DNA from: Gimesia fumaroli
GTDB taxonomy: Bacteria > Planctomycetota > Planctomycetia > Planctomycetales > Planctomycetaceae
Length of the DNA: 64,000 nucleotides
NCBI RefSeq assembly: GCF_007754425.1
Contig: NZ_CP037452.1
Coordinates: 3,137,164 to 3,201,163, forward strand
Direction: 5' to 3'
Position 1 is the stretch's first letter. Each line of letters opens with the position of its first letter. Below are positions 1 to 64,000 of the stretch, piece after piece. The notes below the pieces were generated by a model. The model made no database searches and was not told the origin of the DNA. It saw only the letters and a list, made by a program, of their open reading frames with translations. The position numbers and the translations under genes are program-made.

Positions 1-3000
1 TGACCATAGTCGGCGTATTCATCTTTCGGCAGGCCCCACTTGAGGTACTCTTTGCGTTTGGCTTCAGGAATCGATTCATCGTGCTGCAGGAACCACATCA
101 GCCCCAGACCAAAGTCCAGATGTTGCTGAATGATCTTCTCGCGCGTGGGCCAGTCAGCCTCGGGATAGTCGTGATTCTGTCCCGGCATGATCGGGCTGTT
201 GACGTGCGATTTATGATTCGGCCCCTGCCTCGCCGGGATGTAGCGGCGATGGAAGTCGAGATAATCCGCGCGATCGTAGCTGGCCGGTTGGGGAATCGGC
301 AGTCGGTTCGCGGGATCGGAGGTCACACAGAATCGGTAGTTATAAGCCTGGACTGCACGATCGGCACTGAAGGGGCTGGTCGGATCGACGCTCCCCTGCC
401 TTGCTCCGTAGACGCGAATGTTGAGCCCGTCTTTGACGACGCTTTCGGGGCGATGTCCGTCGATGTTGACGAAGACTTTGCCAGCGTGCGGTTCGTTAAA
501 TTCCTCGCGAGCTTCGCGACCGACGCGATAAGGAACATCGGCCAGCGCGAACAGATCGCCTTCGTAGGTCGCATCGACAAACGTAGTACCGTTGACGCGG
601 ATCGTTTCGGATGTGCCGTAGCGACAGAGGGACACATTTTTGATCAGCGAACCTTCGCGAGTGACGGCGCTCGGGCAATGATCGAGGAGCAGCGTGATGT
701 TCTTTTCGCGGGAGACGAGGCGATTGTATTCGCGTTCGGCAACATGCGGCTCGACCCAGCCGATGGGATATTTTTCGTGCGTATAGCGAATGATCTGATG
801 GTCGCGCGAGTCACGGCCGAACGTGTTGATGTAATAGTTTTCAATGTTTTCCAGCAGCTCGCTGAAGAGGGGCGAACGGGGACCGCCGTAAAGGGCGTCC
901 CACTGCATCAGGCCGTTGGTCATCATGCCGCCGATGTGTCCGTTGTGTTGCACCAGCAGAACCGAGCACCCTTCCCGGGCCGCACGGACAGCCGCAGCGA
1001 TCCCGCCACCGGTTCCGCCGACCACGACGACGTCATACATTTTTCCATCGACGGCATCGGGCTCTGTTGCCTGTGCGAGCTGCACCGGTTCGTCGGAATG
1101 CCGCGTCGATTCGCCGGGTGTGCGGGGAATCGTTTTCTCAGCCAGTGGCGAAAAGGCGATCTGGCGTGCCTGTTCGTGGCCCGGCTGACGAAATTTCGGT
1201 TTGGCTTCCATCGTGAGTTGAGGAAATCCGGATTTTCGTTTTCCCGCGCGTTCTTCCTTTGCCAGTTTGACCGGCAGCAGTTGCAGACCATCGACGACGA
1301 CATAGCCATCGGCTCCCCGGTTGGAAATGGTAATGGAGGCCAACTGATTCGCTTCAAAACGAAACACGCCCAGCGAGACGGGAACCTGTTTGATCAAAGC
1401 CGGTTTTCGCTGATTGACGGTCACGGTTTGCTCGCCGTCGGCACTTTGAATGGTGACGGGGACATTGCTGGCACGGTTGGGATGCCAGGTATAAAGCAGG
1501 CGGACTTCGTAGTCGCCGGACTGCTTAATGTTGGGAGTGAAGCGGGCTGTTTTCTTGCCGCGGTCTTTGTTTTTGTCGTGCGAATAACTCTTGCCGATCG
1601 GCGAAGGTTGGCCGTTGCTTTCGCTCCAGTCGCCTGTGAATTCGGCGTCTGTATCGTCGAGGACAATTCCCGGCAATTGATCGGCGTTGATGATGGTGCG
1701 TGCGGGGGGCAGACCTCGTTCTGCGGGGGACGGCCAGTCGAGCAGTTGACCGTCGGCGAGCAGTTTGGTGCGGAGTCGCTGATAGTTGACGTCCTGAATC
1801 TTGCAACCGGTGTCAATGGCCTGACTGGCGGCGGTGGCGGCGGACTGGCTGAGAATCATCAGCACCGGTTCCATGCGGGTGGATCCGAACGCGACGTGAC
1901 TGGCCGAAATCGCGAAGGTGACCAGCAGGTTATCGCACTCGGAAGCTTTGGGAACGATGGCATCAAAGCCGATGGGATAGGGGCCGCGGGTGCCGGTGTG
2001 ACCGAGGAGCTTGCCTTCGCGAACCATGACGCCGTTATGGGCGATGCGGCGGATTTCGTGAATGTCGATGCCGTAGGAGGCGAGACCCACCGATTTGGGG
2101 GCAACCTCTTTGTGCCGACAGTGATGTTCGGTCATCACGAGATCGGAAATCATCCGCCGCGATTCGCGAATATACAGCTGGTGCGGCCAGCCGCCGTTAT
2201 CGATGAATTCGTCTTTGCAGAGGCCGTATTTGCTGACTTGTTCGCGAACTTTTTCGGGAACGCGTTCGTCGGTCTTGAGGAAATGAAACAGGCCGCGGGC
2301 GTAGTTTTCGTGTTCTTTGATAATCTTCTGCCGCTCGGCGTGAGAAGCTTCGCTGTAATCTTTATTGCCGCCGACATAGTTCAGGCCGAAGTAGGCGGTG
2401 TTGAAATCGAATTTGCCGTTGGGGAGGGCATCGTGTTTGGTGAACCAGCGGAGGTCCATGTCGTCGCCCGCTTTCTGGCAGGCGGCGATGTAGCGGGCGA
2501 CGATTTCATAGCGGGCCGGGTCATAGTTGGCCGGCGGTGCGATCCGGATTCGATTTTCCGGTTGATCGGTGACGCAGAGCCGGAAGCAGTACGCCTGCAC
2601 GCCAGGCGCCGCTTCACCGATGGTGCCCAGCTCCCCTGCTTCGATCAGCGGAAGCAGGCCGCTTTCGGGCTTGCCGGGAATGCGATAGGGGTCGAGGGGA
2701 ATCGCACGGTCCCACAAGCCGCGGCGGTCTTTGCGGCGGCCGATTTTGTCGACCTTTCCGAACTTCACATTCGGAATTTCATAGAGCTGGATGCCGTTCA
2801 GAGTTTCGTTGTATTGGGAATTGGGTTCACGCGTCAGCGAATAGGAAACGCCGGCGGCAGCCAGCAGATCACCTTCATAGGTGGTGTCGATAAACATCTT
2901 CGCGGCGATGCGGGTGCCCTTGTCGGTGATCAGTTCGACGATGGTGGGGCCCTGCTTGACGACCTTTTGCAGCGGTTCGCCTTTGATGACGGTGACGCCG

Positions 3001-3362
3001 GCTTCTTTGATCATTTCTTCGAAGACCTGTTCGGCAACGTGAGGTTCGAGTTGTGTCTCCAGCGGCTTGTTGTATTTTTTACCGATCCGTTGATAGAACT
3101 CGCGGGCCATGCCGGCGACGGTGGCGGCTTTGCCCATGTCGGAATAACTGAGGCCGCCCGAACTCATGCCGCCCAGGTGTTGGCCGGGTTCGATGAGAAT
3201 GGCCGTTTTCCCAAGCCGGGCTGCTTTGACGGCGGCGACGACGCCCCCCGAGGTGCCGCCGTAGATGCAGATGTCAGCACGGTGGTCCGGTTCGGCTGCC
3301 GTCAGAGGTTGCGAGATCAACAGCAGAACATAAACGAGGGCGAGAATGAGGTTGCGAGGCAT
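1..3362 (-). CDS. Tandem FAD-dependent oxidoreductase with central golvesin-like domain (3' end outside window)
   Basis: Reading the minus strand from the ATG at 3362 gives one open frame to the window edge, at least 1120 residues. A signal peptide (about 1-22) is followed by a first FAD/NAD-binding module with a dinucleotide motif YGGTSGG at 34-40 and HLGGMSSGG soon after, typical of the FAD-dependent oxidoreductase family PF12831 (xanthan-lyase-associated type). Residues about 555-700 resemble the golvesin/xanthan lyase C-terminal-like beta domain (ARFTPNIKQSGDYEVRLLY, YVVVDGLQLLP). A second FAD module begins near residue 775 with MYDVVVVGGTGGG and HIGGMMTNGL, and continues past the edge. 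The frame was followed codon by codon through both linkers without a stop. It is likely exported. The substrate is unknown. It lies just downstream of a sialidase in the same orientation, which suggests a shared operon for glycan use. Confidence 0.88.
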   Translation of the reverse strand, partial: MPRNLILALVYVLLLISQPLTAAEPDHRADICIYGGTSGGVVAAVKAARLGKTAILIEPGQHLGGMSSGGLSYSDMGKAATVAGMAREFYQRIGKKYNKPLETQLEPHVAEQVFEEMIKEAGVTVIKGEPLQKVVKQGPTIVELITDKGTRIAAKMFIDTTYEGDLLAAAGVSYSLTREPNSQYNETLNGIQLYEIPNVKFGKVDKIGRRKDRRGLWDRAIPLDPYRIPGKPESGLLPLIEAGELGTIGEAAPGVQAYCFRLCVTDQPENRIRIAPPANYDPARYEIVARYIAACQKAGDDMDLRWFTKHDALPNGKFDFNTAYFGLNYVGGNKDYSEASHAERQKIIKEHENYARGLFHFLKTDERVPEKVREQVSKYGLCKDEFIDNGGWPHQLYIRESRRMISDLVMTEHHCRHKEVAPKSVGLASYGIDIHEIRRIAHNGVMVREGKLLGHTGTRGPYPIGFDAIVPKASECDNLLVTFAISASHVAFGSTRMEPVLMILSQSAATAASQAIDTGCKIQDVNYQRLRTKLLADGQLLDWPSPAERGLPPARTIINADQLPGIVLDDTDAEFTGDWSESNGQPSPIGKSYSHDKNKDRGKKTARFTPNIKQSGDYEVRLLYTWHPNRASNVPVTIQSADGEQTVTVNQRKPALIKQVPVSLGVFRFEANQLASITISNRGADGYVVVDGLQLLPVKLAKEERAGKRKSGFPQLTMEAKPKFRQPGHEQARQIAFSPLAEKTIPRTPGESTRHSDEPVQLAQATEPDAVDGKMYDVVVVGGTGGGIAAAVRAAREGCSVLLVQHNGHIGGMMTNGLMQWDALYGGPRSPLFSELLENIENYYINTFGRDSRDHQIIRYTHEKYPIGWVEPHVAEREYNRLVSREKNITLLLDHCPSAVTREGSLIKNVSLCRYGTSETIRVNGTTFVDATYEGDLFALADVPYRVGREAREEFNEPHAGKVFVNIDGHRPESVVKDGLNIRVYGARQGSVDPTSPFSADRAVQAYNYRFCVTSDPANRLPIPQPASYDRADYLDFHRRYIPARQGPNHKSHVNSPIMPGQNHDYPEADWPTREKIIQQHLDFGLGLMWFLQHDESIPEAKRKEYLKWGLPKDEYADYG

Positions 3363-3428
3363 GGCTGGTATTTTCTCTGGCTGGGGAATCTTTGGGTCGT
3401 GTTACTTCAGGTGCGTTCGGTGGATCAA

Positions 3429-4604
3429 TCAATCCTGTATAATCCATTTCAATGGAAATTTCGCGACTGTCAAGGCGGTTGTGTCGTAACCGTTGTTTTT
3501 GAAGCCCCCATCTTCGTAGAAACAGAAAATGGTGCCGTCAGGGAGGGCCGCGAGATCGCTGTAGCCGCTGATGCCGGGTTCGAGAACCTGTTTACTGATC
3601 CAGGTTTGGCAGTCATCGAAGCTGACTTGCAGCGTCAGGTTTTTACGGTCCCGGTTAGGCTTGCGGCGTTTGGTTTTGTTTTCGAGGTTGTCCGGGTTCG
3701 CAAAGACAATGGCGTTTTTCGGTTGCGCTTTGCTGGCGGGGACTCGGAGAATGCTGGCCATGCAGACCGGTTCTTTGAGTTGATCGTCAAAATGTTTGTC
3801 GGTCCAGTTGGTCGCGCCGTTCTCGCTGACAGCGACCAAACGCCGGTGGGGCTTGGACTCCGTGCGGATGTTGACGAGGACTTTGTTGTTGAAGAGCTGG
3901 ACGGCAACCGTTTCGCTCGGGTTCACAATCGTTTCACCGGCGACTTGGTCTCCCTGCTTGACGATGATCTCGCCGCGTTGCCAGGTTTTGCCGTGATCGT
4001 CGCTGAAGATGGTGGAGACGCAGGAGGGGCGATGTTTCTTACCGCCGGTGGAAAGCCAGACGGGGACGAGCAGTCTACCGTTCTGCAATTGAATGCCGTG
4101 TCCGGGACCGGTGGCGATCACATTCCAGTCGTATTCCTTTTTGAACTGGTTGAAGACGCTGGTGATTTCAACGCGGGGGCTGAAGGTTTTGCCGTCGTCG
4201 TTGCTGCTGATGTAGAAGCAGCGGCTGTAGTTTTCGCAATACAACAGATGTACCTGACCGGTTTGATCGTCAGAGAAGGCGACGACGTTATTGACGGTCT
4301 CCTCTTTGGCATCATGAATCATTTGCACGGGGAGCCAGGTCTTGCCGCCATCGGTGCTGCGGCGCAGCAGAATATCGATGTTCGCCCAGTCGCCGGATGT
4401 GATACGGGCTTCACAGTAGGCGAGCAGTGTGCCCTGTTTCGAAGCGATGATGCCGGGGATGCGGTAATGATGGTATTTGCCATCCCGGGCGTTAAAGAGC
4501 GTGGTTTTCTGGAGGTCGGCGGCCTGACTGACGTCGATACTCACCAGAAACGGCACAAAAAACAGAGCAAACAGGTTCACCGGGCGCAGGGGAATTCGTC
4601 GCAT
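3429..4604 (-). CDS. Exported sialidase-like protein (GH33/BNR repeat)
   Basis: This 391-residue protein has an N-terminal signal peptide (about 1-28) and a six-bladed sialidase pattern. Visible features are the YRIP motif at 47-50 (first catalytic Arg), four Asp boxes (STDGGKTW 83-90, SNDDGKTF near 134, SDDHGKTW 201-208 and a degenerate SFDDCQTW 328-335), a second Arg in NIRTES near 247, a Glu in NPSETVAV near 231 and a likely nucleophile Tyr in SGYSDL near 348. The third Arg of the usual triad was not assigned with certainty. An upstream in-frame TTG at 4625 is possible, but the ATG at 4604 gives a cleaner signal peptide. The gene precedes the FAD oxidoreductase by 66 bases and is divergent from a GntR-type regulator. 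Substrate could be sialic acid or another sugar. Confidence 0.85.
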   Translation of the reverse strand: MRRIPLRPVNLFALFFVPFLVSIDVSQAADLQKTTLFNARDGKYHHYRIPGIIASKQGTLLAYCEARITSGDWANIDILLRRSTDGGKTWLPVQMIHDAKEETVNNVVAFSDDQTGQVHLLYCENYSRCFYISSNDDGKTFSPRVEITSVFNQFKKEYDWNVIATGPGHGIQLQNGRLLVPVWLSTGGKKHRPSCVSTIFSDDHGKTWQRGEIIVKQGDQVAGETIVNPSETVAVQLFNNKVLVNIRTESKPHRRLVAVSENGATNWTDKHFDDQLKEPVCMASILRVPASKAQPKNAIVFANPDNLENKTKRRKPNRDRKNLTLQVSFDDCQTWISKQVLEPGISGYSDLAALPDGTIFCFYEDGGFKNNGYDTTALTVAKFPLKWIIQD

Positions 4605-4735
4605 GTTTCGAGCTTTCCTGATCAAGGTTTAATAATATTATTGTTGCGATATTATTATCTATGGTGTAATATTATAAAAGTCAGCAGCAGATTGAAAGCA
4701 AAAAACGCATTTTTTCCACAGAACGATGTTTGTCT
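4605..4735. promoter_or_regulatory. Divergent control region with AT-rich palindromes
   Basis: This spacer between the sialidase and the GntR-type regulator contains a 12-base perfect palindrome AATAATATTATT (4631-4642). It also has an inverted pair TAATAATAT (4630-4638) and ATATTATTA (4649-4657), and a third related copy TAATATTAT (4667-4675). Clustered palindromes between a regulator and its divergent target are typical operator positions, so these are proposed as binding sites for the adjacent regulator. No convincing -35/-10 pair was assigned. Confidence 0.45.
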
Positions 4736-5791
4736 ATGAAACCAGCGATTATCGATCTGGCCGACCGGATTCAGTCGGACATTCAGAAACGCAAATTAAA
4801 ACCGGGCGATCCCTATTTCACAACGAGTGAGACCGCGCGATCATTCCAGGTGAGCGGCACGACGGCGAATCGGGCGTTGCAGTTACTCACACAGCGAAGG
4901 GTACTGGTGCGGAAGCAACGCGCGGGCACGTTTATCGCCGAGCCGGAATCGAGCGGGTCAACGTCGACGTTACAGCGCGTGCATCTGGTGGTGCATCAAA
5001 AGTTTCTGGAACGGGAAGGTCTGCTGGCCGATGGGATTCTGATTGGCCTGCAGAAGGAACTGCCTGACACTGAGCTGCAGTTTAATTTTCTACCCCACCG
5101 GGAAGAAGAAGAGTATGTCAATGAAGTGGTACATCGCGCACTCAAATCGAGCGAGACAGAGGGCTTTGTTTTGCAGCGTGCTTCCGTAGGCGTGCAACGG
5201 ATACTGGAAGAGAGCGGCTTGCCCACGGTGGTCAATGGCGTATTGCAGCCATCGATTACTGGGCTGGCGCAGATTGACAGGGATCAGAGTCAGATTGGCC
5301 GTCTGTTATTTCAGGAATTGCACCGACAGAAATGTCAGCGAGTGCTGGTTGTCTTGCGCGATCAGGTGACGTCCGGCGATCATGTCATGTTAGATGCTGT
5401 GCAACGCGAGATGAGCCAGTCGGGCTTCGGGCTAGATCAGTTGATGGTGCGATGTCTGCCCGCCGACGATCGGGCGATTCAGATTTCAGCGCTGGATGTG
5501 CTGAAGCAGTCAACCGGGAAACTGGGGATACTCTGTCGATCCGAACCGGCAGCGCGGGCGATTGCCGCGAAGCTTGAGGAAATCACGTTACCGAAATCAA
5601 AACGCCCTGCTCTAGTGGTGGCGGATCGATTCGCGCGTGATGCGACCCCTTGCCCGTTTCCTCATATTCGCGCGGCATTATCGCCGGTGGAATATGGACA
5701 GAAAATCGGCTCCATGCTGATCCGCCAGGTGAAAGGAGAATCAGCAGAGAGCCTGTATGAACGCGTGGAAGTCGAACTGGTCATCCTTTGA
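4736..5791 (+). CDS. GntR/LacI-hybrid transcriptional regulator
   Basis: The 351-residue protein has a GntR-type winged helix at about 1-70 (LADRIQSDIQKRKLKPGDPY, then SETARSFQVSGTTANRALQLL and a wing with RAGTFI) and a C-terminal periplasmic-binding-like ligand domain of the LacI/GalR kind (about 85-350). This architecture is common in sugar-responsive regulators. An in-frame TTG lies two codons upstream of the ATG chosen here. It is divergent from the sialidase and FAD oxidoreductase genes and is inferred to control them through the AT-rich palindromes in the spacer. The ligand is unknown. Confidence 0.85.
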   Translation: MKPAIIDLADRIQSDIQKRKLKPGDPYFTTSETARSFQVSGTTANRALQLLTQRRVLVRKQRAGTFIAEPESSGSTSTLQRVHLVVHQKFLEREGLLADGILIGLQKELPDTELQFNFLPHREEEEYVNEVVHRALKSSETEGFVLQRASVGVQRILEESGLPTVVNGVLQPSITGLAQIDRDQSQIGRLLFQELHRQKCQRVLVVLRDQVTSGDHVMLDAVQREMSQSGFGLDQLMVRCLPADDRAIQISALDVLKQSTGKLGILCRSEPAARAIAAKLEEITLPKSKRPALVVADRFARDATPCPFPHIRAALSPVEYGQKIGSMLIRQVKGESAESLYERVEVELVIL

Positions 5792-5811
5792 CCGGCTCGT
5801 GCCGAAATGGT

Positions 5812-6906
5812 TTATCGGGCGCATCCGGTGACGTCGATAATTTGCTCTTCCCCTTGAATGGAAATCGTTTGAATCTGATTGCCGTCCAGGTTGAGGCTGT
5901 TCAAGTTGACCATGCGGATGGTGCTGTCGTCATAAGTGCGGAAGTAGTAACGTCGATTCTTGAGATCAGAGACGCTGGTCCACTCGGTGTAGTCGGCGGT
6001 CGTTTTGCCGTTTTCATCTCCGCGGGCGGCTCCCTTGGGAATATCGAACTGATTGAGAACATGGAAGACCTGCAGAACGCCTTCCCGGGCTGTATCAACG
6101 GGAAACACGCTTGCTGAAAAAGCAACCGCACGGACGAATCGCGATGGAGGCGTGAAGTCGCCGGGGAGACCCAGCATGCCGCTTCCCTGCCCGAGTCCTT
6201 TGATGGTTTGTCCCTGGACTTTAATTTCGGAAATGTTGTTAGTGAGCAGGTTCACGTAGTTACCGAGATTGGTCATGTGCCAGTCGAAAGTAGGCGAGTT
6301 GGTAAACACGCCAAGCGGGTTCTGATGAATGTTCAATTTTCCATCAACATATTCCAGCACGACCGATTTTCCGCTGGCATCGGAGGCGATGTAATGAAAC
6401 GGCGGTACGCCTCCCATTTGCTGCATGACGACGTTGCCGACTTTGATTTGCTGAATCCGTTTTGTCACTTCATCGACAGTGGCGCAGGTGCCGAGCAGAT
6501 ACAGGGGGACTTCCATCGGGCTGATCGTTTTGCTGACTTCCTGATCGCTGACCGCCTGATATTTGGCGTAATCCGGAAAGTAAAAGATGCCGACGTGCAG
6601 GCCACGTTCATTCATGCCATCGGCAATAATCGGCAGATTAAAGGCGTTCATGCCAACCATGGCATATTGAGAATTCCATTGCAGCCCCTGTTTCTGACCG
6701 GGGGCTGTTCCGCTGTTTGGTCTGTTCCGTGGGATGACGATGATATTGGACTGCAGGTTCTCAGCGAATTCCAGTGTGCGGCCGAAAACGACAGATCCGT
6801 CTTTCGGTTTGATGGTGATTCCTGTACAGGCGGATGTGCTGGATGGAGTGAATACGGAAACTGAGAACAGGGTCAGAATCATGCAGGATGTAATAAATCG
6901 TTTCAA
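5812..6906 (-). CDS. Exported linear-amide C-N hydrolase (choloylglycine hydrolase family, Ntn fold)
   Basis: The product resembles penicillin V acylase/bile salt hydrolase-like Ntn hydrolases (PF02275). The mature protein would begin at Cys in the sequence TSACTGITIKPKDGSVVFGR, where signal peptidase cleavage would expose the catalytic N-terminal Cys. The following FGRTLEF and NERGLHVGIFYF match conserved family blocks. The TTG at 6906 is chosen as start: it is preceded by GGAGAG at suitable spacing and gives a normal signal peptide, whereas an extension to 6993 adds 29 residues that look unrelated. Many exported homologues have no known substrate; N-acyl amides or N-acyl homoserine lactones are possible. 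The gene is convergent with the upstream regulator and apparently monocistronic. Confidence 0.82.
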   Translation of the reverse strand: MKRFITSCMILTLFSVSVFTPSSTSACTGITIKPKDGSVVFGRTLEFAENLQSNIIVIPRNRPNSGTAPGQKQGLQWNSQYAMVGMNAFNLPIIADGMNERGLHVGIFYFPDYAKYQAVSDQEVSKTISPMEVPLYLLGTCATVDEVTKRIQQIKVGNVVMQQMGGVPPFHYIASDASGKSVVLEYVDGKLNIHQNPLGVFTNSPTFDWHMTNLGNYVNLLTNNISEIKVQGQTIKGLGQGSGMLGLPGDFTPPSRFVRAVAFSASVFPVDTAREGVLQVFHVLNQFDIPKGAARGDENGKTTADYTEWTSVSDLKNRRYYFRTYDDSTIRMVNLNSLNLDGNQIQTISIQGEEQIIDVTGCAR

Positions 6907-7157
6907 GGAATCTCTCCGGTCAGGTGTCGCTAAATGAGGCCACATCGGCGGGACCGTTTTTGAATGGTCAGTTGGGAGGCGAATCATCCACAATGGAAGA
7001 AGTCACAAACGGTCTGTGGTGTTATCTTCTTCGGACTAACGGACGGAGATTCATCATGGAGTGCGATCAACAGACCGGGATTCTCAGGAAAAGCGAAACA
7101 GAATACCGGCGAGTCGGATTAGTTGGGATGTTGGTTTTAAAACAGCAAAGCCAGATA

Positions 7158-8774
7158 TTAAGGTTTTCCGTCGCGGAGCATTTCGCGAGCCGCGTTGCGA
7201 CCGCAGGCACCCATTACCCCGCCGCCCGGATGCGCGGCACTCCCACAGAGGTAGAGTCCTTTTACGGGGGTACGATAATCGCTCCAGCCGGGAACCGGTC
7301 GCATGTTGTACAACTGGTGCGCGGGCATGGCCCCCTGGAAAATGTTGCCACCGGTCAGACTGAAAGTCCGTTCCAGATCCAGGGGCGAAAGGACCTGTCG
7401 GTGCAAGACCGACGCGGGAACATTCGGTGCCAGCTCGGCGATCCGATTGATACAGCGGTCAGCGAATTCTTCTTTGATCTCATCCCAGTTCCCTTTAGCC
7501 AACTGGTACGGTGCATATTGCACGAAGAGGGAGAGGATATGCTGGCCAGGAGGGGCCAGTGTTTGATCGACGGCACTGGGAATAGTCATTTCGATGATCG
7601 GCTTCTGGGAGGGATGACCATACTTGGCATCATCGTACGCGCGTTCGATTTCTTCGCAAGTCGCGCCGATGTGAATGGTGCCCCGATGTTGCGGGCCGGG
7701 TTCTTTGTTTCCTGGCAGGCAGGTGAAGTCGGGAAGCTCGCTGACGGCAACGTTGATCTTCATGCTGGCGCTGCTAAAATCGATGCGACTGACGGCCTGC
7801 GCAAACGGATCCGGCAATGTTCCCGCGGGGATCAGTTTTTCGAATGTCACATGTGCGTCGGCATTGGAAGCGACCGCGCGAGAGGCGATCGCCTCTCCAC
7901 TGGCGAGCCGGACGCCGGTGGTTTTCTGTTCCTGGATCAGGATTTCTTCAACGGAAACGCCGGTACGGATCTCGACGCCGGCCGCTTCGACGGACTTCGC
8001 CATCGCCTGGCTGAGCGCCCCCATGCCTCCTTCGACGTATCCCCAGACGCCACGTGCTCCTCCCGCCGAGCCCATGACATGATGCAGCAGGACATACGCG
8101 GTTCCGGGAGCAGATGGCGGCTGAAATGTGCCGATGATCGCATCGGTCGCCAAGGTCGCTTTGAGGATGTCCGATTCAAACCAGCGATTCAGAATCGGCA
8201 GAGCCGGACCGGTGAGGAGTTCGATGGCTTCAGGAATGGTTTCGCCCAGTCGCTTCAAGCTTTGATGCAGGTGGTAGGCGGTTTTGGTATCACGGATTTT
8301 TTTACCCAGTCCAATGGAACGCCAGGTAGCAGGCAGGGGCAAAATGTCAGGGGGCGTCTGCATCAGCGCCGGTTCCAGGCATTCGGCGATTTTTTCCAGC
8401 ATGGCTTCGTAGCGGGGATATTGTTCTGCGTCGTGCTGGCTGAACTGGGCGATCTGTTCCTGATTCTGTTTGAGATCAGGGCCGAGGAGTAATGATTTAC
8501 CATTGGGGAGCGGAGTGAAAGAACTTGGATTACGTGGCAACACGCGATAGCCATAGCGGGCCAGCTGCATTTCCTGTTCTACTTCCGGGAGAAGCAGACT
8601 CACCAGGTACGAGGCAGTTGAGACTTTGAAGCCGGGCCAGAGTTCTTCCGTTACGCAGGCGCCACCGACCAGATCGCGGCGTTCCAGAACCAGGACCTTC
8701 CATCCCTGCTGCGCCAGTTGATGGGCACAAACGAGGCCGTTGTGCCCTGCTCCGATAATCACACAGTCGTACAT
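7158..8774 (-). CDS. Phytoene desaturase-like FAD oxidoreductase (PYROXD2/CrtO-like)
   Basis: This 538-residue protein starts with a Rossmann FAD motif IIGAGHNGLVCA (6-17) and an Arg-containing second block ERRDLVGGACVTEE. It ends with the family C-terminal FAD-binding block GLYLCGSAAHPGGGVMGACG. The layout matches the phytoene desaturase/PYROXD2/CrtO superfamily. No carotenoid biosynthesis partner is nearby, so a carotenoid substrate is only one option. The ATG at 8774 is used; a TTG five codons upstream is less likely. It is cytosolic or membrane-associated, with no signal peptide. Confidence 0.82.
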   Translation of the reverse strand: MYDCVIIGAGHNGLVCAHQLAQQGWKVLVLERRDLVGGACVTEELWPGFKVSTASYLVSLLLPEVEQEMQLARYGYRVLPRNPSSFTPLPNGKSLLLGPDLKQNQEQIAQFSQHDAEQYPRYEAMLEKIAECLEPALMQTPPDILPLPATWRSIGLGKKIRDTKTAYHLHQSLKRLGETIPEAIELLTGPALPILNRWFESDILKATLATDAIIGTFQPPSAPGTAYVLLHHVMGSAGGARGVWGYVEGGMGALSQAMAKSVEAAGVEIRTGVSVEEILIQEQKTTGVRLASGEAIASRAVASNADAHVTFEKLIPAGTLPDPFAQAVSRIDFSSASMKINVAVSELPDFTCLPGNKEPGPQHRGTIHIGATCEEIERAYDDAKYGHPSQKPIIEMTIPSAVDQTLAPPGQHILSLFVQYAPYQLAKGNWDEIKEEFADRCINRIAELAPNVPASVLHRQVLSPLDLERTFSLTGGNIFQGAMPAHQLYNMRPVPGWSDYRTPVKGLYLCGSAAHPGGGVMGACGRNAAREMLRDGKP

Positions 8775-9008
8775 CAAACTCAATTCCAATTGGTTAAGTG
8801 AAGCGGTTTCCTGAGCAGGTTGTATTATGGATAAAATCGAGTGGTGTGCCAGTGTGAGTGCAGAGTCCTCTTTGAGCTAAGTCGTAGAAAATCTGATTTA
8901 GTTGATTGAGGTTGTGTGTACAGCCCGTTTGAGGCCCGTTATGATTTTTACTGGTATTCAATCATCAATCAAATTCAGGAAATTCGTTCAGAAAAGTTAA
9001 GGTTAGGA

Positions 9009-9503
9009 ATGGTTCGTTTTCGGTTAGCATTCATTTTACTTTTAGGATTGTTGTTTATTGTGGGCTGTGGTCGATCTGCGTCTCCTCCCAAGGCTGCGTC
9101 GCCTATGAATCCTGAAGAAGCCGCACTGGACATCGTGACGGCCATCTATACGATTAGTGCACGCGTCAACGAAACGGGCCCCCAGAACTGGGATACACTG
9201 GAATCCTATGCCAAAACCTTACAAAACCCCGCGCAGCAGGATGCTCTGGATGCGATTCAGAAAATCAGATCCCTGGACTATAAGGTGACCTGGGGGATTG
9301 ATATGCAGGCAGTTAAGGACCAAGGTGCGAATGCGAGTGAGTTTGTTATTCTCGAATCGCCGGATGGCCAGCTGAAATCCACTTTTGGTGGCGTGATTAT
9401 CAAGGCGGACCCAGCCGTTAGTTCGGAAGAAGTCAAACCGGAAGAAGCTGTGTTTGAGCCGAATCGCAAAAAAACGAAAGAGACAAAAACTACTACTGAA
9501 TAA
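9009..9503 (+). CDS. Small putative lipoprotein of unknown function
   Basis: The 164-residue product has a hydrophobic N-terminus with a lipobox ending at Cys20 (LLFIVGC), so it is predicted to be lipid-anchored. The mature part is mainly helical and acidic, ending in a Lys/Thr-rich tail. No family is recognised. The start at 9009 is preferred over an upstream extension to 8916, because it places the lipobox correctly and has GGTTAGGA upstream. It lies 88 bases before a sulfatase gene on the same strand, but nothing shows a functional link. Confidence 0.7.
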   Translation: MVRFRLAFILLLGLLFIVGCGRSASPPKAASPMNPEEAALDIVTAIYTISARVNETGPQNWDTLESYAKTLQNPAQQDALDAIQKIRSLDYKVTWGIDMQAVKDQGANASEFVILESPDGQLKSTFGGVIIKADPAVSSEEVKPEEAVFEPNRKKTKETKTTTE

Positions 9504-9591
9504 CGCAGACATCAAAGGGAATTCCTGTTCCCGCTGATGAAATATTACTTGATCATAAACAGAATCATTATTCCAAACAACGGGTGAACTC

Positions 9592-11133
9592 ATGCGACTG
9601 ATGACACTGATCTGCTTACTGTTCCTGTCAATTCTGACTCCGGTTTCCGCTGCCGATTTGAAACTGGAAAAGATCGAAGGTGCGAAACCCAGGAATGTGG
9701 TTTTCATTCTCTCGGATGACCATCGCTATGACGTGATGGGATTTGCGGGTCATCCCTGGGTGGAAACGCCGGCGATGGATGGTCTGGCTAAGGACGGCGT
9801 ATATTTCAAAAATGCGATGGTCACGACGTCGCTCTGTTCACCGAGCCGGGCTTCAATTCTGACCGGCCAGTATATGCACAATCATGGTGTGGTTGATAAT
9901 AACGTGTCTGCCAAACCGGGTACGATCTTCTTCCCACAGTACCTGCAGGCGGCCGGTTACCAGACCGGTTTCTTTGGAAAATGGCATATGGGCGGTCACT
10001 CGGATGATCCGCGGCCCGGCTTTGACAAGTGGGTCTCATTTCGCGGACAGGGGCACTACTATCCGCCGAAACATTTGAAGAAATGGTCGCTCAATGTTGA
10101 CGGGAAATCGGTGCCTCAAAAAGGCTATATCACCGATGAACTGACAGACTATGCCATTAATTGGTTGAACAAGAGTGTGAAACCGGCCGACAAGCCGTTC
10201 TTCATGTATCTGTCGCACAAAGGGGTGCACGGCATGTTCCATCCCGCCGAGCGACACGCAGGGCGTTATAAAGACAAAGCGATGCCGATTCCGAAGACGA
10301 TGGCGAATACCTCGGACAATTACTGGAACAAGCCGATGTGGCTGAAAAACCAGCGTAACAGCTGGCACGGCGTTGATTTTGCCTATCATCAGGATACGAA
10401 TATTGAAGAACATTACCGATTGTATTGTGAAGCCTTGCTGAGTGTGGACGAATCGATTGCCCGCGTGCGGAAATGGCTGGATGAGAATGGCTATGGCGAG
10501 AATACTATGATTCTGTATATGGGCGATAACGGATTCCAGTGGGGCGAGCACGGTCTGATTGACAAGCGGACTGCTTATGAAGCATCGATCCGGGTGCCTC
10601 TAGTGGGAGTCTGCCCCGGTCTCTGGAAACCAGGAACTGTGGTGAATGAAGTCGTCGCGAATATTGATATTGCACCCACGATTCTGGCGGCGGCGGGATT
10701 GAAGACGCCGTCTCAAATGGACGGCCAAAGTTTCTTGCAACTGGCGGCAGGTAATCTTCCCGCTTCCCAATGGCGGCAGAACAGCCTTTATGAATACTAC
10801 TGGGAATATAACTTCCCGCAGACGCCGACGACGTTTGCATTGCGTACGCCGCGATATAAGTTTATCCAATATCACGGCATCTGGGATCTCGACGAATTGT
10901 ATGACATGCAAGAGGACCCACACGAAGAACACAACCTGATTTTCGAGAAAGATCAACAGGCACGTATTAAAAAAATGCGGGCCGATCTGCACGCGATCCT
11001 GGAAAAGTCCAATGCCAACCAGGTTCCCTTTAGCCATAAACGCCGAATGGGCGCGAATCTGCGACTGAAAAACGGAGCGAGCCCGGCTGACTTTCCGCCT
11101 CAATTGATGCGGGAAAAGAATGCGAAAGAGTAA
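9592..11133 (+). CDS. Exported type I sulfatase
   Basis: The 513-residue protein has a signal peptide (about 1-20), metal-binding Asp residues in ILSDDHRYD (40-47) and the sulfatase signature LCSPSRASILTG at 81-92. Cys82 is the residue normally matured to formylglycine by a sulfatase-modifying enzyme that is not in this window. A second metal block is MGDNGFQWGEHGLIDK. These match the alkaline phosphatase-superfamily arylsulfatases that planctomycetes use on sulfated polysaccharides. The exact polysaccharide cannot be read from sequence. Neighbours do not form an obvious utilisation locus. Confidence 0.92.
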   Translation: MRLMTLICLLFLSILTPVSAADLKLEKIEGAKPRNVVFILSDDHRYDVMGFAGHPWVETPAMDGLAKDGVYFKNAMVTTSLCSPSRASILTGQYMHNHGVVDNNVSAKPGTIFFPQYLQAAGYQTGFFGKWHMGGHSDDPRPGFDKWVSFRGQGHYYPPKHLKKWSLNVDGKSVPQKGYITDELTDYAINWLNKSVKPADKPFFMYLSHKGVHGMFHPAERHAGRYKDKAMPIPKTMANTSDNYWNKPMWLKNQRNSWHGVDFAYHQDTNIEEHYRLYCEALLSVDESIARVRKWLDENGYGENTMILYMGDNGFQWGEHGLIDKRTAYEASIRVPLVGVCPGLWKPGTVVNEVVANIDIAPTILAAAGLKTPSQMDGQSFLQLAAGNLPASQWRQNSLYEYYWEYNFPQTPTTFALRTPRYKFIQYHGIWDLDELYDMQEDPHEEHNLIFEKDQQARIKKMRADLHAILEKSNANQVPFSHKRRMGANLRLKNGASPADFPPQLMREKNAKE

Positions 11134-11257
11134 TCTTAGCAGTTTAAATAAAAAAAATTTGCCAGTTGAATTTTTATCATTTAAAATGGGAGGCAGCTCT
11201 ACGGGCCAGTTGAATCGGTTAAAGCTCAATGGTCATTAACCCAGAGGGGGTTCACAA

Positions 11258-11782
11258 ATGAAGGAGTATCATGATCACGAACAACGGTTGATTTATAAGA
11301 AATGCCCGGGATGTCGGGCGGATCTGGAGTTAGATGCTGACGAATGTCTGTTTTGTGATCACAGCTTTCAGCAGGAAGAGGTTGCCGAGTTCGGGGCAAC
11401 TCCGCAGGATGAAGTGGAAAGTAAAACGAGTTCGCTGGTGACGATGGTGGCGTTGAATGTAGTCATCGGATTGGCGGGGGCCGCGTTCACATCTTGGGAA
11501 CGCAAACCAGAAACACCAACGTATCGCCATCCGCCTCGAGTGAGTATCAGTGTGAAAGACCGGGAACTTTTTACCAGGTTTTTCAAAGAGCATGGTAAAT
11601 CAATTCCGGCTGAGATCAGAACTCAGCTTGAGCCGATTAAGAAGAATACTCGTGTGAACGTGATCTCCGTGACCTTCTCCAATAATTCACGAGGGAAGAT
11701 TTCCTACACGAATACACGATTCAAAAAACGTAAGGCAGATGATCTGCTGGAACGATTTCGTATTCCCACAGCAGAAAAGTGA
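11258..11782 (+). CDS. Zinc-ribbon protein with one membrane segment
   Basis: The 174-residue product has a small zinc-ribbon with C16xxC19 and C30xxC33, then one hydrophobic segment (about 60-79) and a basic C-terminal domain of about 95 residues with no recognised fold. GAGGGGG precedes the start. It resembles other bacterial zinc-ribbon membrane proteins of unknown role. It is convergent with the KAP NTPase gene, with only 18 bases between the two stop codons. Confidence 0.7.
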   Translation: MKEYHDHEQRLIYKKCPGCRADLELDADECLFCDHSFQQEEVAEFGATPQDEVESKTSSLVTMVALNVVIGLAGAAFTSWERKPETPTYRHPPRVSISVKDRELFTRFFKEHGKSIPAEIRTQLEPIKKNTRVNVISVTFSNNSRGKISYTNTRFKKRKADDLLERFRIPTAEK

Positions 11783-11800
11783 TATATGAATCACAATTCG

Positions 11801-13630
11801 TTATGAAACCTGCTCAACAACTCGTTCCACGATGGAGACTTCTTTAGAATCGCGATCTTGTTCCTGAAGAAAAGAGTCCATTACTGCCTGTGCAAGATCG
11901 GATGCGTCAGGCATCTGGTTTAATTTGATAAGAATTCTTCTCGCCAACTGATAACGGAAAAGCAGGCATCGAATACTTCTGGGGCCTATGGTATCACGAT
12001 CTTGACTATTGGTGATCGAATTCATGGCACTTAAGAGTGCTTTCATTTCTTCCGTTTCGATAGGCCGATCTGTTTCCAGGATTTTTTTGCTCAATGTTGA
12101 TGAATCGGTTGTGTTGGCAGATGGCATCGTTTTCGATTTATTGGGGGATGATGATTTCCGAGTGTGGTTATGGCCCAACTCCCCTTCGCAGAGCTGAGTA
12201 ATATATTTTTCAGTGACTTCAACTATTTCTTCATTAGATAAAGGGGGAAGCCTCAGATGAACCAGGAAAAATTTTTCCAGGTTCTCGCGGACAATTCGCC
12301 TGGTGTTATATGTGTGATGCTGTCCCAGCTCTAAATTATGTGTCAGGTATTTATATTTTTTGATTAATGCTTGTAGAAAAGCACTTTCATCAATCAGCAT
12401 GAGTACCTGCAGCCGGCTATGGATTTCCGGATCATCAAGAATAAGCATCGTCGATTCAATGATTTCCAACATCTGCGATGGTTCACAGCGATCGAGATCG
12501 TCCACTACAAGCAGAATTCGGTCTGTCGTATTTCGCGACCAGGCGGAGGCCACAAACAGGAATGAAAGCAGCAGGAACACCCAGAATAGATAGCCTGCTA
12601 AAGTGACATAGGGATTGACCCCCAGAGAATGGATGGCTGAATATATTTTCCATAAAATCAGACCGCAAATAGTGGTACCGAAGATGAGTGTCAAAAAATT
12701 GTTTTTGACTTTATGCCACAACGAAATCTTATCAGGAATCCACGCCTTCAGAAGGGCACTTAAATCATCCCCGATGGCTGCCTGTAAACCGAGCTTTTCA
12801 GAATGTCCAGAGAAGGTATAGAGCGATTTCAGTCGAATGAATGTGTTCTGAAATCGTACAAGTAGTAAAACGGCGTAACATACGGCTCCCACCCCCAGGA
12901 ATTGGACTAACCAGGAAGAGATATTGAGCCAATCACTCACTGAAAATAATGAAATAAATAAACCAAAGAGTGCTCCTAATAGAGGCAATGGTCCATGTTT
13001 TTTAAAAGCGGCTCTTAATACCAGGCCGGAACTTGTTTTTTTTCCCTGCTCAAGAAATTGTTGGAACATATATGCCCAGATCTCAGGGGTTGTGCGATAT
13101 TTCCAGGCACTAAATAATACGGTTTCATATTTCACGGTCGCGTTTTGTAAAGAACTGATCAAGCGATGGGTCAGATACGTTTTGCCTCTTCCCCAATGTC
13201 CGAATAATGCAAACGTCATCCTTTCGGTGTCATCCGCTCCCTCAAGCACATCTGCAATCACTTGGGCATAATCATCGGCATTTAGAGATAGTTCGTTGTC
13301 AGTGGCATCGCGCCTTAAAATCGTTCGCCCCCCAAGCGTGACCGCATCTGGATCAATCTCAATTTCTAAGTCAGTGCGGGGTTCTGTACTTTCAGGCTCA
13401 AAGGTTGAAGTTGGTTGTTCTAGATCTATTTCATCTTCATCTTCACCTAAATCCAGTTCAAATTCCGAATCATCAGAGTCGTAAACATTAATGGTTTCAG
13501 AATCGTCATCATCTATAGAAATCAGATTGATATCTGAATCATCTGTTACTTCATTCAGAGGGATTTCCAGTTCGAATTCGGAATCATCGTTCACGTCGAG
13601 TCGGATATTGTCATCATCAGAATTCGCCAT
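11801..13630 (-). CDS. KAP family P-loop NTPase with acidic repeat N-terminus
   Basis: The 609-residue protein has a Walker A motif GHWGRGKT (144-151) and Walker B RILLVVDDLDR (371-381). Four hydrophobic segments lie between them (about 214-232, 240-258, 312-330, 342-363), the hallmark of the KAP family of membrane-associated STAND-like NTPases. The first 95 residues are highly acidic and contain repeated DDSEFELEI/DDSEFELDL units (15-23 and 53-61) with related DDSDINL and DDSETIN copies. A Ser/Thr-rich linker sits near 500. KAP proteins include phage-exclusion and scaffold proteins, but no defence partner is adjacent. Function here is unknown. Confidence 0.85.
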   Translation of the reverse strand: MANSDDDNIRLDVNDDSEFELEIPLNEVTDDSDINLISIDDDDSETINVYDSDDSEFELDLGEDEDEIDLEQPTSTFEPESTEPRTDLEIEIDPDAVTLGGRTILRRDATDNELSLNADDYAQVIADVLEGADDTERMTFALFGHWGRGKTYLTHRLISSLQNATVKYETVLFSAWKYRTTPEIWAYMFQQFLEQGKKTSSGLVLRAAFKKHGPLPLLGALFGLFISLFSVSDWLNISSWLVQFLGVGAVCYAVLLLVRFQNTFIRLKSLYTFSGHSEKLGLQAAIGDDLSALLKAWIPDKISLWHKVKNNFLTLIFGTTICGLILWKIYSAIHSLGVNPYVTLAGYLFWVFLLLSFLFVASAWSRNTTDRILLVVDDLDRCEPSQMLEIIESTMLILDDPEIHSRLQVLMLIDESAFLQALIKKYKYLTHNLELGQHHTYNTRRIVRENLEKFFLVHLRLPPLSNEEIVEVTEKYITQLCEGELGHNHTRKSSSPNKSKTMPSANTTDSSTLSKKILETDRPIETEEMKALLSAMNSITNSQDRDTIGPRSIRCLLFRYQLARRILIKLNQMPDASDLAQAVMDSFLQEQDRDSKEVSIVERVVEQVS

Positions 13631-13897
13631 CAGATAACTCCATGCAGAAAATGTTCAAATGTGTCTTTATGGATATTATGTACGCATGGTTTTGGTTACG
13701 CAATTTCAAATTGATATAAATATCACGTGAAATTGGTAGAAAGGAGCTTTGTTGTGACGTGATCAAGCGGGTAATCAGATTAGACATATACTATCGACAA
13801 GTGAATTCGAAATTCAAAGGGGAAGTTTGTCTGGAGTCTGTCGTGGAGTAGACTACGGGATGGAAAACTATAAGTTACATGAGTGACACTTTGCCAT

Positions 13898-14749
13898 TTA
13901 TTGGTTCAGCGTTTTGAGTGCATCCAGTTTCAACTGGAGTTTTTCGGCAGTCGGGAGTGCGTTGTCGTAGTGATAGAGGGCCTTTTCCCAGTCGCCATAG
14001 ACGGGGTTCGGCAGGATGATCCAGCGCTCGCCCCAGTATTGCTGATAGCGTTTTCCCTGTGTCACGCGTTCCTGGGGTGTCAGTTTTCCCTGGTAGACGA
14101 AGTCGTTATAGTCATCACCGAGCAGTAGGATGATCCGGTGGTTGCGAGCTACTTCAGCACGTCGGGATGTTTTATTCCAGTTCCAGTCTGGTTTTTCTTT
14201 CTGGAAGAGGACCTGTGATTTGGTGATGGGCATGTCGAGCACCTGGGACAGGTTTTCGACGGTTGGCGTTTCCAGTTTAAAGTGGCGATTCGTGATGAAG
14301 TAGACGGCGATGCCTTGTGAAACCAGCTTTTGCAGGAAAGGTTTTACGCCTGGGACCGCGGTCGATTTTTTAGAGCGGACCCACTCTTCCCACAAATTCT
14401 GGTTCCAGCTGGAATCCTGTTTCACAAGCCGTCCCATGAAAGGGGCATTATTCAGCACGGTTTCATCCAGGTCCAAAATGACGGCGGGAGGGAGCTGAGC
14501 ATAGCCTGCCTGTTGCTCGGTCGCCGCGGTCCAACAGGGATCATAGAGTGCCTGCGTGGCCTGCAGCGTTGCCAGCCGATACGCCTGAACGCAGGCGAAA
14601 TCGTGCTCGACGGAGGTTTGCATCCAGAGTGTGGCGTCGAGCCCCTGGTCGGTTTTAGGGGCGGCAATGGTGGGGGACGCTGATTCTTGCGCGTTTGTGG
14701 AGACCGTTGTCAAACAGAGAACGAGTAAGCAGAAAACAAATTTTGGCAT
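13898..14749 (-). CDS. Exported HAD-family acid phosphatase, e(P4)/class B-like
   Basis: The 283-residue protein has a signal peptide (about 1-20) and the HAD catalytic motif DLDET (93-97), with FITNR near 152 and the motif IV block GDDYNDF near 211. The region around the catalytic Asp (PAVILDLDETVLNN) is typical of the 5'-nucleotidase lipoprotein e(P4)/HAD subfamily IIIB acid phosphatases. There is no lipobox Cys in the usual position (the only early Cys are inside the hydrophobic core), so it is probably a soluble exported enzyme that dephosphorylates nucleotides or other phosphomonoesters. Confidence 0.85.
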   Translation of the reverse strand: MPKFVFCLLVLCLTTVSTNAQESASPTIAAPKTDQGLDATLWMQTSVEHDFACVQAYRLATLQATQALYDPCWTAATEQQAGYAQLPPAVILDLDETVLNNAPFMGRLVKQDSSWNQNLWEEWVRSKKSTAVPGVKPFLQKLVSQGIAVYFITNRHFKLETPTVENLSQVLDMPITKSQVLFQKEKPDWNWNKTSRRAEVARNHRIILLLGDDYNDFVYQGKLTPQERVTQGKRYQQYWGERWIILPNPVYGDWEKALYHYDNALPTAEKLQLKLDALKTLNQ

Positions 14750-14804
14750 ATTGGTCCCCCGTTGAACTGAAGTTCGAAATCTAATTCATGTTTCTTAGTA
14801 TCGG

Positions 14805-15797
14805 TTAATGGTGGCGTTTTAACAATGAAGAAATCGCGCGGCTCTCACGCAGTTTGGCGATTCGTTTTCCGTTTTCGTAAATGATATAGGTTGGCAGGCC
14901 GATGACATTTTCTTTTCGGGCCAGATCGAGGTTCCGATCATAGTCGAGAATTTCTACGATCAGTCCTTTGGCTTTTAAGAGAGGTAAGACTTTCCGCCGG
15001 TCTTCTTCACATCTCTGACAGTTGGGGCTGGTAAACATTTTGATTTCATAGCGGCTGGCCATCTGCTGCTTTGGTTGGGAATGTTCCTTCCAGGCTGGGG
15101 TGTAAGCAGCTTCCTGATTTTTGAAACCATAGTGTTTTTCGAAGGCCCGATCCCAGTCTGTCCGGTACGCTGTATCGAGGAATTTGATAAACTCCTGTTT
15201 CCCTTTGCGGTTGATTAAGAATTCGGCCAGGTAAAATCCCTGTGCATACAGGACTGCGATTCCCCCCATGTTGTCGGGATAGTGATGCATCACCAGCAAT
15301 CGTCGGATCGGGATCTGCTGTTCTGTGCCGACGACCTGCTCTGCTAATTGTCTGTGAATCTGCTTTTCGGATTCGTCCTCTTCATAGGTGGCGGCGCCTT
15401 CATCGGCCCAGCGCGGCAGTGGTCGCCTGAAATGAGAGGCGAACACGGTGTGCAGAACTTCGTGCGGAATCACGCTGTCCATCAAACTCTGGGGAGTGCC
15501 TTGAATTTGCATGTCCCAGCCAAAGACTTCGCCCTGGTCGAACGAAAAGGTGGTTGCCCCTGCCCCTGCGTCGTTGATTAGATTCACTCGGATCGGGCAC
15601 GGCGAATACCAGTTCGGGATCGATTTCCCCAGCCATTCTTTGGCGTGTTTCTCCCGATAGTACTCGGCAGCTTCTCCGACTTGAACAGCGAAAGACGCAT
15701 CGTGACAGAAGACGACAAAGTTCGGAGTGCGATATTCAAAAGTGCTGGCATCTCCCTCGAATAACAGCAAAGGGAGCAACAGCAGCAGGTATCTCAT
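14805..15797 (-). CDS. Metallopeptidase-thioredoxin fusion protein
   Basis: The 330-residue protein has a short hydrophobic leader and a gluzincin-like metal site: HEVLH at 112-116 with a downstream Glu in WADEGAATYEE near 133, as in the peptidase MA family. A separate C-terminal domain (about 248-328) is thioredoxin/glutaredoxin-like, with CQRC at 260-263 and a cis-Pro block IGLPTYIIYENG. The two domains are in one frame with a short linker. The predicted location is outside the cytoplasm. A role combining proteolysis with disulfide reduction is inferred only from domain content. It lies 55 bases upstream of the phosphatase gene on the same strand, so co-transcription is possible. Confidence 0.78.
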   Translation of the reverse strand: MRYLLLLLPLLLFEGDASTFEYRTPNFVVFCHDASFAVQVGEAAEYYREKHAKEWLGKSIPNWYSPCPIRVNLINDAGAGATTFSFDQGEVFGWDMQIQGTPQSLMDSVIPHEVLHTVFASHFRRPLPRWADEGAATYEEDESEKQIHRQLAEQVVGTEQQIPIRRLLVMHHYPDNMGGIAVLYAQGFYLAEFLINRKGKQEFIKFLDTAYRTDWDRAFEKHYGFKNQEAAYTPAWKEHSQPKQQMASRYEIKMFTSPNCQRCEEDRRKVLPLLKAKGLIVEILDYDRNLDLARKENVIGLPTYIIYENGKRIAKLRESRAISSLLKRHH

Positions 15798-16055
15798 GTT
15801 TCCAGTCCGTTGGAGATTGAAGTTTCAACAAGGGGCGGAGCCGTTTTTGTATGCAACAACACCGATTTGAGGAGAACCATACGTGGAAACCGCTTTGATG
15901 TACAGACCACTCTGAGAACCGCTGGTTTTAGAGGATCTTTTCTGATTTCCGTTTCACAGGTTGCATATGAACAGGCGGATCGTGTTTAATGCCGATAAAT
16001 AAATCGGGCCGCTTTGCAGAAACAGGTTTCAAGATTACAACGGGAAGAAGTCACG

Positions 16056-18107
16056 ATGGCAAATCGACTCATTTATTCACTCTCAGAACTGGATTCTTCG
16101 TTCGTTGCAGAAGCGGGTGGCAAAGGGGCGTCGCTGGGAGAATTGATGCGAGCCCAGGCACCGGTCCCTCCCGGCTTTGTTGTGACGAGTTCTGCCTTCC
16201 AGACCTATTTGGCGTCGGGAGATCTGAAACAGGATGTTATCAAAACGGTCCAGGCATTGAATGCGGGGCAGATTGATTTATCGCAGGCACATCAGCAGAT
16301 CCGCTCCTGCTTTGAAGGCGTGGCAATTCCTGGCGAAATCAGAGAAGCCGTTAACGAGGCTGCAAACGTATTAAACGTTACGAGGGTTTCAGTGCGATCG
16401 AGTGCTACCTGTGAAGACAGTGCTACGAGTGCCTGGGCGGGACAACTGGAAACATTTCTGGATGTGAGGCCCGATGCGATCATGGACAAAATCCGGGATT
16501 GCTGGCTCTCCCTGTTCAGCGAGTCGGCACTCTCTTACGGAGCGACGCACGGCTTTGCCGCGGGCGAGATCTCTGTCGCAGTTGTGGTACAGCAGATGGT
16601 GGCGAGTGACATTTCCGGCATTGGGTTTTCCGTGCATCCTGTGACTCAGGAACCTGAGATTCAGTTGATTGAGGCCTGTCTCGGGTTGGGTGAAGCGATT
16701 GTTTCGGGGCGAATTGTTCCCGATCAATTTGTGGTGGAGCGTGGCACCAACCAGATTCTCGAATCGATGATTGGCGAACAGAAAGAAGCGCTTTGGATGG
16801 GAGAAGGCGATACGAAACCGGCGTGGCAAAAACTTGACGGGCGTGGCTCCCAGCCAAAAATCAGTACGCAGCAAGTGACCGAATTTGCCGGTCTGTTGAC
16901 GCGGCTGCACGATCATTATGGCCATCCGATTGATACCGAATGGGCCATCGAGAACGGGCAGTTTCAGGTGTTGCAGGCGCGCCCAATTACGACACTGGCG
17001 GAGGAATATAACCAGACGCTGATCGATGAAAGTCAGGAATGGCAGTTTACAGTACGTCGTCCGTTTTTCTTATTGGCTGCCTCCATTCTGCCTTACTGGC
17101 TGGATGCGAAGCACGCCGATAACACGCTCGGGGGACATCTGAATGAAGCGTTGCTGGTCCAGGACGAAACAGAGATGATGAATCTGTTTTATTCTAAGGA
17201 GTCGGCAGATGCCTTTCTCGATCGGATCGGTGATCTGTTTCAAAATCATCGGGATGAACTTATTCGAATTTTACGATATGGTCTGGGGATTTATGCGCAG
17301 GCACCGCCTGTCCTTGAACGGGGGCTGGACGGGTTTCAAAACCTGGAAGAACTCGAAGACTTCTTCGCCGATGTCGCTCAGCACACAACGGTCTTTCCCG
17401 CCTGGGTTCTGATTTATATTGAAGCGCACGAGGTTGATGATCCTGAAGTCAGGGCGCTGGCGGAACAGATTCGCTCGCATTCTCTATATCCGGTGATCGA
17501 ACGAAATATCCTGGAGCCTTTGGCGGCACAGACAGCAGAACAGCTTGGTTTTTCTCAACCGGATCGCACTGGTGATCTGGTTTTGTGGAGCGAGTTGAAA
17601 GCGGGAACCGTCACTCGGGAACTGCTGGAGTCTCGACTGCAGGCTGTTGAAGCCGGTGACCGGTACATCTTTCAAATGATCGGGGGAGAAGAAAAATTTC
17701 ATCTGGTCTCGCAAACCGGTTACTTATTAACCCGCCTGGCAAAGCAGCGTCAGCTTGCGCGAACAAACAACTCCAACGAGCTCACCGGCCAGGCTGCCTG
17801 GCCTGGCATCTTTCGAGGACGGGCGCGGGTCGTGCTCACTCTGGATGCGAAGGATCAGACGATTGATGCGAGTGAAGTGCTGGTTTCGATTCAGTCCAAC
17901 CCGGCGTTGCTGCCGTTATTGAATCGGTGTGGCGCGATTGTCACCGATGACGGCGGTATCGGTTGCCACGCGGCGATTCTGGCCCGCGAGTTAAAGAAAC
18001 CAACGCTCATAGGCACCCGCGAAGCCACCACCCGTATTCAAACAGGTGATTTGATTGAAGTCGATACCTACGCCCAGGTCGTGCGGATTCTGGAACAGGG
18101 AGAGTGA
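16056..18107 (+). CDS. Rifampin phosphotransferase-like / PEP-synthase-related enzyme
   Basis: The 683-residue protein has an N-terminal PPDK/PEP-synthase ATP-grasp domain (about 1-335; GGKGASLGEL near 21-30, SVRSSATCEDS near 112). A middle region of about 270 residues follows, then a C-terminal swivelling phosphohistidine domain with GCHAAILARE (His638). The ATP-grasp/insert/His-domain order and the missing C-terminal PEP-binding barrel match rifampin phosphotransferase (Rph)-like proteins, not PEP synthase. The substrate bound by the middle region is unknown. The start at 16056 is preceded by GGGAAGAAG. The K+ channel gene follows about 30-70 bases downstream on the same strand. Confidence 0.82.
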   Translation: MANRLIYSLSELDSSFVAEAGGKGASLGELMRAQAPVPPGFVVTSSAFQTYLASGDLKQDVIKTVQALNAGQIDLSQAHQQIRSCFEGVAIPGEIREAVNEAANVLNVTRVSVRSSATCEDSATSAWAGQLETFLDVRPDAIMDKIRDCWLSLFSESALSYGATHGFAAGEISVAVVVQQMVASDISGIGFSVHPVTQEPEIQLIEACLGLGEAIVSGRIVPDQFVVERGTNQILESMIGEQKEALWMGEGDTKPAWQKLDGRGSQPKISTQQVTEFAGLLTRLHDHYGHPIDTEWAIENGQFQVLQARPITTLAEEYNQTLIDESQEWQFTVRRPFFLLAASILPYWLDAKHADNTLGGHLNEALLVQDETEMMNLFYSKESADAFLDRIGDLFQNHRDELIRILRYGLGIYAQAPPVLERGLDGFQNLEELEDFFADVAQHTTVFPAWVLIYIEAHEVDDPEVRALAEQIRSHSLYPVIERNILEPLAAQTAEQLGFSQPDRTGDLVLWSELKAGTVTRELLESRLQAVEAGDRYIFQMIGGEEKFHLVSQTGYLLTRLAKQRQLARTNNSNELTGQAAWPGIFRGRARVVLTLDAKDQTIDASEVLVSIQSNPALLPLLNRCGAIVTDDGGIGCHAAILARELKKPTLIGTREATTRIQTGDLIEVDTYAQVVRILEQGE

Positions 18108-18178
18108 GTGCTCAATCAGGCTGAGAAGATTAGTTTGTGAATGACATTAGACGTATTGACCGAGTAAGAGGACAGAAA

Positions 18179-18880
18179 ATGCAGCGGATCAAGCAGATTA
18201 TTGAGGATTCCGATACAAAAACAGGCAAGGCGTTTGACCTCGTAATACAAGCCATGATCATCTTGTCACTTATCAGCTTTTCTATTGAAACGCTGCCTGA
18301 TCTATCAGATGAAACCAGAGGAATATTACGAGCAATGGAAATTGTCTGTGTGACGGTGTTTACCGTTGAATATATCGCCAGAATCATTGTAGCGACGAAC
18401 AAACCTGCGTTCGTTTTTTCTTTTTTTGGGGTCATCGATTTGCTGGCAATACTTCCTTTTTACCTTGCTACAAGCCTCGATTTACGATCGCTCAGATCCT
18501 TTCGGTTGCTTCGGCTGATACGAATTTTCAAATTGGCTCGTTATAATGCAGCGGCTCAGCGTTTTCATCGCGCGTTTATCATTGCGAAAGAAGAGTTGGC
18601 TCTGTTTTTATTTGCCACGCTCATTGTGCTCTATTTAGCAGGCGTGGGAATTTATCACTTCGAATACCCTGCCCAGCCCCAGACATTCAGCTCTGTTTTT
18701 CACAGTCTCTGGTGGGCTGTCGCGACATTAACCACGGTCGGATACGGCGATATCTATCCTATCACCGTTGGCGGGAAAATGTTTACGTTTTTCATTCTGA
18801 TCGTTGGTCTGGGAATTGTTTCAATTCCGGCAGGACTGGTGGCATCAGCACTTTCAAAAGCGCGGGAGATGGAAGAATGA
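18179..18880 (+). CDS. Voltage-gated potassium channel (six-TM)
   Basis: The product shows six hydrophobic segments. A voltage-sensor S4 carries Arg/Lys every third residue (RSLRSFRLLRLIRIFKLAR), followed by a pore loop with the K+ selectivity filter TTVGYGD and a final S6 helix. This is the KvAP/Kv layout. The ATG at 18179 is preferred because GAGGACAG lies upstream; a GTG at 18137 would add 14 residues. It ends just before a strong hairpin terminator. It may share a transcript with the upstream phosphotransferase-like gene, but no functional link is evident. Confidence 0.9.
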   Translation: MQRIKQIIEDSDTKTGKAFDLVIQAMIILSLISFSIETLPDLSDETRGILRAMEIVCVTVFTVEYIARIIVATNKPAFVFSFFGVIDLLAILPFYLATSLDLRSLRSFRLLRLIRIFKLARYNAAAQRFHRAFIIAKEELALFLFATLIVLYLAGVGIYHFEYPAQPQTFSSVFHSLWWAVATLTTVGYGDIYPITVGGKMFTFFILIVGLGIVSIPAGLVASALSKAREMEE

Positions 18881-18915
18881 AGAGATTTTCAAAGTGAATC
18901 TCTTCATTCTTCAAA

Positions 18916-18949
18916 AAAAGCACTGATGCTGTCAGGCATCAGTGCTTTT
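18916..18949. terminator. Bidirectional intrinsic terminator
   Basis: A perfect 14-bp stem (arms AAAAGCACTGATGC and GCATCAGTGCTTTT) with a six-base loop is flanked by A-rich and T-rich tracts. It can terminate the K+ channel transcript on the plus strand and tRNA-Leu readthrough on the minus strand. Confidence 0.85.
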
Positions 18950-18959
18950 CAGAAAAAAT

Positions 18960-19040
18960 GGGGATGACAGGACTTGAACCTGCACGCCTTGCGGCACTAG
19001 ATCCTAAATCTAGCGTGTCTGCCAATTCCACCACATCCCC
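18960..19040 (-). tRNA. tRNA-Leu, anticodon UAG
   Basis: The minus strand folds as a class II tRNA. The acceptor stem is GGGGATG/CATCCCC. The D arm contains TGGCAGAC, and the anticodon arm is CTAGA-TTTAGGA-TCTAG with anticodon TAG. A short variable arm (TGCCGCAAGGCG) follows, then the T arm with GGTTCAAGTCC. Length is 81 bases and the 3' CCA is not encoded. Anticodon UAG and the extended variable arm identify leucine. Confidence 0.95.
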
Positions 19041-19177
19041 GGGGAATTTTGATTCTGCAGGAATACTAACGATTTCCGGAGGCTGATACAAATCGATCAG
19101 GAGGAAAAAGTTTGACTTTCAGAGGGTTTTGGTCGATTTTTCCGATTTTATGCTGGGAATTCTGAGATCCGGAATCG

Positions 19178-19702
19178 TTATTCTTCTGCCGTTTCTGATT
19201 CGGAACTGTTTTGCTCTTCCTCTTCCAGTTTGGAAATCTGATCGCGGAGCGAGGCGGCCGCTTCGTAATTTTCTTCCGCGACCGCAGCGGTCAACTCGCG
19301 ACGGAGTTTGATCAGGTCGTATTGCTGCTGGCTCGACGTCGGTGCTCGCTTGGGGAATTTGCCGATATGGACACATTCGCCGTGAATATTTTCCAGGAGC
19401 TGAATCAGCGGCTCACGGAAGGCGATGTAATCGTGCGGACAGCCGAGCCGCCCTTCACTGCGAAATTCCTGAAAGGTGATGCCGCAATTCGGGCACTCCA
19501 GCTCTTCGTCGAGTTCCAGATCCTGCGAGTTGAGCTCGATGAGTGTGGCTTCGTCCTGCGGTTCCCATTCGTCCTGCGGGGCTTGGCCGCTGATATATTC
19601 CTGGAAATGATCTTCACAGAAATGCAGCGCCTGTGCCTGTCCGCTCTGAATTTCGGTCAGGTGGTAGACGGCCGGTTTATTACAGACTTTACATTTTTTC
19701 AT
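19178..19702 (-). CDS. McsA-like zinc-binding UVR-domain protein
   Basis: The 174-residue product has an N-terminal zinc module (C4xxC7 with C29 and H32 nearby), a second CPNC at 70-73 with C88, and a C-terminal UvrB/UvrC (UVR) motif at about 127-160 (YDLIKLRRELTAAVAEENYE). This architecture matches McsA, the activator of the protein-arginine kinase McsB that tags proteins for Clp proteolysis. mcsB is not in this window. The ATG at 19702 (MKKCKVCNKPA) is chosen over a start 15 codons upstream. Confidence 0.8.
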   Translation of the reverse strand: MKKCKVCNKPAVYHLTEIQSGQAQALHFCEDHFQEYISGQAPQDEWEPQDEATLIELNSQDLELDEELECPNCGITFQEFRSEGRLGCPHDYIAFREPLIQLLENIHGECVHIGKFPKRAPTSSQQQYDLIKLRRELTAAVAEENYEAAASLRDQISKLEEEEQNSSESETAEE

Positions 19703-19813
19703 GGTCGAGACTTTATCAGATACCGGACAAATGAGGAAATTCACCAACGCAAATGAATCACGTCTGAATTTATTCTATACGAACCGGTAAAGCGGCTCAA
19801 TCGCGATTCCGGT

Positions 19814-20197
19814 TTATTCCGGATGATCCGACGGTGATTCGCCGATCGCGATGATGCTGCAGGCTTGAATGACGTTCAGCCCGAGTTCTTTGGCACGGGC
19901 GAGTAAGTCCGGGCTTTCACTGCCGGGATTGAACCAGACTTCGTTTGCCCCGCGGTTGCGAATCTGTTCCAGCAGCTGAATCCCGACTTCGGGGGGCACA
20001 TACACGCTGATCCGGTCGAGTTGTTTTGACGGGACTTGTTCCAGGCTGGGGTAGGCGGTTAATCCTTCGATACTCGATTCGGTAGGATGAACGGGGTACA
20101 CATCATAACCCTGTTTTAGATGAGCGCGGACCGATTTGTTTCCGTATTTCTGTCGGTCCGCACTGGCTCCAATAATGGCAACGGTTGGCTTGCCCAT
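19814..20197 (-). CDS. CoA-binding domain protein (YccU-like)
   Basis: This 127-residue single-domain protein has a Rossmann-like CoA-binding fold. Visible features are VAIIGASADRQKYGNKSVR at the nucleotide-binding loop, YPVHPTESSIEGL in the centre and VWFNPGSESPDL near the end. It matches the CoA_binding_2 family in length and motif order. The biochemical role of the family is not established. It is followed downstream on the same strand by the McsA-like gene and preceded by the DUF6807 gene, 8 bases away, so it may be co-transcribed with the latter. Confidence 0.85.
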   Translation of the reverse strand: MGKPTVAIIGASADRQKYGNKSVRAHLKQGYDVYPVHPTESSIEGLTAYPSLEQVPSKQLDRISVYVPPEVGIQLLEQIRNRGANEVWFNPGSESPDLLARAKELGLNVIQACSIIAIGESPSDHPE

Positions 20198-20205
20198 GTG
20201 AAATC

Positions 20206-21201
20206 CTATTTCTTCAGAGAAGCGGCAAATTCATCATAGCGTTTCTGGATCTCTGCCTGTGTGGGAGTCTTCCCTTCGCTGACAATCACCCGGTATTTCA
20301 TTTCCAGTGGCTTGCTTTCATCAAACTTGGTATCAAAGAAAGCACCGAAACGGCCGTAGGGACGTTCGGAATAACGCGATGGTTTGGGAACGCCGGGATC
20401 TTCCATGTATTCGACATTGTAATGTTTGCCATCAATGCCGTACGACATTTCGAACCAGCCCAGATTGATGTGACCGTTGGGATCGGTTTTGTCGGAGACC
20501 TGAAACGGTGCGAGCTGTTGGGGGAACCCTTCGGGGCGGACATACTTTGCGTTGTTAGATTCTGCGACGGGCTGGGCTGCACGATACTGGAAGCCAGCGT
20601 GCTGTCGGTCGCCGTCGAGAATGATTTCTCCCCGTTTGCTTTCGAGTCTGGTCTGCCAGTCGATCTGCCAGGCGGGAATTTTGGAGTTGGGGACTTTGAT
20701 TGGTGTGACAGTGACAGTGCGAGTTTCCACGATGACGGGTTTGCCTTTCGCATCATTCCAGTGAATTTCCGATGTCATCGTGCCGGATTCGGGTCCACCT
20801 TTCATCTCGATCATTTTCGCGTGTCGCAGATGCGCCCCGTTTTTGCAGTGCCAGAAGTCGAGCTGTTTGCCATCAAATTTCGTTTTGTTCCAACCAACAT
20901 ACAGTCCGCGGTGATGCGTGTATTTTCCGCCGGGACCTTTGGTGATGATGGCTTTGCTGCCTGGCCCATAGACGTGGTGGAAGACTTTGTAGGTATCGTG
21001 AAAGCTTTCTGCGGAAGAATCATCGTACGGATAAACGTACTGCAGAACCGGGGTGCCATTGAAATAGAGATCGGCGACTTTTTTCACGGGCTGATCTTTC
21101 CAGGTGAAACCGGGTTTCTCCTCTGCGTTCGCTGCTGAGATGAATGTGAGCAGCGTCATCATTGCTGAGAGGGTGATAGAGAATGCAGAAAAACGTTTCA
21201 T
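20206..21201 (-). CDS. Exported PmoA-like protein (DUF6807)
   Basis: The 331-residue protein has a signal peptide (about 1-25, MKRFSAFSITLSAMM) and the conserved blocks of the planctomycete/Bacteroidetes DUF6807 family, often labelled 'methane oxygenase PmoA': FTWKDQP, VYPYDDSSAESFHDTYKVFH, HHRGLYVGWNK and HAGFQYRAA. Despite that label, the family has no demonstrated methane monooxygenase activity and usually sits in carbohydrate-use contexts. The start at 21201 is preferred over an extension to 21309, which would run into the upstream terminator. A Tat-exported Gfo/Idh/MocA gene lies upstream on the same strand. Confidence 0.8.
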   Translation of the reverse strand: MKRFSAFSITLSAMMTLLTFISAANAEEKPGFTWKDQPVKKVADLYFNGTPVLQYVYPYDDSSAESFHDTYKVFHHVYGPGSKAIITKGPGGKYTHHRGLYVGWNKTKFDGKQLDFWHCKNGAHLRHAKMIEMKGGPESGTMTSEIHWNDAKGKPVIVETRTVTVTPIKVPNSKIPAWQIDWQTRLESKRGEIILDGDRQHAGFQYRAAQPVAESNNAKYVRPEGFPQQLAPFQVSDKTDPNGHINLGWFEMSYGIDGKHYNVEYMEDPGVPKPSRYSERPYGRFGAFFDTKFDESKPLEMKYRVIVSEGKTPTQAEIQKRYDEFAASLKK

Positions 21202-21262
21202 GGTGAGATCCGTAGAACTAAAAGTGAAAAAGAATCTGGTTTGTGAATCTAAATGATACGTG

Positions 21263-21298
21263 AAAAAATTCCCGCGTTCCAGGGAGGAACGCGGGAAT
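21263..21298 (-). terminator. Intrinsic terminator after the Gfo/Idh/MocA gene
   Basis: On the minus strand, a 13-bp perfect stem (ATTCCCGCGTTCC with GGAACGCGGGAAT, five-base loop) runs directly into TTTTTT. It lies between the Gfo/Idh/MocA stop codon and the DUF6807 start, so the two genes are probably separate or attenuated transcription units. Confidence 0.85.
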
Positions 21299-21318
21299 GG
21301 AGTTGTCAAACCGTCTGA

Positions 21319-22815
21319 TTAACCGGCGTTGGAATTTGGATCGTTCTTAGGAGGTTTTCCGTCGATCCAGGGACCAGCCAGAGACATGTAGGCGGGTTCT
21401 TCCAGAAGACTGCCTTTGTCGCCTGCTTTCCAGCCGGGGATGTGCTTGGGTTTCTGCCGTGCCTTGGACATGGCTTCCCATTTCTTGGACCAACTTCCAT
21501 CACCATCGGTGATTTCCTGCGTATCTGTATCGAATTGGTAAACTTTACCATTGCGATAGCTGTTGGAACCCATATTCACAACGGCGATGGCAGCAGCACC
21601 GAGATCAGGCGGGTTGTTACACTTGCTCTGATCGTTGGCCTGCATTGCTTCGACCCAGTTTTTGAAGTGAGCGTAGGTTGTGTCTTTGATTTGAGCGACA
21701 TCAATTCGCTGTTGTTTCAAAGAACTGTCACGCGTTACTTGAGGGCGTTCGGGGATAAAGTCGTATCCGTCGAAGCCTTCACCGTTACCGAAGACAAACG
21801 AACCATTGTGCCCGCGAATGATCTGCTTGATACGGGTTTCCTGGTTACACATGGTGGCGTTGATCAACCCTTGCACGCCTTCGTTGAAGTCGGCAGCAAC
21901 TGTGGCGACATCGGGAACATCACGGCCATCATATTCCAGATAGAGCCCCCCTGCACCAACAACACGACCGGGATAACGCAGTCCGGTTGCTTTTAACATG
22001 GCGGTGGTTCTGTGAACGAACAGGTCAGTAAACATACCGGAGCCGAATGGCCAGAAACGACGCCACTGGGCATAAACAGCGCGGTCGAACGGCTGATATT
22101 CTGCCAGGCCTTCTTTGGTACCCAGCCAGAGGTTCCAGTCGATGTTTTTAGGATTCATCTCTTTTTTCAGAGCATAATACCGCCACTGTCCCATTGACGA
22201 GTTGCGGAAGTATTCGGTCTGGAATTGAAGGACTTTCCCCAGTTGTCCATCCTGCAGTCGTGCCCGGACATCGTCCCAGACAGGCAGACTGGTAGACTGG
22301 ACGCCAACCTGCATGATCTTGCCGGTTTTTTTCCAGGTTTCGACGACGGCCAGCGCTTCTTCGACTTTTTTCGTCATTGGTTTTTCACAATAGACGTTCA
22401 GGCCAGCGTTCATGGCGTCAATGGTTTGTTTGGCGTGCCAGTGGTCGGGAGTACCGATGGCGACAGCATCCAGTTTTTCTTTTTCGAGCATATCACGGTA
22501 GTCGACATATTTGGCGACATCGTTGCCCAGCTCTTTTTTGATGTAGTTGGCGGTTCGGTCACGGTGTTCTGAATAAACGTCTGATACGGCGACCAGTTCG
22601 ATATTCATCCCATCTTTCTTCAACTGAACCAATTTTTTGACGTGAGCACCAAAGCCGCGTCCACCCGGCCCAATAAATCCAATGCGAATGGTTTCGTTGC
22701 TATTTCCGGCTCCCAAAGCAGGTGCGGTTGCCAGACCGGCGATCGTGCTGGCAGCAGCGGCTGTCGTTCCTGATGTTTTCAGGAAATCTCTTCGATTGAT
22801 GGGGCTTTGATCCAT
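21319..22815 (-). CDS. Tat-exported Gfo/Idh/MocA family oxidoreductase
   Basis: The 498-residue protein begins with a twin-arginine signal (NRRDFLKTSG at 7-16, then an Ala-rich segment). It continues with a Rossmann NAD(P) motif IRIGFIGPGGRGFG, TPDHWHAKQTIDAMNAG and the family hallmark YCEKPMTKKVEEAL. Planctomycetes have many exported members of this family, usually with unknown sugar substrates. It is followed on the same strand by the DUF6807 gene beyond a terminator; the two families often co-occur in carbohydrate loci. Confidence 0.9.
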   Translation of the reverse strand: MDQSPINRRDFLKTSGTTAAAASTIAGLATAPALGAGNSNETIRIGFIGPGGRGFGAHVKKLVQLKKDGMNIELVAVSDVYSEHRDRTANYIKKELGNDVAKYVDYRDMLEKEKLDAVAIGTPDHWHAKQTIDAMNAGLNVYCEKPMTKKVEEALAVVETWKKTGKIMQVGVQSTSLPVWDDVRARLQDGQLGKVLQFQTEYFRNSSMGQWRYYALKKEMNPKNIDWNLWLGTKEGLAEYQPFDRAVYAQWRRFWPFGSGMFTDLFVHRTTAMLKATGLRYPGRVVGAGGLYLEYDGRDVPDVATVAADFNEGVQGLINATMCNQETRIKQIIRGHNGSFVFGNGEGFDGYDFIPERPQVTRDSSLKQQRIDVAQIKDTTYAHFKNWVEAMQANDQSKCNNPPDLGAAAIAVVNMGSNSYRNGKVYQFDTDTQEITDGDGSWSKKWEAMSKARQKPKHIPGWKAGDKGSLLEEPAYMSLAGPWIDGKPPKNDPNSNAG

Positions 22816-23093
22816 TTCGTTATCTCCAGTTATTTAATAAAGTGAGTCTGTTACTGGATGGCATCAAGGGACGGCGATACCAAAGTGTTCAATACTTTAT
22901 GGTGAGCACCCTCTGGTGCAGCGGGGGAAGGAGAGGGATACACTCTCCTTACGCCTAATAGTAGCAATATTGAGGGCCAGATGGTACTTATCACTCTACA
23001 TTTTCTGAATTGTTGCCGATTCAATTGATACAGCCTGTTATGAGTACCGGGCAGAGTGATTTTCTAAATAAAGGCAATAAATTGTTGGGTTAA

Positions 23094-24032
23094 GTGGTGT
23101 TTATACGTGAATTAGAAGGATTCAACGCCTGTCGGGGAGGTATTGTCTCAATCGGCAATTTTGATGGCGTGCATCGTGGGCACCAACTGATGATTCAGAC
23201 ATTGGTTCACCAGGCCCGGTGTGAAGATCTGCCCGCGATTGTGTTCACGTTTGATCCACATCCGATTCAACTCCTCCGCCCGGAGCACGCCCCGCCGGAA
23301 TTAATGGGCATTGAAGAGCGTGCCGCCATCCTGAAGAGCCTGGGTGTTGATTGTGTGATTGCCTACCCGACTAATCGGGCGTTACTAAATTTGAGTGCCG
23401 AAGAGTTCTTTCAACAGGTTTTATGCGATCAGCTGCAGGCAAAGGGACTGGTGGAAGGTCCCAACTTTTATTTTGGCAAAAACCGCGCGGGTGATGTCAA
23501 GCTGTTGCAGACTCTGTGTGAAAATGCCGGGATGTCTTTTAAAGTGGTCGAACCGAGCTTATGTGACACGCAGATGATTTCTTCCTCGGAAGTCCGCAAA
23601 GCCATTCAAGCCGGAGACGTTGTGCTGGCGGAAAAAATGTTGGGGCGGCCTTATCGGATCAAAGGAACTGTGGTGCATGGTGCCGAGAGGGGAAGAAAGC
23701 TGGGATTCCCGACAGCCAACTTGAGTCAGGTGGCGACTCTCTTACCTGCCGATGGCGTGTATTGTGGATTTGGGATTGTAGGCGGACAGCGCTATCCAGC
23801 GGCGGTTCATATTGGTGCGAATCCGACGTTTCACAACTCGGAAACAAAGGTAGAAGTGCATTTGATCGGTTTCTCAAAAGAAATATACGATCAAACATTG
23901 GAGGTCGAGTTGATCGAACGCTTACGCGGTACCCAGACGTTTTCTGATGCCGAAGCACTCAAAACTCAGTTGGCGATTGACGTTGATTCAGCAAAAAAGC
24001 AGCTCAAGCAATGGAATGCCACCCCGGATTAA
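23094..24032 (+). CDS. ribF: Bifunctional riboflavin kinase/FAD synthetase RibF
   Basis: The 312-residue protein has the N-terminal FMN adenylyltransferase domain with GNFDGVHRGHQ (21-31), FTFDPHP (51-57) and ISSSEVRKAI (about 162-171). The C-terminal riboflavin kinase domain contains GRPYRIKGTVVHG, GRKLGFPTANL and VHIGANPTF. Together they convert riboflavin to FMN and FAD in the cytosol. The start is a GTG; a second GTG one codon later is equally possible. The NrnA-like gene follows 72 bases downstream. Confidence 0.93.
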   Translation: MVFIRELEGFNACRGGIVSIGNFDGVHRGHQLMIQTLVHQARCEDLPAIVFTFDPHPIQLLRPEHAPPELMGIEERAAILKSLGVDCVIAYPTNRALLNLSAEEFFQQVLCDQLQAKGLVEGPNFYFGKNRAGDVKLLQTLCENAGMSFKVVEPSLCDTQMISSSEVRKAIQAGDVVLAEKMLGRPYRIKGTVVHGAERGRKLGFPTANLSQVATLLPADGVYCGFGIVGGQRYPAAVHIGANPTFHNSETKVEVHLIGFSKEIYDQTLEVELIERLRGTQTFSDAEALKTQLAIDVDSAKKQLKQWNATPD

Positions 24033-24104
24033 CCTAAGATGTCTCAATGACAAAGTGGAACCAGATACTGGAATTGGCAGGAACACGCAGCGCAGGAAAT
24101 ATGA

Positions 24105-25103
24105 ATGAGCAGTATTAACTGGACTCCCCTTTGTGAAATCATCGAGGCACATCAAAAGATCCTCCTTTCCTGCCATGTGCGGCCTGATGCGGATGCTCTG
24201 GGTTCTGAGTTGGCGTTAGCCGGTTTTTTGAAAGAGCTGGGTAAAGAAGTTCGCGTGATCAACCCGTCAGCGCATCCCAAAAGCCTGGACTTTCTAGTGC
24301 AGGATAACGAAGTTCGCTATGTGGGTGATGGTGTGACGACGGAGGACTTTGAATGGGCCGAAGTGCATATCATCCTTGATACGAGTGCCTGGTCGCAGTT
24401 ACCCGGACTGGCAAATTTCTATCGTAAAACAGATTCGAAGAAAGTGGTGATTGATCATCACGTCAGTTCTGATTCACTGGGCGCGGAAGAATTCAAAGAC
24501 ATTACTTCGCCGGCAGCGGGTTGTCTCGTGTTTGATCTGGGTAAAGCCCTCAATTGTACGTTGACGCCGGAAATTGCGACTTTACTTTATGCCGCGATTG
24601 CCACTGATACTGGGTGGTTTCGTTTTCCCTCCACGACCAGTTACACGATGCAGATCATCAGTGAGTTGATTAAGGCGGGCGCAGAACCACATCAGATTTA
24701 TGAGCTGTTGTACGAACAGAACAGTCTGCCACAATTAAAACTGATGGGGCGTGTACTGGATAAAGTGCAGACTGATTTCGACGGGCAGCTGGCTTATACG
24801 ATCGTCAGTTGTGAAGACTTTAGTGCGACGGGAACCACGCCCGTAGATACGGAAGGACTGGTTAATTACTGTCTGACGCTGGCTGGGACTCAGGCAGCAT
24901 TTATCGCCGTCGAACAGCGGAGCCGGCAGGTCAAAATCAGTTTTCGCAGTCGATCTGCATGGGATATTTCCAAAATTGCAGAATCGTTTGGTGGCGGCGG
25001 ACATCGTCAGGCATCGGGGGCTATGCTCAATGGACCGCTTTCTTCAGCTGTCACGAAAGTCCTTGCCAAATTCCGTGAGATGTTTGACACGATTGAGAAA
25101 TAA
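24105..25103 (+). CDS. DHH/DHHA1 phosphoesterase (NrnA-like)
   Basis: The 332-residue protein has DHH family motifs: CHVRPDADALGSELAL (about 23-38), ILDTSAWSQL, VIDHHVSSD and AAIATDTGWFR. The C-terminal DHHA1 motif is FGGGGHRQASGA. Family members include NrnA, a bifunctional nanoRNase and pAp phosphatase with two Mn ions. It probably degrades short oligoribonucleotides, dinucleotides or pAp in the cytosol. It follows ribF on the same strand. Confidence 0.88.
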   Translation: MSSINWTPLCEIIEAHQKILLSCHVRPDADALGSELALAGFLKELGKEVRVINPSAHPKSLDFLVQDNEVRYVGDGVTTEDFEWAEVHIILDTSAWSQLPGLANFYRKTDSKKVVIDHHVSSDSLGAEEFKDITSPAAGCLVFDLGKALNCTLTPEIATLLYAAIATDTGWFRFPSTTSYTMQIISELIKAGAEPHQIYELLYEQNSLPQLKLMGRVLDKVQTDFDGQLAYTIVSCEDFSATGTTPVDTEGLVNYCLTLAGTQAAFIAVEQRSRQVKISFRSRSAWDISKIAESFGGGGHRQASGAMLNGPLSSAVTKVLAKFREMFDTIEK

Positions 25104-25120
25104 CCGTTTGTATTTCTCAA
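25093..25120. repeat. Inverted repeat at the end of the nrnA-like gene
   Basis: A perfect 10-bp inverted repeat (TTGAGAAATA and TATTTCTCAA, eight-base loop) overlaps the stop codon. It lacks a strong T tract, so it may be a weak terminator or a 3'-end stabiliser. Confidence 0.45.
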
Positions 25121-25230
25121 ATTTCTCAGTGATCTCCACGGCGATTTGATTGCTCTTGCTCCGTGGCTGATATAGCATAAATGATATCAAACTATCTTAA
25201 TCTATTTATTCCTGCCACTGAGGGTAATCG

Positions 25231-28281
<3,051 letters not shown>

Positions 28282-28348
28282 ATCAAGACGTGAAACACTG
28301 AATTAGCAGGCACTCTGAAATAATAGACCCAGATTCCGATACTCTTCC

Positions 28349-28360
28349 AAGGAGGTGATC
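28349..28360 (+). promoter_or_regulatory. Strong ribosome binding site of the S41 peptidase gene
   Basis: The sequence AAGGAGGTGATC is fully complementary to the 16S rRNA 3' end. It lies close to two alternative starts, GTG at 28363 and ATG at 28366. Either start is acceptable; ATG is used here. Confidence 0.75.
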
Positions 28361-28365
28361 GTGTG

Positions 28366-30003
28366 ATGGCAGGACCTGTTACAAAAAGTGTGTTGTTACG
28401 AAAACGAAGTGGTGTTTCGTTAGGAGCCCTGTTGTTGGCATTGTTGCTGACAACTGGGGTAAAACCAGCGGTTGCAGAAGATCTAAGTAAGAAATATCCA
28501 GCCAGTCCGGATTTTTCAAAGCAGCCTCGTAGCTATAGTACGGCAACTGAGAAAGAGGACGTTTGGAGTCTTTCGTCTTTTGATTTCAAATTAGCGGACA
28601 GTTTCGAAGTCAAACTTGGAGCCGCGCAGGTTGTCTTGGGACGTCATGATAAGAATGTCCTGTGGGCCGCTGTTTTTCCCGATGAGCCCGGGGAAATTGT
28701 GACAGCCAGCGCAGGCAAAGGAGAACACGTAACTAGCGTCTGGTTACGTTTTCATCCGGCACGTGTGGGAGAATTGTTTCCCGCGAACACAGTTGTCAAG
28801 CAGGGAAACGCTGCACTGGTCAAACAGGCAAATGGATTAGCCTCTCACAAAATGAGATCAAGCTGGCACAAGAACGGTAGACCGATGGTTCCGCTCCTTG
28901 AATCCATCATTATTGATCTGGAGACGAAAGAAGGATCGCGGCGTTTCTATGTAATCGATACCAAACAGCAGACGGTGAAGTATGTGGATGCATTCCGTAA
29001 TCGGGTGCTTCCTGTTGTTATCCCGTTTAAGCCAGGTGCAGGAGCTGCCATTTTCGACAAAGTCTGGAATGCTTTCGATCGCGAGTACGCGATGTTTGTG
29101 ATCAAGCCGGACGTCAAATGGCAGAAGCTGCACGATCAGTATCGTCCCCGGGCTGTCGCAGCAAATACGAACTGTGAGCTGGCAGACATTCTCAATGAGA
29201 TGCTGGCGCATTTGAAAGATCTGCATGTCTACGTTCTGGTTGATGGTAAATATGTCAAAGGTTTCAATCGCGAGCGATTCTTTAATGCCAGCCCTGTCGC
29301 AGCGCCGCATCTGATCGGCCAGCTCAATCAAATAAGGGGAATGAGATGGGGGCGGACGAAAGACGGTATTGGCTATATCGCTGTAGACAGTTTATCAAAC
29401 GTTGCTTTGCCCGATGAGTTTGAAACGGCTCTGAAGCAAATGCATGGAACCCGCGGTCTGGTTCTGGATCTCCGTGCGAATGGAGGTGGCGCCGAACCGT
29501 TGGCGATGGAAATGGCAGGCTACTTTTTAGATCAGCCGCGACTGTATGCGATGCATCAGTATCGGAGTGGTCCTGAGCACAGCGACCTGGGGCCCAAACA
29601 GAAACGAACTTTTACTCCCAATGAGAATTGGTATTACCGGGGGCCAGTGGTTGTGCTTCAGGGAGAGAAAACAATGAGTTCTGCCGAAGCGTTTGTCCTG
29701 ATGCTGGCAGAATGCCCCAACGTGACCACGCTGGGTGATCGGACCGCCGGCTCCAGTGGGAATCCGCGCAAGATCGATGCTGGTGCGGGGATTATTGTGA
29801 ATCTGCCCCGCTGGATTCCCCTGGATGTCAACGGAAAATCCTTTGATACCGTGGGCGTTCCACCCGATATCAAAGTGCAGGCGGCCCCCAATGAATTTAC
29901 AAGAACCGAAGACCCCGTGCTGACTGCTGCTTTAAAACGGCTGCGAAAACAAGTTCAAGATCAATCAGAAGGTTCCAAAGAATCGCTGATTCCTCGTAAA
30001 TAA
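28366..30003 (+). CDS. Exported S41-family peptidase (tricorn core/C-terminal processing type)
   Basis: The 545-residue protein has a hydrophobic signal segment (about 15-38). The N-terminal half (about 40-225) is unassigned. The C-terminal half is an S41 peptidase domain, with KDGIGYIAVDSLSN, a strand-turn block GLVLDLRANGGGAEPLAMEM and the nucleophile region KTMSSAEAFVLML (Ser438/439). No PDZ domain is obvious. It would act outside the cytoplasm on C-terminal or unfolded segments. It follows the PVC cytochrome gene by about 80 bases and may share its transcript. Confidence 0.87.
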   Translation: MAGPVTKSVLLRKRSGVSLGALLLALLLTTGVKPAVAEDLSKKYPASPDFSKQPRSYSTATEKEDVWSLSSFDFKLADSFEVKLGAAQVVLGRHDKNVLWAAVFPDEPGEIVTASAGKGEHVTSVWLRFHPARVGELFPANTVVKQGNAALVKQANGLASHKMRSSWHKNGRPMVPLLESIIIDLETKEGSRRFYVIDTKQQTVKYVDAFRNRVLPVVIPFKPGAGAAIFDKVWNAFDREYAMFVIKPDVKWQKLHDQYRPRAVAANTNCELADILNEMLAHLKDLHVYVLVDGKYVKGFNRERFFNASPVAAPHLIGQLNQIRGMRWGRTKDGIGYIAVDSLSNVALPDEFETALKQMHGTRGLVLDLRANGGGAEPLAMEMAGYFLDQPRLYAMHQYRSGPEHSDLGPKQKRTFTPNENWYYRGPVVVLQGEKTMSSAEAFVLMLAECPNVTTLGDRTAGSSGNPRKIDAGAGIIVNLPRWIPLDVNGKSFDTVGVPPDIKVQAAPNEFTRTEDPVLTAALKRLRKQVQDQSEGSKESLIPRK

Positions 30004-30042
30004 TTTGCTCGAACTGCATTTACATTATTGGGGAAAGTCTGA

Positions 30043-33000
30043 TTATTTCATTTTCAGGACGCGTTCAATTTCTCGGCTTAGTAATGTGTATTGCATTTGA
30101 TTCATCATTTGAATCATCTCAGCTTCAGACGCATTCTCACCGGGCGGCCATTTGACACCGCTGGCCTCAGCCAGTTCTCTCATATAGGTCTCACGATTCT
30201 TCGATGGTTCCACATCACTCCGAAATGTGATCTTGCCATCTGTGTTGATCACGATCAGTGCCGGGTAACCCTGCACGCCGTATTTCTCACCAGTCACACT
30301 GTCCAGAATTGAAGTACCTCGATCAATTCCAGTGGGAATTGTCCATTGTTCACTCTGTTTCAATTTATTGATCTGACTCATTTCGCCGTCCGCGGTATGA
30401 ATGCCGAGAAAGACCACACCCTGCTTTGCAAATTTCTTTTCCAGTCTCTTCTGAGCGGGTATGGAAGTGACACAACCACTGCAGCTTAGTCCCCAGAAAT
30501 CGAGTACCACAACTTGTCCGCGATAGTCGGATAATTTGCGGGTACGCCCATCAGACCATTCTGCGATCTCCCACGTGGGGGCGATCTGCCCCACGGTTAG
30601 TGGTTTGGCCTTTTCTGCCTGGGTTGTCGTAGCAGATGAGAACTCCTTCAGGTGAATGGTCACTTCTCGATTTTCAGACTCATTATTACTGATCACCAGG
30701 TTGATCCATTTTATTTTCGTTCCCCAACGCACGGAAGCCCGAATTACGCCGCTGGGTAAGTCTTTTAGGATTGCCCGCCCATCGGTGGATGTGCGAACAA
30801 TTTGTCTTCTTAAAGCATAACTGTTTCCTGGTTCCACAATTGCTCCGGGGAGCGGTTTTCCCTGTTCATCCAGAACGCGTATTGGCAGTGAATAGCCGCG
30901 ATTGAGTGTGAGTGTTTTGAAGTCGATGGGGACAAAGTTTTTTGAAACAGCAATGCTTCTTGAATCCATGCCCGCATAACCTTTTTGGGTCAGAACTACT
31001 GAAAACTGCAGTTTATCAGCAGCTTGGTTTCCATAATCATAAATGGGAAAATCGAGTGAGAAGCTACCGTCGAGTGCACTTTTTGTTGAAACACCAGTAT
31101 CACCACTTCCGCCTCCCTGTGTGCCAGAGACCACTCCAACGCGTACCTCCGTTAACGGTTTTCCTTCCGCATCGACAACACGACCGACCAGCTTTTGATT
31201 GCCGACTGGTTTTGATGCCTTGGGGACAAATATGAGGAGCGGTACACCGTTATTGATCGTGGCAGTTCCATTTTTAATGGTTGCTTTCCTTCCTTCCTTG
31301 TCCATCATTTGTGTGGTGTTTGAATCAGGTAAACGCCTTAGAGCGACGACTTGAGAATTGTCAAAGCCAGGGGCGACGATCAACTCGGCTGACATATTGA
31401 CCAGAGTTAAAATATATTTACCGCTGGTACCAACCTCAGTCAGTTGGCCACGACCTTCTTCGTCCAGGTAATTCATGGAAGTCGCATTCGCTTTCTGGAA
31501 TGAGACTGGTTCTCCCTTCAGCCAGGCAGCCCGTTTCGCATCATCCGCAACCTCCTGCACAGAGGCCAACAATCGAACAGGTTGATCCTTGTTTTGCACG
31601 CCTAATTGTTGGCGTTGTTGTTGGTTGAGCTTGCCTTTCCAATGTACGTTCCAGACCGCTCCTGTTTGTGCCTGTAGATCATGATTCACAATCGGCTTCT
31701 CTGGAGTTGTCACTAAGGCTTGCATGGATTCTTCCGGCATGAGCCAATACCCGGGCTTTAATGTTGGAAACCAGAGTTGCACATTTCCTAAAGGTACCTC
31801 AATGCGATACCGCCCTGCTTCGTTCGTCGTTCCTTTGAGTACTCTCTTGTCAGGATCTGGTTCTGATGCCACCAGTATCTGGATTTCAGCATTCGTCACT
31901 GGCTTTCCAGTCTGAGTATCTTGCACGGTACCGGAAATGAAATACTGGTTTTGTTTCTTGTTGTCTGGCACTGTTTCTTTTTCAGGAGATGCTGTCGCAG
32001 GGGTCGGGCTGCTTTTTTCCTGAGTTTGTGCTACATCGCTTAAGCCGGTCACAAACAGGATCAGCAACAGGCCCATGGCAAGTGCTGACTTTGAGCGGCT
32101 GTCTTGAATTGGTGATGTTAGCTGATTGATGCGGACACGCAGCGCAGAACGTTTGCCCGCCATGGGGAGTGCAGCGACAGGTCCCTGTGTCTGCTGTGCC
32201 AGACGAATTAATAACTCACCATAATCATGACGTGCCTGCTCATCGAAATTGGTAACCGTTGCTGAATCGACAGCCAGTTCGATTTCACGGCGCATGCGGT
32301 TGCTGATCAGATAGACCAATGGGTTGAACCAGTGAACAGTGATTGCGATTCGACTGATGAGCATCAGTAAGACATCCTGTCGGTGAATGTGTTCCAGTTC
32401 ATGAATCACGATCGTCTGACGATCTTCTTCTGCGAAATCGGACCACAAGTTTAAGGGCAATAAAATGGTGGGCCGCCAGAATCCACAAGAGGACGGGCCT
32501 ATAGGATCGTTCGTAACGAAACAGCGAACCGGGAACCAATGTTGATTCCGTTTTTGTATCGCTTCAATCAGTTTAAGCAGACCTGCATCCTGGAGCTGTT
32601 CGCTGTTTTTGATGATGCGGGCCAGTATGATTCTGGAACCGATCCATCTGCAAAGGACAATACAACTGCCAGTCAACCAAAGATAAGTGAGGAGCCTGGA
32701 AACTAAAATGGGGGCATTGGTTCGGGACTCTTCAGATCGCGTGATTGAAGTCTGAGATACGCTGTACTCTTGAGCGGTCTCCGTTCGTGAGATCCGATGA
32801 TTTGGCTGAAGCGAATCCAAGGTTGGAATCAATCCGATGTCTCCGGTTCCAGAGAAAGAGATTGCGACTGCGGGAGTCGGATTTTGACTTTCGAAATTGA
32901 GTAAATAGAAGAGACTCAATCCACTAGCTGGAATCATTAATAAAACCAGACGAGCCAGTGGAATGGCCCACAAAAGCGCACGCCATTTGGGGGAAATCCA

Positions 33001-33111
33001 GCGGTGCAATGTTGAAGTCAAACAAAGAATAATGCCAGCCAGGACGAATGCCTGCCAGGTTGCCCGCCAGATAAGTGCTAATAACGCGGTCCATTCAAAA
33101 TCGAAGTTCAT
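30043..33111 (-). CDS. BlaR1-like M56 membrane peptidase with carboxypeptidase-regulatory domains and TlpA-like thioredoxin
   Basis: The 1022-residue protein has N-terminal membrane segments (about 10-34, 43-71 and 140-162) and the M56 zinc site IVIHELEHIHRQD (HELEH 237-241), then another membrane segment near 340-360. This part resembles the BlaR1/MecR1 sensor-protease. It continues into carboxypeptidase-regulatory-like beta domains (about 388-480 and 635-790) and ends in a TlpA/thioredoxin-like domain with FWGLSCSGC (C877, C880) and a downstream cis-Pro region. The start overlaps the BlaI-like gene stop (ATGA). It is a probable signal-sensing protease whose external part carries a redox domain; the signal is unknown. 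Confidence 0.88.
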   Translation of the reverse strand: MNFDFEWTALLALIWRATWQAFVLAGIILCLTSTLHRWISPKWRALLWAIPLARLVLLMIPASGLSLFYLLNFESQNPTPAVAISFSGTGDIGLIPTLDSLQPNHRISRTETAQEYSVSQTSITRSEESRTNAPILVSRLLTYLWLTGSCIVLCRWIGSRIILARIIKNSEQLQDAGLLKLIEAIQKRNQHWFPVRCFVTNDPIGPSSCGFWRPTILLPLNLWSDFAEEDRQTIVIHELEHIHRQDVLLMLISRIAITVHWFNPLVYLISNRMRREIELAVDSATVTNFDEQARHDYGELLIRLAQQTQGPVAALPMAGKRSALRVRINQLTSPIQDSRSKSALAMGLLLILFVTGLSDVAQTQEKSSPTPATASPEKETVPDNKKQNQYFISGTVQDTQTGKPVTNAEIQILVASEPDPDKRVLKGTTNEAGRYRIEVPLGNVQLWFPTLKPGYWLMPEESMQALVTTPEKPIVNHDLQAQTGAVWNVHWKGKLNQQQRQQLGVQNKDQPVRLLASVQEVADDAKRAAWLKGEPVSFQKANATSMNYLDEEGRGQLTEVGTSGKYILTLVNMSAELIVAPGFDNSQVVALRRLPDSNTTQMMDKEGRKATIKNGTATINNGVPLLIFVPKASKPVGNQKLVGRVVDAEGKPLTEVRVGVVSGTQGGGSGDTGVSTKSALDGSFSLDFPIYDYGNQAADKLQFSVVLTQKGYAGMDSRSIAVSKNFVPIDFKTLTLNRGYSLPIRVLDEQGKPLPGAIVEPGNSYALRRQIVRTSTDGRAILKDLPSGVIRASVRWGTKIKWINLVISNNESENREVTIHLKEFSSATTTQAEKAKPLTVGQIAPTWEIAEWSDGRTRKLSDYRGQVVVLDFWGLSCSGCVTSIPAQKRLEKKFAKQGVVFLGIHTADGEMSQINKLKQSEQWTIPTGIDRGTSILDSVTGEKYGVQGYPALIVINTDGKITFRSDVEPSKNRETYMRELAEASGVKWPPGENASEAEMIQMMNQMQYTLLSREIERVLKMK

Positions 33112-33554
33112 GATTTCTTTCTCCGGGTTGAAGAGGATCTGCTGGTACGTTGGTCAGCTTTCGGCTGGGATTTTTTCGTGAGACGTTCGTCTAAGCGTTG
33201 CCTGAGTTCTTTCACTTCTTTTTCAGAGAGCGTTTCATTTTCGACAAAATGCATCAATAGGGACTGTAGGTTCCCGGCAAAGAATTGTTCCGTGAAGGAA
33301 CGGGCTGCCAGTCGAACGCATTCATCTCGCGAGATGGCCGCGCTGTAGAGATGGCGCGAGCCATCAACACGTACAGCAACAGCACCTTTTTCAACCAGGC
33401 GTGCAAGAAGCGTTCGCACCGTTCGATGGCTTCGCTCACGAATCGGTTCGACGCGAGCGATGATTTCACCGGCTGTCTGGTCCTTCGCTTCCCAGACACT
33501 CAGCATGACCTCCCATTCTGCATCTGTGATTTGTAATTCGGGTTGCTGGCTCAT
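33108..33554 (-). CDS. BlaI/MecI/CopY-family repressor
   Basis: The 148-residue product has a penicillinase-repressor winged helix (ITDAEWEVMLSVWEAKDQTA, then SHRTVRTLLARLVEKGAV) and a helical C-terminal dimerisation part. The ATG at 33554 with AGGAGG upstream is preferred over an extension to 33605. Its stop overlaps the start of the M56 gene by four bases, a standard BlaI-BlaR1 pair arrangement. No beta-lactamase is nearby, so the regulated genes may be elsewhere or the operon itself. Confidence 0.92.
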   Translation of the reverse strand: MSQQPELQITDAEWEVMLSVWEAKDQTAGEIIARVEPIRERSHRTVRTLLARLVEKGAVAVRVDGSRHLYSAAISRDECVRLAARSFTEQFFAGNLQSLLMHFVENETLSEKEVKELRQRLDERLTKKSQPKADQRTSRSSSTRRKKS

Positions 33555-33567
33555 GCGGCCTCCTGTG

Positions 33568-33614
33568 ACTACGTGTGTAGTAATGTGTTTGCGTAGTGTT
33601 ACCACAGGTGTAGT
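33568..33614. promoter_or_regulatory. Candidate BlaI-type operator region
   Basis: Directly upstream of the BlaI-like gene is the inverted repeat ACTAC-GTGT-GTAGT (33568-33581), followed by two more GTAGT boxes (33593-33597 and 33610-33614). BlaI-type repressors bind TAC/GTA inverted repeats upstream of their own operon, so this is proposed as the autoregulatory operator. It fits in sequence and position, but has no direct proof. Confidence 0.6.
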
Positions 33615-33787
33615 AATTCTGCAAGCAGAAAATTTAAGATTTTTCAGATTCTGTTGCGCAGAGTGATCGAATTGACTGCGTCATTGCACGAATTTGCAGA
33701 CAGAAAGAGGCCATCGCTTCACAGGTTAAGCTGCAGTGAGCACAAGAGTTGGACACACTGCCTTGAAGGTGGATCAAGTCCAGTGGG

Positions 33788-33821
33788 CTACCAGCGCCTG
33801 ATTTTGGAAAGACGCTGGTAG
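33788..33821. repeat. Hairpin downstream of the cytochrome b operon
   Basis: A 9-bp perfect inverted repeat (CTACCAGCG and CGCTGGTAG, 16-base loop) lies just past the cytochrome b stop codon. It lacks a T tract in either direction. It may protect the 3' end of the operon mRNA. Confidence 0.5.
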
Positions 33822-33849
33822 TGCCCCTGTTATGGTGTGCGATGAGAGG

Positions 33850-35853
33850 TTATTTTTCTTCTTCCGGACGCCGCCATTCTCCGCGCATCCAATTGACGAG
33901 CAAATTCAGATCGTGTTGGGAGAGTTTCGATTCTTCGAACGCGGGCATGATGTTCTTGTCACTATAGAAGTGTTCTGCGCCCGGATTGCGAATGAAATCG
34001 GAGAGCCATTTGTCAGAGCCGTAACCGTTCAAATCGGGAGCAGCACCGCCTCCCTCTTCTTCAGGGTCACCGGCTTTCATGGCGTGGCACTGGGCGCAGT
34101 AACCGTCAAAGTCGACTACTTTCCCAGATTTATCTTTAAAGTCGATGCCGCTGAAGACAGACACGCCGCGTTTCATGACCGCTTCGCTGAGCGGTTCCGC
34201 ATTCCGGTGTTTGGCTTCGCGTGCGATGAGTGCCGAGACGGCTTCGATATCTTCTTTCGAGAGTACGCCTTCCGGACCGACATAGCTGTCAGCCCAGTCG
34301 CTCATGTCTCCGTGTAGAATCGCGTCACCCCCTTTTGATGATCCGAGGTGCCCAAAAAACTTGGGCGCTGTCGGATCTGTCAGAAATTCCGCAATCCATT
34401 CTTTCGAAGCAAATCCTGCCAGATCGGATGCACGGGGAGTCGCTTTGACTTTTTTGCCGTCTTTCATTTCCATGATATTGAGACCTGTTCCGTCATGGCC
34501 GTTCCACGTATGGCAGACTCCACAGTGCCGTGCAAAAATCAACGGTCCCATCGACTTGGGGTCGTTTCGCAGTAGCGAAGCGGGTCCTTCCGGGGGTACA
34601 CCGTTTTCTTTAGCCAGCCAGGAAGCACGGGCGGCATAGGCGATTTCCTGTGAACGTTTCAAAGCGTAGTCGGGCGCACTTCGCTCGGTTTTAACGCTAT
34701 ACCAGCTGATGCCGGAAATGATTACTAAACCGCCTACATAAACGGCAATCGCCAGACGCTGTCCCCATTTCTCTCCAAAGAATTTTTCGTAAAAGGGAAC
34801 CATGATCAAAATGGCCAGAAGCACACCGGGCAGCACCGCAGTAACCAGGACTTCCAGTTCTTTGGGAACCATATGTCTAAGTTCAAACAGAAATCGTACA
34901 AACCACTCGGGACGTGCGATAAAGGGAATCGAACTGTCGCTGACGGCGGGTGCTTCGAGTTTGATCTCGCTGAGCGGCATGTCCATTTCCCATTCCGCCA
35001 GTTCTGGAGCCACATGTTGATTTTTAAGGGTAGGATAAACGACCATCTGGAGAATCACGATCCCGATCAGGATCAGGGTTAATACCAGAGTACGCGTCGT
35101 CTGATAAGGCCAGTAAGGTTGAGTGATTTCATCTTTGACCGGATCATCATCATCCAGTTCAAAATCGATTTCCGGATCATCGGCGGCTTCTTTGATTTTC
35201 ATGGTCCGCAGGCGGTCTCGACGCACCAGGGCCATGTGAATCGTAAACAGCAGAATGGCTAAGACAGGCAGCACGATGACGTGAATTGTGTAGAGCCGTG
35301 TTAAAGTCAGGTTCCCGAATTCACTTCCGCCGACGATGATGGAACGGAGTGAGGAACCGATGACCGGCATGGTACCTGCGATTCCTGTTTCAATTTGATA
35401 AGACCAGTAGCCTTTCTGATCCCAGGGCAATGGATTTCCAGTGATAGTGAGACCCACTATTACGCCGCCAATCAAGAGGCTGGTCCAGTAAATAAATTCT
35501 TTCGGCTTGCGATAACCGGCTGAAATGATGACTAGAAAAATATGAATGATGACCGCGACAATCATCATGTGGGCGACATAATGATGCAGGCCACGTACAA
35601 ACCAGCCCAAGTCAACTTGTGTTTCAATATAATGCACGCTCCCCCAGGCGGCGGCTTCAGATGGGCTGTAGACCGTCATTAACAAAGTACCAGTGACGAT
35701 TTCCAGCAACATCAACAGGACCAGAGCCCCGCCCCAGATATTCTGCCAGCGGGAGCGTCTCTTCGTGGGGAAATTCAATAAAAAGATCGCATGGAAGAAG
35801 TTCTTGTAGCCGGTTCTCTCGTCGATCCACTGTTTGGTTTTTTCTGACAGCAC
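33850..35853 (-). CDS. b6-type cytochrome b fused to subunit-IV-like part and two c-type haem domains
   Basis: The 667-residue protein has a four-helix cytochrome b core with His pairs H90/H104 and H191/H206. The 13-residue spacing in the first helix and 14-residue spacing in the second is that of cytochrome b6. After a charged linker it has three more membrane segments with PEWF in place of the PEWY/PPEWY quinol-site motif (subunit IV-like). It ends with two cytochrome c motifs, CGVCH (444-448) and CAQCH (586-590). The start is a GTG at 35853 with GGGAGA upstream. It would form a quinol:cytochrome c oxidoreductase with the Rieske protein encoded just upstream, moving electrons from quinol to c haems at the membrane. 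Confidence 0.92.
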   Translation of the reverse strand: MLSEKTKQWIDERTGYKNFFHAIFLLNFPTKRRSRWQNIWGGALVLLMLLEIVTGTLLMTVYSPSEAAAWGSVHYIETQVDLGWFVRGLHHYVAHMMIVAVIIHIFLVIISAGYRKPKEFIYWTSLLIGGVIVGLTITGNPLPWDQKGYWSYQIETGIAGTMPVIGSSLRSIIVGGSEFGNLTLTRLYTIHVIVLPVLAILLFTIHMALVRRDRLRTMKIKEAADDPEIDFELDDDDPVKDEITQPYWPYQTTRTLVLTLILIGIVILQMVVYPTLKNQHVAPELAEWEMDMPLSEIKLEAPAVSDSSIPFIARPEWFVRFLFELRHMVPKELEVLVTAVLPGVLLAILIMVPFYEKFFGEKWGQRLAIAVYVGGLVIISGISWYSVKTERSAPDYALKRSQEIAYAARASWLAKENGVPPEGPASLLRNDPKSMGPLIFARHCGVCHTWNGHDGTGLNIMEMKDGKKVKATPRASDLAGFASKEWIAEFLTDPTAPKFFGHLGSSKGGDAILHGDMSDWADSYVGPEGVLSKEDIEAVSALIAREAKHRNAEPLSEAVMKRGVSVFSGIDFKDKSGKVVDFDGYCAQCHAMKAGDPEEEGGGAAPDLNGYGSDKWLSDFIRNPGAEHFYSDKNIMPAFEESKLSQHDLNLLVNWMRGEWRRPEEEK

Positions 35854-35933
35854 TGAAACATCTCCCTATGGGAAATCAAAATTATTACTTCAATAGAATA
35901 AGGTATCAGAGTTGGAAGGTTGGGAATGCGAAG

Positions 35934-36452
35934 TCAGCCTAAGGCTTTTTTTTCTGCAATGCCGGGTTCAAATTTTTGGTATTCGACTTCAACCCACTGC
36001 TCGCCACGTACTTTTTTCAGCGATGTTTTCAGTTCATCCATTCCGCGGAGCTGAGGGCCACTGACCGTACCACCGTCTGGCTGGAAGGTTGCTGCATGGC
36101 AAGGACAGAAGAATTCTTCATCGCCGGGTACATAATCGATTACACAGCCCAGATGCGGACAAGTGGATGAAAACGCTGTTATCGTTCCGTCCTGGGCTTT
36201 GGTGAGCCAGACTGAACCAATCGGGCCAGACGGATATTTCGTCCAGGCATCAACACGTTGGTCGATGATAGAGAATCGTTGAGGAACGCCTGGTTCCAGG
36301 TCATCCAGCTTGGCAAGCTGATACTTCTGTTCTTTTAGTTGACCGCGTTTGAGAGTCGAAAGCAGAAATCCTAATCCGGGTACCGCCAGAACGGTAGCGT
36401 AGACGGCACCTAAAACACCAGTGCAGTATTTGAGGAATTTTCGACGTCGCAT
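35934..36452 (-). CDS. Rieske iron-sulfur protein
   Basis: The 172-residue protein has a twin-Arg-like basic N-terminus (RRRKFLKY), one membrane anchor (about 10-33) and the Rieske [2Fe-2S] ligand motifs CPHLGC (98-103) and CPCHAA (116-121), with C98, H100, C116 and H119 as cluster ligands. The ATG at 36452 is preferred over a TTG at 36467. It is the first gene of the operon with the cytochrome b fusion, 80 bases upstream of it. Confidence 0.92.
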   Translation of the reverse strand: MRRRKFLKYCTGVLGAVYATVLAVPGLGFLLSTLKRGQLKEQKYQLAKLDDLEPGVPQRFSIIDQRVDAWTKYPSGPIGSVWLTKAQDGTITAFSSTCPHLGCVIDYVPGDEEFFCPCHAATFQPDGGTVSGPQLRGMDELKTSLKKVRGEQWVEVEYQKFEPGIAEKKALG

Positions 36453-36932
36453 GGTGAGAACCTTCAAATCTGAAAAGCCGGTTGTTGATCAGCAGTCCTG
36501 GTATCACTATTTGATTTCTGAATCAATCAACATGTGCCTTCAAGGGTAACGGTTTAGTTCTATTTGATTAGTAAACAGTAAAACGTCTGTTGTACTTTAC
36601 GTTGGCAGGGTGCTTCTCGTTTTAGTGAGTCGCTGTTGAGGAGGGAAGTAACAATTTACGTTTCCGATACGGTAATTCGTAAGTTTCTGTCATTGCTGGA
36701 AGGTTGGTTCTATCCTAACAAAACATACAAGAGATTACGAATGTTTATTTTAAGTCTAATGACTTCAGGTCTTTAAGGCAATGAAGTTGGTGAATTAGGA
36801 TTATACTATCCAAAATAGGGGAAGTACAATCCTGGATTGTTGAATTCACGCGGACAATAAAAAAAACGACTCCCCCGAAGAGGGGAGCCGTTCTAATCTT
36901 CATTTCAGTCAAACTGAAGTCTTGATTGAGAA
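36453..36932. other. Intergenic region
   Basis: This 480-base region separates the Rieske operon from the Cys-rich gene. It holds the leader of the Rieske gene at one end and the terminator of the Cys-rich gene at the other. No convincing gene, tRNA or long repeat was seen in the middle. Confidence 0.6.
36857..36892 (-). terminator. Intrinsic terminator of the Cys-rich gene
   Basis: On the minus strand, a GC-rich hairpin (AACGGCTCCCC with GGGGGAGTCGTT) is followed by a long T tract. It lies about 40 bases past the stop codon of the Cys-rich protein gene. Confidence 0.85.
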
Positions 36933-38108
36933 CTAGTCAATCAGTCCGAACAGGTTTGACAGGCTGTTTCCGCTCAGACGGCGAGACTGTTTCCGGTCTT
37001 GCATACGGCTGGGGAAGTAAGCTTTAGGATCTGAAGTTGGAGCAGGAGCTGCAGGAGCTGCTGAGGGTGAGCATCCAGCAGGAGCACATCCAGTGTGGCA
37101 GCAAGGTTTGTCACAGCAACCTTCAACGACTTCGTATCCGCAGAGTTCCAGAGCTTGAGTTGCTTCACGAACAACTTTCTTGTCGCAGTCGCCCAGAGCA
37201 CAAGTCAGAGCAGCTGTCAGCTCAGGTGAGCAGCAGCAGCCATTCTTGCGAAGCTGGTCGCCGATTTCATCAGCAGCTTTAGCACGAACACGTTCGTCAG
37301 CGTCGTTCAGAGCGTAGATGAAAGCACACATGATCTCAGGATTACATTCGCAGGTGAATTTGTCGCCCAGTTTGTGAATTGCTTTGCGACGGTGTTTAGC
37401 GTAGCAAGCAGTTTGAGACTGGTAGATCAATTCAGCGATTTCGCAAGGATCATAGTTGCAGCAAGGTTTTTCGTTGCAGCAAGAAGCTGGTGCAGCACAG
37501 GTCTTAGGAGCTGGTGTGCAAGCTTTGGGAGCAGGAGCACAGCAGGCTTTAGGAGCTGGTGCGGCACATGCTTTAGGAGCTGGTGCACAGCAAGCTTTTG
37601 GTGCAGGAGCACAGCAAGCCTTAGGAGCTGGTGCGGCACATGCTTTTGGAGCTGGTGCACAGCAGGCTTTTGGTGCAGGAGCACAGCAAGCTTTAGGGGC
37701 TGGTGCGGCACATGCTTTAGGAGCAGGAGCGGCACATGCTTTAGGAGCTGGTGTGCAGCATCCTTTTCCGGTGTTACATCCGGTGTTGCATGTATTGCAG
37801 CTTGATCCTGAGTTGCAGCAGTGCTTTTTGAACCAGCCACGCAGACGGCGAGCAGGCTTGCAGCAAACTGGAGCAGACTCACAGCAGCAAGGTGGTTTAA
37901 TAGATGAACACTGACGTTGGTATGTATAAACGTTAGGCTCACATGGTTTGGTAATAGTGGGTTTACAACACTCAGGTTGACATGTCGAGGCACATTCACA
38001 GCTCTTTGCAGCCCCGCAATTAAGCGAAAGGTCAAAAAGATCTGCTTGTGCAACGGCATTCATCCCCAATGCCACAACAAATGCACTTAACAGACTAATC
38101 CATTTCAT
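36933..38108 (-). CDS. Exported cysteine-rich protein with APAPKAC repeats and HEAT-like helices
   Basis: The 391-residue protein has a signal peptide (about 1-22). A cysteine-dense segment (31-118) follows, then a strict repeat array at 119-207 in which the Lys of each APAPKAC[A/C] unit recurs every eight residues (11 units). A Cys-containing helical region with HEAT-like blocks (about 224-330; DERVRAKAADEIGDQL and DKKVVREATQALEL) and a Pro/Ala-rich tail end the protein. The many Cys pairs suggest disulfide cross-linking outside the cytoplasm, as in planctomycete proteinaceous envelope layers. This is inference. It is monocistronic with its own terminator. Confidence 0.85.
   Translation of the reverse strand: MKWISLLSAFVVALGMNAVAQADLFDLSLNCGAAKSCECASTCQPECCKPTITKPCEPNVYTYQRQCSSIKPPCCCESAPVCCKPARRLRGWFKKHCCNSGSSCNTCNTGCNTGKGCCTPAPKACAAPAPKACAAPAPKACCAPAPKACCAPAPKACAAPAPKACCAPAPKACCAPAPKACAAPAPKACCAPAPKACTPAPKTCAAPASCCNEKPCCNYDPCEIAELIYQSQTACYAKHRRKAIHKLGDKFTCECNPEIMCAFIYALNDADERVRAKAADEIGDQLRKNGCCCSPELTAALTCALGDCDKKVVREATQALELCGYEVVEGCCDKPCCHTGCAPAGCSPSAAPAAPAPTSDPKAYFPSRMQDRKQSRRLSGNSLSNLFGLID
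37488..37754. repeat. 24-base coding tandem repeats
   Basis: Eleven units, nearly all of 24 bases, encode the APAPKAC array of the Cys-rich protein. The units differ mainly at a GCA/TGC (Ala/Cys) position and at synonymous sites, which indicates repeat expansion followed by divergence. Confidence 0.8.
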
Positions 38109-39018
38109 AGAACAGCGTCTCCTTCTTGGGTCGATTTCTGACCATCATAGACAGATTGATGTGCCTCTTTTGTCACATCACACAGTGGTTTACGGCGCGA
38201 ATTTTGTTTTGTTCCTATTGGGACTGCTTTCGGTCCAAGTTGAAATCATCAACTCGCGCTGGCTTGAGCCTTAAAAGAATTGTGACTTACAATTCCTTTA
38301 CAATAATTTCCGTAATTTCGATTGCGGTCGATGCTCTTGCGAGTACCGGCCAAATTCACATCCGAATTGTTTCCTTCTATCATTCAGACGCGAATTCTCA
38401 TTGCGACTGCTACAATCTATCGGCGTGCTGGAATTATCGCTTGAATGTCTCAAGTCATTATCAGATAAAAAGGTTACGTCATTTTTACATCGGATTATTA
38501 GTATCGTAACGGTTGGTTAAACTGGGGTGGATTTACGCTGACTTGATGGTAGGGAGGCCCCTCGAAATGCGTTAATCTGGGAAGAATATGTACCAGAGGG
38601 GTATTTATATTTGACGGTTGGGGCTATGCCTAATGTGAGGAGGGCCCCGTTCCTGTCAGCTGTTTTTGTTGGATGGTTTGCAACATCCTGCCTTTGGGTG
38701 AGCGGAACTATCAGGCAGAAAAGTCTGACTAAATTGCCTGGAATCAGTTCAAACTTTGCCGATCAGCGCCATCTGGAACAATCACAACTGATATTTTTTC
38801 TTTTCCTGCTGGTCTGCTTGCTCATATCGTGGGAATTTTGTCTGAAAACAAACTTAGTCTGTTTCGACCGATCCTGACATGCGCAGTTCAAATAATGATG
38901 TTGCCTGAGCTCGGTCAAAGGCTTTTGATTGTATCAGTTGAACAATCCTTGCTTTTAGCAAATTCAACGTGCATAATGTAATAGAGTATTTCCAGTTGGG
39001 CCAACAGGAGAAAAACAA
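38109..39018. other. Long intergenic region between divergent genes
   Basis: About 900 bases separate the Cys-rich gene from the His-rich protein gene. It holds both promoters and no clear RNA gene. An open frame at 38611-38877 (88 codons, TTG start, two hydrophobic stretches) is noted but has no good ribosome binding site and no recognisable family, so it is not called. Frames in 38126-38509 look random. Confidence 0.5.
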
Positions 39019-40371
39019 ATGCGGTATCTTCTCGTTTTGAGCTTGGCACCTTTCTTTATAATGCTTCCCGAACCGGCTGCCGCTCAGCGGCATCATTCTG
39101 GGCGTGGTCACCATCACGGGCATTCGCATCACCAACATTCATACCCGCGTTATTATGGACGTACGTGGCCAAACCCTGGCTGGTCAGTCAGTGGTCGCTC
39201 TGGAAATGTTGCTTATAACTTTTCGTTTGGTGGCAATTCTTATTATGGTGATCCCTGGGGGCCCTACTTCTATAACCGCTTTGGTTATTACAGTACGGAT
39301 GCCTTTATTGCTGGCAATCCCGTCCTGTTTTCCAATGGGTATTCCTTAAACGGCTTTTATCCGATTCTCCCTGGACAAGGATATTCGCCGCCCGCCGTCT
39401 ACCCTTATAGTAACGTGCCAGGCACTATACCGACGCTGCCCGCCCATCCCCAATGGAATGATCCCAATAACGCGGCTAGTAATGTCCCATTAAATCAGGC
39501 ATTAAGGGATGATCTGGAGCGGTGGAGTGACAAAAACTATCTGCCTGAGCCTTCTAGAAAGATTCAAAGATATGTCATTCCATCTACGCGGCACGCAAAA
39601 GAACTGAGCCTGCGGAATCAGGTAAAAGGAGATGAATACTTCAAGAAACTGGATTACCGCAGAGCCTATGATCGCTACAAACTGGCGGCGTCTCTGGCGA
39701 AAGATCTTGCGACTCCCCACTTTAAAAAGGGGTTTGCTTTAGTTGCATTAACACAATATGACAGGGCCGCGTATGAATTTAAACAGGGGCTGGCGCTTGA
39801 TCCGACCTGGCCTGCAACTGGCGAAAGCTTGAGCGAGTTATTTGGTCCAGATCATCTCATTGCCAAAGACTCGATGTTGCATCAGGTGGCTGCGTATGTC
39901 AAAGAAGATATTCGCGATCCCGATCGGCTGTTTGTGTTTGGCGTGGTGTTACATTTTAACGGTCAGACAGAACAGGCAATCGATGTTTTCAGAACAGCAG
40001 CGCGTCTGGCAGGACGTGGCGATCATTTTCTGGCGTTTCTGGATCCTAAGCCGGTTCCCGGAAAACAGCAGGCAATTCCACAGAAAGGTGCCCCTTCCGG
40101 GCATGTGGTTGATCCGGCGAAAACCCGTCCCCCTGCATTTGAAGCAACCAAACAGCAACCGCAGATGAAACCACAGGGACCATCACGATCCGCTCCCATC
40201 ACTAAGCCACTGCCTCTACCACCCCCTCCGGCGAAACAGAAGACGCCGCAGATCAATAATCTGCCTCTGCCACCGCTTCCTAAAGACGCCAGTACACCGG
40301 GGGAACCGTTGATTCCTCTTCCTGAGCCTGCTAAAAGTCAACAACCACCGTTGTTGATACCGCCACAGTAA
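39019..40371 (+). CDS. Exported His-rich, TPR-like protein of unknown function
   Basis: The 450-residue protein has a signal peptide (about 1-22). A His-rich stretch follows (residues 24-40, RHHSGRGHHHGHSHHQH), then a Gly/Tyr/Pro-rich low-complexity region (about 40-145), a helical TPR-like region (about 195-310; GDEYFKKLDYRRAYDRY) and a Pro-rich tail (about 330-450). The His cluster may bind metals. A CAGGAG box precedes the start. No family is recognised with confidence; similar architectures occur in planctomycete exported proteins. Confidence 0.7.
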   Translation: MRYLLVLSLAPFFIMLPEPAAAQRHHSGRGHHHGHSHHQHSYPRYYGRTWPNPGWSVSGRSGNVAYNFSFGGNSYYGDPWGPYFYNRFGYYSTDAFIAGNPVLFSNGYSLNGFYPILPGQGYSPPAVYPYSNVPGTIPTLPAHPQWNDPNNAASNVPLNQALRDDLERWSDKNYLPEPSRKIQRYVIPSTRHAKELSLRNQVKGDEYFKKLDYRRAYDRYKLAASLAKDLATPHFKKGFALVALTQYDRAAYEFKQGLALDPTWPATGESLSELFGPDHLIAKDSMLHQVAAYVKEDIRDPDRLFVFGVVLHFNGQTEQAIDVFRTAARLAGRGDHFLAFLDPKPVPGKQQAIPQKGAPSGHVVDPAKTRPPAFEATKQQPQMKPQGPSRSAPITKPLPLPPPPAKQKTPQINNLPLPPLPKDASTPGEPLIPLPEPAKSQQPPLLIPPQ

Positions 40372-40407
40372 TAGTACACCTCTTTTATCTTCGGGCTCAT
40401 TACACTG

Positions 40408-41169
40408 ATGACAGATTCTGCTTCTTCTCGATTGTTAGTGACATTATGTACGTATAACGAGCGTGAAAACCTGGAACTATTGATTCCGGAGATTCACAAT
40501 TTTCTGCCCGAAGCTCACATTCTGGTGATTGATGATAATTCACCCGATGGGACAGGCGAGTATGCAAAAGAACTGGGGCAAGCCGATTCACGCATTCATT
40601 CAATCCATCGTACCGGTAAATTAGGTCTGGGCACGGCGACAATTGCCGGTTTCCGCTATGCAATCGAGAACAAGTACGATCTGGTGTTAAACCTGGATGC
40701 CGATTTCAGTCATCCCCCCCGTTTTATGCCGGACCTGGTGGAAGCAACCAGAGAGGCAGACGTGGCTATTGGGTCCCGTTACGTACCGGGGGGTAAAATC
40801 GAAGGCTGGGGACCGAAGCGGTATTTTATGAGTGGGGCCATCAACTGGTATGCCCGCTTGTTGCTTCGTCTGAAATCACGGGACTGCAGCGGCAGTTTTC
40901 GCTGTTATCGGGTTCCCAAACTGGCTGAGATCGACTTTGACCTGCTGCGGGCCAAGGGATATGCCTTTCAGGAAGAGATCCTCTATCGCTGCCGCCGCGT
41001 GGGGTGTACGTTTAAGGAAGTCCCTTTCACGTTTGAAGAACGCCGGTTTGGCAGCTCAAAGATCAACATGGGTGAAGCCTTTTCCGCACTTTGGGTGATG
41101 TTCGTACTGGGAATCGATAACTGCCTGGGCAAACGGGTGCGTACGCTTCCCGCTGAGTCTTCAGAATAA
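40408..41169 (+). CDS. Polyprenol-phosphate glycosyltransferase (DPM1-like GT2)
   Basis: The 253-residue protein is a GT2 enzyme of the dolichol/polyprenol monophosphomannose synthase type. It has VTLCTYNERENLELL, the nucleotide-sugar motif VIDDNSPDGTGEYAKEL, the DxD motif LNLDADFSHPP, AIGSRYVPGG and KGYAFQEEILYRC with FEERRFGSSKI. It has no C-terminal membrane domain and is probably peripheral to the cytoplasmic membrane. It makes a lipid-linked sugar donor for glycan or protein modification; the sugar is not certain. Confidence 0.87.
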   Translation: MTDSASSRLLVTLCTYNERENLELLIPEIHNFLPEAHILVIDDNSPDGTGEYAKELGQADSRIHSIHRTGKLGLGTATIAGFRYAIENKYDLVLNLDADFSHPPRFMPDLVEATREADVAIGSRYVPGGKIEGWGPKRYFMSGAINWYARLLLRLKSRDCSGSFRCYRVPKLAEIDFDLLRAKGYAFQEEILYRCRRVGCTFKEVPFTFEERRFGSSKINMGEAFSALWVMFVLGIDNCLGKRVRTLPAESSE

Positions 41170-41186
41170 CCGGCCGGTTCACTGTC

Positions 41187-42002
41187 TCAGGAATGACTGT
41201 GAGACTCATCAGGAAAGGCCCCTTCGCGGACATCATTCGCATACGCCTGCACGGCAGTTGTCATCTCTGAAGCAAAGCTGGCATATTTTTTCAGGAACCG
41301 CGGATGAAAATCAGCATTCATGCCCAGCATATCCGGCGTGACCAGGACCTGACCGTCACAGCCTGGCCCCGAGCCGATGCCAATGGTGGGGACTGTGACC
41401 GTGTCGGTAATTTTTTGCGCGATGGGGGCGGTAATCATTTCGAGCAAAATTCCGAAGGCCCCTGCTCTTTCCGCGGCGAGTGCATCAGCAATGAGCTGGT
41501 CTTCGTCCCGTTGAATTTTTCCCATTCCCCCCAGTGCTCGCACGGATTGGGGTTTGAGCCCCAGGTGTGCCATGACTGGGATGTCAGCTGATGCGATGGC
41601 TTCGATGGTTTTCGCCTGATTGACTCCCCCTTCGAGTTTGACGGCGTCTGCGCCGGTCTCTTTCAGGATGCGTCCCGCATTTTCCAAAGCCTGAGCAGGA
41701 GAGACGTGAAATGACATAAAAGGCATGTCGACAATGATCAAGGCACGCTGCACAGCGCGGGATACGATTTCACCATGATAGATCATCTCATCCACAGTCA
41801 CCGGGAGCGTTGTACTCTTGCCTTGGACGACCATTCCTAAAGTGTCGCCTACCAGCAGGCAGTCTAAACCGGCTTCATCCAGAATTTTTGCTGACAGATA
41901 ATCGTAGGCAGTCAGCATGGTGATTTTCTGTTTTTTTGCTTTGGCAGCCAGAAATCGGGGGACGGTAAACTTTTTGGGCCGTGCGGGGGACGCATTCGAC
42001 AC
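41187..42002 (-). CDS. panB: 3-methyl-2-oxobutanoate hydroxymethyltransferase (PanB)
   Basis: The 271-residue protein has the PanB blocks ITMLTAYDYLSAKILDEAG, LLVGDTLGMVVQGKSTTLPVT, VKLEGG, PVMAHLGLKPQSV and GIGSGPGCDGQVLVTPDMLG. It transfers a hydroxymethyl group from 5,10-methylene-THF to alpha-ketoisovalerate in pantothenate synthesis. Length and motifs are normal. It is convergent with the glycosyltransferase gene and preceded by a leader with two inverted repeats. Confidence 0.95.
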   Translation of the reverse strand: MSNASPARPKKFTVPRFLAAKAKKQKITMLTAYDYLSAKILDEAGLDCLLVGDTLGMVVQGKSTTLPVTVDEMIYHGEIVSRAVQRALIIVDMPFMSFHVSPAQALENAGRILKETGADAVKLEGGVNQAKTIEAIASADIPVMAHLGLKPQSVRALGGMGKIQRDEDQLIADALAAERAGAFGILLEMITAPIAQKITDTVTVPTIGIGSGPGCDGQVLVTPDMLGMNADFHPRFLKKYASFASEMTTAVQAYANDVREGAFPDESHSHS

Positions 42003-42137
42003 GGAACTCTCCTTAAATCACATCGCTGGTCTGGCACAGCAGCCAGAAATCAGGCATCCACGGACTATTATCGTAGACGTTTTTAGCAGTTGAGGCTCCA
42101 CAATAGGAAAATGGAGTCCTGATTCGCAAGACTGAGG

Positions 42138-42218
42138 TCTGTTTTTCTTCAAAAACAGATCCGGCACAACGGCTGTAGTATTTTGCACCGTATTATATTG
42201 CAACACCTGTTGCATAAT
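42138..42218. repeat. Two inverted repeats in the panB upstream region
   Basis: The first is a perfect 9-bp stem with a four-base loop (TCTGTTTTT-CTTC-AAAAACAGA, 42138-42159). The second is an inverted repeat of ATTAT and GCAAC elements (42192-42204 and 42209-42218), with a three-base bulge and a four-base centre. They lie 136-216 bases upstream of panB and may be an mRNA leader structure and an operator. No matching known riboswitch was recognised. Confidence 0.45.
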
Positions 42219-42339
42219 GCGGCGCATTCTTTTGGGGGGATCGACTAAGCAAGATCTTCATAAAAACGTAAAGGCCTGAATATAAGTGTCTTACAGAAAA
42301 AGTTGCACGAAATTTTCTGAATGGTACGGCTTATGCATT

Positions 42340-42440
42340 AGTACTATAGCAGCGATGGTGGCAAGCGTTGGCCCGCACTTGCTCCATTCAGCACAGAAAA
42401 GGTGCTTCAGTCATTCACATGATTCGAAGCACCTTTTTTT
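42340..42440 (+). ncRNA. Possible small RNA ending in an intrinsic terminator
   Basis: A GCAAGCG/CGCACTTGC hairpin (42361-42382, two-base bulge) is followed by a longer stem AAAAGGTGCTTC/GAAGCACCTTTT (42397-42408 and 42426-42437) with a T tract. No protein gene ends upstream on this strand, so the terminator may end an independent short transcript. A TACTAT box near 42341 is a weak -10 candidate without a clear -35. It could instead be a leader attenuator of the thioredoxin reductase gene 220 bases downstream. Confidence 0.35.
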
Positions 42441-42662
42441 ACGTCTATATCTATGCGTTATCCCCTGATTTTCTCCTCGGCTTAAAAACGAGTCCTTTCC
42501 CCTTCTGGAATTCCTGCCCTGACTTCATTAGGATTGTGGCACACGCCAAGTTCGTATGCTGGCTGTGTTTCAGAATTCCATTCCACTGGCAATTTCTCTT
42601 GTCCGAAATCTCTTCTTTCTGATTTCCGCCGAGAGAGTCTGCATATCAGGAGGTGACCGAAC

Positions 42663-43715
42663 GTGCCAGAAAAAGTCGTCGTAATTGGATCAGGACCCGC
42701 CGGTTGGGCCGCTTGTATTTATACTTCTCGTGCCAATCTTGAACCACTCTGCTTCGAAGGGGCGATCACAGAAGAAAATCGCCTTCAAGGGACTCTCCCG
42801 TTAGGTCAGTTAGCCTTAACCACAGAAGTTGAGAACTATCCGGGGTTTCCCGCCGGTAACCTGGAGAGCTATCTCAATGATTCTATCGACGAATCGAAGC
42901 GGAAGTATATGGCACCGCATTCCGGTCATGGTGTGAGTGGACCCGAGCTGATGGAGCTGATGCGTCAGCAGGCGAAAAATTTCGGAACACGGGTCGTGAC
43001 GGATGATATCGTTGATGTCGATTTTTCCTCGCATCCGTTTAAGATTACTCCTCTCAATGGTGAGCCGGTCGAAGCACTGTCGGTGATTATTGCCACCGGT
43101 GCCCGGGCGAACTATCTGGGGCTCGATTCAGAAAACCGCTTTAAAAACATGGGCGTTTCCGCGTGTGCCGTCTGTGATGGTGCAATGCCCCGATTCCGCA
43201 ATCAACCACTGGTGGTCGTCGGTGGTGGGGACAGCGCTATGGAAGAAGCAAACTATCTGACCAAGTTCGCTTCCAAGGTGTATATCGTGCATCGTCGGGA
43301 TGAATTCCGGGCCAGTAAAATTATGGCGGAACGGGCATTGGCCAACGAGAAGATCGAAGTCAAATGGAATTCGGTCATTGATGAAGTGTTGGGCAATGAT
43401 GAAAAAGGAGTGACCAGCGTTCGCATTCGCAGCACGGAAGATGAGAGTCAAACCGAAGAACTGGAAGCCACCGGCTATTTCGCCGCCATTGGTCACACGC
43501 CAAACGTCAGCTTCTTGAAAGGTCAACTTGAGACTAACGACAAAGGTTTCATTCAGTGGAAGATTCCATTCCGCACGAATACCAGCATAGATGGCGTGTT
43601 TGCTGCCGGTGATGTTGCCGACGACAATTACAAGCAGGCGATCACCGCCGCCGGTAGTGGCTGCATGGCGGCCCTGGATGCGGAACGCTGGCTCGTAGAA
43701 AAAGGTCACGAGTAA
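42663..43715 (+). CDS. trxB: Thioredoxin reductase
   Basis: The 350-residue protein has the FAD motif [15 protein letters not shown], the redox pair C168-A-V-C171 in [11 protein letters not shown], an NADPH motif [16 protein letters not shown] followed by [10 protein letters not shown], and [22 protein letters not shown] at the C-terminal FAD block. The CAVC active site replaces the common CATC, a normal variant. The GTG start is supported by AGGAGGTGA. It reduces thioredoxin with NADPH in the cytosol. The M24 peptidase follows on the same strand. Confidence 0.93.
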
Positions 43716-43769
43716 TCCGGACCTGCTGATTCATACTTTTTCAATCAAGTCTGAAAGGACTTCAAGATC

Positions 43770-44909
43770 ATGCTGTCAAAAGAAGGTTGTCTGGCGCGAC
43801 AGAAACGATTGTGGGAATCCGTACCCGATCATTTGGAATGGATTCTGATCGCGGACCCACGTCACGTGCTTTATCTTTCGAATTTTCTTGTCCAACCCTG
43901 CAGTTTCTCGCGCGGCGAACGGGCACTTTTGCTGTTGGATCGTGACAAAGGTGTTACGTTGATCGGCGATAACTTTACGCTACGGTCCTCCGCTGCTGAT
44001 TTCTTTATCGACCATGAAGCTATCGAAACGTGGTATGATCACAAGCATTCCGTAGAGAACCGAGACCACGCGCTATTCAAAGCGCTCGGGTCGGTGGTTC
44101 CTCAATTAAAGGGTCGTGCCGGAGCGGTTGAAGCAGAATGGTTGCCGGTTGGTGCGCTGCAGGAACTGGAAATCACGCAGACCGACACGACACTTGAATT
44201 AGGCAGCGTGTTGCGTCAACTGCGTCGTCAGAAACACGAGGATGAAATCGCACTGTTAAAACAGTGTATGCAGGCCTGTGATGCCGGTCATGCTTGTGCA
44301 CGAGAAGTAGTGGAAGCAGGCAAAAGTGAATTCGACATCTTTCGCAAGGTCCAGGCGGCTGTGTTACAGGCCGCGGGCCTGCCTGTGATCATTTACGGCG
44401 ATTTTCGGGCTTCGACCCCTGCTGTTCCGAAAGCTGGCGGACTACCCTCACCACACGTGCTGGAAAACGGTGATCTATTCGTCCTCGATTATTCGGTTGT
44501 GATTCACGGTTACCGGAGCGACTTCACCAATACAATCAGCGTGGGTGAACCGACGGCTGATCAACAGAAACTGTTTGGCTTATGTCAGGCTGCCATGCAG
44601 GGAGGCGAATCGACTCTCAAAGCGGGAACAAAATGTTCCGACGTGCATGCGGCGACGGCGGCTCCCATCTGGGATGCTGGCTATAAAGAAAACTTCCAGC
44701 ATCACGCCGGTCATGGACTGGGACTGGGGCATCCGGAAGCCCCGATTCTCGTACCAGAAAGCACCGATACCCTGCTGGCTGGAGATGTCGTCACGCTTGA
44801 GCCGGGGGTTTATGTCGAAGGCATCGGTGGGATGCGGATCGAGCATAACTATCTGATTACCAAAGATGGATTCGAGCGACTCAGTAATCACGTCATCTCG
44901 TTAACCTAA
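43770..44909 (+). CDS. M24-family Xaa-Pro aminopeptidase
   Basis: The 379-residue protein has an N-terminal creatinase-like domain (about 1-150) and a pita-bread M24 domain. The dinuclear metal ligands are all visible: D240 (FVLDYS), D251 (SDFTNT), H315 ([13 protein letters not shown]), E344 (TLEPGVY) and E358 (MRIEHNY). It removes N-terminal residues before proline, or is a related dipeptidase. It is cytosolic, with no signal peptide. Confidence 0.9.
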
Positions 44910-45010
44910 AATATTGAGTAAATTGATCAGGCCGCCGGTCTGGTGTTTCACTGAGCCGGCGACCTGTTTTACTTTGGACATTCCTTTTTCTATCAGGTGT
45001 CTCGAGCAGC

Positions 45011-46201
45011 ATGTCCTCTCCAGAATTTTCGGAATGGATTGAAAGCGACCTGCGGCAGATCCGGGACGCGGCCCTGTTTCGATCCCGCAGAACCTTCAGG
45101 CCACTCCCAGGCGGACGCTGCGTGCTGGATGGTCAAACGCTGATCAATTTGTCGAGCAACGATTATCTTGATCTGGCGCATGACCAGCGGCTCATTTCTG
45201 CTGCTACTGCGGCGTTGGCAGAGATGGGGGTGGGGGCACGGGCCAGCGCACTAGTCAGTGGTCGTACCGAATGGCATACAAAGTTGGAAACGCAGCTGGC
45301 ACAATTTGAAGGGACTGAAGCAGCGATTCTGTTTCCGAGTGGTTATGCCGCCAATCTCGGCGTTGTCTCGGCGTTGGCGAGTGAACAGGATACCGTGTTC
45401 TGTGATCGCTTGAATCACGCGAGTCTGATTGATGGCTGCCGCCTCTCTGGTGCCCGGTTACGCGTCTTTCGTCATGACAGTCTCGGAAAACTGAAACGCG
45501 AGCTGGAGAAAGTGACCGGCGAAGGAAAAAAGATCATTGTTACCGATTCGGTATTCAGTATGGACGGCAGTTTGGCGCCGCTGGTTTCGCTCTGTGATCT
45601 GGCAGAGGAATTTCAGGCGATTTTGATGATTGACGAAGCGCATGCAACCGGCATCTGGGGCGCCACTGGTAGAGGGTTGGCAGAAGAACTCGGTGTTGCA
45701 CATCGGGTGATGGTTCGCATCGGCACGCTCAGTAAAGCCGTTGGAACGCTGGGTGGCTTCGTGGCTGGTTCGTCGGCAATGATTGACTGGTTGTGGAACC
45801 GGGTACGGACACAAATCTATTCAACTGCCCTGCCCCCTGCGATTTGTGCAGCCGCCTGTCAGTCACTGGAGATCATTCAGGCGGAACAGGAGCGGCGGTG
45901 TATTCTGTTTGAACGGGCGGAATTTCTACGAAACGAACTTCAGCAGCGTACGAACGTCACGATTCCCTCATCAGCAGGACCCATCATCCCGATCATTCTG
46001 CAGGACCCCGATATCACAATGAACATCGCGGCAGAGTTGCAGGAAGCTGGTTTCCTGGTCGGTGCTATTCGGCCTCCAACGGTTCCTGAGGGGACATCAC
46101 GACTCAGGATTTCGCTTACTTGTGCCCACCAGCAAGACGATCTGGAGCGGTTTTTAAAAGCATTGGATCGTTCACTCGCCAGAAATGTTGAATCTCGATA
46201 A
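45011..46201 (+). CDS. bioF: 8-amino-7-oxononanoate synthase-like PLP enzyme
   Basis: The 396-residue protein is an alpha-oxoamine synthase with SSNDYLDLA, GVGARASALVSGRTEWH, the PLP-contact block MIDEAHATGIWGATGRG (D208, H211) and the catalytic lysine K242 in GTLSKAVGTLGGF. The best match by motif is BioF, which joins pimeloyl thioester and alanine in biotin synthesis. Related enzymes (Kbl, CAI-1 synthase type) are possible, since no other biotin gene is in the window. The alpha/beta hydrolase follows about 90 bases downstream. Confidence 0.82.
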   Translation: MSSPEFSEWIESDLRQIRDAALFRSRRTFRPLPGGRCVLDGQTLINLSSNDYLDLAHDQRLISAATAALAEMGVGARASALVSGRTEWHTKLETQLAQFEGTEAAILFPSGYAANLGVVSALASEQDTVFCDRLNHASLIDGCRLSGARLRVFRHDSLGKLKRELEKVTGEGKKIIVTDSVFSMDGSLAPLVSLCDLAEEFQAILMIDEAHATGIWGATGRGLAEELGVAHRVMVRIGTLSKAVGTLGGFVAGSSAMIDWLWNRVRTQIYSTALPPAICAAACQSLEIIQAEQERRCILFERAEFLRNELQQRTNVTIPSSAGPIIPIILQDPDITMNIAAELQEAGFLVGAIRPPTVPEGTSRLRISLTCAHQQDDLERFLKALDRSLARNVESR

Positions 46202-46290
46202 GGTAGGCAAATCAGCTTTTTCAGAACAGAAACATCACTCATCGGGCTGTTTGACAGCCATTTTGAATATCATCGATTGAAGACTCTTGC

Positions 46291-47181
46291 ATGAATTTTC
46301 GTGATCAGATCAAAAATGAATATCCCTTTGAATCTCATTGGTTGAAGATCGACGGCCATCAATACCATTGTCTGGATGAGGGTCAGGGGCAACCACTCTT
46401 GATGGTGCATGGAAATCCAACCTGGAGCTTTGCCTGGAGGCGGCTGGTGAAGCAGCTTTCTTCCCAGTATCGCGTGATTGCCGTCGATCATATGGGCTGT
46501 GGTCTGTCTGATAAGCCACAGGATTATCCGTACCGGCTGGAATCGCATATCAACAATCTGAAAACACTCATTCAGGAACTGGATCTGCAGGACATCACTC
46601 TATTTGCCCATGACTGGGGCGGTGCGATCGGCATGGGAGCCGCCGTTGACCTGCCTGAACGATTCCAACGATTCGTATTGATGAATACGGCTGCTTTTCG
46701 TTCACAGGAAATTCCGTTGCGAATTGCAGTCTGTCGAATACCTTTATTGGGTGCCTTGGGAGTACGGGGACTGAATCTGTTTTCGGGAGCCGCAATTTCC
46801 ATGGCAGTCAATAAACGGGATCGGATGACGGACGAAGTCAAAGCCGGTTTTCTGGGACCTTATGATTCTTGGCAGAATCGGGTTGCCGTGCATCAGTTTG
46901 TGAAAGACATTCCGCTGAAGCCTTCACATCCCAGCTACGCGACGCTGCAGCATGTGGAAGAAGGCCTGGCACAGTTTCAAAACCATCCAATGCTGTTGAT
47001 CTGGGGCGAGAAGGACTGGTGTTTTACCACCAATTTTCTGGACGAATTCGAACGCCGTTTTCCCCAGGCGGAAACATTACGGATTTCGGATGCAGGACAT
47101 TACGTGTTTGAGGACGCCCACGAAATCATGCTGCCCCGCATCGAACAGTTTCTTCAGACGCAGGCATCGCCGCTTGGTTAA
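46291..47181 (+). CDS. Alpha/beta hydrolase (haloalkane dehalogenase/OleB-like)
   Basis: The 296-residue protein has an oxyanion block VHGNPTWSFAWRRL, the nucleophile elbow FAHDWGGAIGMG with Asp108, an acid in WGEKDWCF and the catalytic His in SDAGHYVFEDA. The Asp nucleophile and the adjacent FVLMNTAAF are seen in haloalkane dehalogenases and in OleB-type beta-lactone decarboxylases. Its substrate cannot be named. It follows the bioF-like gene. No OleA, OleC or OleD is in the window. Confidence 0.8.
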   Translation: MNFRDQIKNEYPFESHWLKIDGHQYHCLDEGQGQPLLMVHGNPTWSFAWRRLVKQLSSQYRVIAVDHMGCGLSDKPQDYPYRLESHINNLKTLIQELDLQDITLFAHDWGGAIGMGAAVDLPERFQRFVLMNTAAFRSQEIPLRIAVCRIPLLGALGVRGLNLFSGAAISMAVNKRDRMTDEVKAGFLGPYDSWQNRVAVHQFVKDIPLKPSHPSYATLQHVEEGLAQFQNHPMLLIWGEKDWCFTTNFLDEFERRFPQAETLRISDAGHYVFEDAHEIMLPRIEQFLQTQASPLG

Positions 47182-47209
47182 GCAGTGACGCCTGCGTAAA
47201 GACAGCTGA

Positions 47210-48463
47210 TTAAAAATCACCGAAGTCAGGGTTGATTAAGTGCTCGGTCGAGCCGAGGTGTGAAACCTTCTCGATTTTCTTGCGGGGCTTTTGTGGCTTA
47301 TAGGCTTCAAAAGCTTCAATGCGAAATTCGGAAATCATATGATTGATCCGGTTTTCGATGTTGGTCAACTGGTCTCCTTCATCCGGGGCCACAAAGGTAA
47401 ATGCGGCGCCTTTCTGATCAGAAGACAGCCGGCCGACACGCCCGATGCGGTGTACGTAATCGTCGCTGAATTCGGGGATATCAAAATTGATGATATGTGA
47501 AATCCCGCTGACGTCGATCCCGCGTCCCATCACGTCTGTGGCAATCAACAGACGAATTTTTCCTTCACGGAATTTTTTGAGAACGCGATCCCGTTTCGTC
47601 TGTGGTAAGTCACCATGAATGGCGGCGACGTCTTTCAGTTTCTTGGAAAAGATCCGATCTAGTTTGTCAGCACCGCGTTTTGTGCGGGTGAACACGATGG
47701 TTTGTTTGGGACGTTCCTGGAACAACAGCCGTGAGAGGAGCTTGATTTTACGGTCCGGGTCGACGGTGACGTAATACTGATCAATGGCATCCACACTGAC
47801 CTTGTCATCAGACAGGTCGATCATGACCGGCTCTTGCATATAGCGTTGTGCCAGACGTTCCACGGGAGGAGGCAATGTTGCCGACAGCAGTAAGGTCTGC
47901 CGTTCTTTGGGACACTTTCGCAGGATCTTTTCGATATCAGGACGAAAGCCGATATCCAGCATACGGTCTGCTTCATCTAATACGACGAAACCAAGTTGGC
48001 CCAGTTTGAGATTTCCGCGATTGATATGATCAATCACGCGGCCTGGAGTCCCGACAGCGATCTGGGCTCCTTTTTTTAATTGATTTTCCTGGGGACGAAC
48101 CGGTTTGCCTCCCACCAGTACCGCCAGATTGAGTGATTGGGAGCCGCACAATTTGCGAATTTCTTCAGCCACCTGTTCGCTCAATTCCCGGGTTGGTGCC
48201 AGAATCAAGGCTTGCATGCCTGGGCGTCTGAGGTCAATTTGTTGCAGGACCGGCAGCGAGAAGGCGGCTGTCTTACCGGTTCCTGTTCGGGCCTGTCCGA
48301 TACAATCCTGTCCGGTGACGGCGATCGGAATCAGCTCAGCCTGAATGGGGCTGGGAGTTTCATACCCTGCCTGGCTGAGGTTTTTTAAGATTTTGTCATT
48401 CAGTCCTAACTGATCAAATTTGGTTTTAGTTGTCTTTTTTTTCTTTTTCGTTTTCTGAGTCAT
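47210..48463 (-). CDS. DEAD-box RNA helicase (RhlE-like)
   Basis: The 417-residue protein has a Lys-rich N-terminus and helicase motifs in order: the Q motif (FDQLGLNDKILKNL), motif I ARTGTGKT, motif Ia PTRELSEQ, motif II VLDEADRMLDIGF, motif III LSATLPP, motif V TDVMGRGIDV and motif VI HRIGRVGRL. The short C-terminal tail resembles RhlE. It unwinds short RNA duplexes in ribosome assembly or decay. It lies between the alpha/beta hydrolase and ftsH on the minus strand. Confidence 0.92.
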   Translation of the reverse strand: MTQKTKKKKKTTKTKFDQLGLNDKILKNLSQAGYETPSPIQAELIPIAVTGQDCIGQARTGTGKTAAFSLPVLQQIDLRRPGMQALILAPTRELSEQVAEEIRKLCGSQSLNLAVLVGGKPVRPQENQLKKGAQIAVGTPGRVIDHINRGNLKLGQLGFVVLDEADRMLDIGFRPDIEKILRKCPKERQTLLLSATLPPPVERLAQRYMQEPVMIDLSDDKVSVDAIDQYYVTVDPDRKIKLLSRLLFQERPKQTIVFTRTKRGADKLDRIFSKKLKDVAAIHGDLPQTKRDRVLKKFREGKIRLLIATDVMGRGIDVSGISHIINFDIPEFSDDYVHRIGRVGRLSSDQKGAAFTFVAPDEGDQLTNIENRINHMISEFRIEAFEAYKPQKPRKKIEKVSHLGSTEHLINPDFGDF

Positions 48464-48529
48464 TTCCTAATTGTTCCTGCTGAGGCAGGAGAAAACTCGC
48501 TCTCTGATGAGGCATCCTGGATTGGCTGG

Positions 48530-50524
48530 TTACTCTGATTCGTTGTCACTTTGACTGTCAGTACCAGTTTCTTTGGCACTATCAAGCTTTGCTTGTTCCC
48601 GAACCGAAACGCCAATCAGACGCTTGATGTCATTACTGTCAATGGCCTCTTGTTCTACGAGTGCTTTTGCCAGCAGGTCAAGTTTCTCCCTGTTTTCTGT
48701 TAATATTTCTTCTGCCCGTTGTTCAGCCGCGTTTAAAAAACGCTGCATTTCCTGGTCGATGACGTGGGCGGTTTCTTCACTACATTCGCCCTGTGATTTC
48801 ATCTCTTTTCCAAGGAACGGGTTTTCATCCGAATGGCGAAACGCCACCGGTCCGATGACATCACTCATGCCCCACTGCCCCACCATTTTTCGTGTGATCT
48901 GGGTCGCCCGTTTGATGTCATCTGCTGCTCCGGCTGTATGTTCGCCGAAGACAATACCTTCCGCAGCCCGACCACCCAACATGAATGCTAATTGAGAGTG
49001 AAGTTGCTTCTCTCCCATGTTATAGCGTTCTTCATCAGGCAAGAGCTGTGTTACGCCGAGTGCTCTACCACGAGGAATCACCGTGACTTTGTGTACCGGA
49101 TCAATCTCCGGAAGCAACCAGGCCAATAACGCATGGCCGGCTTCATGGTAGGCTGTCATTTCACGTTCTTTTTCGCTCAAAATCTCCTCACGTTCTGGTC
49201 CCATCAAAACACGATCCCGAGCATTATCAAAGTCTTCCTTATCGACCTGGTCTTTGTTAAGACGTGTTGCCGAAAGAGCCGCTTCATTCACCAGATTCTT
49301 CAGGTCGGCACCAGAAAAACCAATCGTACCAGCGGCGATATTATTCAGGTCGACATCATCTGAAAGCGGGATTTTCCGCGAGTGAACTTTCAGGATTGCG
49401 GCACGTCCTTCTTTAGTGGGACGATCCACGGTGATGTGCCTGTCAAAACGTCCGGGACGCAGCAATGCCGGATCTAAAACATCCGGACGGTTGGTTGCTG
49501 CTATTATGATTACCGCTTCGTTTTGCTGGAAACCATCCATTTCACTAAGCATCTGATTTAATGTCTGTTCGCGTTCATCATGTCCACCTCCGAGGCCAGC
49601 ACCTCGAATTCGTCCCACGGCATCAATTTCATCGACGAAGATGATACAGGGGGCATTTTCTTTAGCAGTTCGGAACAGGTCCCGTACACGGCTGGCGCCG
49701 ACGCCGACAAACATCTGAATGAATTCCGACCCGTTTATGGAATAGAAAGGAACGCCAGCTTCACCGGCCGTTGCGCGAGCTAATAAGGTTTTCCCGGTTC
49801 CGGGAGAACCCATCAGCAAGACGCCTTTGGGGATTTGTGCGCCAAGACGCTGGAACTTGGCTGGTGTCTTCAGGAATTCAACAACTTCCTGTAATTCCGA
49901 TTTGGCTTGCTCCATCGCTGCCACATCGTCAAATGTGGTTTGTTCTTCAGAGGGGCGGAATCGCTTTGCCGGACTCTTGGTGAAATTTCCAAGCATTCCT
50001 GAACCCATGGGGTCGGCAGAACGACGCAGCATGAACCAGAAGAACCCAATGATCAACAGCGGGCCGATCAACCAGGGGATGATGTAAGTGCCGATGCCGA
50101 CATTGGTGCTTTCCGCCTTGAAATCGACTTTCTGTTTGATGAGTTCGGGAACCAGATCTCGATCTTCGACGGGATGTGAGGGCAGAACGGTATTGAACTC
50201 TTCTGCCAGTTTTTCGTCTTTCTTTTCTTTGTCTGGATTCTCAGGGCGAATCTTCCACTTCCCGGTTAGGATGTCACCATGGAAATCGACAGATTCTACA
50301 TTGCCACGATTCAGCTCAGAAATGAAAAAACTGTAGTCTACTTTCGATCCCGTATTTTCCGGCGAGGATTTCATCATGATCAGGCTGCCGATAACCAGAA
50401 TCAGCAGGATGATCAGCCAGGGACCTGTTGAGGGAGCGGCGCCCTGAGAGTCTTTGCCTGGTTGCTTTTGAGGGGCTTTGCCTTTGGGAGGATTCTCTTG
50501 GGGGTTCTCCGGAGGAGAGGCCAT
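48530..50524 (-). CDS. ftsH: ATP-dependent zinc metalloprotease FtsH
   Basis: The 664-residue protein has two membrane segments (about 35-51 and 148-166) and an AAA module with Walker A GSPGTGKT (239-246), Walker B IIFVDEID (294-301), and an SRH ending in RPGRFDRH. The zinc site HEAGH is at 460-464, with a downstream Asp in the peptidase domain. It degrades membrane and soluble proteins at the cytoplasmic membrane. The N-terminus is extended by a Pro/Gln/Lys-rich stretch of about 34 residues before the first membrane segment. The DEAD-box gene follows on the same strand. Confidence 0.95.
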
Positions 50525-50813
50525 ATGCTATTCCGTTCGTATACTGAGATCTTTGTATTCTAATTGCTGAAGACCGGTTTTCCCGTGATGTGGCACTCAC
50601 GTTCGATCAGCCGTTTGCCGGTAAATCGTCTCACTGCTATTGCAGGGGACGAATGTTTATTTCTCTGTTTCAGTAACATGTTGCTGATTCTATGGGAAAA
50701 TCTGCCTTGCAGGCAATGGTGGGAAGCCTGTTTTTAGAAAGGATCAGGCAAGCCGTCAGCAAAATAAGTTCTTCCAAGACGGGATGTTATTGCATTCTAT
50801 CAGGATTTCGCCA

Positions 50814-51671
50814 CTAATCTTTCAATCCATATCGCACTATGCACCAAAGTGCTTTCACGCCGTCTCGCCAGCCGATTTTCTTTCCCTGATCGTAGGTCCG
50901 TCCATCATAACTGATCGACATTTCAAAGATACGGCACTGACGCCGGGCTACTTTCGCCGTGAGTTCCGGTTCGATACCAAACCGATTCTGGCAGAGCCCG
51001 GGGGCGATTTCCTTGATGACCTCTTTTTTAAAGAGCTTGTAACAGGTTTCCATGTCTGTCAGATTGAGATTGGTAAAACAGTTCGAAAGTGTTGTCAGGA
51101 ACTTGTTCCCCAGAAAATGCCAGTAGTAAAGGACCCGGTGAGGCTGGTCGCCCAGAAATCGGCTGCCATAAACAACATCTGCTTTCCCTTCAATGATGGG
51201 CTGCAGGAGACGCGGATATTCCGAAGGATCGTATTCCAGGTCGGCGTCCTGAATCAGCATGACGTCGCCTTGTGCTTCGAGAAACCCTGTTCTGACAGCG
51301 GCTCCTTTTCCTTGATTCACTTCGTGAAAAATGACGCGAATTTGATTTTGGGAGTCTTCGTTGGTCTGAGACAGTTCTTCCAGTCGCTTCAGGATTTCCC
51401 GCGTGCCATCGGTGCTGCCATCATCGACCAGAACCAGTTCCTTTCGAATCGGAACGGCTTTGACCTGATTGATCAGGTTCTCAACGGTTTTACTCTCGTT
51501 AAAGATGGGGATGACCACCGAGAGTAAAAAGTCTTCTGGAATGGGATAAAAGCCAAGCTGTCGGCAACCGGCTTCTCCCAGTGATGCTTTCAAGGAGTCG
51601 TACCATTCGGTCGTGTACGGGTAACCGTGTTCATCCGATTGAGGAACTGGTGTCATTGAGTGGAAATCCAT
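50814..51671 (-). CDS. GT2 family glycosyltransferase (DPM/DPG synthase-like)
   Basis: The 285-residue protein has a short N-terminal extension before [18 protein letters not shown], then [25 protein letters not shown], the DxD-like [16 protein letters not shown] and YGSRFLG. The C-terminal [14 protein letters not shown] block is typical of the polyprenol-phosphate glucose/mannose synthase branch. It lacks membrane helices. It is a second lipid-linked sugar enzyme in the window, distinct from the one at 40.4 kb. It is monocistronic. Confidence 0.85.
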
Positions 51672-51895
51672 GATTAACTTTGATACAGAGTGGGTAATGT
51701 TTGATAGGTTCTACTCTGTATTATAAGTTGCAAATGGCATCTGCAAGAGGACTTTCTGATTCGTTTCTGCTTTCGGTGCTGGCCGGGTTGAACAAACCGG
51801 TTTACATTATCCAGACTGTCAGGTTGATATTCTTCTTTATTTCACTCCTGCCGGATATTCCGAATTTACTGATCTGTTAGATTTAAGGCGCGACA

Positions 51896-53074
51896 ATGAA
51901 ATCAACACAATTTTTGTTCACTGATGTGAGTTCGCAAACCTGGGTGGAAGAAATCCTGTTGAATGCAGAGAGCCATCCCGAGTTTTCCAGGAATCCAGGC
52001 TGGTCAATTCACAAAACACAACTGCACGGCGGTCTTTCGGAAGGTGTAGATCTGATCGAGGTGAATAACGGCGCGCTGCAGTTGTCGATTCTGCCCACAC
52101 GGGGAATGGGGGTCTGGAAAGGGAATTGTCAGGGAATCCCACTGGAATGGCAGTCTCCCGTAAAAACACCTGTAAATCCTGCTTATGTCACACTTTCCGA
52201 GCGAGGTGGGCTGGGTTGGCTGAGTGGCTTTAATGAGCTGATTTGTCGATGTGGCCTGATCTCAAACGGCCCTCCCGGGACCGATTCAGGTGGTAATCCG
52301 CTGGAATCGGAAATAACTTTACACGGACGCATTGCCAATACCCCGGCTCATTTTGTGAATGTCGAACTTGATCCAGCCGACGGTGGCTGGTTAAAAGTTA
52401 CGGGCAAAATGGAAGAGGGGATGCTGTTTGGTAGTCATTTTCTCCTGGAGTCGACGCTCGAAACCCGGTTGGACTCAACGGAATTCCGGATTCGTGACCG
52501 CGTTACAAACCTGGGGCCGGAATCTGCGGAGTCAGAATTGTTGTATCACATCAATGTGGGGGCCCCATTTCTGGAAGAAGGTTCCCAGTTCGCGATACCT
52601 TTTGAGGAAATGGCCCCCCGCGATTCCCGTGCGGCAGAAGGGGTGAAGGAGTTCGAGACTTATCTGGGACCGACCCCCGGTTATGCTGAGCAGGCGTACT
52701 ATTTTCTCCCTGTCTGTGATGACAAAGGAGATACACCAGCGTTGCTGGCAGATAAAAAGGGTGGAATAGGGTTTTTGGTTGATTTGAAAAAGGCATCTCT
52801 CCCTTATTTTACGTTATGGAAGAATACCCAGTCCGAGGCGGGCGGCTATGTGACAGGACTGGAGCCAGCGATTGGTTTCCCCAACTTCAGGGCGGTCGAG
52901 CGGGAACAGGGACGATTGAGAATTCTCGAGTCGGGGGCCAGCTACGAGACCGAATTCCAGGTATCAATTTTGAATAATTCGGATTCCGTTGATGAGGTCC
53001 GGCAGAAAATCACGAAGTTAAGTGAAAAGGGCCAGTCTGTTATTCATGAGACGCCCCACCCCCGGTTTTCTTGA
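51896..53074 (+). CDS. DUF4432 family protein (aldose 1-epimerase-like)
   Basis: The 392-residue protein matches the DUF4432 family by the blocks ILPTRGMGVWKG, GGLGWLSGFNELICRCGL, ITLHGRIANTPAHFV and LEPAIGFPNFRAVEREQG. The fold is expected to be a galactose-mutarotase-like beta-sandwich. The family is common in planctomycetes and is thought to act on sugars; no reaction is proven. Start is the ATG at 51896 with AAGGCGC upstream. Confidence 0.8.
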   Translation: MKSTQFLFTDVSSQTWVEEILLNAESHPEFSRNPGWSIHKTQLHGGLSEGVDLIEVNNGALQLSILPTRGMGVWKGNCQGIPLEWQSPVKTPVNPAYVTLSERGGLGWLSGFNELICRCGLISNGPPGTDSGGNPLESEITLHGRIANTPAHFVNVELDPADGGWLKVTGKMEEGMLFGSHFLLESTLETRLDSTEFRIRDRVTNLGPESAESELLYHINVGAPFLEEGSQFAIPFEEMAPRDSRAAEGVKEFETYLGPTPGYAEQAYYFLPVCDDKGDTPALLADKKGGIGFLVDLKKASLPYFTLWKNTQSEAGGYVTGLEPAIGFPNFRAVEREQGRLRILESGASYETEFQVSILNNSDSVDEVRQKITKLSEKGQSVIHETPHPRFS

Positions 53075-53570
53075 TCTCTGTTTCTGACGATCTGATGGCC
53101 GTCAGTCGGGATTGTGAATCAGAACCACAAAAAGTCAAAAAAATACAAGAAATACGTGATTTAATGACTTTCAGACATCTATATGGCTGGAATTAAATCA
53201 ATTGGTTCTGATATATTTGCTGGACTGATCTCCTGTGTGCATTGATCAATGCGTTGTGTGTTGACCACGTAGTGAGACAATTGGTTTTGGAGAAATTGAT
53301 ATTCGCAGGAATGTTGCGGGAGATTCTCTGATCTCTTCGCTTTTTTTTCGATTGTTAGATCACGTTCAAAGACAAGTTGACGCCTTCTCTCTCTCCCCTG
53401 CTCTTCGTGAGCGAACGTCAGAGACCTGTTGACAAAGAGATGTTTTTGAATTGCTGGAACGGGTGAACCCAAGCGAGTTCATGCCAGGTTCCGCTAACAG
53501 CAAAATTTGATGGGGCATTCCTGTAAGAAGTTGATTTTGAAATTTTAAGTGTATTTGGATTTTTTTTAGT
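53075..53570. other. Long leader upstream of rpsA
   Basis: About 500 bases without a gene. It holds the perfect palindrome GCATTGATCAATGC (53239-53252) and a TTGACA box near 53431 without a good -10 partner. Small open frames on the minus strand lack family features. A long untranslated leader or autoregulatory site for rpsA is possible. Confidence 0.5.
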
Positions 53571-55421
53571 ATGGTTGATCGTAATTTAATTCGAGAGTTT
53601 AACATTTCTGATGAAGACCTGGATGCGGCATTCGCAGAGGTCATGCCAGAAGTAGATGCAGACGGTGAAGAAACCGATTGGGTGTTGGATGACGTCTATG
53701 CTTCCGTCTCCTGTGCCTATGATGTAAATCAGATTATTGATGGTGTTGTATTAAGCGTTGAGGGTGAAGAAGTTCTCGTCGACATCGGCTTCAAGAGTGA
53801 AGGTGTCGTTCACATTGATGAATGGTCTGAGGAAGAAGAACCTCCCAAGGCCGGTGATAAGGTTCAGGTATTGCTGGAAGAAGTCGAAGACGAATTCGGC
53901 TTGACCATGCTTTCCAAACGCAAAGCAGATCGCATTCGCGAGTGGGAAAAAGTCATCGCAACACACGCCGAAGGCGATGTGGTTTCCGGTACTGTCGTTC
54001 GCAAAATCAAAGGTGGCCTGCTCATCAATATCGGCGTCAATGTCTTCCTGCCAGCCAGTCAGGTTGATATTCGTCGTCCCTCCGATATCGCCAACTACAT
54101 TGGTCGTACTATTGAGTGTGTGATTCTGAAAATTGATGAAGCCCGACGAAACATCGTTGTCTCACGTCGTAAACTCATCGAAGAAAAACGTGAGAAACTC
54201 AAACAGGATCTGCTCAGCAAGATTGAAGAAGGTCAAATTGTTAAGGGCGTCGTGAAAAACATCGCCGACTTTGGTGCCTTCGTTGATCTCGGCGGGATTG
54301 ATGGTCTGTTACACATAACCGATATGAGTTGGGGACGTATCAACCATCCGACTGAAATCGTGAAGATTGATGACGAAATCGAAGTCATGATCTTGAGTGT
54401 TGATCGTGAAAAAGAAAAAATTGCTCTCGGTCTCAAGCAGAAATCACCCAGCCCCTGGGAACTGGTCGAGTCCAAATACCCGGTGGGTACCAAAGTCATC
54501 GGTCACGTTGTCAACGTGATGTCTTACGGTGCCTTTGTCAAACTGGAAGACGGCATCGAAGGCCTGGTACACATCAGTGAGATGTCCTGGACCAAACGTA
54601 TCAACCATCCAAGTGAACTCGTCAATATCGGCGATGAAGTGGAAGTGGTTGTTCTGGGTGTCAACAAAGACAAGCAGGAAATCTCTCTCGGTATGAAGCA
54701 GACTCAGTCCAACCCATGGGACGAAGTCACCAAAAAATACCCGGAAGGTGCCAAGGTCAAAGGAACCGTTCGCAATCTCACCAACTATGGTGCTTTCATC
54801 GAACTCGAAGAAGGTGTCGACGGCTTGCTGCACGTGAGCGATATGTCCTGGACACGTAAGATTTCTCATGCCAGTGAAGTCATGAAGAAAGGCGACGAAA
54901 TCGAGTGTCTGGTCATTTCCGTTGATGAAGAGCGAAAGCGAATTGCTCTGGGACTGAAGCAGCTCGCTTCCGATCCATGGGAAACCGATATTCCTCAGAA
55001 ATACCAGCCCGGTGCCATCGTGCAAGGGGTGGTTACCAAAATTACGAACTTTGGTGTCTTCGTAGAACTGGAAGATGAGCTGGAAGGTCTGCTCCACATT
55101 TCAGAACTCGCAGATCACAAAGTGGAAAACCCCGAAGATATTGTCAAGGTCGGCGAAACACTGGATGTCAAAATCCTGCGTGTTGACACTGATGATCGTA
55201 AGATCGGCCTGAGCCGTAAGCTCGAAGAGCCAATCGAAGAAGAAGTGTCGGGTGAAGCCGGTGAGCCAGCAACTGCTGGTGCTCCTCGTAAGGAACTGAT
55301 GGGCGGAACCGGCGGAAACGCCCCACTGTTCAGCATGCCTTCTGAAACTTCAGAAAGCAGTGAAGAAGCTCCTGCAGAGGAACCTGCTGCAGAAGAGAAG
55401 GCTGAAGAATCGGCTGAGTAA
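53571..55421 (+). CDS. rpsA: Ribosomal protein S1
   Basis: The 616-residue protein has six S1 (OB-fold) domains. Domains 3-6 show the standard core (VVKNIADFGAFVDLGGIDGL, VVNVMSYGAFVKLEDGIEGL, VRNLTNYGAFIELEEGVDGL, VVTKITNFGVFVELEDELEGL with one variant), each followed by a HIS/HVS block. Domains 1 and 2 are more divergent (VLSVEGEEVLVDIGF, GTVVRKIKGGLLINIG). An acidic Glu/Ala-rich tail ends the protein. It brings mRNA to the 30S subunit. It ends at a strong terminator. Confidence 0.95.
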   Translation: MVDRNLIREFNISDEDLDAAFAEVMPEVDADGEETDWVLDDVYASVSCAYDVNQIIDGVVLSVEGEEVLVDIGFKSEGVVHIDEWSEEEEPPKAGDKVQVLLEEVEDEFGLTMLSKRKADRIREWEKVIATHAEGDVVSGTVVRKIKGGLLINIGVNVFLPASQVDIRRPSDIANYIGRTIECVILKIDEARRNIVVSRRKLIEEKREKLKQDLLSKIEEGQIVKGVVKNIADFGAFVDLGGIDGLLHITDMSWGRINHPTEIVKIDDEIEVMILSVDREKEKIALGLKQKSPSPWELVESKYPVGTKVIGHVVNVMSYGAFVKLEDGIEGLVHISEMSWTKRINHPSELVNIGDEVEVVVLGVNKDKQEISLGMKQTQSNPWDEVTKKYPEGAKVKGTVRNLTNYGAFIELEEGVDGLLHVSDMSWTRKISHASEVMKKGDEIECLVISVDEERKRIALGLKQLASDPWETDIPQKYQPGAIVQGVVTKITNFGVFVELEDELEGLLHISELADHKVENPEDIVKVGETLDVKILRVDTDDRKIGLSRKLEEPIEEEVSGEAGEPATAGAPRKELMGGTGGNAPLFSMPSETSESSEEAPAEEPAAEEKAEESAE

Positions 55422-55463
55422 ATCATCTCTAGTCAAAATCTGACTGGAAATGGAATCAAAATC

Positions 55464-55497
55464 AAAGCGGTGGTCTTAACGGACCACCGCTTTTTTT
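55464..55497 (+). terminator. Intrinsic terminator of rpsA
   Basis: A 12-bp GC-rich stem (AAAGCGGTGGTC with GACCACCGCTTT) and six-base loop run into a T tract about 45 bases after the rpsA stop codon. Confidence 0.92.
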
Positions 55498-55878
55498 GTC
55501 TCCGCAAAACGTGCGGTGACGCTTCAGAGGGGGGGAGTTCAATCAAGTAAGATTGTTGCAATGTCTGAAGCCTGATTCTGTGCAAAACTGTAGTAATCAC
55601 TGTGTTTTAGCAGTAGAGATCTTCCTGATTGCTACAATCGTTACAGTTTCTGCAGATTCCTCGTTTCCTGCTGGGCTTTTCCATACCGCCTTCAGAAAAC
55701 CACTTTGATTTGCCGATAAGTAGTTTACAGAGTGAAAGGTATCTCTTCCTTAATTCTGTAAATAAATCATCGTGTCGAGAGGAAACGAGTTCCCGCGAAC
55801 GGTTGCAAATCTAATGGAAAGCCATGGAATCGGTTCGGCATTTCCATTTGTCAACAACAAATAGATAACAGGTTTTCC
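55498..55878. other. Intergenic leader of the sigma factor gene
   Basis: About 380 bases between the rpsA terminator and the sigma-70 gene. No gene, tRNA or strong hairpin was seen; it is presumably the promoter and leader region of the sigma gene. Confidence 0.5.
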
Positions 55879-56718
55879 ATGCAGAAAACTGCTCGACGGC
55901 GTTCCTCTTCAGCCGTACAGAATCCGTTAGAAACATATCTCAAAGAAATCAACGAAACCGCCCTGCTCACTGCAGAAGAAGAGAAGGAGCTTTCGAACCG
56001 AATTGAAAACGGTGATAAAGAAGCCCGCGACCGCATGGTGCGAGCGAATCTGCGGCTCGTTGTGAATATCGCACGAGCGTATTCAGGTAAAGGTCTGCCA
56101 CTTCAGGACTTGATTGAAGAAGGCAACCTGGGTCTCCTTAGAGCTGTTGAGGGTTTTGATCCCGAGATGGGAACCCGCTTCAGTACCTACGCCAGTTACT
56201 GGATCAAACAGTCGATCAAACGGGCGCTGGTGAATTCCGCGAAGACGATTCGGATTCCCGCCTATATGGTTGAACTTTTGACCAAATGGCGACGTGCCAC
56301 TGCTCAGCTACAAGACACCCTGGATCGAACTCCCACGACAGAAGAAGTGGCCAAAGAACTCGACCTGCCTCCTAAAAAGTTGAAGATCGTCAAGAAAGCG
56401 ATTCAGCTTTATAATTCGTCGCCTCAATCCGAACAGCATGAAGCCGGCTGGTCACTGGGAGAGATGATTCCCGATGACCGTTTAAAAGGTCCGGATGACG
56501 AGCTGGTTGAGAATGACAATCTGAAACATGTCTATCGATTGCTGAAAGAAATTCCGGATCGCGAAGCCAGCATTCTACGGATGCGGTTTGGTCTGGATGG
56601 TGACGAACCCAAAACATTAAAAGAGATCGGTCAGGAATTAGGTTTGACACGGGAACGCGTGCGTCAGATCGAGAGTGAAGCACTCAAAAAACTGGCCAAG
56701 GAAATTTCCGGCGAGTAA
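55879..56718 (+). CDS. Sigma-70 family RNA polymerase sigma factor (group 2 type)
   Basis: The 279-residue protein has sigma region 1.2 (PLETYLKEINETALLTAEEE), region 2 with VRANLRLVVNIARAYSGKG, LQDLIEEGNLGLLRAVEGFD and FSTYASYWIKQSI, region 3 with RIPAYMVELLTKWRRA, and region 4 with REASILRMRFGLDGDEP and a helix-turn-helix TLKEIGQELGLTRERVRQIE. It lacks the long region 1.1 of a primary sigma factor, so it is more likely an alternative, RpoS/SigB-like group 2 factor. It is convergent with the caspase-like gene. Confidence 0.93.
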   Translation: MQKTARRRSSSAVQNPLETYLKEINETALLTAEEEKELSNRIENGDKEARDRMVRANLRLVVNIARAYSGKGLPLQDLIEEGNLGLLRAVEGFDPEMGTRFSTYASYWIKQSIKRALVNSAKTIRIPAYMVELLTKWRRATAQLQDTLDRTPTTEEVAKELDLPPKKLKIVKKAIQLYNSSPQSEQHEAGWSLGEMIPDDRLKGPDDELVENDNLKHVYRLLKEIPDREASILRMRFGLDGDEPKTLKEIGQELGLTRERVRQIESEALKKLAKEISGE

Positions 56719-56756
56719 TTTCTGATACGTCATAAGCAAATCTGCAAAGAGACTGG

Positions 56757-57824
56757 TTATCTGCCGGTCTTTTTTGCATTAATGGGCACGACCATCGGAT
56801 CGAAAATGACCTGCTGTTGTTTTAAATCAATTCTGCGGTAGACGTGTGCCAGTTGAAGCATCAGGGGTTCGAGTTTCTGGTAGTACTCATCAGAACTGGA
56901 AAACTTAGCTTTGCGCTGTTTGAGTGCGAGTATCTGGAGTTCCAGTTTATCACGTTTCAATTTCTGTTCGCCGGAAACCTGTGTAATTGGTTGTGTCGCG
57001 AACAGGGTGAATTGATGGGCCCGGTGCCCATCAGGTAATGTCACCGTCGCAGAATGGGAATCCGGGAGCCGATTCAGGCCTTGAAATTGATCGCCGCGGG
57101 TTCCCCGCTGATCGGCATTGTCATCCAGCAGTGCGTGCTCGGTGGCCAGTTCTCCTTTTTCCTGATAATAGGCGTTCGTTTCGCGGCAAGCAGCCAGATA
57201 GGCTTCCAGCAGCGAGACCTGACCGTCATGATCCAGGTCAGCCTCGGGCTGAGAGCTGGCTTCGGAAAGAAAATTTCCAAAGTGGGAAAAGTAGAATTCG
57301 TGTCCGTTTTTGGTCGCTGAAATAATTACACGATTGTCTGCGGACAGCGCGTTCAAAAAAGGGCCGCTGGACGAAAAACAATTGAGAATGGCCAGCGGAT
57401 GCTTGATAGCATCACAAGACTGACACAGTTGGTCAGCGGTGAGATCGGGGCCACGCAAGTTGAAGCGGGCGGTTTTGCCATCAAATGTGCCGTGTCCGAT
57501 CAGGATTATCCAGGTCGCCGTGGTTTCGCTGGTTTGATGCTGCAGTTCTCGGGTAATGAGTTCCAAATCAGAATGGCGTGCATCGACGCTTTCACCAATC
57601 ACCGTCAGCTCGGCTTGTTTATGAGCGGCGATTTGCTTCCAGCGCTTCGACCAGCGGTCAAACTGCTGTTCATATTCTTCCAGGCCTCCGGCGCCGATCA
57701 CAACGATCATGCGCTCTGTTTTATTGATGGGAGATTCACTCTCCGCGTTCAAAGGTATAGCGTTGATCAATGTCAAAAGACAAATCAGTATCGTTAAGAA
57801 TCCAGTATGGAATTGATTGTGCAT
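56757..57824 (-). CDS. Exported caspase-like (C13/C14-fold) protein with EF-hand-like loop
   Basis: The 355-residue protein has a signal peptide (about 1-27). A caspase-hemoglobinase fold domain follows, with the catalytic His in ILIGHGTFDG (H111) and Cys in AILNCFSSSGPF (C149), plus RVIISATKNGHEFYFSHFG. A calcium-loop-like DLDHDGQVSLLE lies at 196-207, then LLDDNADQRGTRG, a block shared with C13-type proteins. A helical tail with Lys/Gln ends it. The start at 57824 overlaps the stop of the upstream VWA protein gene (TGATG), so translation is likely coupled. It is the last gene of the operon. Confidence 0.82.
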   Translation of the reverse strand: MHNQFHTGFLTILICLLTLINAIPLNAESESPINKTERMIVVIGAGGLEEYEQQFDRWSKRWKQIAAHKQAELTVIGESVDARHSDLELITRELQHQTSETTATWIILIGHGTFDGKTARFNLRGPDLTADQLCQSCDAIKHPLAILNCFSSSGPFLNALSADNRVIISATKNGHEFYFSHFGNFLSEASSQPEADLDHDGQVSLLEAYLAACRETNAYYQEKGELATEHALLDDNADQRGTRGDQFQGLNRLPDSHSATVTLPDGHRAHQFTLFATQPITQVSGEQKLKRDKLELQILALKQRKAKFSSSDEYYQKLEPLMLQLAHVYRRIDLKQQQVIFDPMVVPINAKKTGR

Positions 57825-60157
57825 CAGGGTAATCCTTTCCAGCGTCGTAATGACCACTCACCAAATAGACAACCCAGGACGAATACCAGGACCCAGGGAT
57901 GATGCCACAGCGGACTGACTGACTCTTCCGTCACAGGCATGTGACGTTGATCCAGAGAATGAACGAATTGTGACATTTTGCCTGCCGGGATGACTTCGCC
58001 CTTTGTGTGTGTGGCAAGCTGCAGCAGTCGTTTGTGATCAGGTTTGATCGACTGGAATTCCCGACTGCCCGGGTCATGCACCCAGCCGCTATGAATTGTT
58101 TTCGTTTTGGAATCGGGGGCGGTTACCTTAGCAGAAATCGAATAGCCGCCCGGTTGAGGGGGCAGGTAAACGGTCTGGTACTCACCAGGCTTGTCGGCTG
58201 TCGGATCAGCGGTCAGTTTGATGGTTTCGTTTTCCGGTGTGGTGATTTCCAGTTCTACCTGATAATCGCTGCGTTTCTGGAATTCCGGATCTCGGACGTG
58301 TACTTTAATTTTCGTGCCGGAATATTCTTCCAGGTTCGTATTGACCAGGAGATCAACGGGCTCGAGGACATCCGTTGTCATCCAGCGTAATAATTGCCGC
58401 CAGGACTTATACAGTTGGGGAGACGTGGAATCCTCTTTCAGTCGCCAGCGCCAGAGATCGCCTATCATGACGGCGGTGACACGTCCCAGACCGTATCGTT
58501 GTGTGGCAATCGCCGGATACACGGCCTTTTGGGGGCTCTTCAATTCTGCCGCCAAGGTGGCACCAGGCTTGGTGGTATCCACTCGATTGATCGTTTTGAA
58601 AGTTGGCATTTCTGTCAGGCGTTTGTGTTCTTCCTGTTCCTGTTTGTGATGCCGCATCCAAGGGTGGAGCCAGCCATCGCGGGTCAATGTGAACTGGTAA
58701 TCACTCTCGAAGGCAGACGCATCTCTTTGCGGAAAATAGATCGGCAACAGGCGGCTTAACTCCGTTTTATCATAGCCTCCTTTTTGAAACGATTCCTGCC
58801 CGCCGAGCATCACTAGTCCGCCGCCCCGCTCTGAGACAAAGCGGGTGATCAGTTCCTGCTGGTCGTGTGTGAAGAAGGCCGCTTCCAGATCGTCGATGAT
58901 CAAGGTTTCATACTGAAAGAGCTCCTCTTCCGTTTTGGGGAAGCCGTCTTTGAGCTCATCGGGAGATTGTGTATTAATCCGCACGAAAACTGGCTGGTCA
59001 TAGCGTTCCAGATCAGCTTCATTTTTGGGATCAAAACCCCGGAAAAGCGCGTTTCCTTCTTCCCCGTCCCGGCTGCGAAAATCGAATTTGGTTTCTTTTT
59101 TGCCGATGCGGATCAGACCCACCAGGTGAATGAATTCATCTTCCTCAATTGCCCGTCGCAGGAATTTGAATTCCCAGTTCGGGCGACCTGAGACATACAG
59201 CACGCGATGTGCAGTGCGGCCGCGATCAAGCTTCAGGGTGCGTTGGTTATTGGCTAGCGTGGCTTCGTTCGTGTCTTCTGCGATCAGTGACGTTTTAATC
59301 TGATAAAAGGCAATGCCTGTTGCTTCAGGACGAACTTGAAAGCGAATCTGGAATTGTTGTTCGGGCTGACTGACTTCACGGGTTACTGTCTCGACGACCT
59401 TGCCTGTTTCATCCAGCAGTTGAGCTTTGAGCTGTTTCTGCTGACACTGTGATGCGGAAAGGTCGGCGAGAATTCGAATGGGTGCGTCTTCAAAGGGGGA
59501 ATAGCTGACAGAGGTTTTCGTGATCGCCAGATCGGTTGCCGGCTGGGAATTTCCGATGGCAACCGGGTAAATGGGGATCGAAGTTTCCAGCCGACTGATT
59601 TCTTCGGCAGAAATACCATCGGTCATCAGCAGAATACCCGCTAAGGGGAGTTTTTGATAGCGGCGAGTTAATTCATTCAGACCGGAGACGAGGTTGGTCT
59701 GGGAACCGTCAAAGGTCAGATGCTGCAGACTGGTCTGGGCGTGTGCATGGGCATCGAGGGAATATTTCCGGACAGAAAAATTCTGTTCCAGGTCACGCAT
59801 CCACTGCGGCGCTGTCTGCTCTGAATCGTTTGTTGTGAGCAGTTGTTGGATTTGTTGCAGGCGCGGTTGGCCTGTTTGGGGATCTTTGGTTTTCAGGCTC
59901 TGGCTGTCGTCTACTACAATCGCGAACAGATTGGTTCCGGGATGAATCCGCACGCCGCTCCATAACGGCTCGGTGAGGGCAATCGAAAGCACTGCGATGC
60001 CGCACAGTTTCAAACTGAAGGCGATTCCCGCCAGCGAACGTTGCAGAGTGAGTGAGCGGTAGGCATAGATCAACAGAGCCAGTCCCATAATGATGACTGC
60101 GATCGTGATCGTGGTCCAGTCGGGGGCGCCGAATTGGATTTGGGCCAGGCAATTCAT
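57824..60157 (-). CDS. VWA and GATase-like membrane protein
   Basis: The 777-residue protein has two N-terminal membrane helices (about 13-32 and 45-62). A von Willebrand A domain follows, with MIDAS residues in VDDSQSL (83-87, DxSxS) and LLMTDGIS near 178. A middle glutamine-amidotransferase-like region contains GGGLVMLGGQESFQKGGYD but lacks an obvious catalytic Cys nucleophile. One C-terminal membrane helix (HHPWVLVFVLGCLFGEW) ends it. It is related to BatA/BatB-type and planctomycete 'VWA/glutamine amidotransferase' proteins. Its start overlaps the stop of the DUF4175-like gene (ATGA) and its stop overlaps the caspase-like start. Confidence 0.82.
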   Translation of the reverse strand: MNCLAQIQFGAPDWTTITIAVIIMGLALLIYAYRSLTLQRSLAGIAFSLKLCGIAVLSIALTEPLWSGVRIHPGTNLFAIVVDDSQSLKTKDPQTGQPRLQQIQQLLTTNDSEQTAPQWMRDLEQNFSVRKYSLDAHAHAQTSLQHLTFDGSQTNLVSGLNELTRRYQKLPLAGILLMTDGISAEEISRLETSIPIYPVAIGNSQPATDLAITKTSVSYSPFEDAPIRILADLSASQCQQKQLKAQLLDETGKVVETVTREVSQPEQQFQIRFQVRPEATGIAFYQIKTSLIAEDTNEATLANNQRTLKLDRGRTAHRVLYVSGRPNWEFKFLRRAIEEDEFIHLVGLIRIGKKETKFDFRSRDGEEGNALFRGFDPKNEADLERYDQPVFVRINTQSPDELKDGFPKTEEELFQYETLIIDDLEAAFFTHDQQELITRFVSERGGGLVMLGGQESFQKGGYDKTELSRLLPIYFPQRDASAFESDYQFTLTRDGWLHPWMRHHKQEQEEHKRLTEMPTFKTINRVDTTKPGATLAAELKSPQKAVYPAIATQRYGLGRVTAVMIGDLWRWRLKEDSTSPQLYKSWRQLLRWMTTDVLEPVDLLVNTNLEEYSGTKIKVHVRDPEFQKRSDYQVELEITTPENETIKLTADPTADKPGEYQTVYLPPQPGGYSISAKVTAPDSKTKTIHSGWVHDPGSREFQSIKPDHKRLLQLATHTKGEVIPAGKMSQFVHSLDQRHMPVTEESVSPLWHHPWVLVFVLGCLFGEWSLRRWKGLP

Positions 60158-63100
60158 TTTCCACTCCCTAATTCTTCATAGTAACGACGGACCAGCTCAG
60201 AGTATTTTTCCGGTACCGGGTCCCGGTCAATCGGTGCCAACGATGTCTGCGCGCCTCGTTTGCTGATTTCGTTTGACAATACTTTTTGAAGTTCAGCCAG
60301 CGGTTCCAGGATTTGTGCATTGACCAAGTCTCCCTCAGGTACTTTGGAATGTCGTTTGAACTCGGCACGCATACTTTGTGCCCGTTCACGAATCTGAGCG
60401 ACTTTACTACGAAGTTCGGAATCTCCCACCATTTCTTCGACGTCCCGCATACGGTCGGACCATTCGCGGAACTGGTTGCCGGTGATAGGTCCCGTTGATG
60501 GTGCGCCAGGCCCTCCCTGGCCTCCACCGGGTCCGCCTTTCGGACTGCCGCGAGAACCTTTCAGTGATTTGGAGGAAGTTGATTTTGATGACGACTGTGA
60601 ATTTGACGGAGATGAGGATTTGCCAGAGCCTGATTGAGAGCCCTGCCCTTTGCCTTTTTGGGCTGAGGCTAGTTGTACCGGTGATTTGCCTTGCCCTGAG
60701 GGGGAACCAGATTTACCCGGTTGACCGGATTTGGTTCCCGGAGACGGTTTTTGTCCGGGAGATTTCCCTTTTCCGGACTGGGCCGTTTTTTGTGCAGCCT
60801 GTTTTGGCTGGCCTGCTGCTTGGGGATTGCCGGCCAGTTTCTGTTCCTGTTTCATTTCTGAGGTGAGCGATTTGATTTCCTGTCGGGCTCGCTTGAGTGA
60901 TTCCAGATCGTTGCCCAGCACACTTTCGGCGGCGACTTTGATTCCCTGTTTCATTTTCTCGATCCCCTGCCCGGCACGTTGCTCGGCCTGTTGTGCCCGT
61001 TCGGTAGCGCCTTCTTTCAGGAAGTTGGCGGCGTTCTTTAACGCATCTTCCGGGCGATAGGGTCTTGTTTTACGAATGGCATCGTACAGATGCTTGGAAA
61101 GCAGCGGCTCCGACTTTTCAGACTCCTTAACGACTTTTTTCATCTGCTCTACCAGGTTTTTCAAGCGGTCTTCCTGCTTCTCTAGTTGATCGGCCAGTTT
61201 CTGCTGTCCCTGATTTTTTCTCAGAGATCGCCGTCCCTTGGCTTGGTCTGGCTGGTTTGATTTGTTAAGAGCCTGGTTCAGTTCTTTCTGTTTTTGATCG
61301 AGTTGTTCGGCCTGCTGATTCAGAGAACGCATGGCGTCAGCAAATTGGTTGGCGGTTTTTTTACGGAATTCGTTTTTGAGCTGATTCAACTGCTGCTGTG
61401 CGCGGGTCCCGGAATTCAGGGCGCGTGAGACCTGCCCTTCTTTGAGCGATTGTGAGCTTTGTTGCAGATGTTTGCGTGTCTGTTCGAGTTCACGTCGGGA
61501 TTTGGTTGATGAGGGTTGTTTCGATTGATCCATGCGCTGGGCAACTTCATCCGCTTTGCGAAGAAGTTCGCGTTGTCGTTCGCGTAAGCGTTTGAGCTGG
61601 CGTTCGATTTCTTCACGTTCCTGATCGGTTTTCGCGAAACGTTGTTTGTCGGCCAGCTCTTTGAGTTGTTCGTTCAGATCCTTTTGGCGTTGTGCCAGTT
61701 CTCGCAGCCGATTGAGGATTTGCAGCGATTCACGGTTCGGCTGTGCAGCCGGTGGTTGGGATGCCTGATTCTCTGTTTCATAACGTTGTTTTTTGTTGGT
61801 CAGTTCCAGTTGTTGCAGTTGATTCTGTGAACGGCTGCTGCCGCCCCCTTTACTGCCGCCTCCATTTTTGTTTTGGGAGACCTTGTGTTCGCGGGCGCGC
61901 AGTTTTAACAGGAGCTGATAACTGGCTTGTTCTGTCGCCAGAGCGGCGGTCAGTTGTTCAACTTCATTGGCATCTTTCGCTGCGTTGAGTAGTGAAACGG
62001 TTTCCTGCATCTTTTGTGAGATGGAATCGATCACCGCTTTTGATTTTTGTGATTTCACTTTTGAGGCCAAATTGATGACTGCGGTTACTAGTGCCTGCTG
62101 TGCTTGTTGTAGTGTGTTTACGTCTTCTGCGTACTGGCTGGATACGGTCTCCTTGATTTCGCGACGGATGATTTTCCAGGTCGCATTGATGATCTGTTTT
62201 TGTTGCTCTGCCAGTTTTTCAGCCTGTTGGGCATTGCCACCACTTTTTCCGGATTTTGAGGAACTGTTGGCAGAGCGGCCTTGCTTGAAGATTTCTTCAA
62301 AGTGGCGGACTTCCATGAAATACATGTCACTGAGCACCTTGCGTCTGCTGCCGTCAGGGGCGATGTCTTCCGCAAACAGGTGATACGAAATCAGTGTGTC
62401 GGGTTGAACCTGCAGCTGCTCCAGAGAGAGGAGATGCTCGGTTGCCACCTCCTGCTTAGGTTTTGCTGTGCTAAGTAATTTCAGGGTTTGGGTAGACTGA
62501 CCGGGAATCGAATAGACGAGTCCTACCTGTTGCACGCCGAAATCATCGACTACGGTCCCTTGAACCAGTGCTTCCTCCAGCGGAGAGACGCGTGTATCAC
62601 GGCCCGGGAATGTAACTTTAATTTCCGGTGGCAGGTTGGGAATAACGGTGAGATCTATGAAAGGCTGCGCACGGTTTTCGCGTTCGTCAGCATCGATAAT
62701 CCGCAGGTTCCAGGACTGGCTTTCTGTGGCTAAAAACCTGAGCCGGGCGACGAAACCATCGGAACTGACCTCCATTGGGAGTGTCTTCCCTGTTCCCGTT
62801 TTCAGTTGAGCTTGTTTTACAGGTTTGTTGAACTTAGCGATGAATGCGATTTTCGAGCCAGTAATCGCACTGATGGTCAGGCTGTCTTCAACAGTTCGCG
62901 TAGGTAGCCCCGTGTAGTTGGGGGGAATGATCATCGAATCCAGTTGGACCAGTTTTGGCAGGACATAGACTTTGACCTGATAGGTTTCTGATTCCCAGTC
63001 ATTCACTTGTACCGAGTAAGTAAGATCCTCGCTCACGTCAGTTAGCCGGGCGGCAAAAACCGGGTCGTCCAGGTGTTTGACGAGCGGCAGTTTCTGAGTT

Positions 63101-63801
63101 TCTCCTGATGCCGCGCGGATGTGCAGGCTTGCGATATCGGGGATTTTCTCTGTGAATCGTGCGGTGATCAGGAGAGGGTGATTTTTTTCCAGATCGGTGG
63201 TTCCCGGTTTGATTTCGACCTGAAACTGTGCTTGTGTGGAAGCGATTGTCGTCTGCAGTTCGCCTTTAGGAATGGGGGCCGCCTTCAAGTAAAACCAGCA
63301 GGTGAGACAACTGATGAACCAGGCGGTAAAACAGACGAGGTGTGTTGTGCTTTGCAGGATCAGTCTGCGGTTGGAGATCGTCTGTCGCCAATCGTGTTCG
63401 GTTCCATGCTGAATGACTTGTTGGATCAGCCGATTTTGTAGAAAAGTGGGAAGCGTTTCATCGGTTGTTTTTTCCAGTTCCAGTGTGGCTAGCAGGCTGG
63501 TGTCCAGATCCGGGTAGGTTTGTTCAATTAAAGTGGCGATTTGATGGCGGCTGGCAGGAGAAACACGACTTCGGAAGCGGAACAGGAGCATTCCTATTGC
63601 GACCAGACATGGTACTCCCAGCAACACTGCCAGAAATAAGTGTTGATAATACGGTGCGGCAATTGGTTCGAGGAATGTGAAGGTCAGTAGTGTCAGGCTA
63701 CCGGCAATCAGCCAGAGGATGGTCAATCGTTTGAGATTCTGGCTGGTCTGGTAACGAAAGACGACCTGGTTAAGTTGTTGTAAGAGATCGGGCAGGCCCA
63801 T
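60154..63801 (-). CDS. Large coiled-coil membrane protein (DUF4175-like)
   Basis: The 1215-residue protein has N-terminal membrane helices (about 23-65 and near 150-175). A beta-rich, probably periplasmic region (about 185-500) comes next, then a very long Gln/Lys/Glu-rich coiled-coil region (about 520-1030) with repeats such as QKDLNEQLKELADKQRF, and a Ser/Gly/Lys low-complexity stretch (about 1040-1120) before a short C-terminal domain. It resembles planctomycete DUF4175-type proteins encoded in Bat-like operons. The ATG at 63801 is two bases after the stop of the upstream BatA-like gene; an upstream extension overlapping that gene is unlikely. Confidence 0.8.
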   Translation of the reverse strand: MGLPDLLQQLNQVVFRYQTSQNLKRLTILWLIAGSLTLLTFTFLEPIAAPYYQHLFLAVLLGVPCLVAIGMLLFRFRSRVSPASRHQIATLIEQTYPDLDTSLLATLELEKTTDETLPTFLQNRLIQQVIQHGTEHDWRQTISNRRLILQSTTHLVCFTAWFISCLTCWFYLKAAPIPKGELQTTIASTQAQFQVEIKPGTTDLEKNHPLLITARFTEKIPDIASLHIRAASGETQKLPLVKHLDDPVFAARLTDVSEDLTYSVQVNDWESETYQVKVYVLPKLVQLDSMIIPPNYTGLPTRTVEDSLTISAITGSKIAFIAKFNKPVKQAQLKTGTGKTLPMEVSSDGFVARLRFLATESQSWNLRIIDADERENRAQPFIDLTVIPNLPPEIKVTFPGRDTRVSPLEEALVQGTVVDDFGVQQVGLVYSIPGQSTQTLKLLSTAKPKQEVATEHLLSLEQLQVQPDTLISYHLFAEDIAPDGSRRKVLSDMYFMEVRHFEEIFKQGRSANSSSKSGKSGGNAQQAEKLAEQQKQIINATWKIIRREIKETVSSQYAEDVNTLQQAQQALVTAVINLASKVKSQKSKAVIDSISQKMQETVSLLNAAKDANEVEQLTAALATEQASYQLLLKLRAREHKVSQNKNGGGSKGGGSSRSQNQLQQLELTNKKQRYETENQASQPPAAQPNRESLQILNRLRELAQRQKDLNEQLKELADKQRFAKTDQEREEIERQLKRLRERQRELLRKADEVAQRMDQSKQPSSTKSRRELEQTRKHLQQSSQSLKEGQVSRALNSGTRAQQQLNQLKNEFRKKTANQFADAMRSLNQQAEQLDQKQKELNQALNKSNQPDQAKGRRSLRKNQGQQKLADQLEKQEDRLKNLVEQMKKVVKESEKSEPLLSKHLYDAIRKTRPYRPEDALKNAANFLKEGATERAQQAEQRAGQGIEKMKQGIKVAAESVLGNDLESLKRARQEIKSLTSEMKQEQKLAGNPQAAGQPKQAAQKTAQSGKGKSPGQKPSPGTKSGQPGKSGSPSGQGKSPVQLASAQKGKGQGSQSGSGKSSSPSNSQSSSKSTSSKSLKGSRGSPKGGPGGGQGGPGAPSTGPITGNQFREWSDRMRDVEEMVGDSELRSKVAQIRERAQSMRAEFKRHSKVPEGDLVNAQILEPLAELQKVLSNEISKRGAQTSLAPIDRDPVPEKYSELVRRYYEELGSGK

Positions 63802-63803
63802 AA

Positions 63804-64000
63804 TTACGCCTTTCGTGTCGCTGATGTTTTGCCGGCGATCCATTTCGCCAGCACTGTTTCCAGACCGAGCATCGCCAGCGCGACGATGATCAGCCAACGC
63901 CAGATTTTCTGTTTCTGTTCCATCTCCCGGATTAACGCTTGGCGTTTGAGGTCGGCGTGGGTGGAATTGGCGGCAGTGGTTTTACTGTGGCTGAGCAGCT
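63804..64000 (-). CDS. BatA-like membrane protein, C-terminal end (5' end outside window)
   Basis: Only the last 65 codons are inside the window. They encode a hydrophilic stretch with HADLKRQALIREMEQKQK, a single membrane helix (IWRWLIIVALAMLGLETVLA) and a basic tail ending at the TAA 63806-63804. A C-terminal membrane helix followed by a short basic tail, directly upstream of the DUF4175-like gene, fits the BatA/VWA proteins of MoxR-associated operons. The identity is inferred from position and tail only. Confidence 0.55.
   Translation of the reverse strand, partial: LLSHSKTTAANSTHADLKRQALIREMEQKQKIWRWLIIVALAMLGLETVLAKWIAGKTSATRKA

Follow-up and report, generated by a model that had tools for sequence, protein, structure and literature searches.

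MoxR ATPases paired with DUF58 and BatA/VWA membrane proteins are found in the bat operons of Bacteroides, Leptospira and Borrelia, and in the cmdA-D operon of Rhizobium leguminosarum (RL3499-RL3502), for which envelope and morphology defects have been reported (PMC5700661). Deletion of bat genes in Leptospira left growth, morphology and the oxidative-stress response all unchanged (PMC3557215), and the function of MoxR/DUF58/Bat operons is a long-open question. MoxR and VWA proteins also occur in ternary conflict systems, whose third components are VMAP, iSTAND, FtsH or a beta-propeller, and some of these systems carry caspase-like domains or belong to planctomycetes (Kaur et al. 2020, PMC7159879). 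Two families of caspase-fold proteins serve for comparison below. The legumain or C13 peptidases of clan CD, which include the GPI transamidase PIG-K, use Cys189 (legumain numbering) as the catalytic residue (PMC9579014). The cyanobacterial pseudo-orthocaspases, C14 proteins in which Tyr and Ser replace the catalytic His and Cys (PMC6426788), are the nearest precedent for catalytically degenerate caspase homologues in bacteria.

The window, a 64,000-nucleotide stretch of the 7.70 Mb genome of Gimesia fumaroli, carries the downstream end of an operon of eight minus-strand genes, in the order TPR/peptidase-MA, DUF4159, MoxR, DUF58, BatA, DUF4175, VWA/GATase-like and caspase-like. The four genes inside the window (Table 1) lie exactly where the original prediction had placed them, and its three junctions were all recovered: a 2-base gap between BatA and DUF4175 (TAA-TT-ATG, BatA stop codon at 63804-63806), an ATGA overlap between DUF4175 and VWA/GATase, and a TGATG overlap between VWA/GATase and the caspase-like gene. 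MoxR and DUF58 genes had also been expected just past position 64000, and are there. Beyond that position follow the remainder of BatA (PF07584; 699 aa in all, the gene extending to about 65903), DUF58 (PF01882), MoxR (PF07726), DUF4159 (PF13709) and the TPR protein with a peptidase-MA domain. Since PF07726, PF01882 and PF07584 all score over their cut-offs in adjoining genes, the locus belongs to the Bat-type MoxR set (AAA_3 with DUF58 and BatA/VWA). It shares MoxR, DUF58 and the BatA/VWA membrane proteins with the bat and cmd operons, and differs from them in adding DUF4159, DUF4175, the peptidase-MA TPR protein and a legumain-fold protein. A convergent sigma-factor-like gene (55879-56718) ends 38 bases from the operon end, near which there is one weak terminator-like match. 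The first gene of the operon (L002, 12959-15616) encodes a TPR protein whose peptidase-MA domain is accompanied by an HExxH motif, and this protein may be the operon's real protease.

Table 1. Features of the downstream end of the operon within the window
Feature	Position	Strand	Remarks
Caspase/legumain-fold protein, exported, last operon gene	56757..57824	-	355 aa from ATG; legumain match
VWA + GATase1-like membrane protein	57824..60157	-	777 aa; PF07090 slightly above cut-off
DUF4175-like membrane protein, long coiled coil	60154..63801	-	1215 aa; PF13779 E 9.9e-5, under curated cut-off
BatA/VWA protein, C-terminal end	63804..64000	-	PF07584 E 1.7e-16 + VWA_2
Putative signal peptide, residues 1-27	57744..57824	-	Hydrophobic 7-25 and signal-peptidase-like NA/ES site
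H111 codon, GHG motif	57492..57494	-	Invariant in 46/46 orthologues
C149 codon, nucleophile in the original prediction	57378..57380	-	Pairs with legumain E187
S151 codon	57372..57374	-	Pairs with legumain catalytic Cys189
EF-hand-like loop DLDHDGQVSLLE, residues 196-207	57204..57239	-	DxDxDGxxxxxE
Second acidic loop TEHALLDDNADQRG, residues 228-241, candidate second metal site	57102..57143	-	
C-terminal helical hairpin, residues 285-337	56814..56972	-	Modelled helices 285-303 and 311-337

Conserved synteny in other planctomycete genomes, likewise anticipated, was found: the VWA/GATase gene lies directly upstream of the caspase-like gene in 44 of 46 orthologues, and the upstream operon order is usually the same too, as far as the contigs reach. 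At five loci (L056, L116, L118, L124, L125) the retrieved stretch showed only part of the gene set preceding VWA/GATase, or none of it, so the full order is not universal. Adjacency fails in two orthologues: L037, whose start is close to the end of its contig, and the gene of genome G017 (L052/L137), which is kept about 90 kb away from an otherwise complete operon. At four distant loci (L128, L130-L132) the adjacency holds at about 25% identity. The TGATG overlap is present in 16/16 Gimesia-type genomes, and in many other genomes the two genes overlap by ATGA at this junction or are only a few bases apart. Recurring in dozens of genomes, and with the overlap in every Gimesia-type genome, the arrangement is far beyond chance.

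The two genes are also present or absent together. A full-length VWA/GATase orthologue (980-1131 bits) was recovered from all six genomes searched that carry the caspase-like gene, and from none of the 12 searched that do not, where the best score was at most 194 bits. Nor was an orthologue found in 10 further relatives without the caspase-like gene (completeness at least 86%), which gave short partial matches at 25-47% and longer, general-family ones at 25-29%. In one genome lacking the caspase-like gene, G006 (76% complete), there is a fragment of VWA/GATase at 75%. The contig of L037 is titled Pedosphaera parvula (Verrucomicrobia) while its protein nests among Planctomycetia orthologues, and it is probably a misnamed or contaminated MAG. 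Caspase-like paralogues lie directly beside other MoxR-DUF58 genes at two loci (L060, 6086-9074; L061, 2800-5792); neither has a Cys at column 149 or 151, and their position indicates that an operon of a second type either acquired or retained the pairing. At a single distant locus (L132, 8555-10579) a Sortilin/BNR beta-propeller protein stands behind the caspase-like gene, recalling the propeller partner of MoxR-vWA-propeller systems.

No Pfam model matched the caspase-like protein of the window, and searches of NCBIfam, PADLOC and PDB sequences with this protein alone returned nothing useful; a family profile likewise found no match among PDB sequences. The predicted caspase fold was nevertheless borne out by structure. 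An AlphaFold2 model built on 25 homologues (mean pLDDT 84, pTM 0.79) has solved-structure matches at Z of about 16-19, the best by Z being legumain 4nol (Z 18.8, rmsd 2.9 over 195 residues), and the top rows by Z are all legumains (Z 17.8-18.8, rmsd 2.4-3.1). Foldseek E-values rank caspases first whereas Z-scores rank legumains first, and we followed the Z-scores for the nearest branch. The caspase/haemoglobinase fold is thus firm, and by Z its nearest branch is legumain. This placement agrees with weak Pfam C13 matches in 4 of 25 members (best E 6e-4 to 9e-4); the two such members with scores shown both fall under the PF01650 curated cut-off, and a PF01650 search in relatives gave three short weak matches and no more. 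With legumain and C13 the protein shares the fold, the GHG histidine and an SG motif after strand 4. It differs in having Ser, Ala or Pro at the Cys column, in its EF-hand and second acidic loop, and in the C-terminal helical hairpin, of which E295 and Y314 are invariant in the 30 orthologues from outside the genus.

The assignment of the Cys column depends on the alignment register. The legumain fragment in the alignment was checked against PDB chains and carries their letters. With three different family profiles, hhalign placed S151 on Cys189, C149 on E187 and S153-G154 on S191-G192, at low probabilities (10-58%), and the register was therefore checked by a gapless scan. In the strand-4 block, offset 38 scored +9.3 against -5.9 for the next best, and offset 40, which puts C149 on Cys189, scored -10.6. 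For the distant set, the score at offset 38 was +16.5. The strand-5 block alone favours offset 36; a small gap between strands 4 and 5 is possible, and would leave the strand-4 pairing unaffected. The legumain-type His-Gly pair after strand 3 is present throughout, and the Cys after strand 4 in its xACxSG context is not: at column 151, 39 of the orthologues have Ser, six have Ala and one has Pro, so that on this alignment the canonical legumain Cys is absent from all 46. For this reason we do not file the protein as a C13 peptidase despite its legumain shape. Like the pseudo-orthocaspases it has a caspase fold, probably catalytically degenerate and conserved in bacteria, with Ser now at the Cys column; unlike them it keeps the His, has a legumain-like fold, is exported and is bound to MoxR/Bat genes in an operon.

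Both acidic loops, in contrast to the nucleophile, are kept. The EF-hand-like loop noticed in the original prediction is present and nearly invariant, with D196, D200 and E207 unchanged in 46/46 orthologues and D198 in 44/46, and the Pfam EF-hand_5 model matches 7 of 25 members (best 8.2e-6). The second acidic loop follows the pattern TEHxxLDDNxDxxG almost unchanged across orthologues, with T228, E229, D234, D235, D238 and G241 invariant in 46/46. Among the 30 non-Gimesia orthologues 35 positions do not vary, including D196, D198, D200, E207, E229, D234, D235, D238 and G241. The two loops probably bind calcium, and their retention where the nucleophile is absent suggests that the protein serves in binding or as a scaffold.

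Export had been proposed as well, and the N-terminus is indeed signal-peptide-like, the model showing a helix at residues 7-20 followed by a low-confidence linker. The VWA/GATase protein has three modelled transmembrane helices (12-34, 40-61 and 754-774), and its MIDAS residues D83, S85 and D180 are invariant and S87 nearly so. Basic residues lie between its first two helices and after the last one, which by the positive-inside rule predicts its large domains to be periplasmic. The legumain-fold and VWA/GATase proteins would then meet outside the cytoplasm.

We favour, with modest confidence, the view that the exported legumain-fold protein forms the terminal subunit, on the periplasmic side, of a MoxR/Bat-type envelope machine, and is most likely a pseudopeptidase. 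The position of the legumain nucleophile holds Ser or Ala, and peptide cutting would not be the protein's conserved function. In such a machine BatA, DUF4175 and the VWA/GATase-like protein would make up a membrane assembly that the MoxR ATPase and DUF58 power or remodel from the cytoplasm. The legumain-fold protein would attach to the VWA/GATase-like protein on its outer side and stabilise or gate the assembly, its own fold held by calcium in the EF-hand loop and the second acidic loop. The envelope role is modelled by analogy on Rhizobium cmdA-D (PMC5700661), and the lack of a phenotype on bat deletion in Leptospira makes this step weak. We consider it an even call whether, across several planctomycete families, exported calcium-stabilised legumain-fold pseudopeptidases form a family that serves as a dedicated structural subunit of this machine, the canonical cysteine being gone and the fold, the histidine and the two metal loops kept. 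We found no description of a legumain-fold pseudopeptidase family of planctomycete Bat operons in the literature searched, which left most subscription journals outside. A soluble exported subunit with strict co-occurrence offers a handle on the function of these operons.

A pointer towards retained activity is the histidine, whose invariance would be unusual if catalysis were lost. The original prediction paired it with C149 as a His/Cys dyad; both residues are present, but C149 does not hold up as a kept nucleophile. A periplasmic cysteine peptidase that is active through H111 and a nucleophile displaced by two residues, and that calcium and the VWA/GATase protein switch on, would suit the location of C149 at the end of modelled strand 4, close to where the nucleophile normally lies, and its retention in 39/46 orthologues, which shows that it is under some constraint; the calcium-dependent metacaspases and gingipain are precedents (PMC4357240). 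Yet C149 pairs with legumain E187, and it has become Ala or Thr in 7 of the 30 non-Gimesia orthologues, a pattern for which the tree requires no fewer than six changes. Six of those seven keep the same operon position (the seventh, L037, is at a contig start), and three distant relatives (L130, L132, L135) have a Cys exactly at column 151 instead, so we regard this peptidase as unlikely. A serine-type hydrolase built on S151 and H111 would draw on the prevalence of Ser at column 151 beside the invariant His, but the Ala and Pro replacements at that column include syntenic orthologues, and we know of no active Ser variant in the caspase/legumain fold. This option seems to us very improbable, and the Ser variants of cyanobacteria are presumed inactive (PMC6426788).

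Pseudopeptidase or not, the protein could be a passenger, translated with the operon and working elsewhere in the cell envelope, as the distant gene of G017 might suggest; the adjacency in nearly all orthologues and the clean co-occurrence with VWA/GATase make this rather unlikely. The original prediction had instead seen kinship with MoxR-VWA conflict systems, some of which combine caspase-like domains with planctomycete hosts (PMC7159879), and the MoxR of the operon does exceed the bpMoxR cut-off, at 37.9 bits against 209 for AAA_3. That kinship was not upheld. In the conflict systems MoxR and VWA proteins work with a third component, and no VMAP, STAND, FtsH or propeller domain was recognised in the eight operon genes, by a domain search in which no dedicated VMAP or iSTAND models were singled out; the FtsH gene at 48533-50524 is not part of the operon and encodes an ordinary M41 protease. 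The MoxR partners here are DUF58 and BatA, in a gene set of the Bat/DUF4159/DUF4175 kind, and one stable operon has been inherited across families in place of variable effectors. The caspase-like protein, moreover, is exported and lacks the canonical nucleophile, and PADLOC matched neither it nor the VWA/GATase protein. The one PADLOC match, a weak one to LmuB, lies on the low-complexity coiled coil of the DUF4175 protein (E 6e-5), and that identity was set aside. A conflict or cell-death effector under a MoxR-VWA switch is accordingly not supported, and we hold it to be highly unlikely. 'Caspase-like' calls in planctomycetes do not per se amount to programmed cell death, the protein of this window being one without the canonical nucleophile.

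Elsewhere in the window, a minus-strand gene at 30046-33111 encodes a BlaR1-type M56 peptidase fused to carboxypeptidase-regulatory domains, with an AhpC/TSA redoxin domain at the C-terminus. It overlaps an upstream 165-aa ORF (33108-33605) that may encode a putative BlaI-like repressor of the fusion. At 3-4739 two alternative ORFs occupy opposite strands, one of 1551 aa on the plus strand (84-4736), for which Pfam has no match, and one of 1120 aa on the minus strand. A further minus-strand gene, at 33853-35853, encodes a single polypeptide made of cytochrome b and, at its C-terminal end, two cytochrome c domains.
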